NCBI RefSeq assembly: GCF_011303555.1
Contig: NZ_CP049868.1
Location: forward strand, 5,518,001-5,582,000
DNA from: Pedobacter sp. HDW13
Lineage (GTDB): Bacteria; Bacteroidota; Bacteroidia; Sphingobacteriales; Sphingobacteriaceae
DNA: 64,000 nucleotides
Direction of reading: 5' to 3'
In this document: positions 1 to 64,000 of the stretch, piece after piece
Layout: each line of letters starts with the position of its first letter
How positions within the stretch are numbered: position 1 is the stretch's first letter
Notes under the pieces: model-generated
Seen by the model: only the letters and a program-made list of their open reading frames with translations
Database searches by the model: none
Told to the model about the DNA's origin: nothing
Translations under genes and position numbers: made by a program

Positions 1-930
1 GGCGACGAACCTACCGGAAAGGAAAACCCTGAGCTGCTAAAAATGAAAAGCACACCGGGACAGGGGCACGATAATACCATTGTAAATGGCATTGGTCGCA
101 TCGGTTTTATGACGGGTGGAAAAATGGCCCGTTGGGTAGACGAAGAGCTTTCTTTCACCTTCCTTACGCAGGCCAAACAATTTATTGCATCGAAAAAACA
201 ATCGCCTTTTTTCCTTTATTTCGCTTTAACTGAGCCGCACGTACCGCGTATGCCGGCAACCATGTTTAAAGATAAAAGTGGTTTAGGCGCCAGAGGTGAT
301 GCTATTTTGCAATTAGACTGGACAGTAGGAGAAATTATGAAGGAACTTGAACATCAGGGCATTGCACAAAATACCATGATTGTATTTACCAGTGATAATG
401 GTCCGGTGCTGGATGATGGTTACCAGGATGAGGCTGTTACACGACGCAACGGACATACCCCTGCCGGAACACTTAGGGGTGGTAAATATAGCGCACTGGA
501 AGGCGGTACGCGTGTGCCGTTTATCATCAACTGGCCAGCGGGTATTAAACCGGCTGTGTCTGACGCGCTGGTATCGCAAATCGATTTTATTCAATCTTTT
601 GCTGCCTTATTGCAGGCCAAAATACCGGCTGGAACGGCAACGGATAGTGAAAACCAATTGGCTTCTTTTTTAGGAAAAAATAAAACCGGTCGCTCTGTTT
701 ATATTGAGCAGGGTGGAGCGCTTTCCATTATTAAAGATAACTGGAAATACATTACACCAGAAAAAGGACCTGCTTATGCTAAGGCGGTAGGTATTGAAAC
801 CGGAAACCTGGATGCGCCACAACTTTATGACTTGAGTAAAGACAAGGAAGAAAAAAATAATCTGGCTGCTACTTATCCCGATAAAGTAAAGGCACTTGCT
901 GCTTTACTGGCAGAGATTAAAAGTAAATAG
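1..930 (+). CDS. sulfatase, C-terminal part (truncated by window edge)
   Basis: The open frame runs from base 1 without a start, so the N-terminal half, with the formylglycine Cys/Ser motif, lies outside the window. The visible 309 residues are typical of the arylsulfatase (S1) C-terminal half: a stretch reading FFLYFALTEPHVPRMP, then the conserved VFTSDNGPV (metal/substrate region) and TLRGGKYSALEGGTRVPFI, followed by the small C-terminal subdomain that ends with a typical YDLSKDKEEKNNLA motif. Such enzymes hydrolyse sulfate esters of glycans in the periplasm or at the cell surface. The gene is followed by a strong terminator, so it is the last gene of its unit. Nothing in the window shows the substrate. 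The family assignment is firm; a functional link to the pectin locus downstream is not supported. Confidence 0.9.
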   Translation, partial: GDEPTGKENPELLKMKSTPGQGHDNTIVNGIGRIGFMTGGKMARWVDEELSFTFLTQAKQFIASKKQSPFFLYFALTEPHVPRMPATMFKDKSGLGARGDAILQLDWTVGEIMKELEHQGIAQNTMIVFTSDNGPVLDDGYQDEAVTRRNGHTPAGTLRGGKYSALEGGTRVPFIINWPAGIKPAVSDALVSQIDFIQSFAALLQAKIPAGTATDSENQLASFLGKNKTGRSVYIEQGGALSIIKDNWKYITPEKGPAYAKAVGIETGNLDAPQLYDLSKDKEEKNNLAATYPDKVKALAALLAEIKSK

Positions 931-968
931 CACCCTACATTTTGATGTGAAAAGCATCGGTTTATAGC

Positions 969-1005
969 GCAGGCACTCCGTAAAAGGAGCTGCCTGCTTT
1001 TTTGT
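969..1005 (+). terminator. rho-independent terminator after sulfatase
   Basis: The arms gcaggca (969-975) and tgcctgc (991-997) pair, with an inner CTCC/GGAG extension around a short A-rich loop, and a run of T follows directly. It lies about 40 bases after the sulfatase stop codon. Confidence 0.85.
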
Positions 1006-1041
1006 TTTAAGTTGTTTATCAAGTGATGCTATTCAAAGGAT

Positions 1042-1216
1042 CGTCATGCTGAATGTATTTCAGCATCTCCTATGCCGGATACTTCGGTGTCGTCATTTCG
1101 AGCGAAGTGCAACGTAGTCGAGAAATCTGTCTTTATAGATTTCTCCGTTCGCTACCGGTGAAAAACCGGTTCACTTCAGTCGAAATGACGATTCTTCTAT
1201 TGGGTCTGTCAATAGT
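1042..1216. repeat. composite palindromic repeat element, copy A
   Basis: This is most of the 555-base gap between the sulfatase and the methyltransferase genes. It has two modules: a short palindrome starting cgtcatgctgaa and ending cagcatct (1042-1068), and a 100-base imperfect palindrome (1091-1190) that begins cgtcatttcga and ends tcgaaatgacg, with agaaatct/agatttct inner arms. The same two modules in the same order, followed by the same flank attcttctattgg, recur at 56779-56955. The frames that appear open across it (for example 1053-1343) are judged to be repeat sequence, not genes. The rest of the gap to 1485 holds one further short repeat and no gene I can support. Confidence 0.85.
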
Positions 1217-1270
1217 AGCGGAATCGAAGGGCCTTTGTTATTCCATTCGCTTATCGTTATTGCGTAGGTC

Positions 1271-1293
1271 CGTCATTCCCGCGTATGCGGGAA
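1271..1293. repeat. short palindromic repeat (cgtcattcccgc type)
   Basis: The inverted arms ttcccgc/gcgggaa flank a 3-base loop and are preceded by cgtca. The same type occurs as the right half of the element at 46601 and at 57708. Confidence 0.75.
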
Positions 1294-1485
1294 CCGTAAT
1301 GCTTTCACTATTGTTCCATATCCACAGGCTTTTTTCCGCCTGACGCCGCGGGGCTTCGATATTCATTTCCCAGGTATAAAATCGGATCAGGGCAATGGCC
1401 AGAGCAGTAGGTTAAATTGTAAACTGGCTATACAATTAATACCAATCCCAATGCTTAAATTTAAGTAGCAGCAATAATTAAAGTT

Positions 1486-2352
1486 ATGGATTCAACCCCT
1501 CCACCATTTGATCCTCTGAAATACAAACAAACCACCCACCAGCAATGGCAGGAAGCGGCAGAGGCCTGGTATCGCTGGAGTCCTTTGTTGCACCAATGGC
1601 TGGGCAAAACCACCGAAAAAATGCTCAATATGGCTGGCGTAACTACCGGACAAAACCTGCTTGATATTGCTGCTGGTGCCGGAGAGCAATCTATTACTGC
1701 TGCCAGAATGGTGGGGCCAACAGGCAGGGTTTTAGCTACCGATATTTCTGCTAATATTCTCGAATATGCCAAACAAATGGCCGCACAGGTCGGATTGAGC
1801 AACATTGACACCGCTGTAATGGATGGCGAAAAGCTAACGCTCGATGATGAAACATTTGATGTTGTAATTTCGAGGGTTGGGTTGATTTATTTCCCCGATC
1901 AGCAAAAGGCCCTGAAAGAAATGTTACGGGTACTTAAACCGGGAGGAAAAATAGCTGCCATTGTTTATTCCGTACCCGAAAAGAATACATTTTTCGCTAT
2001 ACCGGCCGCTATTATCCGCACACATGCCAAACTACCACCTACTTTACCGGGCCAGCCGGGGCCTTTTAGTTTAAGCCAGAAAGGGGTTATTGAGCTGGCT
2101 TTTTCTATGGCTGGGTTTAAAGATGTAAAATCGTGTCTGATTAATGCTCCTTTAATTTGCGAATCTGCTAAACAATGCCTGCAATTTGAAAAAGAATCGT
2201 TCGGGGCTTTGCATCAAATGATGAGCGGTTTATCCGAACCTGAGAAAGTTACGGTATGGGATGAAATAGAAACAGCGCTCAAACAGTTTGAAACAGAAAA
2301 CGGTTTTGAGGGACCCTGCGAAATGTTGGTGGCTGTGGGTGAAAAGGGCTAG
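1486..2352 (+). CDS. class I SAM-dependent methyltransferase (UbiE-like)
   Basis: The product is 288 residues. Motif I is LLDIAAGAGEQSI (about residue 60), the acidic end of strand 2 is VLATDIS (about 85), motif II is NIDTAVMDGEKL, and the post-motif region FDVVISRVGLIYFPDQ followed by EMLRVLKPGGKIA is the classic Methyltransf_11/UbiE pattern. It has no signal peptide and should be cytoplasmic. The substrate cannot be read from sequence: UbiE-like folds methylate quinone precursors, but a stand-alone gene like this with a long variable C-terminal half often acts on other small molecules. It is monocistronic, with repeats upstream and a gene-poor stretch downstream. The ATG at 1486 was chosen because it keeps the whole conserved domain. 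Confidence 0.85.
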   Translation: MDSTPPPFDPLKYKQTTHQQWQEAAEAWYRWSPLLHQWLGKTTEKMLNMAGVTTGQNLLDIAAGAGEQSITAARMVGPTGRVLATDISANILEYAKQMAAQVGLSNIDTAVMDGEKLTLDDETFDVVISRVGLIYFPDQQKALKEMLRVLKPGGKIAAIVYSVPEKNTFFAIPAAIIRTHAKLPPTLPGQPGPFSLSQKGVIELAFSMAGFKDVKSCLINAPLICESAKQCLQFEKESFGALHQMMSGLSEPEKVTVWDEIETALKQFETENGFEGPCEMLVAVGEKG

Positions 2353-2815
2353 GTAATTCGCTTTATTTTGTCACAGATGCATAGAAAATCACAGATTTGA
2401 AACCATCAGATATAGCTCACCATCCGCTAACACAAAATTACCCCAAAATCGGCCCATGATTAGCATTGCTCAACCTAATATTTAGTTGTTCTTAACCCTA
2501 TAATCCAAAGTCCTATCAACCAAAGCCAACAACTATAGCCAATGGTACTTACTATTTCACCTTGTATGCTCAAAGCAATCCCCAGCACGGGGCGAAGCAG
2601 GTACGAAGTAAACCTGGCTAAAAGGTGGCCTAAACGTGGGGTGAATGCGGAATTAAGGTGGGGTTTAGTGGTTATTTGGAATTTAATCAGATCGATTAAA
2701 TTGGAATCATTCTCTTTACCCTAAGATACAAAAAAATAAGGGTATAAATATCCGATTGTTAAAATCGATATATTTGTTGTTAGCGCCACGCCTGACAGTA
2801 TAATTCAACATATAA
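2353..2815. other. gene-poor intergenic stretch
   Basis: There are 463 bases with no convincing gene. A 60-codon open frame (2542-2724) has no recognisable features. The sequence TATATTTG at 2769-2776 fits the Bacteroidota -7 element (TAnnTTTG), but no TTG sits 19-21 bases upstream, so a promoter for the gene at 2816 is only possible. Around 2370-2400 there are two short cacagat words of the kind also seen at 53.9 kb. Confidence 0.5.
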
Positions 2816-3244
2816 ATGAATATCCCTGCACAAATAGAAGCTTACATTACCAGTCAACCCGAAGCCAAACGCAGCGACATGCAGGCGTTACACCACATCA
2901 TTACAGCACTAATGCCAACTGCTCAACTCTGGTTTCTCGATGGCAAAAACAGTGAAGGTAAAATTGTTTCCAACCCAAACATCGGGTATGGGCTTTACAC
3001 CATCACCTATGCTGATGGCAGAAGCAAAGATTTTTATCAGATTGGTCTCAGCGCCAATACAACTGGTATTTCGGTGTACATTATGGGGATTGAAGATAAG
3101 CTATACTTAGCCCAAACCTACGGCGCAACAATTGGCAAAGCCAGCGTTACAGGCTATTGCATTAAGTTTAAAGCTTTGAAAGATATTGATGTAAGTGTAC
3201 TTCAAACAGCAATACGCGATAGGGTTGAGGGAGGAGTGATTTAA
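2816..3244 (+). CDS. DUF1801 (YdhG/YdeI-like) protein
   Basis: The product is 142 residues, small and soluble. The start IPAQIEAYITSQPEAKRSDM followed by ALHHIITALMPTAQ and then YGLYTITYADGRSKDFYQIGL matches the DUF1801 fold, a compact alpha/beta domain near the Fe-S-independent YdhG family whose biochemical role is not established. There is no signal peptide. It stands alone, with a -7-like TATATTTG about 40 bases before the start. The family call is good; function is unknown. Confidence 0.75.
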   Translation: MNIPAQIEAYITSQPEAKRSDMQALHHIITALMPTAQLWFLDGKNSEGKIVSNPNIGYGLYTITYADGRSKDFYQIGLSANTTGISVYIMGIEDKLYLAQTYGATIGKASVTGYCIKFKALKDIDVSVLQTAIRDRVEGGVI

Positions 3245-3290
3245 TCTATATCAATCATTACTACATAATACATTTGAGCGTTAATTACAT

Positions 3291-3468
3291 CCTGAATTTG
3301 AAACAGTCCTTCTTAACGTGCTAATTGCTTAATGATTAAAATAAGCCACCTTCAACCAATTAAGATAGTTAAGCCGCTTATTTCAGCAGATAATTAGCAC
3401 ATCTTATCCTGACAATGAAACAGCCCTTTCTTAATGTATTCAATCCCTTGGTGATTAAAATAAGCATG
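3291..3468. repeat. two copies of a degenerate intergenic repeat
   Basis: Copy 1 (3291-3375) and copy 2 (3408-3468) share cctga, tgaaacag, tcttaa and then gattaaaataagc in the same order and spacing. A third relative lies at 5162-5247. This fills most of the 330-base gap before the lipoprotein gene at 3575. The first and third copies both end in a ttaag-rich inverted section (gccacc, then aattaa and gttaag). Confidence 0.65.
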
Positions 3469-3574
3469 TGATGAACAAAAATATGAATAGCGATGCAACC
3501 TTCTATTGATCCTCGTCGTCTTTCCTAAAAACATAATTACCTAGATACTTACAGCACCAAAGAAATTTTAAACT

Positions 3575-4228
3575 ATGAAAAAATCTACTTACCTGCTTAT
3601 CCTCGCGCTTTGCGTTTTTACCAGTTCTTGCACCATGATGGTTAAGGGTTTCGCCAAACTCTTGGTTAAAGATTACAATGATTACACCAGTACCCATATT
3701 TCTGATATCCAAATTGTAAATCAGAATGGAAAGAGTGAAACATTTGGCAATTTGTACCCGCAAAAAACGGTTTATCTATATGTTTGGGGAAATAAGAAAC
3801 TGTCTGAGCAGCAAGAAAAATCATACCTGTTATTGAAGGAACGTTTTGCTAAATATCCGGATGTAGTTTTTGCTACGCTTTATGTAGGCTCTGATACGAC
3901 ATTAAATACCAATAGGTTAGTTAACAATGCTTCATCGGCTGAATTCAGAGAGATTTTGAAACTTGGCGATCCTGCACCATTCATTATTGGAAAAGATGGT
4001 GCGATATTAGCTTACAAAGGCCCAAAACCAGATGACAAAATTATAGTAGATTATGTTATTTGCCAGGCCATAAAAGGCGAAGATGGAACCAAATCCGCTA
4101 AACGGTTTATTAGGGGAGTGAATGGGAATAGTCAGTTTAAATCGGATAAACTCATTGAATGGTACACTGCCCACTACGGCAAAGCTCCTGCAAATAAACT
4201 TCCGATGTCTCTATCTTCTACAAACTAG
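3575..4228 (+). CDS. lipoprotein, thioredoxin-like fold without CxxC
   Basis: The product is 217 residues. The N-terminus is a lipoprotein signal: KK, a hydrophobic core, and a lipobox FTSSC with Cys19. The mature part reads QKTVYLYVWGNKKLSEQQEKSY (about 70-90), then strand VVFATLYVG, then a late DPAPFIIGKDGAILAYKGPKP motif. That order of strands, helix and cis-Pro-like loop resembles the TlpA/thioredoxin-like fold, but the redox CxxC is absent, so catalysis of disulfide exchange is unlikely. It would be anchored in a membrane facing the periplasm or the outside. It is the first gene of a small block of hypotheticals (3.6-5.2 kb) bounded by the repeat at 3291 and 5162. The function is unknown; the fold assignment is an inference. 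Confidence 0.6.
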   Translation: MKKSTYLLILALCVFTSSCTMMVKGFAKLLVKDYNDYTSTHISDIQIVNQNGKSETFGNLYPQKTVYLYVWGNKKLSEQQEKSYLLLKERFAKYPDVVFATLYVGSDTTLNTNRLVNNASSAEFREILKLGDPAPFIIGKDGAILAYKGPKPDDKIIVDYVICQAIKGEDGTKSAKRFIRGVNGNSQFKSDKLIEWYTAHYGKAPANKLPMSLSSTN

Positions 4229-4268
4229 ATTTTTATTCCCAATAGCGTGGAGTTTTTAAAAAAAAATA

Positions 4269-4756
4269 TTGGCAAAGAAGTCCTCATCCATTGATTGGGA
4301 GAAAGTGAGCTATTCAGAGAAGGTATATCCACAACATTCATTTACGTTGCTAAAGTTGACCATGCCAAACGGTAAGCCAGGGACAGGCTGGGTTGATAAG
4401 GCTTTTAGCAAATATGAGTTCAAAGAATTTTGTCCTTATCACATTAGGATAAGTATCGACCTTACTGATAAAATTGCTGAAGATAATCCTGATTTGGATA
4501 TGGGAACAATTGAGGATTTCTTTTTAGATGGGCTAAAGAAAATGTGCATTTGCCATTTAGTTTCCAGGCTCGCAGCAGATAAAGGAATAGATATGTTATT
4601 TATGCTGAAAAGGATGCACCTGTAGCGCAATTTTTAACAATGTCTGCGCAATCAGAAGACAGATTCGTATCTTTCACTTATAAAATTGACTTCGATCCTA
4701 AGTGGAGGAAAGTGGATAAATTACTTAATGCGCAGGAAAGAAAATTTGGCTGGTAA
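4269..4756 (+). pseudogene. frameshifted DUF695-like gene
   Basis: A TTG start at 4269 opens a frame of 118 codons that stops at 4625, but coding resemblance continues in another frame from 4595 (VIYAEKDAPVAQFLTM and onward, ending KFGW) to a stop at 4754-4756. Joining them needs one extra base near 4593-4595, so the window sequence carries a 1-base deletion. The joined product would be about 162 residues. The pattern of KFPY-like FCPYHIRISIDL, and the late FTYKIDFDPKWRKVDKLL, reminded me of DUF695, a family of unknown function common in Bacteroidota; that name is tentative. It could be a real disrupted gene or an assembly error. It follows the lipoprotein gene by 40 bases. Confidence 0.6.
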
Positions 4757-4800
4757 AACGCTAAATAAGTGGTTACTCCTCCACAATCAATAATAGCATA

Positions 4801-5151
4801 ATGAAAATATTTGGAAATTTTTTCGATAAGGAACTACCAGGCAGATACCCAGAAAACGTTCAGGGAGATTTTTATGTAGAGAACCAGGTATGTATTACTT
4901 GTGGAGCACCTGAAGCCGAAGCGCCAGATCTGATTGAACATTCGAAAATCGAATACGGACATTGCTATTTTAAAAAGCAGCCACAAACTCCCGATGAACT
5001 CAATAGGGCAATAAGCGCAATGCAGGTTTCATGTATCTCAGGGCTTCGATACGGAGGTAAGGATGAGGAAATACTAAAACGGCTTTACGAGGCGGGACTA
5101 GCTGATGAATGTGATCACAAACCTAAAAGTAAATACCGTTCTCGTTTATAA
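4801..5151 (+). CDS. small ferredoxin-like cysteine protein
   Basis: The product is 116 residues and cytoplasmic. The segment VCITCGAPEAEAPDLI resembles the CIxCGxCxxxAPxLF cluster loop of small [3Fe-4S]/[4Fe-4S] ferredoxins, although one expected Cys is replaced. Two further Cys occur at GHC and QVSC, the latter in a position like the distal ferredoxin Cys (AI...C). With four Cys it could still bind a cluster or a metal. The C-terminus is basic (KPKSKYRSRL). It is 45 bases after the frameshifted gene and just before the third copy of the local repeat. The identity as a ferredoxin-related protein is probable; its role is unknown. Confidence 0.55.
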   Translation: MKIFGNFFDKELPGRYPENVQGDFYVENQVCITCGAPEAEAPDLIEHSKIEYGHCYFKKQPQTPDELNRAISAMQVSCISGLRYGGKDEEILKRLYEAGLADECDHKPKSKYRSRL

Positions 5152-5161
5152 CGGGGGATTG

Positions 5162-5247
5162 CTGAAAACTGCGATTCTACATTTCTTAATGTGCTTAATT
5201 ACTTAATGATAAAATTAGCCACCATTAAGCAATTAACGTAGTTAAGG
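5162..5247. repeat. third copy of local degenerate repeat
   Basis: It shares tttcttaatgtgctt, attacttaatgat and the ending aattaacgtagttaag with copy 1 at 3291-3375. With the two upstream copies it brackets the three small genes at 3.6-5.2 kb. Confidence 0.65.
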
Positions 5248-5357
5248 TGTATTGCCTTTTACTACTGGATTTATACATTAAAAAGCTCCTTAATTGTTTT
5301 CCATTAATACAACTTAATGTTTATAATTATATTATTTACGACCCAAAATAATTAGAT

Positions 5358-5927
5358 ATGAAAAGAATATTACTCTTAGTATTGCTTATTGGTTTTACCA
5401 ATTTAGTTAGGGCACAGAAATTTGAAATTTACGGAGCTTATGGGCTAGGTTCAGCGCAAGAAATCATAGATGGCCTATCAGATATGGGCACTTCATTAAT
5501 AACAGGTGGTAATGCCAGTAGCACTACATCTCATGGCTTTGGGCCAATCATTGTTGGCGCAAATTATTACCTTACTGCAAGGCTAACCGCTGGTGTTTTA
5601 TATTCAAACACCTCATCAAAATCAACTGTTTCTGCCGGAAGTACAGCTGGCTCGGATTATAAGAATACCTACAACGTTTTTATGGCAAGAACTGATTACC
5701 GTTACGTTAATAAAACAATTCAGTTGTATTCTGGCATTAGCCTAGGCGCATCCATAGCTAAAACTAAGCCTGAAAATGGAAACAGTACAAATACAGCCAG
5801 CAGTACAGACTTTGCCTACCAGGTTAATGCACTCGGAATAAGAGCAGGCAAGAACATAGGCGCCTTCGCCGAATTGGGCTTTGGTTACAACGGTATTATC
5901 AATGTTGGTATTTCGGCGAAATTTTAA
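5358..5927 (+). CDS. small outer-membrane beta-barrel protein
   Basis: The product is 189 residues. A signal peptide (MKRILLLVLLIGFTNLVRAQ) is followed by alternating hydrophobic/aromatic strands separated by Ser/Gly/Asn-rich loops, for example GPIIVGANYYLTARLTAGVL and YQVNALGIRAGKNIGAFAEL. It ends in the typical barrel-closing pattern with a terminal Phe (NVGISAKF). This is the porin-family / OmpA-like 8-strand barrel common in Bacteroidota, usually of unknown role. It has its own terminator at 5965 and no operon partner. The barrel call is firm; no substrate or function can be claimed. Confidence 0.8.
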   Translation: MKRILLLVLLIGFTNLVRAQKFEIYGAYGLGSAQEIIDGLSDMGTSLITGGNASSTTSHGFGPIIVGANYYLTARLTAGVLYSNTSSKSTVSAGSTAGSDYKNTYNVFMARTDYRYVNKTIQLYSGISLGASIAKTKPENGNSTNTASSTDFAYQVNALGIRAGKNIGAFAELGFGYNGIINVGISAKF

Positions 5928-5964
5928 ATAAGCCGAGTTCGAAACAACAATTTGCTATCTTAAG

Positions 5965-6004
5965 GAGCTAAGCAATGCATTTTTGCATCATGCTTAGCTC
6001 TTTT
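5965..6004 (+). terminator. rho-independent terminator after barrel gene
   Basis: Long arms gagctaagca and tgcttagctc with an inner atgca/tgcat stem and a TTTT tail, 38 bases after the stop codon at 5927. Confidence 0.85.
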
Positions 6005-6128
6005 CCTTGCTGCCCTAAGACTTGCGCCAGGTGTGAAGAACTGCAATTCTATCGCTATCTTAAGTTTATACTTATTTAATACCACAAAAAAATGTGAAAG
6101 CGCATTAGCGCCGACACTTTTTAAGCAC

Positions 6129-6156
6129 AAAAAAGCCCCACATTTCTGTGAGGCTT
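6129..6156 (-). terminator. terminator of tRNA-Lys gene
   Basis: Read on the minus strand, agcctcac pairs with gtggggct (with a wobble pair) around a short loop and is followed by a run of six T. It begins about five bases after the tRNA 3' end. Confidence 0.75.
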
Positions 6157-6160
6157 TCTG

Positions 6161-6233
6161 TGATCCCGCTGGGATTCGAACCCAGGACCACTACATTAAA
6201 AGTGTAATGCTCTACCAGCTGAGCTACGGAATC
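6161..6233 (-). tRNA. tRNA-Lys (anticodon UUU)
   Basis: On the minus strand a 73-base cloverleaf can be drawn. The acceptor stem is gattccg/cgggatc, the D arm gctc-agctggtag-agc has the invariant GG, the anticodon stem is ttaca/tgtag with loop cttttaa (anticodon TTT), the variable loop is tggtc, and the T arm ctggg-ttcgaat-cccag. The discriminator base is A and CCA is not encoded. It has its own promoter (6257-6286) and terminator. Confidence 0.95.
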
Positions 6234-6256
6234 ATTTCCCTTTGTTTAAGGAGGTG

Positions 6257-6286
6257 CAAATATAGAGATTTATCCTTTCTTTGCAA
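6257..6286 (-). promoter_or_regulatory. Bacteroidota housekeeping promoter for tRNA-Lys
   Basis: On the minus strand TTG (6284-6286) is followed by exactly 19 bases and then TATATTTG (6257-6264). This matches the -33 TTG and -7 TAnnTTTG elements used by the Bacteroidota primary sigma factor. The -7 element ends 23 bases before the mature tRNA 5' end at 6233, leaving room for a short leader. Confidence 0.8.
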
Positions 6287-6438
6287 ATGTTTTTATAAAA
6301 TGTTTTTGGTTCTTAGCGTTAAAATAATGTTATCTGTTTGTAACCTGCTGATTTTAAATTTGTAAGATCTGAAAATATTTTTCATCTTTTTTCTTAAAAA
6401 AATAGGCAGAACAAAAACGAGCGCTTAAGCTTAGCCAA

Positions 6439-7140
6439 TTACTGTTTTGTGGCCTTAGGTATAAAGTTCAAAAAGGATTGAAACTGGGCTTTATGCTTGT
6501 TTTTATCCAGTTTAAAATAGAAAGCACCACGTCTGGAGCTCGATTTATCTTTTTCCGTTTGTTTAATGAGCAAACCACTGGCAGTTATTTTGCGGATAAA
6601 ATTCCTGTTATCAATTGGTGCATCGTACACCTGCTCGTATAGTGCCTGCAATTGCGGGATGGTAAAACGTTTAGGTAAAAGTTCGAACAAAACAGGGTGG
6701 AGGGCTGCCTGATAACGGATTTTATCCATAGCGGCTTTAACCATAATGTTGTGATCGAAAATCAGTTCAGGTACATCTTTAATTTTAAACCATTCGGCAT
6801 GGTATTGATCGTTAATCTGTTTGCTGTATTTATTGATATCGATCAAGGCGAAGTACACTACCGATACAGTACGTTCAATCGGATCACGATCGGGACTACC
6901 GTAAGCGTGCAGCTGCTCTAAATATACATCGTGCAGACCAGTAAGTTCTAAGAGGATGCGCTTCGCAGCGCCGTCGAGGTTTTCGGTTTCGCCGATAAAG
7001 CCCCCCATTAAGCTCCATTGATCTTTAACTGGCTCAATGGCCCTTTTTATAACCAAAAGTTTCAGTTCTTCGCCATCGTAACCAAAAATAATGCAGTCTA
7101 CGGCAACCAGTACAGGTTTTTGATTTAAATATTTTCCCAT
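6439..7140 (-). CDS. NrtR/AraR-type Nudix-domain transcriptional regulator
   Basis: The product is 233 residues in two parts. Residues 10-150 are a Nudix fold with box GGFIGETENLDGAAK then RILLELTGL. The G, first E, R and one E of the box are kept, but two of the acidic catalytic positions are I and L, so hydrolase activity is doubtful. Residues 155-230 are the winged-helix domain of the NrtR family (FTIPQLQALYEQVYDAPIDN, then NFIRKITASGLL). In Bacteroidota, regulators of this build sense sugars, the best known being AraR of Bacteroides for L-arabinose. It is 2 bases downstream of a HAD phosphatase and divergent from an aldose 1-epimerase, which suggests control of a sugar regulon through the palindromes at 7889-7931. 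The inducer is unknown. Confidence 0.85.
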   Translation of the reverse strand: MGKYLNQKPVLVAVDCIIFGYDGEELKLLVIKRAIEPVKDQWSLMGGFIGETENLDGAAKRILLELTGLHDVYLEQLHAYGSPDRDPIERTVSVVYFALIDINKYSKQINDQYHAEWFKIKDVPELIFDHNIMVKAAMDKIRYQAALHPVLFELLPKRFTIPQLQALYEQVYDAPIDNRNFIRKITASGLLIKQTEKDKSSSRRGAFYFKLDKNKHKAQFQSFLNFIPKATKQ

Positions 7141-7142
7141 GT

Positions 7143-7814
7143 TTAAAAAAGCATATTTAATTTAGTGTCATTGTAATCCGTAATATACCCTAAAATATTC
7201 GGATAACCTTCAAATTCTTCAATGGTATGTGTAGTGGTTAATACCACGCAAGGCATGCCCGCATTCAGGGCCGATTCTACACCTTTTGGCGCATCTTCAA
7301 AAACCAGGCAATCAGCCGGTGCAGTGCTCAGCGCAGCTGCAGCCTTTAAAAAGGTTTCGGGATCGGGTTTACTTGTTTGCACATCATCGGCACTTACAAT
7401 CGCATCGAGGTAATGGCGGATGTTTAAACCATCAACCACGAAATCGATATTAAAAGGAATGGCTGCTGAGCCAATAGCCATTGGAATATCTGCATCCTTT
7501 GCCCGCTCCAAAAAGCCAGCCAGCCCATCAATTAATGCCAAGTGGGGTAAATAACCGGCCTGATAGCGCTTTTCTTTATCTACTGAAAGGCGTTCTACCT
7601 CAGCGGCGCTAAATTTACCTTTGCCGAAAACACGCTCCAGAACTTCGTGATTTTTACCGTACATTTCCTTTTTAACACTTTCGTAATCCAGTGCTGCACC
7701 TAAATCTTCGGTCATAATGCTGTACCAGGCCAACGTATGGTATTCCATATCGTTAATCATGGTTCCGTTTAAATCGAAAAGAAAAGCTTTAGGTCTGAAA
7801 TTCAAATCGTGCAT
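7143..7814 (-). CDS. HAD-superfamily sugar phosphatase / beta-phosphoglucomutase-like
   Basis: The product is 223 residues. Motif I is FLFDLNGTMI (residues 11-20), motif II contains AIGSAA, motif III has TSKPDPETF and motif IV VFEDAPKGVESA, and the helical cap between motifs I and II is that of the beta-phosphoglucomutase/DOG-phosphatase branch. The nucleophile Asp is present, but the second Asp of DxD, the usual acid/base, is Asn here (DLN). That could slow turnover or reflect a specialised subgroup. The start is the ATG at 7814. It is transcribed with the NrtR-type regulator (2-base gap) and faces galM across a 201-base divergent region, so a role in removing or rearranging sugar phosphates is likely. 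The exact substrate is unknown. Confidence 0.8.
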   Translation of the reverse strand: MHDLNFRPKAFLFDLNGTMINDMEYHTLAWYSIMTEDLGAALDYESVKKEMYGKNHEVLERVFGKGKFSAAEVERLSVDKEKRYQAGYLPHLALIDGLAGFLERAKDADIPMAIGSAAIPFNIDFVVDGLNIRHYLDAIVSADDVQTSKPDPETFLKAAAALSTAPADCLVFEDAPKGVESALNAGMPCVVLTTTHTIEEFEGYPNILGYITDYNDTKLNMLF

Positions 7815-7888
7815 ATTCTTGCTAAATTATGTGATTTTTTTTGATGTAGGGAATGATGATCAATATTAAGAGAAATAATATTATAATC

Positions 7889-7931
7889 GTTAACTTAACG
7901 TTAATTATTTTTTTACTACTTTAGCGTTAAC
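7889..7931. promoter_or_regulatory. palindrome cluster, candidate operator of the NrtR-type regulator
   Basis: In the region between the divergent HAD-regulator operon and the aldose epimerase gene lie GTTAAC (7889-7894), the perfect palindrome TTAACGTTAA (7895-7904) and another GTTAAC (7926-7931). This is the only clear palindrome cluster in the gap. Binding by the neighbouring regulator is an inference from position. Confidence 0.4.
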
Positions 7932-8015
7932 CAAAAATAAATCTATATGAAAGCATGCGGGTTTTAATCTGTACAAATCACGACTGCTTCATCACCCTAA
8001 AACCAATAATAACTG

Positions 8016-9167
8016 ATGAAAAAACCATTTCTTAAAGCGTTACCAGTGGCTACATTGTGTTTAGCCCTTGCTTTTTCTTCCTGCAACTCCAAATCGGATA
8101 AAGGCAGCGATACAGCCGCACAGCACGATTCGTTAAAATACAACAGCACGATTGATGGAAAAAGTGTTAAACTTTACACATTAAAAAATAAGCAGGGGGC
8201 TTCCGTTTCGATTAGCAATTACGGTGGCAGGGTGGTTTCGTTACTGGTACCCGATAAAAACAATAAATTAACTGATGTAGTATTGGGTTACGATAGCATC
8301 GGGGCTTATCGTAAAAAAGGCGAACCGTTTTTTGGCGCACTGATTGGCAGATATGGAAACCGGATTGGCAAAGGTAAATTTGCTTTAGATGGAAAAGAAT
8401 ATCAATTGCAGCTTAATGATGGTGTAAACACCTTGCACGGCGGTACCGATGGTTTTTTTGGCAAGGTGTGGGAAGCGAAGCAAGTGGATAGCACCAAACT
8501 GGAACTGAGCTATGTTTCTCAGGATGGGGAAGCTGGTTATCCGGGTAAACTGGATGTTAAGGTTTCCTATACGCTAACCGACGATAATGCCCTGCAAATT
8601 GATTATGTGGCCACTACAGATAAAACTACCATCGTAAACTTAACCAACCACGCTTACTTTAACCTAAACGGCGAAGGCGACAGCACAATTCTAGATCACG
8701 AATTAGTGATCGATGCCAGTGCTTATACGCCGGTAGATTCTACCCTGATTCCAACCGGTAAATTACAACCTGTTGCAGGCACTGCTTTCGATTTTAACAA
8801 AAGTAAATTGATTGGCAAACAAATTGGCGATAACGACGAGCAATTAAAATTTGGTAAAGGTTACGACCATAACTTTGCATTAACCCATCACGATGGTAAA
8901 GCACCCGTAGCGGTTGTTAAAAGCACTAAAACAGGTATTGTGTTATCGGTGATTACAACAGAGCCTGGATTACAGTTTTACAGTGGTAATTTTTTAACGG
9001 GCGCTGATAAAGATGGTAAAGGTGGTAAATCTTACCCTCACCGTTCGGCATTCTGTTTAGAAACGCAACACTTCCCTGATGCCCCAAACCACCCGAATTT
9101 TGCATCGACGGTGCTTAAACCGGGCGAAACGTATAAGACCAGTACAACTTATAAGTTCTCGAAATAA
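8016..9167 (+). CDS. galM: aldose 1-epimerase (mutarotase), lipoprotein
   Basis: The product is 383 residues. The signal peptide ends in lipobox FSSC (Cys23), so the enzyme is a periplasmic or surface lipoprotein instead of the usual cytosolic GalM. The galactose mutarotase domain spans about 40-380: GALIGRYGNRIGKGKF, LHGGTDGFFGKVWEA, the catalytic-His motif NLTNHAYFNL, an FDF segment, GYDHNF, and TEPGLQFYSGNF with the catalytic Glu, ending QHFPDAPNHPNF. It interconverts alpha and beta anomers of aldoses such as galactose, glucose or xylose. It is divergent from a sugar phosphatase and NrtR-type regulator and probably co-regulated with them. The start ATG at 8016 precedes a normal KKPF signal start. 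Confidence 0.9.
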   Translation: MKKPFLKALPVATLCLALAFSSCNSKSDKGSDTAAQHDSLKYNSTIDGKSVKLYTLKNKQGASVSISNYGGRVVSLLVPDKNNKLTDVVLGYDSIGAYRKKGEPFFGALIGRYGNRIGKGKFALDGKEYQLQLNDGVNTLHGGTDGFFGKVWEAKQVDSTKLELSYVSQDGEAGYPGKLDVKVSYTLTDDNALQIDYVATTDKTTIVNLTNHAYFNLNGEGDSTILDHELVIDASAYTPVDSTLIPTGKLQPVAGTAFDFNKSKLIGKQIGDNDEQLKFGKGYDHNFALTHHDGKAPVAVVKSTKTGIVLSVITTEPGLQFYSGNFLTGADKDGKGGKSYPHRSAFCLETQHFPDAPNHPNFASTVLKPGETYKTSTTYKFSK

Positions 9168-9182
9168 GATCGGGTATTGGCC

Positions 9183-9392
9183 GGTGTCTCACCGACTAGT
9201 AGATCAGAATTTAGCGTAGCTTTTTTCTGACCACGGAGGCACGGATAAGCACGGAATAACATATTTCTTGTTTGGTATCTCACTCACCAATAGATCAGAA
9301 TTAGCGCAACTATTTTCTGGCCACGGATGAGCAAGGAATAGTGTTTTTCTTATTCGCTTATTGTTCGGTGTCTCACCAACCGGTATATAAAA
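9183..9392. repeat. imperfect tandem repeat, two and a third units
   Basis: This fills the 312-base gap between convergent genes. Unit 1 (9183-9273) and unit 2 (9274-9366) share ggtntctcac, tagatcagaatt, tagcg, tttctg, ccacgga and gcacggaat/gcaaggaat in order, and a third partial unit starts at 9367 with ggtgtctcaccaac. No gene is evident here. Confidence 0.75.
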
Positions 9393-9396
9393 TTAA

Positions 9397-9424
9397 AGCT
9401 CCTGCTATACAGGAGCTTTTTTTA
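9397..9424. terminator. terminator between convergent genes
   Basis: Arms agctcctg and caggagct with a 4-base loop, A-rich on the left and a long T run on the right, so it can stop transcription from both sides: aldose epimerase on the plus strand and the lactate dehydrogenase operon on the minus strand. Confidence 0.85.
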
Positions 9425-9479
9425 TTTTTAACCAAATCTTCGGATAATCCTGTTTTTGGTACCTGGGCACTCTATTAAC

Positions 9480-10649
9480 TTATACCGCTAATAACCTTTC
9501 AGGGAATTGCGAAATTTTTTCGATCGTGAGCTGTTGCATAATCTGGTATAAATGGGTTTTAAACATATTGATGGTATGGTCTCCACCTTCATTACCCAAT
9601 GCCCCAACGCCATACATAAACGGGCGGCCCATAAAGTTAAATTCAGAACCTACTGCATGTGCCCTGGCCAAATCAACTCCAGAACGGATTCCTCCATCCA
9701 GCATGATCTTGAGTTTTGATTTATAGGCTTCATTTCCGGCGAGTTTAATTAAAGAGTTAATCGATGATTCACCAGCATCAATTTGTCGCCCGCCATGATT
9801 GGAAACAATAACCCCATCCACACCAATCTGTATAGCTGCCTGCATATCTTCATCAGTAGCTATGCCCTTTAATACCAATGGCCCTTTCCAGATTTCGCGG
9901 ATGGCCGAAACCTTTTCTATGTCAACCTTCCCTGTAAACGTTCGGTTCATAAACTGTCCCAGCTGCGACATGTCCATTCCTTTTTCCATATAAGGTTTTA
10001 AGGTGGCAAAAGAGGGGATACCATGCTGTAGTGTTTTTATACCCCATAATGGTCTTGCAAATGCCTGTAAGATGTTGTTTACCGACATTTTAGGTGGTAT
10101 TGAAAGGCCACTTTTAATTTCCTTGTACCTTAACCCGAAGGCAGGCACATCTACCAGCACAACCAGAACCGGACATTCAACTGCTTTCAAACGTGATAAA
10201 ATATCATCCCTAAGTTTATTTTCTGTAGGGTGGTAAAGCTGAAACCAGGCTTTTCCTTCCGAAACTTCAGCAATCCGTTCGATACTACTGGTCGATACCG
10301 TACTCAATGTATAGGGGATATCGTGTTTAGCTGCCGCTTTAGCTAGAATTTCGGGCGCATTGGGCCACATTAAGCCTTGCAAACCGATAGGAGAAATACC
10401 GAAAGGAGCACTGTATTTGCGGCCAAAAAGCTCAACCGACATATCAATATCTCCACCAACACGTAAATAGTTAGGTTTTAAATATATATTACCGAAATCA
10501 GTTTCGTTACGGACCAGATTTAGCCCTTCGTTACAGCCGCCTTCTAAATAATCGAATGCAAATTTTGGTATTCTTCTTTTTGCTTTACTTCTAAGGTCAG
10601 CTACAGAAGGATATTGAGAATGATAAGGAAAGGTAATTTTTTTGCTCAT
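9480..10649 (-). CDS. lldD: FMN-dependent L-lactate dehydrogenase / alpha-hydroxy-acid oxidase family
   Basis: The product is 389 residues with no signal peptide. It is a complete FMN-dependent alpha-hydroxy-acid dehydrogenase barrel: an N-terminal RIPKFAFDYLEGGCNEG, FMN contact PIGLQGLMWPNAPE, ILSRLKAVECPVLVVLVDVP, the active-site motif SNHGGRQID (His base, then Arg), MLDGGIRSGVDLARA and GRPFMYGVGALG. It oxidises L-lactate (or a close 2-hydroxy acid) to pyruvate and passes electrons to the membrane quinone pool. It is the last gene of a minus-strand operon for deoxyhexose acids; L-lactate is a direct product of the fuconate hydrolase step, so here it probably finishes that pathway. A glycolate or mandelate oxidase role is possible from family alone. 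Confidence 0.85.
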   Translation of the reverse strand: MSKKITFPYHSQYPSVADLRSKAKRRIPKFAFDYLEGGCNEGLNLVRNETDFGNIYLKPNYLRVGGDIDMSVELFGRKYSAPFGISPIGLQGLMWPNAPEILAKAAAKHDIPYTLSTVSTSSIERIAEVSEGKAWFQLYHPTENKLRDDILSRLKAVECPVLVVLVDVPAFGLRYKEIKSGLSIPPKMSVNNILQAFARPLWGIKTLQHGIPSFATLKPYMEKGMDMSQLGQFMNRTFTGKVDIEKVSAIREIWKGPLVLKGIATDEDMQAAIQIGVDGVIVSNHGGRQIDAGESSINSLIKLAGNEAYKSKLKIMLDGGIRSGVDLARAHAVGSEFNFMGRPFMYGVGALGNEGGDHTINMFKTHLYQIMQQLTIEKISQFPERLLAV

Positions 10650-10797
10650 TATTAAATTTATTATCTTGGCCGCAGGGGTGTTAAAAACCGAAAACTAACA
10701 CTATATATTGTAATCTCCATCCTGCACTATCGGCCATGTTTGGTTTCTGGAGAATTTAAGTGCCAGGTAATAGCCACAAGGGGCTTAAAAACAGTCT

Positions 10798-11619
10798 TTA
10801 AAGACTATAAAAAACCTTCGCGTTATCAGAAAAGATCAATCTCCTTTCTGCAACAGTGAAACGTTCGGTATATTTATTTACTAAATTAAACCAATCCTCG
10901 TAAGGCCTGCTGAGTAACATTACCGGCCAGTCGCTGCCATACATTACGCGTTCAGGGCCAAAATGTTCAAATATTACATCAAAGGCGTTAAACAGTTCTT
11001 GCTCTGTCCAGTTTTTCCAGTCTGCTTCAGTTAATAAACCCGATACTTTACATTGCACATTGGGGTTTGCAGCCAAAGTTTTAATGTTTTCAGCCCACAA
11101 TTTCAAATCCTGACTTTTTACATCTGGCTTGCCACAATGATCCAATACAAATGGCTGATCGGGAATTTGATCAACCATTTGTATAATGGCTTCCAACTGG
11201 TCGTGATAACACAACAAATCGTATGTATAATTGTATTTTTTCAACTGTTTAACTCCAGCAATAAAAGCTGGATTGAGGATAAAATCCCGGTTCTCAGCCT
11301 GCAGGATGTGCCTCCAGCCCTTAATGGTTTTATGATTGTTCCAGTAGCTTAAGCGCTCATCAAGATCAGGGTTTAACAAATCAACCCAGCCTACAATGCC
11401 TTTTATAATTTCGTTCTCTCCGGTCAGGGTTAAAAGAAAATCGTTTTCTTCTTCCGATTGACTGGCCTGCACTGCAACGCATCCGGTAATATTCAAATCG
11501 CTATACACCCTTAAGAGGTTTTTAGGAGAAAAATCTTTACGGATGGTTTGCATATCCTCATTAATCCAGTTATCTCTAACAGGGTCGAAATTCCAAAAGT
11601 GTACGTGGGTATCAATCAT
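10798..11619 (-). CDS. amidohydrolase, probable L-fuconolactonase
   Basis: The product is 273 residues. It is an Amidohydro_2 TIM barrel. The metal motif THVHFW lies at residues 4-9 (H5 and H7), the later strand ends are FVLDHCGKP (His and Cys near the metal) and VMYGSDWPVML (Asp). This is the COG3618 family, which holds L-fuconolactonase, L-rhamnono-lactonase and 2-pyrone-4,6-dicarboxylate hydrolase. Between a RhaM-type mutarotase gene (12-base gap) and a lactate dehydrogenase gene, lactone hydrolysis in L-fucose or L-rhamnose oxidation is the natural reading: fuconolactone to fuconate, in the cytoplasm. The choice between fucose and rhamnose cannot be made from sequence; fucosidase genes nearby favour fucose. 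Confidence 0.8.
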   Translation of the reverse strand: MIDTHVHFWNFDPVRDNWINEDMQTIRKDFSPKNLLRVYSDLNITGCVAVQASQSEEENDFLLTLTGENEIIKGIVGWVDLLNPDLDERLSYWNNHKTIKGWRHILQAENRDFILNPAFIAGVKQLKKYNYTYDLLCYHDQLEAIIQMVDQIPDQPFVLDHCGKPDVKSQDLKLWAENIKTLAANPNVQCKVSGLLTEADWKNWTEQELFNAFDVIFEHFGPERVMYGSDWPVMLLSRPYEDWFNLVNKYTERFTVAERRLIFSDNAKVFYSL

Positions 11620-11631
11620 ATTGTAAAAGCA

Positions 11632-11961
11632 CTAAAGTTTAAATATCTGATCCATTAAGATCCATTTTTCGCCCGGTTTGGCACCTGGCAATGCCTGCTG
11701 GAATTTCCACATTAAAGTTTCCCATTCCTGCACTTTGGGGTTGGCTAAATCGGCCTTTCCTTTTTCTTCAAAAGAAAAGCTTTCGTTTACCTCCATAATC
11801 ATAAATAACCGGTTACCAGTTAAATATATATCGAGGTTTTCGATCCCGGAAGCAATAATGCTTTCTTTAATTTCAGGCCAAACTGATTGGTGATATTGCT
11901 TATATTCTACAATAAGCTGCTCATCATCAACCAGATCGAGCGCCAGGCAATATCTCTTCAT
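11632..11961 (-). CDS. L-rhamnose/L-fucose mutarotase (RhaM family)
   Basis: The product is 109 residues from the ATG at 11961. A longer in-frame start at 12027 would overlap the upstream gene by 65 bases and add 22 residues the family lacks, so the short form is chosen. The fold is the dimeric alpha/beta barrel of RhaM (DUF718). Key residues are kept: His24 in YHQSVWPEI, matching the catalytic His of E. coli RhaM, and Tyr46 in LDIYLTGNR, then the C-terminal WETLMWKFQ and a PGEKW motif. It speeds interconversion of the anomers of a 6-deoxy-L-hexose so that the right one reaches the dehydrogenase. It starts 1 base after the stop of the FAH-family gene. A related domain is fused to the enzyme encoded at 61348-63858. 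Confidence 0.85.
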   Translation of the reverse strand: MKRYCLALDLVDDEQLIVEYKQYHQSVWPEIKESIIASGIENLDIYLTGNRLFMIMEVNESFSFEEKGKADLANPKVQEWETLMWKFQQALPGAKPGEKWILMDQIFKL

Positions 11962-11962
11962 A

Positions 11963-12817
11963 TTAGTTTTCGATGTAAGCTTTAACAGTCTGTTTACTTG
12001 TACCCAGGCCATCAATACCCAATTCAACTACATCGCCTGCCTTTAAATACCATGGCTCAGGTTTTTGTCCTAAACCTACACCAGCAGGTGTACCTGTGGT
12101 AATTACATCGCCAGGTAAAAGAGTCATGAACTGACTGATATAAGCAATCATAAACGGCACATTGAAAATCAGGTTCGAGGTATTTCCATCCTGTAAAGTT
12201 TTGCCGTTAACGGTTAACCACAAACGTAAGTTGTGTACATCAGCAATTTCATCCTGTGTAGCAATAAATGGCCCAATTGGTGCAAAGGTATCGGCGCTTT
12301 TTCCTTTCACCCACTGTCCGTTACGCTCCAGCTGGAATTCGCGTTCGCTGTAATCGTTGTGCAATACATAACCAGCAATATGATCTAAGGCATTTTCTTC
12401 TGATACGTAACTGGCTTTTTTACCAATAACAATAGCTAATTCTACTTCCCAATCTGTTTTTTTACTGTTTTTAGGGATCACCAAATCATCATTCGGGCCT
12501 ACAATAGCGCTGGTAGCTTTGAAGAATAAAATGGGTTCGGCTGGAATAGGGGCATTAGTTTCTGCCGCGTGGTCTTTGTAATTTAAACCAACACAGATAA
12601 TTTTAGAGGGACGTGCCAAAGCAGGACCTAAGCGTACACCTTTATCTACTTGTGGTAAATCAGCCGATGCAATAGCTGATTTTAATTTTTCAAGGCCATC
12701 GCCACCAAAAAACTCTTCGTTATAATCACTAACCAATGCAGATACATCGAAATAGTTATCGTTGATAATTACTCCTGGTTTTTCTGCTCCAGCTTCGCCA
12801 AATCGTATTAATTTCAT
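11963..12817 (-). CDS. FAH-family 2,4-diketo-3-deoxy-L-fuconate (rhamnonate) hydrolase
   Basis: The product is 284 residues. The fumarylacetoacetase C-terminal fold occupies about 70-280: IICVGLNYKDHAAE, FFKATSAIVGPND, metal ligands in DWEVELAIVIG (two Glu) and HNDYSEREFQ (Asp), then TFAPIGPFIAT and the late TGTPAGVGLG loop. Family members hydrolyse C-C bonds of 2,4-dioxo acids. In the non-phosphorylating fucose or rhamnose route this enzyme splits 2,4-diketo-3-deoxy-L-fuconate or -rhamnonate into pyruvate and L-lactate. The preceding SDR would make its substrate and the downstream lldD would use its lactate. Gap to the SDR is 35 bases. A generic acylpyruvase is the alternative. Confidence 0.8.
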   Translation of the reverse strand: MKLIRFGEAGAEKPGVIINDNYFDVSALVSDYNEEFFGGDGLEKLKSAIASADLPQVDKGVRLGPALARPSKIICVGLNYKDHAAETNAPIPAEPILFFKATSAIVGPNDDLVIPKNSKKTDWEVELAIVIGKKASYVSEENALDHIAGYVLHNDYSEREFQLERNGQWVKGKSADTFAPIGPFIATQDEIADVHNLRLWLTVNGKTLQDGNTSNLIFNVPFMIAYISQFMTLLPGDVITTGTPAGVGLGQKPEPWYLKAGDVVELGIDGLGTSKQTVKAYIEN

Positions 12818-12852
12818 GTTAAAAGGTTCTTTATTGTATTTAAAATAGGGTA

Positions 12853-13617
12853 TTAATTGTTCAGGGTAGTAAATCCACCGTCAATCGGGTAATCGCAGCC
12901 GGTAATAAACGAAGCTTCGTCGCTACATAAATATAAAGCAAGCGCACCAATTTCTTCAGGTTTAGCCATGCGGCCGATAGGTTGTGTTTTAGATAATTTC
13001 TCGAACATTTCGGGGATGTTATCCGGATAGTTTTTCTGTAAAAAGCCATCTACAAAGGGCGTGTGTACCCTTGCCGGAGAAATTGAATTACACCTGATGT
13101 TTTCGCCGATATAATCTTTAGCTACGCTCATGGTCATGGCTTTTACTGCACCTTTTGCGGTACTGTAAGCAAAACGATCGGGTAAGCCAATTAGTGCTGC
13201 AATAGAAGCCATATTGATGATCACGCCACCGCCAGCCAAACGGATTTGCGGAATGGCAGCATACAAACAATTGTAAACACCTTTAACATTTACGCGCATT
13301 ACACGGTCAAAATCGCTTTCTTCAGTGGTATCGGCTTTACCAATATGTGCAATACCGGCATTATTTACTAAAATATTTATGCTTCCAATCTGTTCAAAAA
13401 CAGCTTTAACCGCCTGGTGGTCTGAAACATCGCAGGCATAACTAAAAGCCTGTTTGCCGGCAGTCTTAATTTCATCAAGTGTATCTTGTGCCTGTGCTGT
13501 ACCCAGTTCGATGATATGTACTTCGGCATCCTGTTTGGCCAGAATAGTTGCAATAGCCCTGCCAATCCCACTTCCGCCGCCTGTAACTACTGCTTTTTTA
13601 TTTTTGAGTGAAAACAT
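12853..13617 (-). CDS. SDR, probable 2-keto-3-deoxy-L-fuconate dehydrogenase
   Basis: The product is 254 residues, a classical short-chain dehydrogenase. The Rossmann motif is VVTGGGSGIGRAIA (about residue 10), then NNAG (about 90), the catalytic Ser in INMASIAALIG, and YSTAK (Tyr/Lys, about 157-161), ending ITGCDYPIDGGFTTLNN. Its neighbours define the likely role: oxidation of 2-keto-3-deoxy-L-fuconate (or rhamnonate) to the 2,4-diketo acid that the next gene cleaves. An alternative is L-fucose 1-dehydrogenase, also an SDR in some bacteria; sequence alone does not decide. It is the first gene of the minus-strand operon, facing the plus-strand pectin locus across 354 bases. Confidence 0.8.
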   Translation of the reverse strand: MFSLKNKKAVVTGGGSGIGRAIATILAKQDAEVHIIELGTAQAQDTLDEIKTAGKQAFSYACDVSDHQAVKAVFEQIGSINILVNNAGIAHIGKADTTEESDFDRVMRVNVKGVYNCLYAAIPQIRLAGGGVIINMASIAALIGLPDRFAYSTAKGAVKAMTMSVAKDYIGENIRCNSISPARVHTPFVDGFLQKNYPDNIPEMFEKLSKTQPIGRMAKPEEIGALALYLCSDEASFITGCDYPIDGGFTTLNN

Positions 13618-13971
13618 GTTTGTTGTTTAAATTGATTGATAATGTAATATACGTATTTTGATTTGGCATCCTTAAATTATAAATTGAGCTTACCAGCGCC
13701 TAAAAAACGGACTTAATGTTATAATTGATTAGAATACGACTACAAATAAAATAAATATTGTTGATTAAAAATTTTATCTTCTTGTCTAAATATTAACAGA
13801 TATTGTCATACCTGCCACAAACCTTTAAAAGGGCTTTACCTTGCATAAATTTTACAAAAGCTAAAGGCTAATTTACTTATATTTGAATATTATTTTTATA
13901 TTTAAATAATATTACAACCAAATATTACACAAAATCCTAATTTTTAAGGGTTTGTTATAAGAGCCAATTGC
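13618..13971. promoter_or_regulatory. divergent control region, fucose operon / pectin locus
   Basis: This AT-rich 354-base gap holds no gene. It must contain promoters for the minus-strand fucose-type operon and for the plus-strand run starting at 13972. TATATTTG at 13878-13885 matches the -7 consensus for the plus direction, but the -33 TTG is missing at the expected distance, as often seen where an activator is needed. No clear operator palindrome was found. Confidence 0.4.
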
Positions 13972-16707
13972 ATGAGAAATTTTCTGATTTTTATTTCCTG
14001 TTATTTTTTATCGATCTCTTTTTCAAGTGCGGCTAGTCGCGCCGAAAAAAATATATTAATACCAGCAACTGCGCATGTAAGGGTAAAGTTTGGCGCAGAG
14101 CAGGTTTTAAAAGCCTTAAATAAAATTGGTTATCAGGCCAGCATAACCGTGCAAGGCCAAAAGGCTACAAGCAGACCAGGTATCATCATCGGCATATTTA
14201 CTGATGCGGTTTTGGCCAGCAAACTTCCGGCTGCCTTAAAAAGCAAAATAGCCAATGCAAAAAAAGAAGCTTATACCATTTATACAGATAAAAGTGGCAC
14301 CTTATATATAGCAGGTCATGATGCATCGGGCACCTTATATGGCTGTATTGAACTGGCCGATAAAATTAACGAAACAGGTAAATTACCAACTGCATTAGCC
14401 GTTTCAGATCAACCCGAAATGGTACTCCGCGGAACTTGTATTGGCTTGCAAAAGCCCGATTATCTTCCTGGTCACGATGTTTACGAATATCCCTACACAC
14501 CAGAAACTTTCCCCTGGCTTTACGACAAAGCCTTGTGGATTAAATACCTGGATATGATGGTAGAAAACCGTTACAATTCGCTTTATCTTTGGAACGGCCA
14601 TCCATTTTCTTCTTTATTGAGACTAAAAGCCTATCCTTACGCAGTAGAAGTAGACGATGCCACACTTAAAAAGAACGAGGAAATTTTCAGGTTTTTAACC
14701 CACGAAGCTGATAAGCGTGGCATTTGGGTGATCCAGATGTTCTACAATATCATTATCCCAAAGCCATTTGCTGATAAACATGGATTAAAAACACAAGATC
14801 GTAACCGTCCGATTATTCCGTTAATTGCCGATTATACCCAAAAATCGATCGCAGCATTTGTAGAAAAATATCCAAATGTAGGCTTAATGGTTGCATTGGG
14901 CGAAGCTATGGAAGGCGTGGGGCAGGATGATATCGATTGGTTTACCAAAACCATTATCCCGGGTGTAAAAGACGGATTAAAAGCTGCCAGGATAAAAGAA
15001 GAGCCACCTATTGTATTGCGCGCACACGATACCGATGCGCCAAGCGTAATGAAAGCCGCATTACCGCTATATAAAAACCTGTACACCGAAAATAAATTCA
15101 ACGGCGAAGCTTTAACCACCTACACACCACGCGGTGCCTGGGCAGAGCTGAACCGTAAACTGGCCTCAATCGGTACAGTAAACATCTCTAACGTACACAT
15201 TCTGGCCAATTTAGAGCCTTTCAGATATGGTTCGGCTGATTTTATTCAGAAATCGGCACAGGCCATGAACAAGATTTATGGTGCTAAAGGCTTACACTTG
15301 TACCCGCAAGCCAGCTATTGGGACTGGCCTTACACTGCCGACGAAGTAAAAGGACGCTTACTGGAGGTAGACCGCGATTGGATCTGGTATAAAGAATGGG
15401 CCAGGTATGCATGGAATTCGCAAAGAGACCGCAACCAGGAAGTTAATTACTGGGGTAAGGCACTAGCCAATAAATATGGCACCACATTAACTGGCGGCAA
15501 AGCCATATTAAATGCTTATGAAGAATCGGGAGAAATCTCACCCAAACTCTTGCGCAGATACGGCATCACCGATGGAAACCGCCAAACCTTAACACTGGGC
15601 ATGTTAATGACGCAATTGATTAACCCTTTCCGTTATGGTGTATTTACTTTAATGTACGAATCGGAAGCACCTGAAGGCGAAATGATTATCGATTACGCCG
15701 AAAAAGAATGGAAAAAGCAGGGGCACATTGGCGAAACACCTGTACAAATAGCCAAAGAAGTGGTAGCGCATGGTCAGAAAGCATTAACTGCTATACAAAA
15801 CGCTGCACCAACGGTAACCAAAGATACCGCAGAATTTAACCGCCTTAAAAACGACATGTATTGTTACGATGCCATGGCGAACTTTTATGCCGAAAAGGTA
15901 AAAGCTGCACTCTGGATTTTACGTTATAAATATTCTAACAGCGTAGCAGACCTTGATCAGGCACTTCCGTTTCTCGAAAAAAGCGCAACACATTATGCCG
16001 AACTGGTTAAACGCACCGAAAAAAGCTACCTGTATGCCAATAGCATGCAAACCAAACAACGCAAAATCCCCATGCGCGGGGTTGATAAAACATTTATACA
16101 CTGGCGCGAAATGTTACCGGTTTTTACTAAAGAGCTCAACCATTTTAAACACAGTATCGATTCGCTAAAATCGGTTAAACAAGGAGCAACAGCTAAAACG
16201 GTAACCTATAAAGCTGCCGAAGTAAAGATTTTAAACCATCCTGAAAGCTATATTTTAGCCAAAGATGCTGTTGTTTTTACTGACACAACCGTTAAAATTA
16301 AAGAGCTTGCCGATGAATTGCTGGGTTTAAAAGGCATTAAACTGGCTAAAGCAGATCAGATCAAAAACGGAACTGAAATTAAGTTCAGTACAGCTGTGCC
16401 GGTAAAATTACTGGTAGGTTTTTTCAATCAGAAGAATTCGCAATTCCTTGCGCCGCCACAGTTGGAAACCGATGCAAGCGCCAATAATTATGGTCAGTCG
16501 GAAATTAAAATATCAAATGCCCTGGTGCCTTATGGTTTCCCTCCGGTAAATGTGCACGCTTACGCTTTTGCAGCCGGAACACATAGCTTAACTTTAGGTA
16601 AAGGAGCTTGTTTGGTTTTAGGTTTTATTGATGATAAACAGGAACTCCGGATTTTTAACGCTGGTTTAGATGGCAGGGGAAAAGACATAGATTGGTTATT
16701 TGAATAA
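13972..16707 (+). CDS. secreted GH67/GH20-like glycoside hydrolase of unassigned family
   Basis: The product is 911 residues with a signal peptide (about 1-21). Residues 25-145 look like the GH20b/GH67N N-terminal alpha/beta domain (AEKNILIPATAHVRVKFGAE, then AYTIYTD and LYIAGHDASGTLYGCIEL). The following barrel (about 150-520) has RYNSLYLWNGHPF, DKRGIWVIQMFYNIIIP, LMVALGEAMEG with Glu311 as a candidate catalytic acid, and IVLRAHDTD. The C-terminal 350 residues are helical, then a beta-rich end. GH67 alpha-glucuronidases and GH20 hexosaminidases share the N-terminal domain, but I do not recognise the exact family. It opens the pectin locus and overlaps the next gene by one base (TAATG), so the two are co-translated. 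Uronic-acid or amino-sugar side-chain removal is only a guess. Confidence 0.7.
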   Translation: MRNFLIFISCYFLSISFSSAASRAEKNILIPATAHVRVKFGAEQVLKALNKIGYQASITVQGQKATSRPGIIIGIFTDAVLASKLPAALKSKIANAKKEAYTIYTDKSGTLYIAGHDASGTLYGCIELADKINETGKLPTALAVSDQPEMVLRGTCIGLQKPDYLPGHDVYEYPYTPETFPWLYDKALWIKYLDMMVENRYNSLYLWNGHPFSSLLRLKAYPYAVEVDDATLKKNEEIFRFLTHEADKRGIWVIQMFYNIIIPKPFADKHGLKTQDRNRPIIPLIADYTQKSIAAFVEKYPNVGLMVALGEAMEGVGQDDIDWFTKTIIPGVKDGLKAARIKEEPPIVLRAHDTDAPSVMKAALPLYKNLYTENKFNGEALTTYTPRGAWAELNRKLASIGTVNISNVHILANLEPFRYGSADFIQKSAQAMNKIYGAKGLHLYPQASYWDWPYTADEVKGRLLEVDRDWIWYKEWARYAWNSQRDRNQEVNYWGKALANKYGTTLTGGKAILNAYEESGEISPKLLRRYGITDGNRQTLTLGMLMTQLINPFRYGVFTLMYESEAPEGEMIIDYAEKEWKKQGHIGETPVQIAKEVVAHGQKALTAIQNAAPTVTKDTAEFNRLKNDMYCYDAMANFYAEKVKAALWILRYKYSNSVADLDQALPFLEKSATHYAELVKRTEKSYLYANSMQTKQRKIPMRGVDKTFIHWREMLPVFTKELNHFKHSIDSLKSVKQGATAKTVTYKAAEVKILNHPESYILAKDAVVFTDTTVKIKELADELLGLKGIKLAKADQIKNGTEIKFSTAVPVKLLVGFFNQKNSQFLAPPQLETDASANNYGQSEIKISNALVPYGFPPVNVHAYAFAAGTHSLTLGKGACLVLGFIDDKQELRIFNAGLDGRGKDIDWLFE

Positions 16708-18260
16708 TGATAAATACAAGAAATTTGATAGCTGCTGCGACACTCTCGTTATGCACTATTACCGGTTTTGCACAGCAAAAAATTATTTTAGGAACAGAAA
16801 AGCTGAAGAAATACGTTACCTATTTCAATTCAATTGATACGGAAGCGGTAAAAAACTATGTTCCCAATGCCGAAGCATTTACCTGGCTGGCAGGTCAAAT
16901 CCCTTTATTTGAATGCCCGGATGAAGTGCTGGAACAAAATTATTATTACCGCTGGTGGACCTACCGCAAGCATCTGGTAAAAACACCGGAAGGGTTCATC
17001 TTTACTGAATTCATAGAACCGGTTAAACATGCTGGCAAATACAACTCAATTAGCTGTGCCTTAGGTCATCACCTTTACGAGGGCAGGTGGTTAAAAGACA
17101 ACAGTTACCTGCAGGATTATGTGAAATTTTGGTTGTACCATGCTGATGTAGGTCAAACGAAGCAGCGTTTTCACCAATTTAGCAGCTGGATCGACGATGC
17201 GGTATATCAAAACAATCTGGTAAAGCCTGATCAGGAATTTTTAAAGGAAATTCTGCCTGCGTTGGATAAAGATTATACCAAATGGGAAGCTGAACGTAAA
17301 CTTAAAAACGGATTGTTCTGGCAGAACGATGTGAAAGATGGGATGGAAGAGTCGATCAGCGGATCGCGGAAAGACCAGAACCAGCGACCAACCATTAACA
17401 GCTACATGTATGGAAATGCCATTGCTTTAAGTAAGATTGGTAAAATTCTTGGCAACAAAACCTTAGTTAGCAAATACAACCTCAAAGCGGACTCGGTTAA
17501 GAAACTGGTTCAGGATAGCCTTTGGAACCCCGCCTCGGCCTTTTTCGAAACCAGAAAAGCAAAGGGAGGTCATGCCGAGGTTCGCGAAGCCATTGGCTTT
17601 ATTCCCTGGGATTTTAATTTACCTGATGATAAAGCTACCTATGCAAAAGCCTGGGATCAGCTATTGGATACCGCAGGTTTTAATGCGCCCTGGGGCTTAA
17701 CTACAGCTGAACGGAGAAACCCAACCTTCAGAACACGTGGCTCGGGTCACAGTTGCGAATGGGACGGTGCGCTTTGGCCATTTGCCAGTTCTCAAACCCT
17801 GAAAGGATTGGTGAACCTGCTTACCAATTACAAGCAGCATGGTAAAATGAATGCCAGCGTATTTTATGCAGCGTTACATAAATTCGCTGCATCGCATACT
17901 AAAAACGGCAAGCCTTATATTGGTGAATATCAGGATGAAAAGAATGGCGAATGGTTAAAAGGCGATAATCCGAGAAGTAGTTTTTATAACCATTCTACTT
18001 TTTGCGATTTAATTATCAACGACCTGGTTGGCATTAAACCACGAACAGACAATACTTTGGAAATATATCCGCTAATCCCTAAAAACCAATGGGATTGGTT
18101 TATGCTTGATAACGTTTCATATCACAACAAAACTTTAACAGTATTGTGGGATAAAACCGGAACTAAATACAATAAAGGCAAAGGATTTCTGGTATTTGCA
18201 GATGGTAAAGTGATTTTTAAAGGCAAAGACTTGAAGCCAATAAAAGTGCAGCTGAATTAA
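16707..18260 (+). CDS. secreted (alpha/alpha)6-barrel glycoside hydrolase (MGH1/GH142-like)
   Basis: The product is 517 residues with a signal peptide ending at FAQ. The sequence has the repeated aromatic helices of a six-hairpin glycosidase: YYYRWWTYRKHLVK, FWLYHADVG, NGLFWQNDVKDGMEESISG (acidic pair at a typical active-site place), TINSYMYGNAIALSKIG, HSCEWDGALWPFASSQTL and a closing PRSSFYNHSTFCDLIINDL. That pattern is close to the MGH1-like/GH63 clan and to other (alpha/alpha)6 families used on pectin, such as the GH142 half of a rhamnogalacturonan-II enzyme. The ATG overlaps the upstream stop (TAATG), which ties it to the GH67/GH20-like gene. The fold is well supported; the family and substrate are not settled. 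Confidence 0.7.
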   Translation: MINTRNLIAAATLSLCTITGFAQQKIILGTEKLKKYVTYFNSIDTEAVKNYVPNAEAFTWLAGQIPLFECPDEVLEQNYYYRWWTYRKHLVKTPEGFIFTEFIEPVKHAGKYNSISCALGHHLYEGRWLKDNSYLQDYVKFWLYHADVGQTKQRFHQFSSWIDDAVYQNNLVKPDQEFLKEILPALDKDYTKWEAERKLKNGLFWQNDVKDGMEESISGSRKDQNQRPTINSYMYGNAIALSKIGKILGNKTLVSKYNLKADSVKKLVQDSLWNPASAFFETRKAKGGHAEVREAIGFIPWDFNLPDDKATYAKAWDQLLDTAGFNAPWGLTTAERRNPTFRTRGSGHSCEWDGALWPFASSQTLKGLVNLLTNYKQHGKMNASVFYAALHKFAASHTKNGKPYIGEYQDEKNGEWLKGDNPRSSFYNHSTFCDLIINDLVGIKPRTDNTLEIYPLIPKNQWDWFMLDNVSYHNKTLTVLWDKTGTKYNKGKGFLVFADGKVIFKGKDLKPIKVQLN

Positions 18261-18297
18261 GGGGATGAAGCGATGAAATCGCTGATCACATGCAAGC

Positions 18298-18524
18298 CCT
18301 GTCCGTAGTGTTAAGCAACGCGTCACTACGGATTGGCGAATAGAATTGAGTTTACAACTCAGTAACAAAGAACGAGTCAGAGACTCTTTTCCATGCGAAA
18401 ATCCGTAGAGCCCTTCGGAACTCTACGGACAGATGAGGAAATTAAGCGATAAAATTGCTAATCAGGTCCGTCCTCGTTACAAACGAGGACGATATAGAGA
18501 TGCCGAAATAAATTCAGCATGACG
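18298..18524. repeat. cluster of intergenic palindromes
   Basis: This covers most of the 283-base gap between two enzyme genes. It holds tccgtagtg/cactacgga (18302-18310 and 18324-18332), tccgtagag/ctctacgga (18402-18410 and 18421-18429) and cgtcctcgtt/aacgaggacg (18469-18478 and 18482-18491), all perfect. A copy of the gctgaaataaattcagcatgacg type follows (18498-18524). Confidence 0.8.
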
Positions 18525-18543
18525 AAATTTATTAACAAAGCAG

Positions 18544-20121
18544 ATGAAATATTTAATCAGGACTTTAACTTTTGTAATTGCGATAACAGCTTCCGTAAGC
18601 CTTAGTGCACAGAGCTACTATAATGTAATCAAGTATGGCGCTAAAAACGACAGCAGCAAGCTCGCCACTACTGCCATTAAAAATGCCATCGAAGCAGCAT
18701 CAAAAGCAGGTGGTGGTACCATTTATTTCCCTGCAGGTAAATATTTAACTGGCGCAATCCATTTAAAAAGCAACATCACGATTTTGATTGATGCCGGCGC
18801 TGAGCTTCATTTTAGCGATAACTTCGACGATTACCTTCCGATGGTGAAGAGCCGTTACGAAGGGGTAGATGTAAGCAGTTTCTCGCCATTGTTTTACGCC
18901 TATAAAGCCGAAAATATCTCTATAATTGGTCGCGGTATTATAGACGGGCATGGCAAAAAATGGTGGGATTTTGTAGAAGGTTATAAAGAAGGTCAGCCGA
19001 TCTCGAAATGGCAAACCACCTTTGCCAGCCTCAATAAAGACATTATACTACCCGACGACCCCAAACAAATGAAACGCGGCTTTTTGCGTCCGCCGTTTAT
19101 ACAACCCATGTTTTGCAAAAACGTATTGATAGATGGCATAACCATTCGTAATTCGCCATTTTGGACCGTAAATCCTGAGTTTTGCGAAAACGTTAAGGTT
19201 CATGCGGTAACCATCAACAATCCCCATTCACCCAATACCGACGGTATCAACCCCGAATCGTGTAAAAATGTACACATTTCAGATTGCCACATCAGCGTAG
19301 GCGATGATTGTATCACCATCAAATCGGGCAAAGACGCTCCGGGCAGAAAGATGGCTGTTCCTGCCGAGAATTATGTGATTACCAATTGCACCATGCTATC
19401 AGGCCATGGCGGAGTTGTAATCGGCAGTGAAATGTCGGGCGATGTGCGCAAAATCACCATCTCCAATTGTGTGTTTGACGGAACCGACCGGGGCATCCGC
19501 ATTAAAACTGCCCGTGGCAGAGGAGGTGTGGTTGAGGAGATCAGGGTAAGCAACATTATCATGAAAAACATCAGAGAGCAGGCCATTGTACTGGATATGC
19601 AATATGCCAAAACCAATCCCGAGCCTGTTTCAGAGCGTACACCGATATTCAGGAATATCCATTTCGCCAATATTACGGGGCAGGTAAATCAGGCTGCCTA
19701 TTTAAACGGCTTGGAGGAAATGCCCATCAGCAATATCACTTTTAACGACATTAACCTCGAAGCCAAAAGCGGTTTTTCGATCAGCAACGCCGCTGATATT
19801 GAACTGCATAATGTATCCGTAAATACACAAATTGGTGCTGCTGTAAAAGCCTTAAAAGTAAATAACCTCATTATTGATGGCTTAAAAAGCAATAAAATAT
19901 CTGCAAATGCCGCTGTAGTAGATCTTACCAATGTTTCGGATTTGTTTTTATACAATGCCTTTCCTTCAGCCGAAATAAATAATTACCTAAAGTTGAGTGG
20001 CGCTGAAACCAAAAACATATTTTTAGGCAACAATAATTTCAGAAGGATAAAAACGCCGGTTAAAAAGGAAAAAGAAGTAACGGCTACCATCGAAATTATA
20101 TCTGGCGACAAAGTACAATAA
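18544..20121 (+). CDS. GH28 polygalacturonase-family enzyme
   Basis: The product is 525 residues with a signal peptide ending SLSAQ. It is a right-handed parallel beta-helix with all four GH28 signatures: NTDG (N231-G234), GDDC (D254, D255), GHGG (His288) and RIK (R319-K321), so the three catalytic Asp and the substrate-binding His, Arg and Lys are present. The N-terminal NVIKYGAKNDSS with NAIEAASKAGGGTIYFPAGKY is usual for exo-type bacterial members. GH28 enzymes cleave alpha-1,4 galacturonic acid bonds of homogalacturonan or rhamnogalacturonan; some bacterial members act as exo-galacturonidases. It is followed after one base by the GH95 gene. The protein lacks a lipobox and is probably periplasmic. 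Confidence 0.9.
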   Translation: MKYLIRTLTFVIAITASVSLSAQSYYNVIKYGAKNDSSKLATTAIKNAIEAASKAGGGTIYFPAGKYLTGAIHLKSNITILIDAGAELHFSDNFDDYLPMVKSRYEGVDVSSFSPLFYAYKAENISIIGRGIIDGHGKKWWDFVEGYKEGQPISKWQTTFASLNKDIILPDDPKQMKRGFLRPPFIQPMFCKNVLIDGITIRNSPFWTVNPEFCENVKVHAVTINNPHSPNTDGINPESCKNVHISDCHISVGDDCITIKSGKDAPGRKMAVPAENYVITNCTMLSGHGGVVIGSEMSGDVRKITISNCVFDGTDRGIRIKTARGRGGVVEEIRVSNIIMKNIREQAIVLDMQYAKTNPEPVSERTPIFRNIHFANITGQVNQAAYLNGLEEMPISNITFNDINLEAKSGFSISNAADIELHNVSVNTQIGAAVKALKVNNLIIDGLKSNKISANAAVVDLTNVSDLFLYNAFPSAEINNYLKLSGAETKNIFLGNNNFRRIKTPVKKEKEVTATIEIISGDKVQ

Positions 20122-20122
20122 C

Positions 20123-22939
20123 ATGAAATTTAAATTTTTACTGGGCACTTTAATTTTAGCGGTAACCGTTCAATCGAATGGCTGGACACAGGAAAATAAC
20201 CATACTTTATGGTACAACAAACCTGCAGAAAAATGGACCGATGCCTTACCAATTGGTAATGGCCGCTTAGGCGCTATGCTTTTTGCCGGAACAGCTGAAG
20301 ATCACATCCAGTTTAACGAAGAAACCCTGTGGACCGGCAAGCCAAGAGATTACAACCGCAAGGGAGCCTATAAATATTTAAACGACATTAGAGAACTGCT
20401 TTTTAAAGGGAAGCAAAAAGAAGCCGAAACTCTTGCTCAGGCAGAATTTATGGGCCGGCAGAGCGAATCAGGCGACAGGAATACCTGGGTAAGTCAGATG
20501 AAAGCGGGGAAGGGCATTGAGGGAAACCCTGCATTAACCAGTTTTGATGATAAGCTTTGGAAAAGCATTAAAGTGCCTGCCTTTGATGGCTGGGAGACTG
20601 TGGGATTAGCCAATTTAGACGGAGCAGTTTGGTTTAGAACAAGTTTTGATGTTCCGGAGAATTGGATAGGAAAAGACCTCGTACTTGACCTCAACCGTGT
20701 TCGTGATCAGGATTTCACTTATATCAATGGTCAGTTGGTGGGCAACACCGATAACACCGAGCCCAGAAAATATACCATTCCAGCAAAACTGGTCAAAAAA
20801 GGCAAAAATATAATCGCCATCCAGGTACTCAATTATGCCGATAAAGGCGGATTGGTAGGTTATAAAGATACCAGCAAAAATATTGGAATTTATCCCGTTG
20901 GCGCTGACATTTCGCAAGGCGTTTCGCTGGAAAAGGAATGGAAATATAAAATACAGGACGAAAATCCGCCTGCTATACCGCAATATCAGGCAAGTTATCA
21001 GCCTTTTGGCGATTTAAATTTATACTTCAGGCAAAGCAAATCGCCGGTTAGCCATTATAAACGCTCGCTTGATGTGAGTATGGCGATTGCTAAAACCACT
21101 TTTACGATTGATGGTGTAAATTATCAGCGCGAATATCTGGCTAGTCAGCCTAACCAGGCCATTGTAATTCATTTAACGGCCGATAAACCCAAAGCCATTA
21201 GCTTTGATGCGGTGCTATCAAGTCCGCACCGTAAATCGTCGGTAAAGATGCTTGATAAGCAAACACTGTCTTTAAGCGTACAAGTAAAAGATGGAGCCTT
21301 GAAAGGGGAGAGCCGGCTAACGACCATCGTTAAAAAGGGAACTTTAAAAATCGTTAACAACAAGATCAGCATCAATCAGGCCGATGAAGTAACGCTCTAT
21401 TTAACGGCTGGCACCAATTTTATTAATGCACAGGATGTTTCAGGTTTGCCTGCTACTGCCAATATTAAAGCATTAAACAGCCTGAAAGTAAAAACCTATG
21501 CTGAAATTAAACAAAACCACCTTAAAGAATACCAGCAGTACTACAACAAATTTGAGGTGAGTTTTGGACGTTCAGAAAATGAGCAGTTGCCAACGGATGA
21601 GCGCCTGGCCAAATTTGCAAGTTCAAATGATGCTGCATTTGCGGCTTTGTACATGCAGTATGGGAGGTATTTGTTAATTTCAAGTTCACGACCAGGTACA
21701 CAGCCTGCTAATCTTCAGGGAATATGGAACGATTTATTAACCCCGCCATGGGGCAGTAAATATACCACCAACATTAACCTGGAAATGAATTATTGGCCAA
21801 CAGAAATACTCAACCTTTCTGCTTTAAACGAGCCCTTATTCCAAAAAATTAAAGGATTAACCAAAACAGGTAGCGAAACGGCCAAACAATATTACAACGC
21901 GCGTGGTTGGGTTTTACACCACAACACCGATTTATGGAACGGAACCGCGGCTATAAACGCTTCTAACCACGGTATCTGGATGACAGGCGGGGCATGGTTA
22001 AGTCAGCATTTATGGGAACATTACCAGTTTAGTCAGGATCGCAAATTCCTGGAAACAGAAGCTTATCCTGCGATGAAACAGGCGGCTTTGTTTTTTGTAG
22101 ATTTTCTGGTGAAGGACCCTAAAACTGGCTGGTTAATCAGCACGCCTTCCAATTCTCCTGAAAATGGTGGTTTAGTAGCAGGACCAACCATGGATCATCA
22201 GCTTATCAGATCGCTCTTTAAAAACTGTATCGCAGCTGCCGATGTGCTTCATACCGATGCCGATTTTAAAAAAACATTGGAGGAAAAACTAAAACAGCTG
22301 GCTCCCAACCAGATTGGCAAATATAGCCAGTTACAGGAATGGCTTGAAGATAAAGACGATACCACCAACAAGCATCGCCACGTTTCGCATTTATGGGGTG
22401 TTTATCCAGGTAACGACATTACCTGGGATAGTGATACCAAAATGATGCAGGCGGCAAAGCAATCGCTGTTATATCGCGGAGACGATGCTACAGGCTGGAG
22501 TTTGGCCTGGAAAATAAACTTTTGGGCCCGGTTTAAAGATGGCGACCACGCCATGAAACTCGTAAAAATGCTAATGAAACCGGCCAACAACGGTGCGGGG
22601 TCGTATGTAAACCTTTTCGATGCACACCCGCCATTTCAGATCGATGGCAATTTTGGCGGCGCTGCAGGCATAGCTGAAATGATTTTACAAAGTCATCAGG
22701 GTTATCTGGATATTTTGCCGGCCTTACCAACAGCTATACCTACGGGCAGCATTAAAGGCTTACAAGCCAGAGGTGGTTTTGAGGTGGATTTGAGCTGGGA
22801 GAACGGCACATTAACTTCATTCATGCTTAAATCTAAAACCGGTGGAGATTGCACGCTGCATTACAAAAACCAGGTTGTGCAACTGCATACCAAAGCAGGC
22901 GAAACCTATAAACTGAACGGAGATTTGAAACTGCTGTAA
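20123..22939 (+). CDS. GH95 alpha-L-fucosidase/galactosidase with inserted sugar-binding domain
   Basis: The product is 938 residues with a signal peptide. The N-terminal GH95 domain starts at LWYNKPAEKWTDALPIGNGR and is interrupted at about residues 110-270 by a GH2-type jelly-roll (GAVWFRTSFDVPENWIG, DFTYINGQLVG) before resuming at FGDLNLYF. The catalytic (alpha/alpha)6 barrel carries N550/N552 region NINLEMNYWP, Glu680 in TPSNSPENG and Asp841 in QIDGNFGGAAG, matching the known GH95 residues. GH95 removes alpha-1,2-linked L-fucose, or L-galactose in some pectin enzymes, by inversion. In this locus, side chains of rhamnogalacturonan II or fucosylated glycans are likely substrates. It starts 1 base after the GH28 stop. 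Confidence 0.92.
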   Translation: MKFKFLLGTLILAVTVQSNGWTQENNHTLWYNKPAEKWTDALPIGNGRLGAMLFAGTAEDHIQFNEETLWTGKPRDYNRKGAYKYLNDIRELLFKGKQKEAETLAQAEFMGRQSESGDRNTWVSQMKAGKGIEGNPALTSFDDKLWKSIKVPAFDGWETVGLANLDGAVWFRTSFDVPENWIGKDLVLDLNRVRDQDFTYINGQLVGNTDNTEPRKYTIPAKLVKKGKNIIAIQVLNYADKGGLVGYKDTSKNIGIYPVGADISQGVSLEKEWKYKIQDENPPAIPQYQASYQPFGDLNLYFRQSKSPVSHYKRSLDVSMAIAKTTFTIDGVNYQREYLASQPNQAIVIHLTADKPKAISFDAVLSSPHRKSSVKMLDKQTLSLSVQVKDGALKGESRLTTIVKKGTLKIVNNKISINQADEVTLYLTAGTNFINAQDVSGLPATANIKALNSLKVKTYAEIKQNHLKEYQQYYNKFEVSFGRSENEQLPTDERLAKFASSNDAAFAALYMQYGRYLLISSSRPGTQPANLQGIWNDLLTPPWGSKYTTNINLEMNYWPTEILNLSALNEPLFQKIKGLTKTGSETAKQYYNARGWVLHHNTDLWNGTAAINASNHGIWMTGGAWLSQHLWEHYQFSQDRKFLETEAYPAMKQAALFFVDFLVKDPKTGWLISTPSNSPENGGLVAGPTMDHQLIRSLFKNCIAAADVLHTDADFKKTLEEKLKQLAPNQIGKYSQLQEWLEDKDDTTNKHRHVSHLWGVYPGNDITWDSDTKMMQAAKQSLLYRGDDATGWSLAWKINFWARFKDGDHAMKLVKMLMKPANNGAGSYVNLFDAHPPFQIDGNFGGAAGIAEMILQSHQGYLDILPALPTAIPTGSIKGLQARGGFEVDLSWENGTLTSFMLKSKTGGDCTLHYKNQVVQLHTKAGETYKLNGDLKLL

Positions 22940-22955
22940 ACATGAATAATAAAAT

Positions 22956-22990
22956 CGTCATTGCGAGGAGGAACGACGAAGCAATCTCCT
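22956..22990. repeat. cgtcattgcgagg-type repeat at gene junction
   Basis: The motif cgtcattgcgagg, then gaacgacgaagcaatctc lies between the GH95 stop and the true start of the next gene. A shorter copy occurs at 58964-58990. It is read through by the in-frame upstream extension of the GH2 gene (see that entry). Confidence 0.75.
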
Positions 22991-23043
22991 GTAATAGATA
23001 CTTCCGAGGCCCTGGTTCATGTCTACACGAACCTAAAATCAAT

Positions 23044-26000
23044 ATGTCGAAACATTTCTTCATTTTATTGATCTTATGGAATATAAACTTTGCTAAAGCC
23101 CAAATCCGCAAAGATATTTCCTTAAACACCAATTGGCTTACGGTTGCCGACGAGAAAAGCAGCACTGCTTTTGATGGCTTTCAGGCGTTTACCTATCAAA
23201 CTAGAAACTGGAAAAAAGTTAATGTGCCGCATACCTGGGATCAGTACGAAGGCTACCAACGCAAACTGCATGGCAACAAGCATGGCTATGCCTGGTACCG
23301 CAAAACATTCAAAACTAATGAAATTAAACAAGGTAAGCGGTTCTTTTTATATTTTGAGGGTGTGGGTTCTTATGCAACAGTTTGGCTTAATGGTCAAAAA
23401 GTAGGCTACCATGCTGGAGGCAGAACAACATTTACGCTCGATGTTACGGCGGCAATTAAACTCAATAACAGTGAAAATATATTGGCAGTAAGAGCCGATC
23501 ATCCAGCCAATATCCAGGATTTACCCTGGGTTGATGGTGGTTGTTCTACCGAACGTGGCTTTTCAGAAGGCTCGCAACCCATGGGCATTTTTAGGCCGGT
23601 ACATTTGATTGTTACCAACGAAGTGCGTGTAATGCCTTTTGGCGTACACATCTGGAACGACAATCAAGTTTCGGAAAAAGCGGCTGTTTTAAACTTCACC
23701 ACTACCTTAAAAAATTACAGTTCCAAAAACAGGTTCGTCACAGTTTCCAACACCTTGCTTGATGCCTCCGGAAAAGTGGTACAGGTATTAAGACGCAATG
23801 TTAATCTCGTGGCAGGAAAGGAAATAGATGTGGCGCAAAAAACCGCTACCATTGTTAACCCTAAACTGTGGTCGCTTGAAAATCCCTATCGCTATACTTT
23901 AAAAACAATAATTATTGAAAATGGCAAGATACTCGATGAACAATTAACGCCTTATGGCATTCGTTGGGTTAGCTGGCCTATAGGCGAACAGGCCAGTCAA
24001 AAGGTATTTCTATTAAACGGAAAGCCTGTTTTTATCAATGGAATTGCCGAATATGAGCATTTAATTGGTCAGAGCCATGCTTTTAGCCCTGAGCAGATCC
24101 GTTCGCGGGTGATGCAGATTAAAGCGGCCGGTTTTAATGCTTTCCGCGATGCGCACCAGCCGCACAATTTACTGTACTCAGATTACTGGGATAAGGAAGG
24201 GATTTTGTGCTGGACACAAATGGCAGCTCATATATGGTACGATACGCCTGAGTTTAGAAAAAATTTCAAAACACTCTTAACCGATTGGGTAAAAGAAAGA
24301 CGGAACAGTCCGGCAGTGGTTTTATGGGGATTGGAAAACGAAAGTACCTTGCCCGAAGATTTTGCCCGCGAGTGCACCGAATTAATCCGCAAACTCGATC
24401 CAACAGCTTCATCGCAAAGAAAGGTAACCACCTGCAATGGCGGTAAAGGCACCGATTGGGATGTGCCCCAAAACTGGACAGGCACTTATGGCGGCAATCC
24501 TTTAACTTATGACGAAGATTTGCAAAGACAGGTTTTAGTAGGCGAGTATGGTGCCTGGCGAACCATTGATCTGCATGATGTTGATGCGGCTGGTAAAGGT
24601 TATACCGAAAACAAAATGACAGATTTAATGGAAACCAAAGTACGCCTTGCCGAGTCGGTGAAAGATAAAACAGCTGGTCATTTTTTCTGGTTGTACAGTT
24701 CTCACGATAATCCGGGACGGGTTCAGGGTGGCGAGGGGCTTCGCGATTTAGATCGGATTGGTCCGGTAAATTACAAAGGCATGTTTACCCCCTGGGAAGA
24801 ACCTACCGATGTTTTTTACATGTTTAGGGCTAATTATGCGCCAAAAGCAACACAACCAATGGCTTACATTGTATCGCATACCTGGCCAAACCGCTGGAGC
24901 AAAGCCGGTGTAAAAGATAGTGTAGTGGTATACTCGAACTGTGATGAAGTTGAGCTTTTTAACGACATTAACGGCCATTCACTAGGCAAAAGAAAACGTG
25001 GTGCCATAGGTATGCATTTCCAATGGGATAAGCCTGATGTTCAATACAATGTGTTATACGCTGTGGGGTATGTTAACGGGAAAGCAGTAGCTAAAGATCA
25101 GATCGTTTTGCAGAATTTACCCCAAAGCCCGAATTTCAACTTGCTGGTTAGCGAGAAGCAAATTACAAGACCAGAAAAAAACTATCATTATGTTTACCGA
25201 ATGAATTGTGGTGGCGATGATTATATCGACACTAATGGCAATAAATGGTCGGCCGACAGGAATTTAACGGCGAACAACTGTTTTGGATCAAGCTCCTGGA
25301 CAAAAGATTTCCCGGGTGTACCCACTTTTTTTGCCAGTCAGCGCCGTACTTTTCAACCCATAGCCGGTACATCCGACTGGAAATTATTTCAAACTTTCAG
25401 ATATGGCCGCGATCGGCTGAAATATTACTTCCCATTGCCTGATGGCGAATATTTTGTCGAACTTTACTTTGTAGAACCCTGGTTAGGCATTGGCGGAGGC
25501 TTAGATGCGAAAGGAATGCGCTTATTCGATGTAGCTTTAAACGGTAAAACGGTAATACAGGATTTAGACATTTGGAAAGAAGCCGGCAGCAATGCTTTGT
25601 TGAAGAAAACTATCAAAACTACAGTTAAGGGTGGCGCACTAACTATCAATTTTCCGGAGGTAAAAGTTGGGCAGGCAGTTATTTCGGCTATAGCCATTGC
25701 CAGCTTAAACCCGAACATTAAGCCTGCGCCAGCAAGCCCATCGCTTTTAACTAAAATAAAAAACGCAGAGCTGCATAACTGGCTCGATATAGGCGAGGAG
25801 CAGTTTATCGGAGAAAATACAGGTTTTACCAATTTGCCATCCAATTTGTTTGGTGCCGAATGGCTTAAAGCTTCTCGTGGACAGGAGAGTATCGAATTTA
25901 CCGCAACAGATACGGTAGACACTTTTGTGGCATTGAACCGCAACAGCAGTGTGCCGCAAGGTTTCGAAGATACCAAAACCGCATTAACCAATAGTAAGGC

Positions 26001-26511
26001 AGAAACCTACCAACTGTATCGCAAAAGGCTTAATCCACGGGAACGAATTATTTTTGATAGCCGCACAGCAACTGTTTTCGTTTTACCTGTTACCCATTTA
26101 CAACCCGCTTACGATTTAAAAAGCACCATAACCTACAAAGCAACTGATGCCGCATTAAAAGGTAGCAACATTGCAAAAGAAGAACTGATGGGCAAAGAAC
26201 GGGTAACTTTTAAAGCCAATACTGATGCCGTTTTAACCTGGCATATTGCTGTAGGTGTTGCCGATACTTACTCTTTAACCATTAAATACCACAATCCGTT
26301 TGAACAGGTGCTGAAAGCAAAACTCAAATTTTTATCGGCAGATGGAACTTTAATGAAAACAGAACAGGTAGAATTTGCACCAACCAAGGCTGGTAAATGG
26401 AACTATTACAGTACCAATACCGGCAGTATGATTAATGCGGGCGCCTATCAATTGAGAATTGTTGCTACCGAAACCAAAGGGCTCAGTATCGACGCTTTAG
26501 ATGTTCAATAA
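23044..26511 (+). CDS. GH2 beta-galactosidase-like enzyme with malectin domain
   Basis: The start is ATG at 23044, giving a signal peptide (MSKHFFILLILWNINFAKAQ) and 1155 residues. An in-frame ATG at 22942 would add 34 residues encoded by a repeat and ruin the signal peptide. Domains in order: GH2 sugar-binding jelly roll (about 30-200), immunoglobulin-like (200-310), TIM barrel (about 310-600) with acid/base Glu433 in ENEST and nucleophile Glu501 in VGEYG, then a malectin domain near 710-890 (MNCGGDDYIDTNGNKW, AEYFVELYFVEPW-like pattern) and an extra C-terminal beta domain. Substrates of such multi-domain GH2 enzymes include beta-galactosides, glucuronides and arabinopyranosides. It follows GH95 and precedes the symporter gene. 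Confidence 0.85.
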   Translation: MSKHFFILLILWNINFAKAQIRKDISLNTNWLTVADEKSSTAFDGFQAFTYQTRNWKKVNVPHTWDQYEGYQRKLHGNKHGYAWYRKTFKTNEIKQGKRFFLYFEGVGSYATVWLNGQKVGYHAGGRTTFTLDVTAAIKLNNSENILAVRADHPANIQDLPWVDGGCSTERGFSEGSQPMGIFRPVHLIVTNEVRVMPFGVHIWNDNQVSEKAAVLNFTTTLKNYSSKNRFVTVSNTLLDASGKVVQVLRRNVNLVAGKEIDVAQKTATIVNPKLWSLENPYRYTLKTIIIENGKILDEQLTPYGIRWVSWPIGEQASQKVFLLNGKPVFINGIAEYEHLIGQSHAFSPEQIRSRVMQIKAAGFNAFRDAHQPHNLLYSDYWDKEGILCWTQMAAHIWYDTPEFRKNFKTLLTDWVKERRNSPAVVLWGLENESTLPEDFARECTELIRKLDPTASSQRKVTTCNGGKGTDWDVPQNWTGTYGGNPLTYDEDLQRQVLVGEYGAWRTIDLHDVDAAGKGYTENKMTDLMETKVRLAESVKDKTAGHFFWLYSSHDNPGRVQGGEGLRDLDRIGPVNYKGMFTPWEEPTDVFYMFRANYAPKATQPMAYIVSHTWPNRWSKAGVKDSVVVYSNCDEVELFNDINGHSLGKRKRGAIGMHFQWDKPDVQYNVLYAVGYVNGKAVAKDQIVLQNLPQSPNFNLLVSEKQITRPEKNYHYVYRMNCGGDDYIDTNGNKWSADRNLTANNCFGSSSWTKDFPGVPTFFASQRRTFQPIAGTSDWKLFQTFRYGRDRLKYYFPLPDGEYFVELYFVEPWLGIGGGLDAKGMRLFDVALNGKTVIQDLDIWKEAGSNALLKKTIKTTVKGGALTINFPEVKVGQAVISAIAIASLNPNIKPAPASPSLLTKIKNAELHNWLDIGEEQFIGENTGFTNLPSNLFGAEWLKASRGQESIEFTATDTVDTFVALNRNSSVPQGFEDTKTALTNSKAETYQLYRKRLNPRERIIFDSRTATVFVLPVTHLQPAYDLKSTITYKATDAALKGSNIAKEELMGKERVTFKANTDAVLTWHIAVGVADTYSLTIKYHNPFEQVLKAKLKFLSADGTLMKTEQVEFAPTKAGKWNYYSTNTGSMINAGAYQLRIVATETKGLSIDALDVQ

Positions 26512-26609
26512 GATAAGATGGTACAATATGTAGCCAAAATCTTATATGAATACAGCTATTTAGACACGCATATTTGTTTTAACCAAATTAATAAACGAGC
26601 CAACCAATA

Positions 26610-28196
26610 ATGAAGGGTCTACCTATATTCGATCTTGCGATTATCGCCATTTATCTGGTTGGAATGATATTAGTTGGTGTTTATTTTTCGAGGAAAAATA
26701 AAAATGCCGAGCAATTTACAAAAGCTTCGGGCCTCATTCCCGGATGGGCAATAGGTTTATCTATTTATGCAACGTTTTTAAGCAGCAACACCTTTTTAGG
26801 AGTACCCGGAAAAGCTTTTGGCGGTAACTGGAATGCTTTTGTATTTAGCATTTCTATGCCCCTGGCCGCATGGGTAGCCTCCAAATATTTTGTACCCTTT
26901 TACAGAAATACAGGAGAAATATCGGCTTATACCCACCTCGAAAAGCGCTTTGGTGCCTGGGCGAGAGTATATGCAGTAGTATGCTTCCTGTTGACGCAAC
27001 TGGCACGGATGGGCTCCATTTTTTTCGGTATTGCACTGAGTTTACAGGCTTTAACCGGCTACTCGATGCAGCTGATTATGATTGTAATGGGGATCTGTAT
27101 CATTGTTTATACCGTTTTAGGAGGAATTGAAGCGGTAATATGGACAGAAGTAGTACAAGCCATTGTGAAAACATTTGGCGCGCTGCTCATCCTTTATCTG
27201 ATCATCAGCAATATGCCAGGCGGGGTAGCTAAAATTGTAGAGATTGGAAAAACGGCCAACAAATTTAGTCTGGGTAGTTTCAAACCCGATTTTATCAGTT
27301 CGTCGTTTTGGGTGGTACTGCTTTATGGTTTTTTCATTAACCTGAACAATTTCGGTATGGACCAGAACTACATTCAACGCTACCATACCGCTTCATCAAG
27401 CAAGGCGGCATCGAAATCAATCTGGTTGTGTGTGTGGTTATATATTCCGGCATCCTTATTATTCTTTATTATAGGATCTTGCTTATTCGCCTATTACGAA
27501 ATTAACCCGGAGTTGGTTCAATCCATTAAACACCAGGTAGCGGTAGAACGCTTGTCCTTACATGCTTCTGCAGCTGAAATATTGAAAGTACAAAATGCAT
27601 TACAGCCTGCAGATTACGGGGATAAAATTATGCCGCATTTTATGGTAACTAAAATACCTGTAGGTTTAGTGGGCTTAATTGTTTCGGCCATTTTATCGGC
27701 AGCCATGAGTACCATCAGTTCGGGCATGAATGCTTCGGCAACGGTATTTTCTGTCGATATTTATAAAAGGTATTTTAAACCTGCAATTAGCGAAAAGCAA
27801 AACTTATCGCTTTTACACATCGCAACAGTAGCTTTTGGCTTGCTGGGCATGATTGCCGGTATTGCCATGATTGGGGTAAAAAGCATACTGGATGTGTGGT
27901 GGGAGCTATCTGGCATATTTGCTGCCGGTATGCTGGGCTTGTTTTTACTGGGTATTATCAGCAGGCAAACCAAAAACCATGAGGCCATAACCGCAACCAT
28001 TATCGGCATAGCCGTAATTATATGGATGACATTTTCTTCACTTCTTCCTCCGGAATATGAAGCTTTTAGAAATCCGCTGCATAAAAACATGATTATCGTA
28101 ACCGGTACTTTAACCATTTTTTTAACAGGGCTTTTCCTGACGAAAATTAAAAACAGAAAAATTAAAACGGCCAGCCAGGCCCCGGTTAAGGTCTAA
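26610..28196 (+). CDS. sodium:solute symporter (SSS family)
   Basis: The product is 528 residues, an inner-membrane protein with about 13-14 hydrophobic helices. It starts with a first helix LAIIAIYLVGMILVGVYFS and has the SSS pattern NAEQFTKASGLIPGWAIGLS, then FLSSNTFLGVPG and GIEAVIWTEVVQ, and late helices with SAAMSTISSGMNA, a sodium-site region. SSS proteins in Bacteroidota loci import monosaccharides or acids (for example galacturonate, fucose, rhamnose or sialic acid) with sodium. Between the GH2 gene and an aldolase gene, it should move a released sugar or sugar acid into the cytoplasm. The exact solute cannot be read. Confidence 0.9.
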   Translation: MKGLPIFDLAIIAIYLVGMILVGVYFSRKNKNAEQFTKASGLIPGWAIGLSIYATFLSSNTFLGVPGKAFGGNWNAFVFSISMPLAAWVASKYFVPFYRNTGEISAYTHLEKRFGAWARVYAVVCFLLTQLARMGSIFFGIALSLQALTGYSMQLIMIVMGICIIVYTVLGGIEAVIWTEVVQAIVKTFGALLILYLIISNMPGGVAKIVEIGKTANKFSLGSFKPDFISSSFWVVLLYGFFINLNNFGMDQNYIQRYHTASSSKAASKSIWLCVWLYIPASLLFFIIGSCLFAYYEINPELVQSIKHQVAVERLSLHASAAEILKVQNALQPADYGDKIMPHFMVTKIPVGLVGLIVSAILSAAMSTISSGMNASATVFSVDIYKRYFKPAISEKQNLSLLHIATVAFGLLGMIAGIAMIGVKSILDVWWELSGIFAAGMLGLFLLGIISRQTKNHEAITATIIGIAVIIWMTFSSLLPPEYEAFRNPLHKNMIIVTGTLTIFLTGLFLTKIKNRKIKTASQAPVKV

Positions 28197-28236
28197 CCGG
28201 CAATTATTTAGAACAATTTTATCCCATCAGAATACA

Positions 28237-29169
28237 ATGGAAAACTCACAAAAAGGGTTCATCCCGGTTATGCTTACGCCTTTTTTAAGCAACGGAAATA
28301 TCGATTATCCGGCACTTACCCAGCTTACAGAAATTTATTTGCAGGCTGGGTCGTCGGGTTTATTTGCCAATTGCCTTTCGAGCGAAATGTTCGAATTAAC
28401 AGATAAGGAGCGTATTCAGGCAATAAAACATGTCGTAAAAGTGGTTAATGGTGCGGTACCGGTGGTGGCTACCGGCACCTTTGGTGGCCCCATTTCCAAA
28501 CAAGCGGATTTTGTAAAAGAAGTGAGCGACACCGGCGTTGAAGCAGTTATTGCCATAACTAGTTTACTGGCCGATGAAAACGAAAACGATACCATTTTTA
28601 ACGATCGTGTTTTCGATCTGTTAAAACAAACCAACGATATCCCTTTGGGTTTTTACGAATGTCCAGTGCCTTACAAAAGAGTAATAAAACCCGAACAACT
28701 TGCTGATTTTGTTGCTACAGGTCGTGTAATTTACCATAAAGATACTTCGCTCGATATTGAAGCCATTAAGCAAAAAATAAAACTGACCGACGGTAACGCT
28801 TTTGGACTTTATGATGCTTATGTGGTACATGCCGTAGCATCTTTAAAGGCAGGTTCTGCTGGTTTATCTTGTATTCAGGGCAATTATTTCCCAGAGTTGA
28901 TTGTGTGGCTTTGCGATCACTATAACGATGAAGCCGTTAAAGATGAAGTACAAAAAGTACAACAGTTTTTAATTGATAACATGGATGTGATGCACAACGT
29001 TTATCCGGTAGTTTCTAAATATTTCCTGCAAAAACGTGGCTTAAACATCTCTACATTTACCCGTAGAAACGTAGGCACCTTTACACCAAATGTGGTTAAA
29101 GAAGTAGAAAAATTGTTTGATGATTATACTGCCTTAAGATGTGATTTAAATATTGAGGTGTTCATATAA
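28237..29169 (+). CDS. DapA/NAL-family class I aldolase
   Basis: The product is 310 residues and cytoplasmic. It has the DapA-family barrel: an N-terminal GFIPVMLTPFLSNGNIDYPA, ATGTFGGP, FYECPVPYKR (the active-site Tyr region) and YHKDTS with the Schiff-base Lys. Family members condense or split pyruvate-containing compounds (dihydrodipicolinate synthase, N-acetylneuraminate lyase, 2-keto-3-deoxy-sugar-acid aldolases). A lysine-biosynthesis role is unlikely here because it is 40 bases downstream of a sugar symporter. Possible substrates are 2-keto-3-deoxy-fuconate or -galactonate-type acids, or Kdo/DHA-like ulosonic acids of rhamnogalacturonan II. The aldolase class is firm, the substrate open. 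Confidence 0.75.
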   Translation: MENSQKGFIPVMLTPFLSNGNIDYPALTQLTEIYLQAGSSGLFANCLSSEMFELTDKERIQAIKHVVKVVNGAVPVVATGTFGGPISKQADFVKEVSDTGVEAVIAITSLLADENENDTIFNDRVFDLLKQTNDIPLGFYECPVPYKRVIKPEQLADFVATGRVIYHKDTSLDIEAIKQKIKLTDGNAFGLYDAYVVHAVASLKAGSAGLSCIQGNYFPELIVWLCDHYNDEAVKDEVQKVQQFLIDNMDVMHNVYPVVSKYFLQKRGLNISTFTRRNVGTFTPNVVKEVEKLFDDYTALRCDLNIEVFI

Positions 29170-29180
29170 AAGGAATAGTT

Positions 29181-29213
29181 AAACCTTACAGGTTTTAAAA
29201 ACCTGTAAGGTTT
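29181..29213. repeat. aaacctta palindromic repeat between convergent genes
   Basis: The inverted arms aaaccttacaggttt and aaacctgtaaggttt form a 33-base near-perfect palindrome between the aldolase gene (plus) and the AraC gene (minus). A second copy lies at 47651-47683. It could also serve as a bidirectional stop. Confidence 0.8.
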
Positions 29214-29220
29214 AAAAATT

Positions 29221-30090
29221 TTAATTCAAATACTTCCTTTTATAATCGAGTGGGGTCATTCCGGTTACTTTTTTAAAGTGCCTGTAAAAATTAGAAACAT
29301 TATTGAAACCGCAATCGAAGCAAATCATCTCAGTTGGCAATTTATTTTCGATTAAGAAGCGGCAGGCATGACTCACCCTGATTTCGATCAGAAAATCGTA
29401 GAAAGTCTTTTTAGTCATCAGCTTGAAGTAACGACAAAAAGAAGTCACGCTCAAATTGCTTAAGGAAGCCACTTCTTCTAAAGTGATATCCTTTTTATAA
29501 TTACTCAAGGTATAATTGCAAATCTTATTAATGCGCAATGTTTCAGACTCATTGCTCTGGTAAAAAGTATTTTTACTCGTTACAATGGTCGAATACTCAT
29601 CAGTTTCGGCCAATGTTTTTAAAATCGATAACAGGATAATAATCCGGTCAAGATTAGTAGCATCTACTGCGGCGCGCATTAAATCAATCAGTTTATCCTT
29701 CGCCTTTCCTTTAATTACCATTCCGCTTTTTGCCTTTTCAAATAGTTTCGGAATCAGGTAAGCCTCTGGTAAAGTGAGCATGTACTTGCCCAAACAATCG
29801 GGGAGAAAGTGGATCACCATTGCCTCAGTAGTTAAATCGGGGTTGTTCTGAAAATACTCATCCTTGCAGCGCCAGGTGTGGGGTAGGTTTTCACCTAGCA
29901 ATACCATTTCATCAGGCACAAAATTACTGATGTTATCGCCGATAAAACGCACACCTTCACCCTTAATCACATAGTGTAATTCCAGCTCCGGATGGTAATG
30001 CCAGATGTTGCCGAAATCGGGTTTAATATCGTGACGGATACTGAAAGAACTTTGCAGGGTAATGGGAACTTTATGAAAATGAGGTTTCAT
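29221..30090 (-). CDS. AraC-family transcriptional regulator with cupin domain
   Basis: The product is 289 residues. The N-terminal half is a cupin-type ligand domain (HYHPELELHYVIKGEG, about 30-50) and the C-terminal hundred residues carry two helix-turn-helix motifs: DITLEEVASLSNLSVTSFCR and a second at LIENKLPTEMICFDCGFNN, ending FKKVTGMTPLDYKRKYLN. It should activate or repress sugar genes on binding a small sugar. It is the only one-component regulator inside the pectin locus; no HTCS or ECF sigma/anti-sigma gene is visible there, so it is the best candidate for control of both runs. It is divergent from the isomerase gene at 30317. Confidence 0.9.
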   Translation of the reverse strand: MKPHFHKVPITLQSSFSIRHDIKPDFGNIWHYHPELELHYVIKGEGVRFIGDNISNFVPDEMVLLGENLPHTWRCKDEYFQNNPDLTTEAMVIHFLPDCLGKYMLTLPEAYLIPKLFEKAKSGMVIKGKAKDKLIDLMRAAVDATNLDRIIILLSILKTLAETDEYSTIVTSKNTFYQSNESETLRINKICNYTLSNYKKDITLEEVASLSNLSVTSFCRYFKLMTKKTFYDFLIEIRVSHACRFLIENKLPTEMICFDCGFNNVSNFYRHFKKVTGMTPLDYKRKYLN

Positions 30091-30316
30091 GATTTTAATT
30101 AAAACATTTGGTTAGGTCTGCGTTTGATGTTTGTGCGTACACCAATTGCAAGAGCCTAATTTAGGGAGATAAATGATAATATCCTATATTAATTTGATAA
30201 AAAACATTATAAAATGCTGTATTTCATTGCTGAGTTTTGTATAGAGGCACAATGTCATAACCAAATTACAAACGAACAAATTATTTTCCTATAAATTTTA
30301 TGTTCATTAATAAAAT

Positions 30317-31954
30317 ATGAGACCAGATAAACCAAGCGAAATTCTTATCGTTTCCAGCGGAGACTTACGCCTTTCGGCAAACCAGAGTTGCTGGGAAGCG
30401 CAAGCCGAAATGGAGCAAAAATTAACTGCCGCAATTGAGAAATTTGGTTGGACGGTTAAACGTGCACACCCTTACGATCCGGATAAAAAACACGGCTTTA
30501 TCGATTCGCAAAGAATGGGCATGGATATCTTCCGGAAAATAGATCCTGAGCAGCCTTTAATCGTTGCAGAAAGCGTTTGGCAATACTCACACCATGTATT
30601 GGCCGGCTTAACTACTCATCGCGGCCCGATATTAACGGTTGCCAATTGGAGCGGACAATGGCCGGGACTGGTGGGTATGCTAAACCTGAACGGCTGCTTA
30701 ACCAAAGCACAAATTCCGTACAGCACTTTATGGAGCGAAAATTTTACCGATGATTTTTTTAACGACGGTTTACAGGAATGGCTCACTACCGGAAAAGTTA
30801 GTTATGACCAAAGTCACGTTAAAAGTTTTGCGCTAAATAAAATTCCATCAAGCGATGATAAAAAAGGTCGCGATTTTGCCAAAAACCTGAAAGAACGAAA
30901 AGTAATTATGGGTGTGTTTGATGAAGGATGTATGGGTATGTACAATGCTATCATTCCGGATGAACTGCTACACCGCACTGGTTTCTTTAAAGAACGCCTT
31001 AGTCAGTCGGCATTATACGCGGCTATGCTTCAGGTTACTGACCAGGAAGCTGAAGATGTTTTAAACTGGCTTTTGCAAAAAGGAATGACTTTTAACTGGG
31101 GCACTGAAGAAGCCACACAGTTAACCAAAAGGCAAACCCTCGAACAATGCCGCATGTATATTGCAGCCCTACGCATTGCTGATGAATTTAGTTGCGATAC
31201 GATTGGCATACAATACCAGCAGGGATTAAAAGATTTAACTGTTTCAAGCGACCTGGTTGAAGGATTATTAAACAATGAAGACCGTCCGCCTGTATATGCG
31301 TTAAACGGCAAAGAACTTTATGCCAAAAAGGCTTTGCCTCATTTTAATGAAGTAGATGAATGTGCCGGCCTGGATGCTTTGCTAACCTACCAGCTTTGGC
31401 AAGAACTGGGTATGACCGGCGAAAATACCCTGCACGATATCCGTTGGGGTGAATATTACAAAGATGGCGAAATTGATGGCTTCGTATGGCTGTTTCTGAT
31501 TTCGGGCGCAGCACCGCCTGCACATTTTATAAATGGTTATGCCGGCGCAAGCAGCGAGAGGCAACCGGCCATGTATTTCCGTTTGGGTGGCGGCTCGTTA
31601 AAAGGCATTAGCAAACCCGGCTTTATTGTATGGAGCCGCGTATATATAAAGGATAATGAATTACATTGCGATTTAGGTGTAGGCGAAGTGGTATCATTAC
31701 CAGAAGCCGAAACGAAAAGAAGATGGGAGGAAACCACACCAGAATGGCCAATAATGCAAGCCATTTTAAAAGGTGTAAGCCGCGACCAGTTAATGGTGCG
31801 CCACAAAGCCAACCACATACAGGTAGTATATACCAATTATGAGGCCGGTGCACACGAAGCCTGTAGAATTAAAGCTGCTGCTATGGACGAACTGGGCATA
31901 AAAGTGCATTTTTGTGGAGATATAAACCTTGGTAAGAAAAGAAATTCTAATTAA
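30317..31954 (+). CDS. L-fucose/L-arabinose isomerase-like protein
   Basis: The product is 545 residues with no signal peptide, so cytoplasmic. It has the three-domain layout of the fucose isomerase superfamily, a little shorter than E. coli FucI (591). Candidate metal ligands are the Glu in VFDEGCMGMYN, the Asp in NEVDECAG and the His in RHKANHIQVVY. Aldose-ketose isomerases of this family act on L-fucose, D-arabinose or L-arabinose, but this branch is divergent and unproven. No fuculokinase or fuculose-phosphate aldolase gene lies nearby, so it may not run the classical phosphorylating route. It is transcribed with the DUF3826 gene (11-base gap) and divergent from the AraC regulator gene. 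Confidence 0.75.
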   Translation: MRPDKPSEILIVSSGDLRLSANQSCWEAQAEMEQKLTAAIEKFGWTVKRAHPYDPDKKHGFIDSQRMGMDIFRKIDPEQPLIVAESVWQYSHHVLAGLTTHRGPILTVANWSGQWPGLVGMLNLNGCLTKAQIPYSTLWSENFTDDFFNDGLQEWLTTGKVSYDQSHVKSFALNKIPSSDDKKGRDFAKNLKERKVIMGVFDEGCMGMYNAIIPDELLHRTGFFKERLSQSALYAAMLQVTDQEAEDVLNWLLQKGMTFNWGTEEATQLTKRQTLEQCRMYIAALRIADEFSCDTIGIQYQQGLKDLTVSSDLVEGLLNNEDRPPVYALNGKELYAKKALPHFNEVDECAGLDALLTYQLWQELGMTGENTLHDIRWGEYYKDGEIDGFVWLFLISGAAPPAHFINGYAGASSERQPAMYFRLGGGSLKGISKPGFIVWSRVYIKDNELHCDLGVGEVVSLPEAETKRRWEETTPEWPIMQAILKGVSRDQLMVRHKANHIQVVYTNYEAGAHEACRIKAAAMDELGIKVHFCGDINLGKKRNSN

Positions 31955-31965
31955 AAATATAAAAA

Positions 31966-32634
31966 ATGAAATCACAGATTTTAGCCCTGTTGTTAACGTG
32001 CTCAGCTGCAACCACGGTTTTTGCTCAAAATAATGCAGTTGCCGATAAGGCCGCCTATACCAAAACCATTACCGAGCGTGCTGCTAAAATTGTAGTACCC
32101 CTGGGTATTACCGATACTAAAAAAGCAGAGAAAGTTACAGGAATCATCAGAGATCAATACAGTAACCTGAACGATATTTACACAGCGAGAGATCTTGAGG
32201 TTAAAGAAATTAAAGAAAAGAACAAAGACAATAAAGTATTGAGAGATTCGGCTTTGGCCAAACAAGACCGTGCTGTAGAGGCATCGTTGGCCAAACTTCA
32301 TAAAAAATACATCAGCAAACTGTCTGCACAATTAAACAGCGAGCAAATTGAAGGTGTTAAAAATGGAATGACCTATGGCGTACTACCACTTACCTACAAA
32401 GCTTACCAGGAAGAGATTTTAACCTTAACCGAAGATCAGAAAAAACAAATTCTGGTTTGGTTAACCGAAGCCCGCGAGCGCGCCATGGATGCAGAATCGT
32501 CGGATAAAAAACATGCCTGGTTCGGAAAGTACAAAGGCCGCATTAATAATTACCTTTCGGCCGCAGGTTACGACCTTAAAAAAGAAGGTATTGAATGGGA
32601 AAAAAGGCGTAAATTAAAGGCTCAGGGAAACTAA
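31966..32634 (+). CDS. DUF3826 secreted protein (copy 1)
   Basis: The product is 222 residues with a signal peptide ending VFAQ, so it is exported. The rest is helical and rich in Lys/Glu. DUF3826 proteins are known mainly as companions of polysaccharide utilization genes in Bacteroidota and have no proven function; they may be small helical binding or chaperone-like proteins. The family core runs from AAKIVVPLGITDTKKAEKV through YGVLPLTYKAYQEEIL to AWFGKYKGRINNYLSAAGYD. A second member, 221 residues, is at 57024. It lies downstream of the isomerase gene and upstream of susC. Confidence 0.8.
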   Translation: MKSQILALLLTCSAATTVFAQNNAVADKAAYTKTITERAAKIVVPLGITDTKKAEKVTGIIRDQYSNLNDIYTARDLEVKEIKEKNKDNKVLRDSALAKQDRAVEASLAKLHKKYISKLSAQLNSEQIEGVKNGMTYGVLPLTYKAYQEEILTLTEDQKKQILVWLTEARERAMDAESSDKKHAWFGKYKGRINNYLSAAGYDLKKEGIEWEKRRKLKAQGN

Positions 32635-33090
32635 TTATAATCAAGCCGGGTACCTGAAAATTTTTTATCATTTTTTATTTAAGAATATTTCATTTATATA
32701 TGAATTTATCACTACATTGTATTGTCAATTAAGAAAAGGGATAAATGAGTATTTACTTTATTTTATCAGAGCAAAAATAAGTCAATATTTAACTACAATT
32801 CTAGCTATATCCATGTTTTAATTACAATTTAAATTATAATATACTTTCTAACCAAAGGATTAACAGAGATTGAAATATAATGAGCCAAATTACCTCTATT
32901 TTTTTGTATCATTTTTAATAAACGTTGATTTGACGTTATATTTTTTTATATAGGAAAAAAGCATTGATCTCCTTATTACTGATAATCAATTGCAACTTTA
33001 TAATAATAAAGACAAAATTATAAATACCAGAGCATTAAATGGAAGGACTAAGCCTTCCAAAACCATGTTAAAAACTAACCAAATAATAAG
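32635..33090. promoter_or_regulatory. susC upstream region, related to the one before the PL1 pair
   Basis: The 456-base AT-rich gap holds no gene. Two sections match the gap at 38221-38618 in the same order: catttatatatgaattt (from 32690 here, 38330 there) and, further on, tataatatactttctaacc followed by aaa (32834-32855 here, 38478-38499 there), then further shared words ggat, aacaaag/aacagag, aaat, gagcc and tttttaataaa. Conserved sequence upstream of two separate gene runs points to a shared promoter or activator site. Confidence 0.6.
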
Positions 33091-36000
33091 ATGAACTTAA
33101 AATTTTTACGCAAAATTTCTTTGCCTTTGCTGCTTATGCTTATGGCAAGTACAATTCTCTTTGCCCAAGACCGAAAGGTTACCGGTAAGGTTGTTGATCA
33201 ATCCGACGGGAGTGGTATTCCCGGGGTGAATGTAAGCATCAAAGGTATTCCCAGTAACGTAAGCACAAATGCAGACGGCGTTTACACCATCCAGGTAAAA
33301 AACAACACAGATGTATTGGTATTTTCTTATATCGGATATATAAGGCAGCAAATCACGGTGGGTACCCAAAACAATATCAATGTAAAACTTCTTCCAGATA
33401 ATAAAAACCTCGAAGACGTGGTGGTGGTGGGTTATGGTACCCGGAAGAAAATCTCTTTAACAGGTTCCGTTTCTACACCAGATTTAAAAACTGTAGAAGA
33501 TATACCTGCCTTAAACATTACATCGGCTTTAAAAGGTACTACACCAGGTTTAAGTGTTTCTGGCGGAGCACAAAGACCAGGGCAAGGAACTACCATTACT
33601 ATTCGTAATCCGGTGGTATTTGCTAAAGATGGCGGACAAGGAACCAATCCGTTATTCGTAATTGATGATATCATAAGGACACAAGCCGACTTTGATAATC
33701 TTGATATTAATGAGGTAGAGAGTGTAACAGTGCTGAAAGACGCAGAAGCAGCCATTTTTGGTATTCAAGGTGCGAATGGTGTAATTATGATTAGAACTAA
33801 AAAAGGAAGAATCGGAGCACCAAAATTTAATATTAGCAATTCATTAGGGGTTTCTACCGCTACCATTATGCCTAAATTGATGAATTCTTCGCAATTAGGA
33901 ACGTTTTCAAATGATTATACAAATGCATCAGCATATATTCAAACTGTACCAGGTGTACCAGTAGACAAATTCATTAATGCTGACGGTTATTTAGTAACAG
34001 CAGGCGTGCCTGCAAGTTCCAGAACGGCTGCCTGGTATACTCCAGATGAGTTAGAATATTTTGCTAATAACAGTCATGATTACTTCAATGATGCTTTTGG
34101 TCCAGCTTACGTTTGGAGAACAGCAGCAAATATTAGTGGCGGAACAGATAAAGTAACTTATTTTATTGGTGGCGATTTCGTAAATCAGAACAGTAACTTT
34201 AAAGGAATTAATTCGCATAAATATGGTTTAAGGGCTTCAGTAGAAGCAAAACCTGCTAAAGGTCTTGTAACTTCATTATCATTAAATGCAAATATTGGTT
34301 ATTCAAGAAGTTACTGGTATAAATTAACAAGTACCTCAGAGAATTTAGATAATGACGCGGCATCGTTACAAAATGTTCAGCCATGGCAAGAATATTTTAT
34401 CAATGGTAATCCGGTAATTATTGGAGGAAGTAATACTGGTGGTAATGATAACATCAATTTTTTCCAAATCCAAAATTCAAATAACTATACCGGCGGTACA
34501 AATACATCAACAAATATTTTAGCCAAAGTAACTTATGAAATTCCAGGAATTAAAGGCTTAATGGCTACAGCAACATTTAATAAAAACTTAAATGCAGCTA
34601 ACAATAAGCAATTCGGTACCACATTTGTTTATTATAAATACGCTGGGTTAGGCGCAAACAACCACATTCCGGGAGGAAATTTAACAGGTACTTTTAATGT
34701 GTTAAACGGGGATAAAGTTCGTTTAACACCAACATTTGCTGATAGCTACCAGATAAATGGTGGTTTAACCTACAATCGCACCTTTGGAAAGCATAGTATT
34801 TCTGCATTGGCTTTATTTGAGCAACGTGAACAATACAGTGAGAGTGTTAATGCCGAGGCAACAGGCTTAGTGGCGGGTGCCTTGGATTACCAATCATTTG
34901 CAGTAGGTACATCAAGCTCTAATCAATCATCAGCAGTAAGTCTTTTTGGCTTCCAATCTATTATCTCGAGATTAAATTATGATTACGATCAGAAATACTT
35001 GTTTCAAGCGATTTTTAGAAGAGATGGAAGCTCACGATTTGCACCGGGCAATAACTGGGGTAATTTTCCAGCTGCATCGGTTGGCTGGGTAGCATCAAAA
35101 GAATCTTTTATTGCTGATAATTTTAAGTGGTTAGATATGTTAAAATTCAGAGCCTCATTTGGTTTGTCTGGTGTGGATAATACAAAAGCTTATCAATATC
35201 TGGCCAATTATAACTTAGGTACTGGTAGCGCTGGAGGAGCTGTATTTAATGGAAACGATAACAGAACAATTGCGATTAAGCCAAATTTAGCGATTCCAAA
35301 CGCAGATGTAACCTGGAATAAAGAGTTCAAAACCTCTTATGGTGTTGATATGGCTTTCTTAAAAAATCGGCTATCATTTACCGGAGAATACTATTGGAAT
35401 CACGGTACAGATATTTTAACATCATTAAGCTCATCAGTTCCTGCTACAATTGGAGCAAGCACACCAACTGAAAACTATACCAATGCAAACACATTTGGTT
35501 GGGAGTTCTCTGCAACCTGGAAAGATAACATTGGAAAAGATTTCACTTACAGTTTTAGTCCGTTCTACACCTGGATGGATAATAAAATGTTAAAGGTAGA
35601 TCAATCTGCAGCAATTGTTGGTACAGTTGAAGATGTTACCGGAAGATCTTCTGATTTAGGTGTATTTGGTTACAAATCATTAGGTATTATCAGAACTCAA
35701 GCTGAGGCTGATGCAATTATAGCACAAAGAGCTACAGCTGCAGGTGGATCTGCCAATGTTAAAATATTTGGACAAGCCTTGCAACCTGGCATGATCAATT
35801 ACGAAGATGTGAATGGTGATGGGGTGATTAGTACCGATAAGAAAGATCAGGCATTCATCAAAAGCAGACAAAATAATCATAATGCTTTGGGTTTGAACTG
35901 GAATGTTGGCTATAAAGGATTGGTGTTAAATGTAATTATGGGCGTTTCATGGGGCGGCTGGACAACAATTGATGGTTTAAAGCCAGCAAATCAATCTAGT

Positions 36001-36360
36001 GCCGCAACAGGTGCATCTATTTATGATAACAGAGCGGCTTATTGGGTTGATCACTGGACACCAACAAACACAGACGCCACATACCCTAATCCGTTCTTTA
36101 GAACCAATTTTGAAGTAACGTCTGACTTTTGGTTAGTTAAGGCGACAAGTTTTAACATAACAAGTTTGAATTTAAGCTACAACATACCAACTAAAATTGC
36201 TAATAAAGTAGGTATGGCTAGTGCCAGAATTTTTACGGTCGCTACCAATCCAATTCAATTTATTAACCCATTCCCTGGTAAATACAGAGATTTGCAAACA
36301 GCTTTATATAGTTACCCAACACTAAAAACTTGGTCGTTTGGTTTAAATATTGGCTTTTAA
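33091..36360 (+). CDS. susC: SusC-like TonB-dependent outer-membrane transporter
   Basis: The product is 1089 residues with a signal peptide ending ILFAQ. Domains in order: carboxypeptidase-regulatory-like beta domain (about 28-110; KVVDQSDGSGIPGVNVSIKG), the SusC TonB-box and plug region starting at NLEDVVVVGYGTRKKISLTG, the plug near 115-240 (with DAEAAIFGIQGANGVIMIRT), and a 22-strand barrel that ends LKTWSFGLNIGF with a terminal Phe. It imports oligosaccharides across the outer membrane using TonB energy, together with the SusD lid encoded next. This is the only susC in the window, so pectin oligosaccharides made by the surface enzymes of the locus are the expected cargo. Confidence 0.95.
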   Translation: MNLKFLRKISLPLLLMLMASTILFAQDRKVTGKVVDQSDGSGIPGVNVSIKGIPSNVSTNADGVYTIQVKNNTDVLVFSYIGYIRQQITVGTQNNINVKLLPDNKNLEDVVVVGYGTRKKISLTGSVSTPDLKTVEDIPALNITSALKGTTPGLSVSGGAQRPGQGTTITIRNPVVFAKDGGQGTNPLFVIDDIIRTQADFDNLDINEVESVTVLKDAEAAIFGIQGANGVIMIRTKKGRIGAPKFNISNSLGVSTATIMPKLMNSSQLGTFSNDYTNASAYIQTVPGVPVDKFINADGYLVTAGVPASSRTAAWYTPDELEYFANNSHDYFNDAFGPAYVWRTAANISGGTDKVTYFIGGDFVNQNSNFKGINSHKYGLRASVEAKPAKGLVTSLSLNANIGYSRSYWYKLTSTSENLDNDAASLQNVQPWQEYFINGNPVIIGGSNTGGNDNINFFQIQNSNNYTGGTNTSTNILAKVTYEIPGIKGLMATATFNKNLNAANNKQFGTTFVYYKYAGLGANNHIPGGNLTGTFNVLNGDKVRLTPTFADSYQINGGLTYNRTFGKHSISALALFEQREQYSESVNAEATGLVAGALDYQSFAVGTSSSNQSSAVSLFGFQSIISRLNYDYDQKYLFQAIFRRDGSSRFAPGNNWGNFPAASVGWVASKESFIADNFKWLDMLKFRASFGLSGVDNTKAYQYLANYNLGTGSAGGAVFNGNDNRTIAIKPNLAIPNADVTWNKEFKTSYGVDMAFLKNRLSFTGEYYWNHGTDILTSLSSSVPATIGASTPTENYTNANTFGWEFSATWKDNIGKDFTYSFSPFYTWMDNKMLKVDQSAAIVGTVEDVTGRSSDLGVFGYKSLGIIRTQAEADAIIAQRATAAGGSANVKIFGQALQPGMINYEDVNGDGVISTDKKDQAFIKSRQNNHNALGLNWNVGYKGLVLNVIMGVSWGGWTTIDGLKPANQSSAATGASIYDNRAAYWVDHWTPTNTDATYPNPFFRTNFEVTSDFWLVKATSFNITSLNLSYNIPTKIANKVGMASARIFTVATNPIQFINPFPGKYRDLQTALYSYPTLKTWSFGLNIGF

Positions 36361-36371
36361 TACGTATAAAA

Positions 36372-38220
36372 ATGAAAAAGATATTCGTTATAACTGCATT
36401 AAGTTTAGCTGTAATTTCGCTAACAAATTGCAAAAAAGTTTTAGAAAAATCAGACGTAGGAAATTTTACTGCTGAGCAAGTATTTAATGATTCAACCACG
36501 GTAAAATTGAATGTAGATTATTTATATAGTCAAAATCAGCCTAATTGGTTCGGTAGTACAGGCGGTTCTATTCACTCTGCCGGAACATATAATTTAACAG
36601 AAGAAAGTCAAGGAAGTAATGTTTTTGTTTTAGGTACTGCAACAATAGAAAGTGTTACTGATTTAGGGGTTGCTAACGCGAATAATAATAGCTATGGAAA
36701 AATCAGGACAATCAATACTTTCTTAAGAGATTTAAACGCAGGCAACCTGGATATAGCCATGAAACGTAGATTTGCCGCTCAGGCCTATTTTTGGAGAGCA
36801 TTCAGATACTTTGAATTAGCTAAGCTGTACGGAGGGGTACCATTAATCTTAGTGCCACTTAACGCCGTTGGTGATGAAGCAAAACAATTGGCTTTAACAC
36901 CTCGCGCTAAAACCAGTGAAGTATTTGCTCAAATTAAAAAGGATTTGGATTCTTGTGTAAAATACTTACCTGCAAAATGGCCTAAACAAGCCGATTATGG
37001 TCGGATTACTTCAGGCGCAGCTGCTGCTTTTATGGGTAGGGTATTGCTAACCTATGCCAGCCCGAGTTTAATCCAAGTAACGATGTAACAAGATGGCAAG
37101 CTGCTTATGATGCAAATAAAACTGCAGTAACACTTTTATCTGCAAACGGTTTTGGACTTTATTCAAAGTTCGACTATACCATGTGGACAACCGAAGGAGG
37201 AACGTCTACTGGTGCTCCATTAAATCCAGAAGCCGTACTCGTAACCGGATATAATACTTCTTCGGTAGATATTAATATGAATAACAACACATTCGATAAT
37301 GGGGCCAGACCTAGATCTGTTTCTGGAAGCGGTTCATATACGCCTAGTTACGAAATGACTTTAGCTTTTCCAATGTTGGATGGCAAGCCAGCTACCGGAA
37401 CCGGAGCATCCACAAAGTATCCGTATACAATGTCTACATTCTATAAAAATAGAGACCCAAGATTTAATGCAACTATTGCCTACAATGGAGCAACCTGGGG
37501 TAGTGTAATGAATGGTACCCGTTTATGGACATACTATTATTACAGTGCAGCTTCAGGTACAACAAATAAAACAACAGAAGCAACGGCAGCGAGCAATACC
37601 GGTTTTTATTTACGCAAGGGGTAGATGAGACAAAGGCATCTCCAAGTACATTTATCGGAACCGATTGGATTGAAATCCGTTACGCTGAAGTGCTCCTGAA
37701 TTTAGCAGAAAGTGCAGCAGAATTGAATAAATTGGGTGCAGCAGATGAACCCTATGCAAATTTGATCGCGATAAGAAAACGGGCTGGAATTGAGGCTGGT
37801 GCCGACGGTTTGTATGGTTTAAGTGCTGGCATGTCACGCATTGATTTAGTCGCTGCTATTATGAAAGAAAGACAGATAGAATTCGCATTTGAAGGTAAAA
37901 GATTTTTTGATCTACGAAGGAGAAAGCTGCTTGAATCGACCCTCAACGGAATGAAAAGAAATGCACTTGTAATTCAGTTAAACAGAAGTGGTACGTTAGC
38001 AACCGACTATATTGCTTCTACCAGGGAAGCATCTGCCATAACTTCATTAGATGCCTTGTACGCTTCTAGTTTTACATTAAATTTAAAAGCATTGGATACC
38101 CAGAACATTAATTTCCAGGCAGGTAATTATTTCTATGGTATTCCAACAGCGGCAATAAACAATAACCTTAATTTACAGCAAAATAATACCTGGGGCGGTC
38201 CCTTTGATCCGCTTCAATAG
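36372..38220 (+). pseudogene. susD: SusD/RagB-like lipoprotein gene with two frameshifts
   Basis: From the ATG at 36372 the product begins with a lipoprotein signal (lipobox LTNC). The frame stops at 37088, but clear SusD sequence continues in other frames: EFNPSNDVTRWQAAYDANK from about 37062, and from about 37615 VDETKASPSTFIGTDWIEIR to the end at 38220. Two 1-base deletions explain it, both in homopolymers: C run after YASP near 37060 and a G run after FYLRKG near 37614. Restoring them gives about 616 residues, a usual SusD length, with RYFELAKLYGGVPLI, ERQIEFAFEGKRFFDLRRRK and the closing NTWGGPF. The gene follows susC by 11 bases. If real, glycan capture would be lost; if assembly error, the gene is intact. 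Confidence 0.9.
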
Positions 38221-38238
38221 ATGCTTTAATAATTTTTT

Positions 38239-38269
38239 GGGGCGGTTTGCTCATCGCCCCGGTTTTTTT
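38239..38269 (+). terminator. rho-independent terminator after susD
   Basis: Arms ggggcg and cgcccc with a 10-base loop, followed by a run of seven T, 18 bases after the susD stop codon. Confidence 0.9.
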
Positions 38270-38618
38270 ATAATTGGTTTGGAAAAGGAAACATTAATTT
38301 GTTTCCTTTTTTTCATTTAAGAATGTTACATTTATATATGAATTTTATTTATATCTTGTAACAGGGTTGAGAGAATGAATTTGATTTGTTACAGCTAATA
38401 TTATCAATTGGTAATATTATACAAAACATAGCCAAAATTATACAGTAAACCACCCCAATTTGCATGCAACTTTGAAATATAATATACTTTCTAACCAAAA
38501 TACTAACAAAGGATAAACAAAGAAATGAGCCGCAATTTTTAATAAATTTGTTCAGGCATTCCTGCTAACCAAAAATATTTGCGTAAATTCTTTCGCTTCC
38601 CAAACAAGCAAAACACAA
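38270..38618. promoter_or_regulatory. upstream region of the PL1 pair, related to the susC upstream region
   Basis: This AT-rich gap contains no gene and shares ordered blocks with 32635-33090, including the same 20-odd base core tataatatactttctaacc then aaa at 38478-38499. Because a terminator separates it from susD, it must hold the promoter for the long run of enzymes downstream. Confidence 0.6.
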
Positions 38619-40280
38619 ATGAAAAAGAACCTTTTAAATCTGTTGCTTGCAACAGCATTAACGCTCCCGGTAAATTATGCATTTGCGCAATATCCAAACA
38701 TCCCGGCCGACATTAAAAAATCATCCGATTCTATGATGAAAGAGGCTTATCACCAATCGGATATTGCCTGGGAAAAAGCTAAGCCAATTATGGAGAAAGA
38801 GGCCAAAATGGGCAAACCTTATATTCCGTGGGCAGGCCGCCCTAATGATTTACCACAATCAGAACTTTTGGCTTTCCCAGGTGCTGAAGGTGGTGGTGCT
38901 TATAGTTTTGGCGGTCACGGCGGTAGGGTTATTGTGGTAAAAAATTTAAACGATAAGGGTCCTGGTTCTTTGCGCGATGCCTGCGAACAGGGAGGTGCCC
39001 GCATTGTAGTTTTCAATGTAGCAGGTATCATCCGCTTAAAAACACCGCTGATTATTCGTGCACCTTATATTACAATTGCCGGTCAAACTGCACCTGGTGA
39101 TGGCGTTTGTGTTGCCGGCGAATCGGTTTGGTTAAATACACACGACGTAATTGTACGCTTCATGCGTTTCAGAAGGGGCGAAACTTTTGTGGGCCGCAGG
39201 GATGATGCCATAGGTGGCAACCCGGTGGGTAACATCATGATCGACCACGTTTCGGCCAGCTGGGGTTTAGACGAGAACATGTCGATGTACCGCCATATGT
39301 ACAATGATAGTACCGGTAAAACCGAAGAAAAACTGGGCACGGTAAATATCACCATTCAAAACTCGATCTTTTCTGAAGCACTAGATTACTGGAACCATGC
39401 TTTTGGTAGCACTTTAGGTGGCGAGAACTGTGCCTTTGTTCGTAACCTTTGGGCCGATAACGGTGCGCGTAACCCTTCAATCGGCTGGAACGGTATTTTC
39501 AACTTCGCCAATAATGTGGTATTTAACTGGAACAACCGCTCAACTGATGGTGGCGATTATACTGCACAATATAATATCATCAACAACTTTTATAAACCAG
39601 GTCCAGTTACCGAACTTGGCGATCCAATCAGCTATCGCATTTTAAAGCCAGAATCGGGCCGTAGTAAATTACCTTATGTGGTATTTGGCAGGGCTTATGT
39701 TAATGGCAACATCATCGAAGGAAACGAAAAAGTAACCCGCGATAACTGGAATGGCGGTGTACAAATGGAAGATAAAAAAGGAGGCTTAATGTCTTTCGAA
39801 ACGGCAAGTAAATATTTCCCGGCCATGAAAGCACAAAAACCTTTCCCAATGCCTAAAATCAGTATTATCCCAACACTACAGGCTAAAGATTATGTACTGG
39901 CCAACGCTGGTGCTACTTTACCTAAACGCGATCCGGTTGATACCCGTGTAATTAAACAGGTGGCTACAGGCAAAATCGAAGTTCATCCCGATGCCAAACC
40001 TTCAGCTTTTCAGTTCGAACACCGCCGTTTAGCTAAAGATTCTTACAAACATGGCATTATTACCGAAATTTCACAGGTAGGTGGTTATCCTGAATATAAA
40101 GGAACACCTTACAAAGATACTGATGATGATGGTATGCCAGATACTTACGAAATCAAAAACGGCTTGAACCCTAAGGATGCTACTGATGCGGTTAAAATCA
40201 CCAAAAGTGGTTATTCAAACATCGAAGTTTATTTAAACAGCGTAGTTCCGGTTTCAATTGTAAAACCTAACACTAAATAA
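38619..40280 (+). CDS. PL1-family pectate lyase (first of tandem pair)
   Basis: The product is 553 residues with a signal peptide ending AFAQ. A helical linker (about 30-80) precedes a right-handed beta-helix: FPGAEGGGAYSFGGHGG, NLNDKGPGSLRDACEQGG, YITIAGQTAPGDGVCVAGES, RFMRFRRGE, GNPVGNIMIDHVSASWGLDE with the usual vWiDH Ca site, NHAFGSTLGGENC and NPSIGWNG. The C-terminus has a Ca-binding DTDDDGMPDTYE repeat. PL1 enzymes cut polygalacturonate by Ca-dependent beta-elimination; in rhamnogalacturonan II the backbone between side chains is the target. Its paralog follows after 1 base. Export is certain; outer-surface or periplasmic location is not decided, since there is no lipobox. Confidence 0.9.
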   Translation: MKKNLLNLLLATALTLPVNYAFAQYPNIPADIKKSSDSMMKEAYHQSDIAWEKAKPIMEKEAKMGKPYIPWAGRPNDLPQSELLAFPGAEGGGAYSFGGHGGRVIVVKNLNDKGPGSLRDACEQGGARIVVFNVAGIIRLKTPLIIRAPYITIAGQTAPGDGVCVAGESVWLNTHDVIVRFMRFRRGETFVGRRDDAIGGNPVGNIMIDHVSASWGLDENMSMYRHMYNDSTGKTEEKLGTVNITIQNSIFSEALDYWNHAFGSTLGGENCAFVRNLWADNGARNPSIGWNGIFNFANNVVFNWNNRSTDGGDYTAQYNIINNFYKPGPVTELGDPISYRILKPESGRSKLPYVVFGRAYVNGNIIEGNEKVTRDNWNGGVQMEDKKGGLMSFETASKYFPAMKAQKPFPMPKISIIPTLQAKDYVLANAGATLPKRDPVDTRVIKQVATGKIEVHPDAKPSAFQFEHRRLAKDSYKHGIITEISQVGGYPEYKGTPYKDTDDDGMPDTYEIKNGLNPKDATDAVKITKSGYSNIEVYLNSVVPVSIVKPNTK

Positions 40281-40281
40281 T

Positions 40282-41913
40282 ATGCGCACCTGGAGCTCAA
40301 TTTTTAGCGTACTGGTCCTTTGTGCCGTAGGAAATGTAGCATTTGCACAATATCCGGTTATACCTGAGGCGATGGAAAAGAAAGCCGATTCGCTTTTAAA
40401 CAGTATAGAAGAGAAATCGGAACTTCAGTTTCTGAAGGTAAAATCCATTATCGATGAGGAGGCCAAACATGGCAAACCCTATATTCCATGGGCAGCCAAA
40501 CCCAGCGACTTACCTCAATCCAAACTGGTAGCCTTTCCGGGCGCCGAGGGTGGTGGCGCTTATTCTTTTGGCGGTCGCGGGGGTAAAGTTTACGTGGTAA
40601 ACAACTTAAACGATTCGGGCAAGGGCAGCCTGCGCGAAGCCTGCGAACAGGGTGGTTCCAGGATTATTGTATTTAATGTTTCGGGAATCATCAAACTTAA
40701 AACACCACTGATTATCCGCGCACCGTACATTACCATTGCAGGCCAGAGTGCCCCGGGTGATGGCGTTTGTATTGCCGGCGAATCGGTTTGGATCAATACC
40801 CATGATGTAGTAATCCGTTACATGCGTTTCCGCAGAGGCGCTACTGATGTAACCCGCAGAGATGATGCCATTGGCGGCAATCCGGTTGGAAATATCATCA
40901 TCGACCACGTTTCGGCAAGCTGGGGACTGGATGAAAACATGTCGATTTACCGCCATGTTTATGATAAAAAAGATGGTTCTAAGCCCGAAAAGCTACCAAC
41001 TGTGAACGTAACCATTCAGAACTCTATTTTTTCGGAGGCTTTAGATACTTACAACCATGCTTTTGGCAGTACCATCGGCGGCTTGAACAGTACTTTTATG
41101 CGTAATTTGTGGGCATCCAATATCAGCCGTAATCCATCAGTTGGTATGTATGGCGATTTCGGCTTTGCCAATAATGTAATCTTCAACTGGTGGAACCGCA
41201 GTGCAGATGGCGGAGATAATGCTTCTTTTTATAGTTTCGTTAACAACTACTACAAACCAGGACCTATTACACCTGCCGGCGAACCGATTTCTTATCGTAT
41301 CTTAAAGCCAGAATCGGGGAGAGACAAAAAATTTGCCAACGAATTTGGTAAAGCTTACGTTACCGGAAATATTACTGAGGGCAATCCAAAAGTAACCCAA
41401 AACAACTGGGATGGTGGCGTACAACCAGAAACCAAACGCGATAAACAAAAACTGCTCGATTCGATGCGTGTAGATAAACCTTTGCCAATGGCAAAAATTT
41501 CGATCATCGATACCAAAAAAGCTTACGATTATGTACTGGCTAATGCCGGGGCAAGTTTGCCGGTTCGTGATGCTGTTGACCAACGCATTGTAAAACAGGT
41601 TAGCACAGGCAAAATAGAACACGTAGAAGATGGGAAACTGCCGGCTAAACAAAGTTATGTTAAACGACGCTTACCAGCCGATTCGTATAAACAAGGCATC
41701 ATTTCGGATATTGCGCAGGTTGGCGGCTATCCTGAATACAATGGAAAACCTTACTTAGATACCGATCAGGATGGTATTCCGGATGCCTGGGAAACTAAGC
41801 ATGGCCTCAACCCGAAAGATGGAAAAGATGCCGCAAGCCTTACAAAATCGGGTTATGCGAATATTGAAGTGTATTTGAATAGCCTGGTAGATATCAGTAA
41901 AGTGAGACCTTAA
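40282..41913 (+). CDS. PL1-family pectate lyase (second of tandem pair)
   Basis: The product is 543 residues, clearly a paralog of the preceding lyase along the whole length, with the same signal (VAFAQ), linker (KPYIPWAAKPSDLPQS), helix blocks (APYITIAGQSAPGDG, GNPVGNIIIDHVSASWGLDE, NHAFGSTIGG) and Ca-binding end (DTDQDGIPDAWETK). The catalytic and Ca residues of PL1 are in the shared blocks. Differences sit in the loops near residues 180-230 and 330-420, so the pair may differ in subsite preference. It starts 1 base after its twin, a tandem duplication kept in one operon. Both may split methyl-poor homogalacturonan stretches. Confidence 0.9.
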   Translation: MRTWSSIFSVLVLCAVGNVAFAQYPVIPEAMEKKADSLLNSIEEKSELQFLKVKSIIDEEAKHGKPYIPWAAKPSDLPQSKLVAFPGAEGGGAYSFGGRGGKVYVVNNLNDSGKGSLREACEQGGSRIIVFNVSGIIKLKTPLIIRAPYITIAGQSAPGDGVCIAGESVWINTHDVVIRYMRFRRGATDVTRRDDAIGGNPVGNIIIDHVSASWGLDENMSIYRHVYDKKDGSKPEKLPTVNVTIQNSIFSEALDTYNHAFGSTIGGLNSTFMRNLWASNISRNPSVGMYGDFGFANNVIFNWWNRSADGGDNASFYSFVNNYYKPGPITPAGEPISYRILKPESGRDKKFANEFGKAYVTGNITEGNPKVTQNNWDGGVQPETKRDKQKLLDSMRVDKPLPMAKISIIDTKKAYDYVLANAGASLPVRDAVDQRIVKQVSTGKIEHVEDGKLPAKQSYVKRRLPADSYKQGIISDIAQVGGYPEYNGKPYLDTDQDGIPDAWETKHGLNPKDGKDAASLTKSGYANIEVYLNSLVDISKVRP

Positions 41914-41933
41914 GCTTAAATACAATCCGCGAT

Positions 41934-41996
41934 CGTCATGCTGAATTTATTTCAGCATCTCTTTAACAGCGACCCTGAAATAAATTCAGGGTGACG
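41934..41996. repeat. double palindromic repeat (cgtcatgctgaa type)
   Basis: Two hairpin modules lie head to tail between the second lyase and the next gene: cgtcatgctgaatttatttcagcatc and, inverted, ccctgaaataaattcaggg followed by tgacg. It shares its first module with 1042 and 56779. Confidence 0.8.
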
Positions 41997-42030
41997 CGTA
42001 TTTGAATTAAGTTGATTAACAAAAACATAA

Positions 42031-45000
42031 ATGCCAAAAACTAACCACATATTAAAGTCACCATCACTTAAAACTATCTCCATTCTGGTGATTGCGTTTT
42101 TTGTGAGCCAGGTATCCTTTGGTCAGAAAACCAAACCAGTTGAGCCACCTAAGCCCATATTTAAGGGTAAAGATGGTAAAATGGCGTACACTGCTGATGC
42201 CCAGGGAAACCGCATTCCCGATTTTTCTTATGCCGGTTACATGGCTGGCGAAAAAGCTATTCCCACAGCTACAGTTAAAATTGTGGTTCCGGTGGTTGAG
42301 GGCGATGCGACCCCGTATATTCAGCGTGCTATTGATATGGTTTCTGCGCTGCAACCGGGCAAGAATGGTTTACGTGGTGCAGTTTTATTAGAAAAAGGAA
42401 CTTATCAGGTTGCCGGAATCTTAAAAATTTCGGCTTCTGGTGTCATCATCAGGGGGAGCGGAATGGGAGAGAATGGCACCAGGATTTTCGCTACCGGTTT
42501 AGATCGTATCGGCCTAATCAGGATTTTGGGCAAAAACAACAAAATTCAACAAGCGGCAGTTGCCATTAACGATACGTATGTGCCTGTTAATGCCATGCAA
42601 CTTACGCTGGCCGATGCAAGTGGATTTAAAGTGGGTGATAGAATCACCATACAACGTCCATCCACAAAAGAGTGGATTGAAACACTAAAAACAGTTGAGT
42701 TTGGCGGTGGCGAAAGTGCGCTCGGCTGGAAACCAGGTACAAGGGATATTTTCTGGGACCGTAAAATTACCGCCATCAGCGGATCAACCATAACTTTCGA
42801 TGCGCCCATTACTACCGCACTCGACGCCAAAATTGGTGGTGCAACTGTTGCTAAATACAAATGGGATGGCCGCATTGCAAAGGTTGGTATTGAGAACCTA
42901 AAACTCGAATCAGATTACCACAAAGACAATATTAAGGACGAATATCATCGTTGGACAGCTATCTGCATCGAAAACGCAGAAGATGCCTGGGTACGGCAGA
43001 TTGTTTTCGAGCATTTTGCAGGTTCTGCAGTGAATGTTCTGGCTACAGCCAAAAGAATTACAGTTGAGGATTGTAAATCCTTAGCCCCGGTTTCTGAAAT
43101 TGGTGGCGAACGACGCAATACCTTTTTAACCACAGGCCAGCAAACGCTTTTCCAAAGGTTGTATTCAGAATATGGCTACCACGATTTCTCGGTTGGTTTC
43201 TGCGCACCCGGACCTAATGTTTTTGTACAATGCCAATCGTATTTGCCATTTAGTTTTAGTGGCGCTTACGATAGCTGGGCTTCGGGAGTGTTATTCGATA
43301 TCGTAAATATTGACGGGCAGGCATTAAGTTATCTGAACCGTGGTCAGGATGGCCAGGGAGCAGGCTGGAGTGCTGCAAACAGTGTTTTTTGGCAGTGTAG
43401 TGCAGCAAGAGTCGACAATTACCAGCCACCCACTGCTCAAAACTGGGCTTTTGGCACCTGGTCGCAATTTGCAGGTAACGGTTACTGGGACATGTCGAAT
43501 GAGCAAATCCAGCCCCGTAGTTTGTATTATGCCCAGTTAAAAGACAGGTTAGGCAACAGCGTTGATGCCCGAACCTTTGTACTTCCGGTTGAAACCGAAG
43601 CATCGAGCAGTCCGCCTGTTGATGTTGCCCTTAAACTCACCAAACTGGCTTATAAACCTGCATTAACCTTATCCGAATATATCGATTCGGCAGCAGAAAG
43701 GAATAAAATCCCAACCGATAAAGGTCAGGCTAAATCCGTTACCAGCTCAGGATTTCACAGCAGCAGCACCGTGCAAACAGCTGGTATAATGAGCATAAAA
43801 AATGGCTGGATTGCCCGTGGCAACGAAATTGTGCTTGGCGACAGGCAGGAAGTTCCCTGGTGGAATGGCAGCGCCCGTCCGCATGGCTTAAAAAACACGA
43901 AATTCCACATTACCCGTTTTGTACCGGGCCGCGAAGGAAATGGCTTAACCGATAATTTAGAGGAAATAACCGATTCGATGAAAAATGGCCAGGTTAAAAT
44001 CCTTGATCACAATTATGGCCTTTGGTATGATAGGAGAAGAGACGACCACGAGCGTATCCGCCGTATGGACGGAGAAGTTTGGGCACCATTTTACGAACTT
44101 CCTTTTGCCCGTAGCGGACAGGATAAAGCCTGGGATGGTTTGAGTAAATACGATATCACCAAATACAACCTCTGGTATTGGGACCGTTTAAAAACTTTTG
44201 CTAACCTGGCCGATCAGAAAGGTTTGGTACTCATTCACGAAAACTATTTTCAGCATAACATTATTGAAGCCGGTGCACACTATGCCGATTTCCCATGGCG
44301 TACCGCAAATAACATCAACAGTACAGGTTTCCCTGAGCCCGTTCCTTATGCAGGCGATAAACGCATTTTTATGGCAGAGCAGTTTTACGATATCAGCAAT
44401 GCACACCACAGAGCAATCCATAAAGCTTATATCCGAAAATGCCTGGAAAATTTCGACGGAAACTCTGGTGTAATCCAGCTTATCGGTGCTGAGTTTACAG
44501 GCCCTCTACATTTTGTACAATTCTGGATCGACACCATTAAAGAATGGGAAAAGGAAACCGGCAAACACCCGATTATTGGGCTAAGCGTAACGAAAGACGT
44601 GCAGGATGCCATTTTAGCTGATCCGGAACGCGCAAACGTAATCGATTTAATCGATATCCGCTATTGGCACTATCAGGCCGATGGCACTGCCTATGCACCG
44701 CAAGGAGGTTTAAGCCTTGCCCCACGTCAGCACGCACGCTTATTAAAACCTAAGAAAACATCTTTTGAAGAGGTTTATCATGCTGTTTCTGAGTATAAAA
44801 CCAAATTCCCTGAAAAAGCGGTAATCTATTCGGGCGATAGCTACGATAATTTCGGATGGGCCATTTTGATGGCAGGCGGTTCACTTTCTAACGTAGATCA
44901 TATCGATAAAGCTACACTTAACCTCATTGCAGGTACCAAGGCCTTTCTTCCGGTAGGAAAAAATACAAAGCAATATGGTTTGGAAAACGCAGGAAAAACC

Positions 45001-45192
45001 TATGTTCTATACAACGCCACCACCGAAGCCATAAGTGTAGACCTGACTAAAACCAGCGGGAAATTCAGTTTGAAAGTATTGAATCCTAAAACCGGAAAAG
45101 TACTGAAAGAAGAGAAAATAAACGGAAATACGGTTGCCAAAATCAGTAAAACCGGTGCAGGCGACGAGGTAATTATCATCAATAAAATTTAG
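42031..45192 (+). CDS. two-part secreted enzyme: beta-helix N-terminus, barrel-like C-terminus
   Basis: The product is 1053 residues with a signal peptide ending SFGQ. Residues 60-560 are a pectin-type parallel beta-helix (AVLLEKGTYQVAGILKIS, GVIIRGSGMGENGTRIFA, RRNTFLTTGQQTLFQR); residues 620-1000 look like a TIM-barrel glycosidase: HITRFVPGREGN, LVLIHENYFQHNIIE, IQLIGAEFTGPLHFVQFW (Glu821 a candidate acid), PIIGLSVTKDVQD and VIYSGDSYDNFGWA. I cannot assign a CAZy family; a DUF6298-like label is tentative. It starts a tight block with the apiosidase gene (2-base gap). A joined lyase/hydrolase function on side chains is plausible but unproven. No other copy is in the window. Confidence 0.7.
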   Translation: MPKTNHILKSPSLKTISILVIAFFVSQVSFGQKTKPVEPPKPIFKGKDGKMAYTADAQGNRIPDFSYAGYMAGEKAIPTATVKIVVPVVEGDATPYIQRAIDMVSALQPGKNGLRGAVLLEKGTYQVAGILKISASGVIIRGSGMGENGTRIFATGLDRIGLIRILGKNNKIQQAAVAINDTYVPVNAMQLTLADASGFKVGDRITIQRPSTKEWIETLKTVEFGGGESALGWKPGTRDIFWDRKITAISGSTITFDAPITTALDAKIGGATVAKYKWDGRIAKVGIENLKLESDYHKDNIKDEYHRWTAICIENAEDAWVRQIVFEHFAGSAVNVLATAKRITVEDCKSLAPVSEIGGERRNTFLTTGQQTLFQRLYSEYGYHDFSVGFCAPGPNVFVQCQSYLPFSFSGAYDSWASGVLFDIVNIDGQALSYLNRGQDGQGAGWSAANSVFWQCSAARVDNYQPPTAQNWAFGTWSQFAGNGYWDMSNEQIQPRSLYYAQLKDRLGNSVDARTFVLPVETEASSSPPVDVALKLTKLAYKPALTLSEYIDSAAERNKIPTDKGQAKSVTSSGFHSSSTVQTAGIMSIKNGWIARGNEIVLGDRQEVPWWNGSARPHGLKNTKFHITRFVPGREGNGLTDNLEEITDSMKNGQVKILDHNYGLWYDRRRDDHERIRRMDGEVWAPFYELPFARSGQDKAWDGLSKYDITKYNLWYWDRLKTFANLADQKGLVLIHENYFQHNIIEAGAHYADFPWRTANNINSTGFPEPVPYAGDKRIFMAEQFYDISNAHHRAIHKAYIRKCLENFDGNSGVIQLIGAEFTGPLHFVQFWIDTIKEWEKETGKHPIIGLSVTKDVQDAILADPERANVIDLIDIRYWHYQADGTAYAPQGGLSLAPRQHARLLKPKKTSFEEVYHAVSEYKTKFPEKAVIYSGDSYDNFGWAILMAGGSLSNVDHIDKATLNLIAGTKAFLPVGKNTKQYGLENAGKTYVLYNATTEAISVDLTKTSGKFSLKVLNPKTGKVLKEEKINGNTVAKISKTGAGDEVIIINKI

Positions 45193-45194
45193 TT

Positions 45195-46595
45195 ATGACG
45201 CTTAAATCTAAAATATTTCTTTTATCAATGATATCCTTACTCGCCTTTGGCTGTAAGAAAAAGCCGTATTTTGGCGATAATAGCTTACTGGTTTCCGAAA
45301 ATGGCAGATATTTAACTACCGGCGACGGAAAACCTTTTTTCTGGCTGGGCGATACCGGCTGGTTACTGTTTGGCAGGCTAACGCGCGAAGAGGCCAATAC
45401 CTACCTCGAAGATAGAAAGCAAAAAGGCTTTAATGTAATCCAGGTAATGGTTTTGCACGATGTGCCCTCGCGCAATGTGTATTTAGATTCGTCGGTAGTG
45501 CATGCTGATGTGTCCAGGCCAATGGTTACGCCAGGCAATAACCCCAAAGATTCTGTTGCTTACGATTATTGGGACCATGTAGATTACATTGTAGACAAGG
45601 CGGCCGAAAAAGGGCTTTACATGGCCTTGGTACCCGTTTGGGGAACCAATGTTAAAACCGGAAAAGTAAAAGAAGCGCAAGCCAAAAAATATGCCGAATT
45701 CTTAGCTAAAAGATACCGTGACAGATGGAATATCATCTGGCTAAATGGTGGCGACATTAAAGGTTCTGACGGCTTGAAAGTGTGGAATGCAATCGGCCAG
45801 GCACTAAGGGCCAACGATCCGAATCACCTAATTACTTTTCACCCAAGAGGCAGAACAGCCTCTTCGCAATGGTTCCACAATTCGCCGTGGAGCGATTTCG
45901 ATATGGTACAATCGGGCCATCGCCGTTACGAACAGGATACTTCTAAAAACGAAAAATTACACTACGGCGAAGACAACTGGAAATACATTGAAACCGATTA
46001 TAAGCTAAAGCCTGTTAAACCTACTATCGATGGCGAACCCTCGTATGAAGATATTCCCCAGGGTTTGCACGATACTACCCAACCACGCTGGCAAGATGCT
46101 GATGTGAGAAGGTATGGTTACTGGTCGGTTTTTGCGGGGGCTTTTGGCTACACATACGGCCATAATTCGGTAATGCAGATGTACAAGTTTACGGATAAAA
46201 AACCTGCTTACGGTCCAAAAGACCAGTGGATTACCGCCCTGAATGCTAAAGGGGCAACGCAAATGCAATATTTAAAACAGCTGATGCTATCGCATAATTA
46301 TTTCGATCGCGTACCCGATCAGACGCTGGTTGCCGGTAAAAACGGAGAAAGGTACGAGCGTGTACTCGCTACAAGAGGCGAAGATTATGCCTTCTTTTAT
46401 ACCTATACAGGCCAAAATTTCAAAGTACAAATGGGTAAAATTGATGGTGATGATGTAAAGGCATCGTGGTTTGACCCAAGAACAGGAAAAATCACACCAA
46501 TTGGCGAATTTGAAAACAAAGGGATTCACGAGTTTGATCCTCCGGGAACACCTGCAAATGGTAACGATTGGGTGTTGATTTTAGATAATATATAG
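45195..46595 (+). CDS. GH140 apiosidase-like lipoprotein
   Basis: The product is 466 residues with lipobox LAFGC (Cys20), so it is membrane-anchored, probably at the cell surface. The DUF4038/apiosidase barrel starts at NGRYLTTGDGKPFFWLGDTG and has VIQVMVLHDVPSRN, IIWLNGGDIKG with Asp187 (acid/base) and PTIDGEPSYED with Glu281 (nucleophile), then GYWSVFAGAFGYTYGHNSV. The C-terminal beta-sandwich starts near 375 with RYERVLATRGEDYAFFY. GH140 enzymes cut the apiose-galacturonic acid bond at the base of rhamnogalacturonan-II side chains A and B. Its presence is the strongest sign that the locus targets rhamnogalacturonan II. It follows the previous gene by 2 bases. Confidence 0.9.
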   Translation: MTLKSKIFLLSMISLLAFGCKKKPYFGDNSLLVSENGRYLTTGDGKPFFWLGDTGWLLFGRLTREEANTYLEDRKQKGFNVIQVMVLHDVPSRNVYLDSSVVHADVSRPMVTPGNNPKDSVAYDYWDHVDYIVDKAAEKGLYMALVPVWGTNVKTGKVKEAQAKKYAEFLAKRYRDRWNIIWLNGGDIKGSDGLKVWNAIGQALRANDPNHLITFHPRGRTASSQWFHNSPWSDFDMVQSGHRRYEQDTSKNEKLHYGEDNWKYIETDYKLKPVKPTIDGEPSYEDIPQGLHDTTQPRWQDADVRRYGYWSVFAGAFGYTYGHNSVMQMYKFTDKKPAYGPKDQWITALNAKGATQMQYLKQLMLSHNYFDRVPDQTLVAGKNGERYERVLATRGEDYAFFYTYTGQNFKVQMGKIDGDDVKASWFDPRTGKITPIGEFENKGIHEFDPPGTPANGNDWVLILDNI

Positions 46596-46600
46596 ATAAT

Positions 46601-46679
46601 CGTCATTTCGACTGGAGTGAAGCGGAATGGAGAAATCTATTTAAAGGATGTGAGATTCCCGCCTGCGCGGGAATGACGA
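46601..46679. repeat. hybrid palindromic repeat
   Basis: The left half is the cgtcatttcgact/agaaatct type, the right half the attcccgcctgcgcgggaatgacg type seen at 1271 and 57708. It lies in the 115-base gap before the GH43 gene. Confidence 0.8.
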
Positions 46680-46710
46680 TCAGGGAAGTAAAGAAATAAC
46701 AAAAAAAAAC

Positions 46711-47643
46711 GTGTTAAAATCAAAGTTAATATCATCATTTCGGTTAGCTATAATTGGTTTGCTTTGCTGTGGGTTAACTTCCTGCTCCAAACAGGCTTAC
46801 TTATTTACTTCGTTCCACGAACCGGCTACAGAAGGTTTGCGCCTGTTGTATAGTTATGATGCTTACCACTGGACCGATTTAAACAAAACGTTCTTAAAAC
46901 CGGCAGTTGGCACGCAGAAAGTATTGCGTGATCCATCAATTGTTCAGGGTCCGGATGGCACTTTCCATTTAGTTTGGACCTGCAGCTGGAAAGGCGATAA
47001 AGGTTTTGGTTATGCCAGCTCCAAAGATCTCATCCACTGGAGTGCTCAGCAATTTTTACCAGTAATGGAAAACGAACCTAAAACCGTTAATGTTTGGGCT
47101 CCCGAAATTTTTTACGATGATGAAAAAAAAGAATTTGTAATTATTTGGGCATCAACCATACCATTCCGCTTTGCCAAAGGGATAGAAGAAGAGGAAAATA
47201 ACCACCGAATGTATTCGGTTACAACTAAAGACTTTATAACTTTTTCTCAGCCGAAATTATTTCTTGATCCCGGTTTTAGTGTTATTGATGCCGTGATTGT
47301 GAAACGCGCAACTAAAGATTATGTACTGGTACTGAAAGACAATACCCGTCCGAACCGCAATTTAAAGGTAGCTTTTGCCAGGTCAGCTTTGGGGCCTTAC
47401 AAAAATGTGTCTGAAACTTTTAGCCCGAAATTAACCGAAGGCCCTACGGTTGTAAAAACCGGAAAAGATTGGCTGATTTATTTTGATGCCTATGGACAAA
47501 AGATTTATTCGGCCTATAAAACAACTGATTTTAAATCCTTTAAAGATGTGACTTCCGAAGTTTCAATACCCGAAGGGCATAAACACGGAACAATTATAAA
47601 AGTGAAAAATAAAGTAATTCAGGATTTATTAAAGAGTAGATAA
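46711..47643 (+). CDS. GH43-like five-bladed propeller lipoprotein
   Basis: A GTG start at 46711 yields 310 residues with lipobox LTSC (Cys25). The three GH43/clan F acids are in place: Asp in VLRDPSIVQGPDG (base), Asp in GFSVIDAVIV (pKa modulator) and Glu in KLTEGPTVV (acid). Propeller repeats such as FGYASSKDLIHWSA and YSVTTKDFITFSQPK support the fold. Typical GH43 substrates are alpha-L-arabinofuranosides or beta-xylosides; the short length and locus suggest an arabinosidase for pectin side chains, which is an inference. It is preceded by a repeat (46601) and followed by a palindrome (47651). Confidence 0.75.
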   Translation: MLKSKLISSFRLAIIGLLCCGLTSCSKQAYLFTSFHEPATEGLRLLYSYDAYHWTDLNKTFLKPAVGTQKVLRDPSIVQGPDGTFHLVWTCSWKGDKGFGYASSKDLIHWSAQQFLPVMENEPKTVNVWAPEIFYDDEKKEFVIIWASTIPFRFAKGIEEEENNHRMYSVTTKDFITFSQPKLFLDPGFSVIDAVIVKRATKDYVLVLKDNTRPNRNLKVAFARSALGPYKNVSETFSPKLTEGPTVVKTGKDWLIYFDAYGQKIYSAYKTTDFKSFKDVTSEVSIPEGHKHGTIIKVKNKVIQDLLKSR

Positions 47644-47650
47644 CTCGTAC

Positions 47651-47683
47651 AAACCTTGCAGGTTTTAAGAACCTGTAAGGTTT
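47651..47683. repeat. aaacctta palindromic repeat, second copy
   Basis: It reads aaaccttgcaggttt then aagaacctgtaaggttt, 1-2 differences from the copy at 29181-29213, in the gap between the GH43 gene and the sialidase-like gene. Confidence 0.8.
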
Positions 47684-47722
47684 AAATAAGAACTCAGTGC
47701 CTTAGTAGTTAAAATATTAAAA

Positions 47723-49555
47723 ATGAAAATATTTAAAATAATTAGTTTAGTCCTGTTGTTTGCATTGGCGATATCAAACGCGCAAGCGCAAGATACCGTG
47801 CGTTACACAGGCAAAACACTGGTTAATGCCGATTATCATCATGGCCAGCTAACACCGGTAGTGGGCGTGCACAATATTCAAACTTTCAGGGCGAACAGGG
47901 AACACCCTGAACTGGCCGAAAACTTTGGTTGGACTTATAACCACGCACCCATGCTGGCTTACTGGAATAACCGTTTTTATGTAGAATATTTAAGCGATAA
48001 AGTAGGAGAAAGCATCCCGCCGGGACAAACTTTACTACAATCGTCGAAAGATGGTTATACCTGGACCAAACCCGATGTAATTTTTCCGGTTTACCGTATT
48101 CCTGATGGCACTACAAAAGAAGGGCGCACCGATGTAGCTAAAGATCTCGATGCGGTGATGCACCAACGGATGGGTTTTTATGTATCCACCAAAAACGTAT
48201 TCCTGGTTTTGGGCTTTTATGCCATTAGTTTCGATGCCAAAGATGATCCAAACGATGGGCATGGCATTGGCCGGGCGGTGCGCGAAATTCAGGCAGACGG
48301 CAAATACGGACCAATTTATTTCATTCACTACAATCCAGGTTATTCAGAAAAAAACACCCGATATCCTTATTATACAAAAAGTAAAAGCAAAGCTTTTGTT
48401 GAAGCTTGTAAGGAGTTGTTGACCAATAAATTAATGACCCAGCAATGGAACGAAGAGGCAGACCGAAAAGATCCGCTTATCACCTTGCAGAAGCAATACA
48501 AAGCGTTTAGCTATTACCATTTGCCTGATGGCCGCGTAGTAGGCTTATGGAAAAATGCACTAACGGCTATCAGTACCGACAATGGTAAAAGCTGGCCTGA
48601 AAGTGCTTTCCGTGCACCCGGTTTTGTAAACAGCAACGCCAAAATATGGGGACAGAAAACAAGCGATGGTAATTATGCAACAGTATATAATCCATCCGAA
48701 TACCGCTGGCCACTTGCCATCTCTACCAGCAAAAATGGCTTAGACTATACTGACCTGTCCTTAGTTAACGGCGAAATCTCTCCGATGCGCTATGGCGGCA
48801 ATTACAAATCCTATGGTCCACAATATGTGCGCGGCATAGAAGAAGGCAACGGAAAACCTGCCGACGGGAAACTTTGGGTAACCTACAGCATGAATAAAGA
48901 AGATATCTGGGTTTCTGGTATTCCGGTACCGGTAAGCACCACGGTAAAAACGCATGTAAACGATGATTTTAGTAAAATGCCGGCCGAACAGGCTTTAGCA
49001 TTTTGGAATATTTACAGCCCGTTATGGGCACCTGTAAAGGTTGAAAACGGTAATCTGGTTTTAAAAGACAAAGATCCCTTTGATTATGCCAAAGCTGAAC
49101 GCGTATTTCCTGCATCGGCTAAGCTAAGTGCTTCTTTCTCAGTCACTCCGAAACAGGATAATTTTGGCTTATTGGAAATTGAGCTGCAAGACGAGAAAGG
49201 CATGGCTACCGTTCGTTTAACTTTCGATACTGCAGGCGTGTTAAGTGCAAAAGCAGGTGCACGTTACAAAAACTTCCTAAAATATAAAGCTGGCGAAACT
49301 TACGATATTAAACTAAAACTAACCACCGCGAATCGTTTTTACACCATAACGGTTAACGGCAAAGATGTGCTCACCAGCCTGGCCTTTCAACCTCTAGCCA
49401 ATGTTTCGCGCATTGTGTTCCGCACCGGAGATGTTCGCCGTTTCCCGGATGTTGATACACCTGCCGATCAGACCTACGATTTAAAAAATGCGGGCGAAGC
49501 CGAGAAAAAAGAAGCTGTTTACCTGATTAAATATTTAAAAACGGAGGGATTATGA
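47723..49555 (+). CDS. sialidase-like propeller enzyme with C-terminal beta domain
   Basis: The product is 610 residues with a signal peptide ending AQAQ. The first 390 residues are a BNR-type propeller (TLLQSSKDGYTWTKPDV, AISTDNGKSWPES, ISTSKNGLDYTD), and the last 190 a jelly-roll with PAEQALAFWNIYSP and ASFSVTPKQDNFGLL. It is automatically named exo-alpha-sialidase in many genomes, but the Arg triad of true sialidases is not obvious. The size, layout and company of pectin enzymes fit the GH143 half (DHA hydrolase) of a known rhamnogalacturonan-II enzyme whose other half resembles the 16707 gene; this is a hypothesis. The stop overlaps the next gene's first in-frame ATG (ATGA). Confidence 0.6.
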   Translation: MKIFKIISLVLLFALAISNAQAQDTVRYTGKTLVNADYHHGQLTPVVGVHNIQTFRANREHPELAENFGWTYNHAPMLAYWNNRFYVEYLSDKVGESIPPGQTLLQSSKDGYTWTKPDVIFPVYRIPDGTTKEGRTDVAKDLDAVMHQRMGFYVSTKNVFLVLGFYAISFDAKDDPNDGHGIGRAVREIQADGKYGPIYFIHYNPGYSEKNTRYPYYTKSKSKAFVEACKELLTNKLMTQQWNEEADRKDPLITLQKQYKAFSYYHLPDGRVVGLWKNALTAISTDNGKSWPESAFRAPGFVNSNAKIWGQKTSDGNYATVYNPSEYRWPLAISTSKNGLDYTDLSLVNGEISPMRYGGNYKSYGPQYVRGIEEGNGKPADGKLWVTYSMNKEDIWVSGIPVPVSTTVKTHVNDDFSKMPAEQALAFWNIYSPLWAPVKVENGNLVLKDKDPFDYAKAERVFPASAKLSASFSVTPKQDNFGLLEIELQDEKGMATVRLTFDTAGVLSAKAGARYKNFLKYKAGETYDIKLKLTTANRFYTITVNGKDVLTSLAFQPLANVSRIVFRTGDVRRFPDVDTPADQTYDLKNAGEAEKKEAVYLIKYLKTEGL

Positions 49556-49616
49556 GGCAGTTGACAGTTTACAGTTCGGAGTTTGCAGTTTTCCCTTCAT
49601 TGCGCTTAAAGCGCTT

Positions 49617-49698
49617 CGTCATTCCGACTGTAGCGAAGGAATCTTTTAAGCAAACTATTAAGATTTCTCGGCTACGTTGCACTTCGCTCGAAATGACG
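49617..49698. repeat. cgtcattcc/aatgacg repeat at gene junction, supplies a start codon
   Basis: It begins cgtcattccgact and ends tcgctcgaaatgacg, with inner gaaggaatctt and agatttctcgg. The final aATGacg contains the probable start codon (49693) of the acetylesterase gene. Confidence 0.75.
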
Positions 49699-51114
49699 AT
49701 AATCATTACGCTCTTATCGTTTTTTTCGCTTACCACCAATGCCAAAATCCTGTTGCCGCAAATCTTATCCAGCAATATGGTTTTGCAACGCGATAAACCC
49801 ATCACGATCTGGGGCTTCGCAGCTGTTGGCGAAAAAGTAACGGTTACCTTTGCAGGCCAGAAAAAAGAAGCGATTGCCGGCCAAAACGGAAGCTGGGCAG
49901 TGGTATTAAATCCATTAAAAACATCGGCAGAGCCACAAAGCATGATCATTTCTGGTGCTAATACAATCGAACTCAGCAATATCCTGATTGGTGAGGTATG
50001 GCTTTGCTCCGGCCAGTCGAACATGGAATATGCCATGCGTAAACTTGCCAAAATCCCGAAACCAAAAAACGACAAACTGGGTTTCCCGGCTGATGAAGTT
50101 GCACAGGCGAAAAATAAACAGATCAGAATTTTCCTGGTGAATAGAAAAACGTTGATTAAACCCGATTCTATTCATAAAAGCTGGAGTGTAGCCCAGGATT
50201 CAGCCTTGCGGGCTTTTTCGGCTGTAGGTTATTTCTTTGCGAAGGAACTACAGCAAAAGCTCGGCGTTCCGGTGGGGGTAATTTCTTCCGCTGTACCCGG
50301 CAGCGCCATCGAGCCCTGGATTAGTCAGGAAGCATTTGCTACAGAACCTTATTTCAAAAACGAAAAAGTGGGTAACGATCCGGGCAAGTTTTATACACCA
50401 ATGATTGAACCGCTTTCCAAATTTAAAATCGCTGGCTTTTTATGGTATCAGGGAGAAACCAATTGCTTTTTAAGCGAAACGATCAGCTACAGTTATAAAA
50501 TGAAAACGCTGATAAACCTCTGGCGCAAAGCATGGGGCGAAAGTAATCTGCCTTTTTATTATGTGCAGATTGCCCCTTTCGATTACAGCAAGCAAAAAAG
50601 CGATAAAGTGGTATTGACCGCCGATACAGAGCCTGCTTTTTGGGAAGCACAAGAACAGATCTTACGCTTGCCCAATACCGGAATGGTTTCAACCTCCGAT
50701 TTAAACGATAACGGTGGCGATTTACATCCAACTTATAAATGGGAGGTAGGCAGGCGTTTAGCACTTTGGGCTTTAGCCAAAACTTACAAGCAAAAAACAG
50801 ACTTTTCTGGTCCTGTTTATAAAACAGTCGCCTTTAAAGGCGATAAAGCCGTACTCGATTTCGAATATTTAAATGCAAACGCTTCTGATACTGTTACCGG
50901 CTTTACACTGGCAGGTGCTGATGGCAAATTTGTACCAGCCAATGCAGTTATCAAAGCCGGCAAGGTATGGGTTTCTGCTAAAGATGTAGCGCTGCCTAAA
51001 GCGGTGCGCTATAACTGGACAGAAAATCCCACCGGAAATTTTTACAACCACGGTTTACCCGCTTTACCTTTTCGAACCGATAATCCATTAAACCAGCAAT
51101 TTAAAACCAATTAA
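49693..51114 (+). CDS. sialate O-acetylesterase-family (SASA) acetylesterase
   Basis: The start ATG at 49693 gives a signal peptide (MTIIITLLSFFSLTTNA) and 473 residues. A longer frame from 49552 (ATGA overlap with the previous gene) would add 47 residues that are repeat sequence. The SGNH motifs are WLCSGQSNMEYAM (nucleophile Ser), GFLWYQGETN and GGDLHPTYKWEVG (catalytic Asp and His), and the FLYWS-like N-terminal Ig domain precedes them. Such enzymes remove acetyl groups from sugar O-positions; with pectin enzymes around, acetylated rhamnogalacturonan is the likely substrate (sialic acid not). The stop overlaps the next start by one base (TAATG). Confidence 0.85.
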   Translation: MTIIITLLSFFSLTTNAKILLPQILSSNMVLQRDKPITIWGFAAVGEKVTVTFAGQKKEAIAGQNGSWAVVLNPLKTSAEPQSMIISGANTIELSNILIGEVWLCSGQSNMEYAMRKLAKIPKPKNDKLGFPADEVAQAKNKQIRIFLVNRKTLIKPDSIHKSWSVAQDSALRAFSAVGYFFAKELQQKLGVPVGVISSAVPGSAIEPWISQEAFATEPYFKNEKVGNDPGKFYTPMIEPLSKFKIAGFLWYQGETNCFLSETISYSYKMKTLINLWRKAWGESNLPFYYVQIAPFDYSKQKSDKVVLTADTEPAFWEAQEQILRLPNTGMVSTSDLNDNGGDLHPTYKWEVGRRLALWALAKTYKQKTDFSGPVYKTVAFKGDKAVLDFEYLNANASDTVTGFTLAGADGKFVPANAVIKAGKVWVSAKDVALPKAVRYNWTENPTGNFYNHGLPALPFRTDNPLNQQFKTN

Positions 51115-53888
51115 TGTTAAAACGAGCATCACTATTTCTTTGCTTTACTTTACTGTTTTGCCTGGCAAAGGCACAACAAACAGAGAAATTATATCTATCG
51201 GGTACGGGTAACGACAATACGGTAAACTGGGAATTCTTTTGTACAGAAGGCATGAATTCGGGCAAATGGACAACCATCCCTGTTCCTTCAAACTGGGAGC
51301 TGCAGGGCTTTGGCAAATACAATTACGGTTTCAACAAAGAAGAAAATAAAGGTAAGGAGCAAGGCCTTTACAAGTATAATTTCAATGTTCCCACTGTCTG
51401 GAAAAATAAGGAAATCAATATCGTTTTTGAAGGCTCGATGACCGATACTGAAGTCAAAATTAATGGTCAGCTGGCGGGAGAGATCCACCAGGGTTCATTT
51501 TATGTTTTTAAATACAACATTTCCAAACTGATTAAATTTGGAAGCGATAATTTACTTGAAGTAAAAGTAGCTAAACATTCTGCCAATGAATCGGTTAACA
51601 ATGCAGAACGCAATGCTGATTTCTGGATTTTTGGTGGTATTTTCCGTCCGGTTTATCTGGAAGCTTTACCCCAAACCCACATCAACAGCGTACAAATCAA
51701 TGCACAAGCTAATGGAATATTGGCTGCAAATATTTTAACCACTGGTGATGCTGATCAAATTTTGGTTCAATTAACCGATGTAAAAGGAAATAAATTCGGT
51801 AGTAATACCGCTTTTAAAATTACAGGGGCTAGCACGAGGATCAACCAGGCGTTTAAAAACCCCGCGCTTTGGTCGTCGGAGTTCCCGAATTTATATACCG
51901 CTACTTTTAAGCTAAGCAAGAATGGAAAAATGCTCCATACGCTTACCAAAAAAATAGGTTTCAGAACGGTAGAACTACGCGAGCGCGATGGCGTGTATGT
52001 TAACGGCGTAAAAATGAAATTCAAAGGGGTAAACCGACATTCCTTTTACCCATCATCTGGCCGTACCACCAGTAAGAAAATCAGCATTGCCGATGTGAAG
52101 TTAATGAAAGAAATGAACATGAATGCTGTTCGCATGTCGCATTACCCGCCTGACGGCCACTTTTTAGATGTTTGCGATTCATTGGGCTTATTTGTGATGG
52201 ATGAACTGGCAGGCTGGCACGGCACATACGATACCCCAACCGGCACCAAATTATTTAAAGAAATGATGGCTAATGATGAAAACCATCCGTCTATTATATT
52301 TTGGGCCAATGGAAACGAAGGTGGCCATAACCGCGAACTCGATCACCTTTTCCCCGAAAACGACATTCAAAAAAGACCATTAATCCATCCCTGGGAAGTT
52401 TTTGGCGGTTTTGAAACCACGCATTACCGCGAATTTAATTATGGCATTGGCAATTACGATCATGGCCATAACATTTTAATGCCTACTGAGTTCCTTCATG
52501 GCATGTGGGATGGTGGCCACGGTGCGGGTATTGAGGATTACTGGAACGCGATGTGGAACAATCCGCTTTCGGCCGGAGGCTTTCTCTGGGACTTTGCCGA
52601 CCAGGCTGTAGTACGCACCGATAAAAACGGCATTTTAGATACCGATGGCAATCATGGCCCAGATGGTATTGTTGGCCCTTACCACGAAAAAGAAGGTAGT
52701 TTTTTTACAATCAAGGAAGTTTGGAGTCCTGTGTTTGTCGAAAAAAGAGAAATCACACCAGCATTTGACGGAGCGTTGCGCCTGGAGAACAGATATGCTT
52801 TTACTAATCTGAATCAATGCAGCTTTGAATGGAAACTGAAAAGCCTGAAAAACGATGGTACCGAAGCGTATTTCAAAGCAGGCAAAGCTGATGCGCCCGA
52901 TATTAAACCCTTTCAGAAAGGAAAACTACAAATTAACCTTCCGGCCGGCTGGAAGAATTTCGATGCCTTATATTTAACTGCAAAAGATGTTTATGGTCAG
53001 GAATTATTTACCTGGAGCTTCCCAATCAGCCTGCCGAAAGATGATGCCGCTAAGCTAGTAGTAACTACTGGTCCATCGAAAGTGAACCTGAAAGAATCGG
53101 CGACGCTTTTTCAGGTTTCGGCCAATGGCATCCAACTCACTTTCGATAAAACCACCGGCCTGTTGCAGAAAGCCGAAAATACCAAAGGAATTATCCCTTT
53201 TAACAACGGACCTGTTTTACAGGAAGGTGTAAATAACTTCAAAAATTTCACAAGCAGAATGGACGGGCAAAACCTGGTTATTGCTTCTACTTTTGACCGC
53301 AAGGAGAGTTACAATACCTTAGAGTGGACCATTTATCCATCGGGCTGGTTAAAAATGCAGGTAAAATATTTCCCTGCCGCTTATTTTACCACTTTCGTGG
53401 GTTTAAACTTTTCTTACCCCGAAACCGAAATTAAAGGCGTAACTTATAAAGGAAACGGTCCTTACCGGGTTTGGAAAAACCGAATGAAAGGCACGCAGCT
53501 GGGTATTTGGAAAAAAGATTACAACGATTCCGCCACCGGAGAACCAGCCTGGCAGTACCCTGAATTTAAGGGCTACTACTCGAATATGTACTGGTGCGAA
53601 TTTGTGGGCAGGCAACAATCTTTTAAAGTAGTAACCGATCGGGAAGATGTTTTCCTGAGGTTATTTACCCCAAAAAAATCGAAAGACACAGAATATGATA
53701 ACATGAGCCCAACTTTTCCTAATGGGGATATTTCTTTCATGAATGGAATATCTGCTATTGGTACCAAAACACAAAAACCAGAAACAACCGGCCCGATGGG
53801 CATGAAGCATGTTTTTTACGATTTTGAAAAAGAACCGGCGAGAGCATTGGATATGACCTTGTATTTTGATTTTTCACCTAAGAATTAA
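51114..53888 (+). CDS. GH2 beta-galactosidase-like enzyme
   Basis: The product is 924 residues with a signal peptide ending KAQQ. Domains: GH2 jelly roll (IPVPSNWELQGFGKYNYGF, about 55-190), Ig-like (190-280), TIM barrel from GVYVNGVKMKFKGVNRHSF with acid/base Glu402 in NGNEGGHNREL and nucleophile Glu459 in PTEFLHG, GFLWDFADQAV, and C-terminal domains to 924. It lacks the malectin domain of the other GH2 (23044). GH2 enzymes here probably remove beta-galactose, beta-glucuronic acid or beta-arabinopyranose from pectin side chains. The start overlaps the SASA gene stop (TAATG). It may not need its own promoter. Confidence 0.9.
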   Translation: MLKRASLFLCFTLLFCLAKAQQTEKLYLSGTGNDNTVNWEFFCTEGMNSGKWTTIPVPSNWELQGFGKYNYGFNKEENKGKEQGLYKYNFNVPTVWKNKEINIVFEGSMTDTEVKINGQLAGEIHQGSFYVFKYNISKLIKFGSDNLLEVKVAKHSANESVNNAERNADFWIFGGIFRPVYLEALPQTHINSVQINAQANGILAANILTTGDADQILVQLTDVKGNKFGSNTAFKITGASTRINQAFKNPALWSSEFPNLYTATFKLSKNGKMLHTLTKKIGFRTVELRERDGVYVNGVKMKFKGVNRHSFYPSSGRTTSKKISIADVKLMKEMNMNAVRMSHYPPDGHFLDVCDSLGLFVMDELAGWHGTYDTPTGTKLFKEMMANDENHPSIIFWANGNEGGHNRELDHLFPENDIQKRPLIHPWEVFGGFETTHYREFNYGIGNYDHGHNILMPTEFLHGMWDGGHGAGIEDYWNAMWNNPLSAGGFLWDFADQAVVRTDKNGILDTDGNHGPDGIVGPYHEKEGSFFTIKEVWSPVFVEKREITPAFDGALRLENRYAFTNLNQCSFEWKLKSLKNDGTEAYFKAGKADAPDIKPFQKGKLQINLPAGWKNFDALYLTAKDVYGQELFTWSFPISLPKDDAAKLVVTTGPSKVNLKESATLFQVSANGIQLTFDKTTGLLQKAENTKGIIPFNNGPVLQEGVNNFKNFTSRMDGQNLVIASTFDRKESYNTLEWTIYPSGWLKMQVKYFPAAYFTTFVGLNFSYPETEIKGVTYKGNGPYRVWKNRMKGTQLGIWKKDYNDSATGEPAWQYPEFKGYYSNMYWCEFVGRQQSFKVVTDREDVFLRLFTPKKSKDTEYDNMSPTFPNGDISFMNGISAIGTKTQKPETTGPMGMKHVFYDFEKEPARALDMTLYFDFSPKN

Positions 53889-53891
53889 CCC

Positions 53892-54027
53892 CAGATGAAT
53901 TGGATAAACACAGATAAAAAATACTTTTAATTACACTATTGGATTATTGCAGAAAAGATCAGTGTTTATTTGTGTGCATCTGTGGCAAAAAATAATTAAC
54001 GAAATCAGTGTAATCACCACAAAAAAA
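53892..54027. repeat. cagat-rich repeat before GH78 gene
   Basis: It holds ccagatgaattggataaacacag and gatcagtgtttatttgtgtgcatc, then tgtggcaaaaaat, a common intergenic repeat style (compare 2361-2400). An in-frame TTG at 53947 would read this as protein, but the real start is at 54028. Confidence 0.55.
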
Positions 54028-56769
54028 ATGAACATTAAAACCTACATATCGATAATCATACTGCTGCTGTTGCTGCCATTCCAGAAAGTGGTGGCCCAGG
54101 TGAGTCTGCAAAACCTGAAATGCGAGATGTTGGTTAATCCATTAGGTATTGATGTAACACAACCCCGGTTGAGCTGGGAAATCATTTCTTCAAAACGTAA
54201 TGTTATACAAAAAGCTTATCAGGTTCTGGTGGCTTCAACCGCCGAAAAACTGGCACAAAATGAAGGCGATCTCTGGAATTCGGGAAAGGTAAATAACGAA
54301 GAGTCGATCCACGTTAAATACAATGGACAAGCACTGACCAGCAGAATGCGCTGTTACTGGAAGGTAAAAACCTGGACTACTGCCGGCGAAAGCGAATGGT
54401 CAGCACCCAATTCGTGGACGATGGGCTTACTCAACTACAAAGACTGGCCGAAAGGCTGGATTGGTTTCGACAGGGCTTTTCCCTGGGATAATACCAAAAC
54501 CGATTCCCGCTTATCCGTACGTTATTTCAGGAAGGAATTTCAAAACACTAAAAAAGTAAAATATGCCACGGCCTCCATTATTGGTCTGGGCTTGTACCAG
54601 CTTTACCTGAATGGCAAAAAAGTAGGCGAGGAGGTACTCACACCTTCACCAACCGATTACAATAAAAACGTAAAGTACAATACTTACGATGTTACCTCGT
54701 ATTTGCAGGAAGGAAAAAATGCGGTAGGTGCTGTTTTAGGCAATGGTCGTTTCTTCGCCATGCGGCAAAACGAAAAACCCTACAAAATTAAAACCTTTGG
54801 TTTTCCTAAAATGCTGCTGAACATCCGTATCGTTTACAGTGATGGCAGTACGGCCAATATCGATACTGATGACAGCTGGAAAGGCACTGCCGATGGACCT
54901 ATCAGGGCCAATAACGAATACGACGGCGAAGAATACGACGCAACAAAAGAAGCGATTGGCTGGAATAAGGCAGGTTTTGACGACAGCAAATGGCTGAAAG
55001 CAGAGTTTGTTCAGGAACCTTTGGGAACCATCGAGGCCCAGATGAACGAAAATATGCGGGTGATGAATACGCTCAAACCCCTTTCAGTTAAGACAATCCC
55101 GGGTGGCAGATACCTGCTGGATATGGGACAGAACATGGTTGGCTGGCTACAGATTAAAGTAAAGGGGCAGAAAGGCAAACAGGTTAAATTGCGCTTTGCC
55201 GAATCACTACAGGAAAATGGCGAGCTGTTTACCGCAAACCTGCGCAATGCCAAATGCACTGATTTATATACTTTTAAAGGAAACGAAGCAGAATCTTGGG
55301 AACCCACTTTTGCTTACCGGGGTTTTAGGTATGTAGAAATATCTGGACTGAATTATACCCCCAGCCTGAATGATTTTACCGGAAAAATGATCTACGACAA
55401 AATGAACACCGTAGGTACTTTCGAAACTTCAAATGCGCTAACCAATCAGATTTTTAAAAATGCCTGGTGGGGAATTGCCGGTAACTATAAGGGCATCCCG
55501 ATCGACTGCCCGCAACGCAACGAACGCATGCCCTGGTTAGGCGACAGAGGTGCTGTAGCACACGGCGAAAATTTCCTGTTCGATAATGGAAAATTTTATG
55601 CCAAGTGGCTGCAGGATATCAGAAATGCACAAAAAGAAGATGGTGCCATCCCCGATGTTGCACCTGCTTTTTGGCGCTATTACAGCGATAACATGAGCTG
55701 GCCAGGTTCTATTGTACTTATTACCGAAATGCTCTACAAACAAACCGGCGATGTAAATGCGGTAACCGATAATTATCCTGCCATCAAAAAGTGGCTTCGC
55801 TACATGCAGGAGCGGTACATGAAGGATTACATCCTCACCAAAGACAGTTATGGCGATTGGTGCATGCCACCTGTAACCATTGAAACGGGCAGAGGTAAAA
55901 GCGCAGATAAAAAATATCCTTCCGAATTGATTTCGACGGCTTATTACTACCACTTTACACAACTGATGATGCAGTTTAGCCAGATAAGCGGAAATGATAA
56001 TGATTACAAAGAATTTAAAGCATTAGGCGATAAAATTAAAGCAGCCTTTAATCAGAAATTCTACAATGAAAAAGGCTTTTATGCCAGCAACAACTTAACA
56101 GATAACATTATTCCGCTGTATTTCGGAATGGTACCTGAAGCGAATATTAATCAGGTTTTCAAAAACATCGTGTACACGGTTGAAGTAACCAATAAAGGGC
56201 ATTTAAGTAATGGTTTGGTTGGGGTACAGTGGCTAATGCGCTGCTTAAACGATTACGGCCGGTCAGATTTGGCCTACACCATTGCCACGCAAAAAACTTA
56301 CCCGGGTTGGGGTTACATGATCGATAACGGTGCAACCACCATCTGGGAGCTCTGGAACGGAAATACTGCTGATCCGAAAATGAATTCGCAAAACCATGTA
56401 ATGATGCTGGGCGATTTGCTAATCTGGTATTACGAAAATCTGGCGGGTATTAAGGCCGAAAGTCCGGCGTTTAAAAAAATTACCATGAAACCCGAAATGA
56501 TTAACGGTTTGGACCAGGTAACTGCGGGTTATCATTCCGCTTATGGCCTGATTAAAAGCAGTTATAGCAAAACAGATAATAAGTTTAACTGGAAAATTAG
56601 CATTCCGGCCAATACAACAGCTACGCTTTACATTCCTGCTAAAAACAAAAATGCAGTTACAGAAAGCTTAGGTTCAATAAGAGATTTAAAATTTATAAAA
56701 TTAGAAAAAGACAGGGCCATTTATGAAGTAGGGTCGGGAGATTATGAGTTTGTGGTGGAGCAGAAATAA
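54028..56769 (+). CDS. GH78 alpha-L-rhamnosidase
   Basis: ATG at 54028 gives a signal peptide (MNIKTYISIIILLLLLPFQ, then KVVAQ) and 913 residues. Domains: Ig-like (LKCEMLVNPLGIDVTQPRL, about 30-130), Bac_rhamnosid_N jelly roll (AIIGLGLYQLYLNGKKVG-type, 160-320), Bac_rhamnosid (330-430), then the (alpha/alpha)6 barrel with catalytic acid Glu499 in PQRNERMPWLGD and base Glu774 in TTIWELWNG, and a C-terminal beta-sandwich to 913. GH78 removes terminal alpha-L-rhamnose by inversion; rhamnogalacturonan II side chains or RG-I ends are the substrate. It lies 139 bases downstream of GH2, with a repeat between. Confidence 0.93.
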   Translation: MNIKTYISIIILLLLLPFQKVVAQVSLQNLKCEMLVNPLGIDVTQPRLSWEIISSKRNVIQKAYQVLVASTAEKLAQNEGDLWNSGKVNNEESIHVKYNGQALTSRMRCYWKVKTWTTAGESEWSAPNSWTMGLLNYKDWPKGWIGFDRAFPWDNTKTDSRLSVRYFRKEFQNTKKVKYATASIIGLGLYQLYLNGKKVGEEVLTPSPTDYNKNVKYNTYDVTSYLQEGKNAVGAVLGNGRFFAMRQNEKPYKIKTFGFPKMLLNIRIVYSDGSTANIDTDDSWKGTADGPIRANNEYDGEEYDATKEAIGWNKAGFDDSKWLKAEFVQEPLGTIEAQMNENMRVMNTLKPLSVKTIPGGRYLLDMGQNMVGWLQIKVKGQKGKQVKLRFAESLQENGELFTANLRNAKCTDLYTFKGNEAESWEPTFAYRGFRYVEISGLNYTPSLNDFTGKMIYDKMNTVGTFETSNALTNQIFKNAWWGIAGNYKGIPIDCPQRNERMPWLGDRGAVAHGENFLFDNGKFYAKWLQDIRNAQKEDGAIPDVAPAFWRYYSDNMSWPGSIVLITEMLYKQTGDVNAVTDNYPAIKKWLRYMQERYMKDYILTKDSYGDWCMPPVTIETGRGKSADKKYPSELISTAYYYHFTQLMMQFSQISGNDNDYKEFKALGDKIKAAFNQKFYNEKGFYASNNLTDNIIPLYFGMVPEANINQVFKNIVYTVEVTNKGHLSNGLVGVQWLMRCLNDYGRSDLAYTIATQKTYPGWGYMIDNGATTIWELWNGNTADPKMNSQNHVMMLGDLLIWYYENLAGIKAESPAFKKITMKPEMINGLDQVTAGYHSAYGLIKSSYSKTDNKFNWKISIPANTTATLYIPAKNKNAVTESLGSIRDLKFIKLEKDRAIYEVGSGDYEFVVEQK

Positions 56770-56778
56770 CTCCTGTAC

Positions 56779-56955
56779 CGTCATGCTGAACTTGTTTCAG
56801 CATCTCACCATAGAGCTCGTCATTTCGAGCGGAGTACAACGTAGTCGAGAAATCTGCTCATATAGATTTCTCCGTTGCGCCGCTGGTGAAAAACAGCTGG
56901 CTCCAGTCGAAATGACGATTCTTCTATTGGACACTGTCAACCTCATAGCAGAGTT
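56779..56955. repeat. composite palindromic repeat element, copy B
   Basis: The same two modules as copy A at 1042-1216: cgtcatgctgaa...cagcatct (56779-56805), then the 100-base cgtcatttcgagc...tcgaaatgacg palindrome (56818-56917), then the flank attcttctattgg and ctgtcaa. It lies in the 254-base gap after the rhamnosidase gene, which otherwise holds no gene. Confidence 0.85.
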
Positions 56956-57023
56956 TAAAACAGCCAAGATGACGCGCATTTGCACACTAAACAAAATTTT
57001 TAAAACCAATATAAAATAATATT

Positions 57024-57689
57024 ATGAGAAAGATTTTAAGATTCTTTATGCTGATCAGCCTACTGATGATTTCAGTAAATATATTCAGTCAAACAAAAGA
57101 AATTGTTGCACCTGAGGAAATTACCAGCAAAGCCAAAGAATGGGTTTCAGCTTTAAATTTAACCGATGCAAGCAAAAAAACAGCGGTTGAGCACATCATC
57201 GCAGTGCATTTAACAACCATCAGAGACTGGCATAACGACCATCCTTCATCCACAGTTCCCGATGGGATAAATCCGGTAACCGGTACCAAATTAAGCGACT
57301 TAGACAAACAGATTATCGCCGATTCGGCCATGCCTGCTGCTGTGCACAAAGCCCTGATGGACGGCTTAAACCAAAACCTAACAGCCGATCAGGTAGAATT
57401 GATCCTCGATAAATATACCATCGGAAAGGTGGCTTTTACCATGAAAGGCTACAAAGCCATAGTGCCCGATTTAACTGCCGATGAAGAAGCTAAAATACTG
57501 GCTTACTTAAAACAGGCGAGGGAGCAGGCTGTTGATTATAAAAACATGAAGCAGATTTCGGCCATTTTTGAGATCTACAAAACCAAATCGGAGCAATTGC
57601 TCAATAACAACGGCCGTAGCTGGAGAGCGCTTTACAGTGCTTACACCAAAAAAATTAAAGAAGAAAAAGCAGCAAAAGCAAAACAGTAG
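57024..57689 (+). CDS. DUF3826 secreted protein (copy 2)
   Basis: The product is 221 residues with a signal peptide ending NIFSQ. It aligns with the product at 31966 through the family core (EWVSALNLTDASKKTAVEHI, then KYTIGKVAFTMKGYKAIVPD and AKILAYLKQAREQAVD). It has longer internal spacing with an inserted HNDHPSSTVPDGINPVTGTK loop, which the other copy lacks. The role is unknown. Keeping two divergent members in one locus suggests distinct partners or ligands. Upstream is a repeat-rich gap and downstream a further repeat. Confidence 0.8.
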   Translation: MRKILRFFMLISLLMISVNIFSQTKEIVAPEEITSKAKEWVSALNLTDASKKTAVEHIIAVHLTTIRDWHNDHPSSTVPDGINPVTGTKLSDLDKQIIADSAMPAAVHKALMDGLNQNLTADQVELILDKYTIGKVAFTMKGYKAIVPDLTADEEAKILAYLKQAREQAVDYKNMKQISAIFEIYKTKSEQLLNNNGRSWRALYSAYTKKIKEEKAAKAKQ

Positions 57690-57707
57690 CATTTAGTTTA
57701 GTCTCAT

Positions 57708-57792
57708 CGTCATTCCCGCAAACGCGGGAATCTTAAAGCAAAAGAAATGCATAGCGAATCCATTAAGATTCCCAGTCGAGCTGAGAATGACG
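57708..57792. repeat. cgtcattcccgc/aatgacg palindromic repeat
   Basis: Starts cgtcattcccgcaaacgcggg and ends gattcccagtcgagctgag then aatgacg, with a short inner arm aatcttaa/ttaagatt. It lies in the gap between the DUF3826 and the propeller genes. Confidence 0.8.
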
Positions 57793-57816
57793 ACCGTTCA
57801 TAATTAATTAAAGAAT

Positions 57817-58947
57817 ATGATATTCAAAAGAACTTTAACCATAGCCGCAGTAGCATTCGCTTTAACCGCCAATGCTCAGGTAGAAAAATGGCAAACCGGT
57901 ATAGTTAAGCAGGAGTTTTTATACGAAAAGGCACCGTTTCCGTCTTGTCACTCGGCTACTATTGCCGAAACGCCAACAGGCCTGGTGGCTTCATTTTTTG
58001 GAGGTACCAAAGAAAGAAATCCAGATGTGGAGATTTACATCAGCCGCTTTGTTGATGGAAAATGGCTGGCACCGGTTTCGGTAGCGAATGGTATTATGGC
58101 CGATGGTAAACGATTACCTACCTGGAACCCGGTATTGTATCAGGTACCCGGCGGCGATTTATTGTTATTCTACAAAATCGGACCTAAGCCTTCAGAATGG
58201 TGGGGTATGATGCGAACCTCAAAAGATGGTGGTAAAACCTGGTCGGAAGCTACGAAATTGCCTGCGGGGAACATCGGTCCGGTTAAAAATAAGCCCGTAC
58301 TGCTAAGCAACGGAAACCTGTTCGCGTCATCGAGCCGGGAGGGTGATGGCTGGAAAGTACATTTCGAGGTAACTAAAGATAATGGCAAAACCTGGCGTAC
58401 CGTAGGCCCATTACAAGAAAATGGGCTTAAAGCCATTCAACCCAGCATTCTGCAATACGGAAAGGGTAAACTGCAAATTTTAGCACGTACCGCCAACCGG
58501 GCAGTTGCCGAGTCATGGTCGGCTGATAATGGCGAAACCTGGACACCGCTTACCAAAACTACATTGCCCAACAACAACTCGGGTACCGATGCCGTTACGC
58601 TGAAAGATGGCCGCCAGGTATTGGTTTACAACCATGTGCTGCCTCCGGGCGATTTAGCGAAAGGAGCACGCACACCGTTAAATGTTTCTGTTTCTAAAGA
58701 TGGTAAAACCTGGTACGCAGCACTGATTTTAGAAGATTCGCCCATTAGCCAGTATTCTTATCCGGCTGTAATCCAAACGGCTGATGGCATGCTACATTTC
58801 ATTTATACCTGGAGAAGGGAAAAGATCAAACATGTAGTAGTAGACCCCTCAAAGCTAAAATTGAAGAAAATTGAAAATGGCATTTGGCCAAAACTGAACG
58901 GATATGCCGCACCGGTAATTACAGAAACCAAAAACGAGGAGCCATGA
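57817..58947 (+). CDS. sialidase-like (BNR) propeller protein
   Basis: The product is 376 residues with a signal peptide ending TANAQ. It has several Asp-boxes: MRTSKDGGKTWS, TKDNGKTWRT, SADNGETWT and SVSKDGKTWYA, giving a six-bladed propeller. The motif FPSCHSATIAETPTG near residue 45 is characteristic of a large Bacteroidota group named exo-sialidase whose targets are mostly unproven. No sialic-acid genes accompany it apart from the family names here, so a pectin sugar acid such as Kdo may be the true target; this is inference. The stop overlaps the next ATG (ATGA). Confidence 0.75.
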   Translation: MIFKRTLTIAAVAFALTANAQVEKWQTGIVKQEFLYEKAPFPSCHSATIAETPTGLVASFFGGTKERNPDVEIYISRFVDGKWLAPVSVANGIMADGKRLPTWNPVLYQVPGGDLLLFYKIGPKPSEWWGMMRTSKDGGKTWSEATKLPAGNIGPVKNKPVLLSNGNLFASSSREGDGWKVHFEVTKDNGKTWRTVGPLQENGLKAIQPSILQYGKGKLQILARTANRAVAESWSADNGETWTPLTKTTLPNNNSGTDAVTLKDGRQVLVYNHVLPPGDLAKGARTPLNVSVSKDGKTWYAALILEDSPISQYSYPAVIQTADGMLHFIYTWRREKIKHVVVDPSKLKLKKIENGIWPKLNGYAAPVITETKNEEP

Positions 58948-60440
58948 GAAATCTAAACCGATACGTCATTGCGAGGAACGAAGCAATCTTAATGCGTCTG
59001 AAGTTGTCTTTGGCTCCATGCTATCACCCTTTGAAGGGGAGGGTGACAAAACTACTTGCCATTGTAATAGTTTGGGTTCTTTCTATCGAAGCCGTTTCTG
59101 CCCAAACTCAAAATTCAGATAACGCCTACAAAAAACCTTTAATAGAGGTACTTAAAGCCATTGAAACCCGCTATAACGTAAAGATTAAATATGCTGAACC
59201 ACAGGTAAAAGATAAGTGGGTAAATTATGCCACATGGCGTTTTCGGGCAAATGTTGACGAAACCTTAGCCAACGTGCTTACGCCGCTGGACATGAAAGTT
59301 AACAAAGAGAAACCAGGGGTTTACAAACTTAAAGAATACGAATATTACCGTTGGGAGGTACAAGATGGTTGGGCTTATTTGGATAGCTTGGCTTCAAAAT
59401 ATACAGATAAAGCGAGCTGGGAAAAACGGAAAGCCTTAATAAAACCTCAGCTTTTTGAAGCCTTGCAACTATCGCCTTTACCAGCTAAACCAGATGCGAA
59501 GCCCATTATAACCGCTAAAAGAATTTTCGACGGCTATTCGGTAGAAAACATAGCGCTGGAGATTTTACCCGGCGTTTGGATTAACGGATCACTTTATAAA
59601 CCATTAAATATCAAAGGCAAAACACCACTTATCTTAAGTCCTGATGGACATTGGGAAAAACAGCGCTACCGTGCTGATTGTCAGATTCGTTGTGCCATGC
59701 TGGCCAGAATGGGCGCAATGGCTTTCAGTTACGACCTTTTTGCCTGGGGCGAATCGATGTTGCAGTTTAAGTATGAAGATCACCGAAAAAGCCTGGCGCA
59801 AACCGTGCAAACATTGGGTGGAATCCGTATTTTGGATTATTTCACCAAATTAAAGGAAACCGATACCAACAGGGTAGCCATTAGTGGTGGTTCGGGAGCT
59901 GGCAGTCACTCGATTTTAATGACTGCCATGGATAACCGTATTAAGCTCAGCGCACCGGTGGTGGCCATGTCATCATACTTTTATGGTGGTTGCCCTTGCG
60001 AAAGCGGTATGCCCATTCACCAATGCGCTGGCGGAACCGATAATGTAGAACTGGCTGCAATGGCTGCACCAAGACCACAATTACTCGTATCGGATGGCAG
60101 CGACTGGACTGCGCATACGCCTGAACACGATTTTCCATACCTGCAAAAAATGTATGGCTATTATGGCGTAAAAGATAAAGTTGAAAATGTGCATTTACCC
60201 GACGAAAAGCATGATTTCGGACCAAATAAGCGCATTGCCCTTTACGACTTTCTGATTAAATATTTCAAGCTTAACGGTAATGCGGTAAAAGACAAATCCG
60301 GAAAATACGACGAAAGCAAAGTAACCATCGAAAAAGAAAATGCCTTGTATGTTTTTGGCGATAAGGGAGAAAAATTACCCAAAAACGCTGTTATGGGTTT
60401 TGAGAACCTGCAAAAAATGTTTCCACAAAGCCTGAATTAA
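58944..60440 (+). CDS. STN-domain acetyl/xylan esterase-like hydrolase
   Basis: The ATG at 58944 overlaps the previous stop (ATGA) and gives 498 residues, but its first 33 codons run through a cgtcattgcgagg repeat. A GTG at 59043 after gaaggggagg gives a proper signal (VTKLLAIVIVWVLSIEAVSAQ), so the mature protein is the same. Residues after the signal (about 30-110) resemble a secretin/TonB N-terminal (STN) domain (YKKPLIEVLKAIETRYNVKI). The rest is an alpha/beta hydrolase of the dienelactone/AXE1 group: ILSPDGHWEKQRYR, AFSYDLFAWGESM, nucleophile Ser in AISGGSGAGSHSI, and the late DEKHDFGPNKR His. Deacetylation of pectin is the likely role. It is followed by the TIM-barrel gene after 3 bases. 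Confidence 0.75.
   Translation: MRNLNRYVIARNEAILMRLKLSLAPCYHPLKGRVTKLLAIVIVWVLSIEAVSAQTQNSDNAYKKPLIEVLKAIETRYNVKIKYAEPQVKDKWVNYATWRFRANVDETLANVLTPLDMKVNKEKPGVYKLKEYEYYRWEVQDGWAYLDSLASKYTDKASWEKRKALIKPQLFEALQLSPLPAKPDAKPIITAKRIFDGYSVENIALEILPGVWINGSLYKPLNIKGKTPLILSPDGHWEKQRYRADCQIRCAMLARMGAMAFSYDLFAWGESMLQFKYEDHRKSLAQTVQTLGGIRILDYFTKLKETDTNRVAISGGSGAGSHSILMTAMDNRIKLSAPVVAMSSYFYGGCPCESGMPIHQCAGGTDNVELAAMAAPRPQLLVSDGSDWTAHTPEHDFPYLQKMYGYYGVKDKVENVHLPDEKHDFGPNKRIALYDFLIKYFKLNGNAVKDKSGKYDESKVTIEKENALYVFGDKGEKLPKNAVMGFENLQKMFPQSLN
58964..58990. repeat. cgtcattgcgagg repeat inside 5' end of the esterase gene
   Basis: It reads cgtcattgcgaggaacg and then aagcaatctt, as at 22956-22990. A second repeat word, ccctttgaaggggagggtg, follows just before the GTG at 59043. 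Confidence 0.75.
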
Positions 60441-60443
60441 ATT

Positions 60444-61337
60444 ATGGAACACCAGAACAGAAGAACTTTTATTCACCATCTCGCATTAATTAGCGGTGGC
60501 TTAATGCTGCCCAATATTTTGCAGGCGGCTCCCCTAAAAAGCAGATACAAAGTAGCTGTAATTGATTTGATGATACTCAAACGTCAGAAATTAAGCGCAT
60601 TAGACCTGACCAGTGAAATTGGAGCCGATGGATTGGAAATCGATATGGGCGGGCTGGGCGACCGGGAAACCTTCGACAATAAACTGGCAGATCCGGGCAT
60701 CCGCCAGCAATACATAGAAAAAGCAAAAGCGCTTAACCTCGAATTTTGTGCATTGGCCATGACCGGTTTTTATGCACAGTCTTTTGCCAAACGTCCTACC
60801 TACCAAAAAATGGTGCAGGATTGTTTAGATACCGCTAAAGCCATGCACATTAAGATAGTCTTTTTACCATTGGGCATACAGGGCGATCTGGTTAAAAATC
60901 CTGAATTGAGGGTACCCATTGTTGAACGTTTAAAAATAGCAGGTAAAATGGCTCGAAAGGCAGGTGTAGTGATTGGTATCGAAACCGCACTGGATGCCAA
61001 AGGCGAATTACAGTTGCTGAAGGAAATCAACTGTAAAAACATCAGAAGCTATTTCAATTTTTCTAATGCGATCAAAAATGGCCGCGATTTACACGAGGAG
61101 CTAAGAATATTGGGACGCAAAAACATCATACAAATTCATGCCACCAACGAAGATGGGGTTTGGCTCGAAAACGACCCCAAAATTGACCTCAAAAAGGTAA
61201 AACAAACTTTAGATGAAATGGGCTGGATCGGTTGGCTCGTTATTGAACGCAGTCGTGATGCCAAACAGCCTACTAATGTGAAATACAACTTTACCGCCAA
61301 CACCAAATACCTGAAGTCCATTTTCCAAGCCGGATAA
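60444..61337 (+). CDS. sugar phosphate isomerase/epimerase-like TIM barrel, Tat-exported
   Basis: The product is 297 residues. The N-terminus NRRTFIHHLALISGGLML carries a twin-Arg signal, so it is folded before export. The rest is an AP-endonuclease-2 type barrel: YKVAVIDLMILKRQKLSAL, GADGLEIDMGGLGDRE, VVIGIETALDAKGELQLL and the closing GWLVIERSRDA, with Glu and His residues at typical metal places (IGIETAL, IIQIHATNEDG). Family members isomerise or epimerise free sugars, or dehydrate inosose; the substrate here is unknown. Its place between an esterase and a fucosidase-like fusion suggests it acts on a sugar released in the periplasm. It follows the esterase by 3 bases. Confidence 0.8.
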   Translation: MEHQNRRTFIHHLALISGGLMLPNILQAAPLKSRYKVAVIDLMILKRQKLSALDLTSEIGADGLEIDMGGLGDRETFDNKLADPGIRQQYIEKAKALNLEFCALAMTGFYAQSFAKRPTYQKMVQDCLDTAKAMHIKIVFLPLGIQGDLVKNPELRVPIVERLKIAGKMARKAGVVIGIETALDAKGELQLLKEINCKNIRSYFNFSNAIKNGRDLHEELRILGRKNIIQIHATNEDGVWLENDPKIDLKKVKQTLDEMGWIGWLVIERSRDAKQPTNVKYNFTANTKYLKSIFQAG

Positions 61338-61347
61338 CCATTTTGTT

Positions 61348-63858
61348 ATGAGAATTTACCTAACCATTTTGTTGATTTTAAATTTAATGTGCTCGCAATT
61401 AAATGCGGCTGATATTTATGTCTCTAAAATCGGTTCAGATCGCAATAGTGGTACAAAGGAAAAACCATTAGCTTCCTTACATTTTGCCATCCGGAAGGCG
61501 AGGGAGTTGCGGCGCTTAAACGATAATTCGATTAAAGGCGGGATTAATATCATCATTGAAAATGGTTATTACACTTTAGACGAAACCATTGTCCTTCGAC
61601 CGGAAGATTCAGGCACAAAAGATAATCCGACACAGATTATGGCTACTCCCGGCGCAAGCGTTATTTTTAGTGGCGGTATAAAAATTAAGGGCTGGAAGAA
61701 ATTAACCACATCCCTTGCAGGTTTACCTAAAAAGGCCACAGGTAAAGTTTGGATGGCTGATGCCCCTATGTTTGCCGATAATACTTTGCAGTTCAGGCAG
61801 CTCTGGGTAAATGGCAATAAGGCTGTTCGGGCTAAAGATGCCAATGGCGATGTCATGAACAGGATTTTATCCTGGGATGCACAATCTCAAACCTGCAAAA
61901 TCCCCTTAAACAAAAACATCAACCTGAGTAAGGCAAAAGGTATCGAAATGGTGATACATCAATGGTGGGCCATTGCCAATTTGCGGGTAAAATCGGTAAA
62001 AAATCAAAACAATGCTGCTGAGCTTTCCTTTTTACAGCCCGAAAGCCGCATACAATCTGAGCATCCCTGGCCAGCGCCATGGATTTCTGACAAAACCGGA
62101 AACTCTGCTTACTATCTTACCAATGCCATTCAGTTTTTAGATGAACCAGGCGAATGGTTCGAAGACCTACAGCAGCATAAAGTATATTACTGGCCCACAT
62201 CCGCGCAAAATATGCTTCAGGCAGATGTGGTTGCGCCGGCTTTAGAAAGCCTGGTAAAGGCGGCCGGAACAGTTGATCATCCGGTGTCGTACATTTCGTT
62301 TAAGGACATATCTTTTCAGCATGCATCATGGTTATTGCCATCCAAGCAAGGCCACGTACCGCATCAGGCAGGCATGTACATGCTCGATGCCTATAAGTTA
62401 GACCAACCGGGAACTGCCGATAAACCGACATTAGAGAATCAGGCCTGGGTTGGCCGGCCAGCTTCGGCTATCGAAATCAGCTACGCCAATCACATCGATT
62501 TTGAAGGTTGCAGATTCGAACACCATGCTTCAACCGGTATAGATTACCAAAAAGGAACGACTAACAACCAGATTAAAGGCAACTTGTTTAAAGATATTGG
62601 CGGATCGGGTATACTCATTGGTACTTTTTCGGATGAAGCTACTGAGGTACATTTGCCTTACCAACCTTCAGATGAGCGCGAAATTTCGGCTAACAACCTG
62701 ATCGAAAACAATCTGATTACCGATGTAACCAACGAAGACTGGGGTGCGGTTGGTATTGGTGCGGGTTACGTGCGTGCGCTGAAAATCATCCATAACGAAA
62801 TCAGCGATGTTTCTTACTCCGGAATTAGCATGGGTTGGGGCTGGACAAAAACCAAAAACGCAATGAAGGATAACACCATCAGCGGCAATAAAATCCATCA
62901 TTACGGCAAACACATGTACGATGTGGCCGGCATTTACACTTTATCAGCCCAGCCGAACTCTTTTATTACCGAAAATGTGATCGATAGCATTTACACAGCC
63001 AGGTATGCACACCTTCCCGACCACTGGTTTTACCTGTACACAGATGAGGGATCTTCGTTCCTTACCATTAAAGATAACTGGACACCAAGCGAAAAATACC
63101 TGCAAAATGCCAACGGACCCGATAATTCATGGGAGAATAACGGGCCGGAGGTTCCCCAAAAAATCAAGCAAAATGCAGGACTAACACCTCCATACCAGTA
63201 CCTGCTTAAAGATAAATCACCTATTTCTGCCACCCGAAAAATAAATAACGCAATAGATAAGCCCGTTGTTTTTGAGCTGATTTTTAAAGCTGGAGCCGTA
63301 CCCAACGATAAAACCCTGACAGCATTTGCCCGCGAAAATAACCTTTTAAGATCATCCATTTACAGCTGGGAAAACCGTTTGGTGGTTTACACTTCAAACT
63401 TAAAAACAGAAAGTTTACAGCAAACTTTAAAAAGGCTCAATGCCACTGAGATTAAGTTGTACGAGAATATGTTTTACGATTTCGACCGGAAACAGCAATG
63501 TGGAACAGCACCGGTAAAAGAATGGGACAATATTATTCTATCGGCCAATCTGATTAATGACGAAAAGCTGCAAAAAGAATACCTCGATTACCACAAAACA
63601 CAATTCGAGAAATGGCCCGAAATATCAAAAGGTTTTTGCAATGCCGATTTTCAACGCCTGGTTATCTTTAAAAAAGACCGTCAGCTGATGTTGATTATCA
63701 GCATACCCAAAGGTGCAGATTTAAATAAACTGAACCCTAAAACAACCGAAAACAACCCTAAAGTTGATGAATGGAATGCATTAATGAAAAAATACCAGGA
63801 AGGAATAGCAGGCACCAAACCCGGCGAGGTTTGGGTTTTCTTTAAACCTATAGACTGA
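61348..63858 (+). CDS. GH141-like beta-helix enzyme fused to two mutarotase-like domains
   Basis: The product is 836 residues. A signal peptide (to LNAA) is followed by a right-handed beta-helix of about 600 residues (DIYVSKIGSDRNSGTKEKPL, ILRPED-type SGTKDNPTQIMATPG, LWVNGNKAVRAKDANGD, NLIENNLITDVTNEDWG). This order resembles GH141 alpha-L-fucosidases or related xylan/galactosidase helices. Residues 637-719 (from DKPVVFELIF) and 720-836 form two ferredoxin-like units; the second matches the RhaM-type mutarotase at 11632: His749 in DYHKTQFEKWPEI kept, catalytic Tyr replaced by Phe774 in RLVIFKKDR. There is no stop or frameshift at the joint. It starts 10 bases after the previous stop. The mutarotase link is strong; GH141 itself needs a search. 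Confidence 0.7.
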   Translation: MRIYLTILLILNLMCSQLNAADIYVSKIGSDRNSGTKEKPLASLHFAIRKARELRRLNDNSIKGGINIIIENGYYTLDETIVLRPEDSGTKDNPTQIMATPGASVIFSGGIKIKGWKKLTTSLAGLPKKATGKVWMADAPMFADNTLQFRQLWVNGNKAVRAKDANGDVMNRILSWDAQSQTCKIPLNKNINLSKAKGIEMVIHQWWAIANLRVKSVKNQNNAAELSFLQPESRIQSEHPWPAPWISDKTGNSAYYLTNAIQFLDEPGEWFEDLQQHKVYYWPTSAQNMLQADVVAPALESLVKAAGTVDHPVSYISFKDISFQHASWLLPSKQGHVPHQAGMYMLDAYKLDQPGTADKPTLENQAWVGRPASAIEISYANHIDFEGCRFEHHASTGIDYQKGTTNNQIKGNLFKDIGGSGILIGTFSDEATEVHLPYQPSDEREISANNLIENNLITDVTNEDWGAVGIGAGYVRALKIIHNEISDVSYSGISMGWGWTKTKNAMKDNTISGNKIHHYGKHMYDVAGIYTLSAQPNSFITENVIDSIYTARYAHLPDHWFYLYTDEGSSFLTIKDNWTPSEKYLQNANGPDNSWENNGPEVPQKIKQNAGLTPPYQYLLKDKSPISATRKINNAIDKPVVFELIFKAGAVPNDKTLTAFARENNLLRSSIYSWENRLVVYTSNLKTESLQQTLKRLNATEIKLYENMFYDFDRKQQCGTAPVKEWDNIILSANLINDEKLQKEYLDYHKTQFEKWPEISKGFCNADFQRLVIFKKDRQLMLIISIPKGADLNKLNPKTTENNPKVDEWNALMKKYQEGIAGTKPGEVWVFFKPID

Positions 63859-63859
63859 T

Positions 63860-63890
63860 CCGTCCCCCTTTGGAGGGGGCAGGGGGAGGA
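63860..63890. repeat. ccccctttggagggggcaggggg repeat
   Basis: A G/C-rich near-palindrome (gtccccctttggagggggcag then ggggga) in the 54-base gap before the last gene. Repeats of this style are common at gene junctions in Bacteroidota genomes. A relative word lies at 59025-59043. Confidence 0.7.
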
Positions 63891-63912
63891 AATAAATAAT
63901 ACTTATTAAAAT

Positions 63913-64000
63913 ATGTTAAGATTAGGAATATTAGGATTAGGCGAGGGTAGAAGCACCATTTCTGCCTCACTGGCAAGCACCAAATTTAAACTGATTCAAA
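63913..64000 (+). CDS. Gfo/Idh/MocA-family oxidoreductase, N-terminal start (truncated)
   Basis: The ATG at 63913 opens a frame that leaves the window after 29 codons. The first strand and glycine loop (MLRLGILGLGEGRSTISA) are a Rossmann NAD-binding site of the Gfo/Idh/MocA type. Members oxidise or reduce sugars and inositols. This may be a sugar dehydrogenase at the end of the locus; an L-fucose dehydrogenase is possible but not shown, since only the start is visible. Confidence 0.6.
   Translation, partial: MLRLGILGLGEGRSTISASLASTKFKLIQ

Follow-up and report, generated by a model that had tools for sequence, protein, structure and literature searches.

A GH141 glycosidase continues in frame into a tandem module

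Mutarotases are usually regarded as intracellular housekeeping enzymes. Why, then, should a glycosidase of a soil bacterium, itself predicted to be exported, end in a mutarotase-like module, and is the joint a local accident or part of a working system? The gene lies near the end of the window, the whole 64,000-nucleotide stretch of DNA analysed here, and has the following parts.

61348..63858, + strand: fused gene, 836 aa; GH141 glycosidase followed by a tandem RhaM-type mutarotase-like module, predicted from its N-terminus to be exported
61348..61407, + strand: signal peptide, residues 1-20, a hydrophobic N-terminus judged by eye
61405..63204, + strand: GH141 beta-helix catalytic part, residues 20-619, containing the GH141_M insertion 132-283
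62920..62922, + strand: Asp525, aligned with the essential Asp523 of BT_1002
63043..63045, + strand: Asp566, aligned with the essential Asp564 of BT_1002

The two parts are continuous in a single unbroken reading frame, and the first of them is what an earlier note on this DNA took it for, a GH141-like beta-helix. Pfam places GH141_M (PF21231) at residues 132-283 of the 836-aa protein (227 bits against a cut-off of 27), a Beta_helix match is also present, and BT_1002 of Bacteroides thetaiotaomicron (GH141, PDB 5mqp) aligns with residues 18-619 at E 1.2e-211. Asp525 and Asp566 are invariant in 34/34 sequences; their pairing with BT_1002 assumes an offset of 5 in the 5mqp chain numbering. In PMC10154630, Asp523 and Asp564 are described as essential and the stereochemistry of GH141 as unproven. 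BT_1002 shares the catalytic part, both essential aspartates and the RG-II setting, but its 624-residue chain stops where the tail would begin and has no module.

RG-II enzymes encoded in the 64-kb window include an alpha-D-galacturonidase (above its cut-off), an apiosidase, a BT_1020-like protein, GH95 and GH28, a gene context that agrees with a fucosidase role on chain A. By analogy with BT_1002, the GH141 part is probably an alpha-L-fucosidase acting on chain A of RG-II. A model of the full-length protein reached pLDDT 82.8 and pTM 0.75 but came without an inter-domain error estimate, and it plays no part in placing the domains relative to each other.

The second unit is a RhaM-family domain

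63523..63855, + strand: unit 2, residues 726-836, RhaM/PF05336 mutarotase-like domain
63580..63594, + strand: Tyr745 and His749, corresponding to Tyr18 and His22 of E. coli RhaM
63613..63621, + strand: Trp756-Pro757-Glu758 (WPE motif), aligned with E. coli RhaM Trp26-Pro27-Glu28
63772..63774, + strand: Trp809, corresponding to Trp76 of E. coli RhaM

The DUF718/RhaM match that the earlier note expected at the C-terminus was found: Pfam rhaM (PF05336) covers residues 739-830 with 43.6 bits against a cut-off of 23.4 (E 3.7e-11, whole protein), and the tail alone scores 49.3 bits against the same cut-off. His749 and the WPE motif, which the note had singled out as kept, align with His22 and Trp26-Pro27-Glu28 of E. 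coli RhaM, positions that, like Tyr18 and Trp76, have active-site roles in that enzyme. Tyr745, His749, Trp756, Pro757 and Trp809 are each kept in 52/52 modules and Glu758 in 50/52; among six free RhaM-type proteins compared, the Tyr18/His22 and Trp76 equivalents occur in all six and the WPE glutamate in five. Phe774, likewise remarked on before as replacing a tyrosine of RhaM, stands at the position of E. coli RhaM Tyr44 in the alignment, where the 40 sequences of the genus have Phe (34) or Tyr (6). The modules carry Trp-Asn in place of E. coli Trp76-Trp77, Cys718 and Cys764 are invariant among them, and invariant columns are far more numerous in unit 2 than in unit 1.

Neither the protein nor the tail matched TIGR02625, the L-rhamnose mutarotase equivalog (cut-off 99.6), at E values up to 10, and the tail was therefore not filed as an L-rhamnose mutarotase. 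In structure comparisons with a model of the tail, the best single-domain match is the L-fucose mutarotase of Acidovorax avenae, which we take to be of COG3254 type (7byu; VIA Z 12.1, rmsd 2.7, 103 aligned residues and 18% identity for unit 2). The next is E. coli YiiL/RhaM (1x8d, Z 10.0), and 2qlw and 6hhn each reach Z 9.3. Foldseek alone ranked a two-domain polyketide decarboxylase first for the tail and the L-fucose mutarotase eighth. Judged by family profile and aligned residues, unit 2 is a putative sugar mutarotase.

The L-rhamnose mutarotases E. coli RhaM/YiiL and Rhizobium RhaU share the PF05336 family and the fold (Z 10.0 and 9.3), and E. coli RhaM also the Tyr18/His22/WPE/Trp76 equivalents. 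Both are free, single-domain proteins, dimeric and cytosolic, and the 7byu mutarotase is single-domain, whereas the present protein, lacking a TIGR02625 match, is predicted to be exported and is tandem and fused.

The tail is predicted to fold as a pseudo-dimer

63262..63486, + strand: unit 1, residues 639-713, ferredoxin-like, with neither the catalytic His nor the WPE motif; candidate for a built-in partner in the pseudo-dimer

An AlphaFold model of the 200-aa tail (pLDDT 94, pTM 0.88) shows both units as ferredoxin-like, in line with the tandem fold proposed earlier. Unit 1 (about model residues 1-71) gave ACT/PII-type matches with Z 6.7-7.7, inside the range of common arrangements. Over the whole length of the model (1-200), six natural two-domain proteins align across 168-174 residues with Z 9.4-11.1 and rmsd 3.8-5.4; two-domain alpha+beta-barrel matches over this span are PenE (Z 11.1, rmsd 4.8) and 9ltx (Z 10.3, rmsd 3.9), and the whole-length matches include monooxygenases and decarboxylases. 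The tail may therefore be a single-chain, pseudo-dimeric alpha+beta barrel, its packing being suggested by the structure alignments.

Unit 1 had been described as looking like a degenerate copy of unit 2. Its fold and tandem arrangement agree with that description; hhalign detected no profile similarity between the units (Prob 0.2%, E 0.38). Unit 1 was rejected as a recognisable sequence copy, and a possible internal duplication is suggested by fold and tandem order.

Fused and separate forms across genomes

The full-length tail stands in one frame with the GH141 part in 40 of 148 genomes, the own genome included, all of one genus. A survey for the same joint, of the kind that the earlier note proposed, covered 400 genomes of the taxonomic order, two draws in which the same genomes appear being treated as one set. 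It was restricted to GH141_M matches with E <=1e-50 (165 genomes match at 0.001). The strong GH141 genes listed number 143, and 109 of them carry the module as a fusion; the others have a module within 2.5 kb (30, one of them broken) or within 10 kb (3), and one is without a module. All 142 modules listed lie within 20 kb of some GH141 gene. Survey genomes are related to one another, and these counts are not counts of independent events.

While separate genes do exist elsewhere, as the earlier note had imagined for the case of a stop codon lost here, the fused form is conserved. Because it is kept in 109 of the 143 listed GH141 genes, the fusion is not a local accident, and the idea that two genes were joined here alone, through a lost stop codon or a frameshift, is ruled out by these and by the 40/148 relatives. 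Where the genes are separate, their frequent adjacency supports a joint function of GH141 and module. On the tree, the fused or separate state changed six times, two of the changes being forced, and the pairing held.

In a set of named loci (the best 80 of 297), 18 are separate versions, and 6 of these 18 modules have no GH141 within the stretch examined. In a class survey that included three genomes of this genus, the own one among them, the module was missing from 3 of 10 GH141 genomes, so GH141 itself does not need the module. Full-text searches of the PMC library gave no precedent for a GH141-mutarotase joint among the titles and abstracts listed. One candidate for a broken fusion, G341, was rejected: its stop is an ordinary protein end, a few residues early.

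In one relative, the fragmented MAG G036, unit 2 is short of about 57 residues, His and WPE among them, with the remainder kept in frame. Such a loss would suit a tail that is a non-catalytic sugar-binding module of mutarotase descent, keeping substrate or released sugar close to the glycosidase or the cell; according to PMC10154630, carbohydrate binding is a possible role of accessory domains in fucosidases. We consider this unlikely. The Tyr, His, Trp-Pro and Trp positions are invariant in all 52 modules, which come from several families of Bacteroidota, and the excess of invariant columns lies in unit 2. Moreover, the free-standing form (18/80 loci) is untethered from the glycosidase, and linkage to an importer and an oxidoreductase is unexpected for a polymer-binding module.

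The module is linked to a symporter and an oxidoreductase

63913..64000, + strand: start of a Gfo/Idh/MocA oxidoreductase gene, 361 aa, running past the window (whole gene L149:2914-3999)
L149:4172-5761: SGLT-like symporter, after the oxidoreductase and outside the window

The symporter is nearest to SGLT1/vSGLT, the oxidoreductase is weakly related to DgpA and to inositol dehydrogenases, and NCBIfam named both only to family level. Neighbours were counted in the named loci (best 80 of 297) after leaving out 12 with less than 15 kb of sequence around them. Oxidoreductase and symporter follow the module in 52/52 fused loci, and in the separate loci the symporter is found in 15/16 and the oxidoreductase in 14/16. 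Six genomes with GH141 but no intact module were checked. Five lack both partners genome-wide, with only 29-33% paralogues of the symporter or none at all; the exception is G036, which still has the oxidoreductase and, at a minimum, the beginning of the symporter. Both partners are present in 2/2 comparison genomes with an intact module. Where GH141 and module lie 6-9 kb apart (L156, L165 and L166), the two stay with the module in all three cases, and L102, L105 and L107 have module, oxidoreductase and symporter with no GH141 in the stretch examined. The tightest partners of the module are the symporter and the oxidoreductase, not the glycosidase, and this linkage of the fused loci is new here; with these genes running beyond the window, the earlier note had no view of it. 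That the module is mostly inherited with a sugar importer suggests that the released sugar is brought into the suitable form ahead of uptake.

The six loci just named would also fit a purely genomic link, in which module, oxidoreductase and symporter serve another pectin sugar, for example one from the downstream GH78-like enzyme, and the GH141 fusion is a by-product of gene order. This is improbable given that only 1 of the 143 listed strong GH141 genes lacks a module and 109 are fused, and that pairing held while the fused or separate state switched several times. Furthermore, all five loci without intact module, oxidoreductase and symporter retain the GH78-like gene after GH141.

Alternatively, the module could be an alpha+beta-barrel superfamily enzyme acting with the oxidoreductase on a lactone, keto or oxidised sugar. 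Consistent with this are the monooxygenases and decarboxylases among the whole-length fold matches, the kinship of the oxidoreductase, the invariant Cys718/Cys764 and the Trp-Asn replacement. It is nevertheless a decidedly unlikely reading: the profile places unit 2 in the RhaM family with matching catalytic positions, and its best single-domain structure match is a mutarotase. In addition, the module protein has a signal sequence and the oxidoreductase none (both judged by eye), which places them on opposite sides of the membrane.

A model for cleavage, anomer conversion and uptake

We favour, with a probability of roughly 0.55, a model in which the fused gene encodes an exported two-function enzyme for RG-II chain A, a GH141 fucosidase whose pseudo-dimeric mutarotase feeds the symporter. 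Its observed basis consists of the domains, the conserved catalytic residues, the fold as predicted, the retention of the genes as fused or neighbouring, and the finding that module, oxidoreductase and symporter for the most part occur or are missing together. The GH141 part would, as inferred from BT_1002, hydrolyse an alpha-L-fucosyl linkage of side chain A. Unit 2 would carry the mutarotase active site, with unit 1 replacing the second subunit of the RhaM-type alpha+beta barrel in the predicted packing. The tail would speed the anomer change of freed L-fucose, or of O3-substituted fucose, turning the anomer that hydrolysis yields into the one accepted by the SGLT-like Na+/sugar symporter encoded nearby; within the cell, the neighbouring Gfo/Idh/MocA oxidoreductase would begin catabolism. 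That the module acts on the anomer released by GH141 is our inference, to which the linked symporter and oxidoreductase lend support.

Counted against this model were the TIGR02625 mismatch, the mostly Phe residue at RhaM Tyr44, the G036 exception, the unproven GH141 stereochemistry, the class-survey GH141 genes without a module and the separate modules without GH141. BT_1002 reportedly frees MeXyl-Fuc, a disaccharide that a fucose mutarotase may not accept as substrate. For methylfucose freed by another RG-II enzyme, PMC12282258 gives unaided anomer equilibrium within 3 h, so the gain from a mutarotase may be small.

A parallel is offered by NanM (YjhT), a periplasmic sialic acid mutarotase upstream of NanT that converts the glycosidase-freed anomer and might enhance import through the inner-membrane transporter, according to PMC10017367. 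By this analogy, the module would work in the periplasm as a mutarotase that assists import of the sugar freed by GH141. The proposed mode of working is the same, but NanM is a six-bladed beta-propeller, a separate protein and an enzyme of another sugar. GalM-type domains (yeast Gal10; 'Gal_mutarotas_2' of GH31) also join a mutarotase or mutarotase-like fold to another enzyme; the fold is a different one, Gal10 being an epimerase fusion and the GH31 domain a structural part. To our knowledge, neither case involves a RhaM-type module attached to an exported fucosidase.

If the model is true, a glycosidase-borne mutarotase kept in dozens of species, and for the most part lost along with a sugar importer, would mean that anomer form limits the uptake of a pectin sugar. 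The SSF symporter and the Gfo/Idh/MocA oxidoreductase would then be candidates for the steps after GH141.

Other RhaM-type proteins

Exported RhaM-type lipoproteins form a sister clade of the modules. Among 30 loci, the best matches to the lipoprotein, viewed with 1.5 kb on each side, they stand beside a homologous symporter in 19/19 loci, protein ends and signal peptides being judged by eye; this symporter is 44% identical to the module-linked one. Cytosolic RhaM-type proteins have a symporter within 1.5 kb in 0/9 loci. Somewhat short of an even chance, we propose tentatively that Bacteroidota possess exported RhaM-type mutarotases of a class not yet described, which work with SGLT-like Na+/sugar symporters. 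In one branch, the mutarotase would have gained a catalytically silent second unit, turning it into a dimer on one chain, and would have been fused to the RG-II fucosidase that produces its substrate, which places cleavage, anomer conversion and uptake in line. An exported RhaM beside an SSF symporter would then be a gene signature for finding sugar-uptake systems.

A 394-aa open frame in G075 was considered as another fusion and rejected, the RhaM-type gene there measuring 110 aa from stop to stop beside a 283-aa hydrolase gene. The free protein at 11632 in the window, labelled earlier as a RhaM-type mutarotase, keeps its mutarotase kinship but resembles L-fucose mutarotase more closely (7byw/7byu, E 2.9e-8) than it does E. 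coli RhaM (1x8d, E 1.4e-4), and the gene cluster around it resembles one for L-fucose/L-rhamnose oxidation.

A two-unit RhaM-type module at the end of a GH141 enzyme

The last complete gene in the window, 61348-63858 (+), is a single open frame encoding 836 amino acids. BT_1002, the GH141 fucosidase of Bacteroides thetaiotaomicron (5mqp), could be aligned to residues 18-619 (E 1.2e-211), and a profile search detected the GH141_M insertion at 227 bits (cut-off 27). In PMC10154630 and PMC12786026, D523 and D564 of BT_1002 are reported to be essential; assuming an offset of five in the numbering of the chain, the 5mqp alignment gives Asp525 and Asp566 as their counterparts, both unchanged in 34/34 fused sequences. 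The tail (residues 637-836) starts where BT_1002 reaches its C-terminal end.

Pfam rhaM matched residues 739-830 with 43.6 bits (49.3 bits for the tail alone; cut-off 23.4). Tyr745, His749, Trp756, Pro757 and Trp809 align with Tyr18, His22, Trp26, Pro27 and Trp76 of E. coli RhaM and are invariant in 52/52 modules, with Glu758 kept in 50/52; we take the RhaM equivalents of these residues to have catalytic roles. Phe774 occupies the position of E. coli RhaM Tyr44, which is phenylalanine in 34/40 sequences and tyrosine in 6/40.

An AlphaFold model of the tail (mean pLDDT 94, pTM 0.88) consists of two beta-alpha-beta-beta-alpha-beta units (unit 1, 639-713; unit 2, 726-836). With Z values differing by 1 or less treated as ties, VIA-align placed the L-fucose mutarotase 7byu first, matching unit 2 (Z 12.1, rmsd 2.7 over 103 residues). 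Next came two-domain alpha+beta-barrel proteins spanning the whole tail (model residues 1-200). PenE (Z 11.1, rmsd 4.8, 174 residues) and 9ltx (Z 10.3, rmsd 3.9, 171 residues) aligned with the whole tail, E. coli YiiL scored Z 10.0 and RhaU 9.3; by Foldseek alone 9ltx ranked first and 7byu eighth. An earlier note had proposed that the tail could form an internal pseudo-dimer, and this idea fits the end-to-end match of the two-unit model to two-domain proteins, the packing being derived from alignments rather than coordinates. Unit 1 may or may not be the degenerate copy that the note described: the predicted topology recurs in both units, but profile-profile comparison found no similarity between unit 1 and unit 2. 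The His and WPE positions are absent from unit 1.

Distribution of the fusion

Among 148 relatives the tail was present at full length and in the same frame in 40 genomes, including this one, all of the same genus; a 41st (G036) has lost about 57 residues in frame within unit 2. A pattern scan of genome contigs (84,980 species by description) gave 297 confirmed relatives, and the best 80 comprised 62 fusions and 18 separate open frames. These 80 came from Pedobacter, Mucilaginibacter, Chitinophagaceae, Flavobacteriaceae, Hymenobacteraceae, a Paludibacter MAG and others, the nearest to the window being Pedobacter ghigonis (98% in the module). The 18 separate modules are 230-295 amino acids long, with N-termini that appear hydrophobic by eye. 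Eight overlap or abut an upstream GH141 gene and four, from Hymenobacteraceae, lie one gene away from GH141; for the other six no GH141 was seen within the surrounding stretch examined. In a module tree built by a quick method, the fused/separate label requires 6 changes, 2 of which are forced by starred branches.

Across the order, 400 genomes were searched for the module and GH141_M (taken as the same 400 in both searches, judged by handles). Strong GH141 matches (E <= 1e-50) were listed for 143 genes in 142 genomes: 109 are fused to the module, 30 have a separate module match starting within 2.5 kb (one of them, in G239, broken), 3 have a module 6.4-9.4 kb distant and one (G187) has none. 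Each of the 142 modules listed has a GH141 within 20 kb. Across the class (345 genomes, including this one), 10 had a strong GH141; 7/10 were fused, and G480, G574 and G591 had no module. G341, considered as a broken fusion, was rejected: the reported stop is the normal protein end. Taken together, fusion in 40/148 relatives, 62 of the best 80 of 297 and 109/143 strong GH141 genes, all counts drawn from related genomes, shows that the joint is not an accident of a lost stop codon, the alternative raised earlier.

The module and its partners

Annotation of the downstream stretch places two genes after the module:

From window 63913, Gfo/Idh/MocA oxidoreductase, 361 aa, 3' of the gene
After the oxidoreductase, sodium:solute symporter, 529 aa

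The nearest solved relatives of the symporter are SGLT1 (E 4.4e-58) and vSGLT (E 2.5e-51). On named loci spanning more than 15 kb, both genes follow the module at 52/52 fused loci, and separate-module loci have the symporter in 15/16 and the oxidoreductase in 14/16. Neither was found at four loci with GH141 and no module (L157-L160) or at L164 (G239), and all five retain a GH78-like gene. Genome-wide, these five genomes, G239 included, lack an oxidoreductase orthologue (none at E 1e-20) and have symporter paralogues of 29-33% only, or, in G574, no paralogue at all; both partners are present in G225 and G161, which were examined for comparison and whose module is intact. Where GH141 and module lie apart (L156, L165, L166), the partners stay by the module, and three loci (L102, L105, L107) hold module, oxidoreductase and symporter with no GH141 within the stretch examined. 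Because of this co-loss, the pair staying by the module and the trio occurring without GH141, module, oxidoreductase and symporter are mostly a unit gained and lost together, with GH141 as its usual supplier.

Two modules are damaged:

L164:9860-10560 (G239), truncated stand-alone module ending just past Trp-Pro of WPE, adjoining an intact GH141
L048:1-1953 (G036), unit 2 with about 57 residues gone in frame, His and WPE among them

G036 counts against the linked-loss pattern because its partners are kept while unit 2 is damaged: its oxidoreductase remains intact (81%), and the same contig also carries the start of the symporter (83% across 87 residues, up to the contig end). In this MAG of 970 contigs, an assembly fault and a recent loss are indistinguishable.

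On the 5' side of the gene (57817-61337) lie genes for BNR, glucuronyl-esterase-like and TIM-barrel proteins, found at 41/52, 43/52 and 45/52 fused named loci, respectively. At L115:7926-13620 (the Paludibacter MAG), a free-standing module is followed by GH31, a 365-aa gene and the symporter (61%), with no oxidoreductase or GH141 seen within the stretch examined; this arrangement may mark another sugar source.

Exported RhaM-type proteins beside symporters

The closest free protein to the tail (L005, 39%) is encoded in the same genome and has a lipoprotein-like N-terminus. Its apparent operon is as follows:

L150:4545-8685, aldo-keto reductase, enolase-type dehydratase, symporter, then RhaM-type lipoprotein-like protein

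The SGLT-like symporter preceding L005 is 44% identical to that 3' of the fused gene. A search of 340 genomes gave 36 with a match at E 1e-20, and 30 loci were compared, 2 of them fused modules. A homologous symporter lies next door at 19/19 lipoprotein-type loci and within 1.5 kb of 0/9 cytosolic ones. In a careful tree, unit-2 domains and RhaM-type lipoproteins are sister clades apart from the cytosolic proteins (100/99), although long branches meet at that point, which calls for caution. The picture from these sequences is of a class of exported RhaM-type proteins that would be tied to SGLT-like symporters. A third, distant RhaM relative in the genome (L003, L168:6522-6806) has a lipoprotein-like N-terminus, another symporter (30%) about 1.6 kb off and an enolase-type match nearby.

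Proposed working

We infer that the tail is a mutarotase, which sugar it acts on and that it is coupled to uptake. GH141 hydrolysis would yield mainly one anomer of the freed sugar, which the tail, lying outside the inner membrane, would equilibrate; the favoured anomer would then be imported by the symporter, and the oxidoreductase would begin its catabolism. A working precedent for mutarotation before uptake is NanM upstream of NanT (PMC10017367), although the NanM fold differs from that of the tail. Several points weigh against the proposal: GH141 stereochemistry is unproven (PMC10154630), a MeXyl-fucose disaccharide may be a poor fit for a fucose mutarotase, and for a related sugar PMC12282258 reports unaided anomer exchange to be complete within 3 h. 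It also counts against the proposal that, in the class survey, the module is missing from 3/10 genomes with a strong GH141. GH141 and RhaM are both known families; in the portions of the PMC full-text literature retrieved, no description was found of their joint, of the single-chain tandem or of the symporter link.

RG-II and fucose setting

The window also codes for GH28 and GH95 and for the following:

13972, alpha-D-galacturonidase, above its curated cut-off
45195, apiosidase
47723, BT_1020-like protein
Elsewhere in the window, beta-glucuronidase/beta-L-arabinofuranosidase-like GH2, below its cut-off
9480-13617 (-), cluster like the non-phosphorylating L-fucose/L-rhamnose pathway, NCBIfam equivalog matches below cut-offs

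Apart from the cluster at 9480-13617, these enzymes presumably mark the use of RG-II. Their surroundings (13972-26511 and 42031-56769) hold an RG-II-type gene set including a GH2 with malectin, DUF6298, a second GH2 and GH78. BT_1002 is reported in PMC10154630 to act on chain A of RG-II and release MeXyl-alpha-1,3-L-fucose. Members of the cluster at 9480-13617 resemble FMN lactate dehydrogenase, fuconolactonase, L-fucose mutarotase and 2,4-diketo-sugar-acid hydrolase, together with an SDR (pathway for comparison in PMC11199699).
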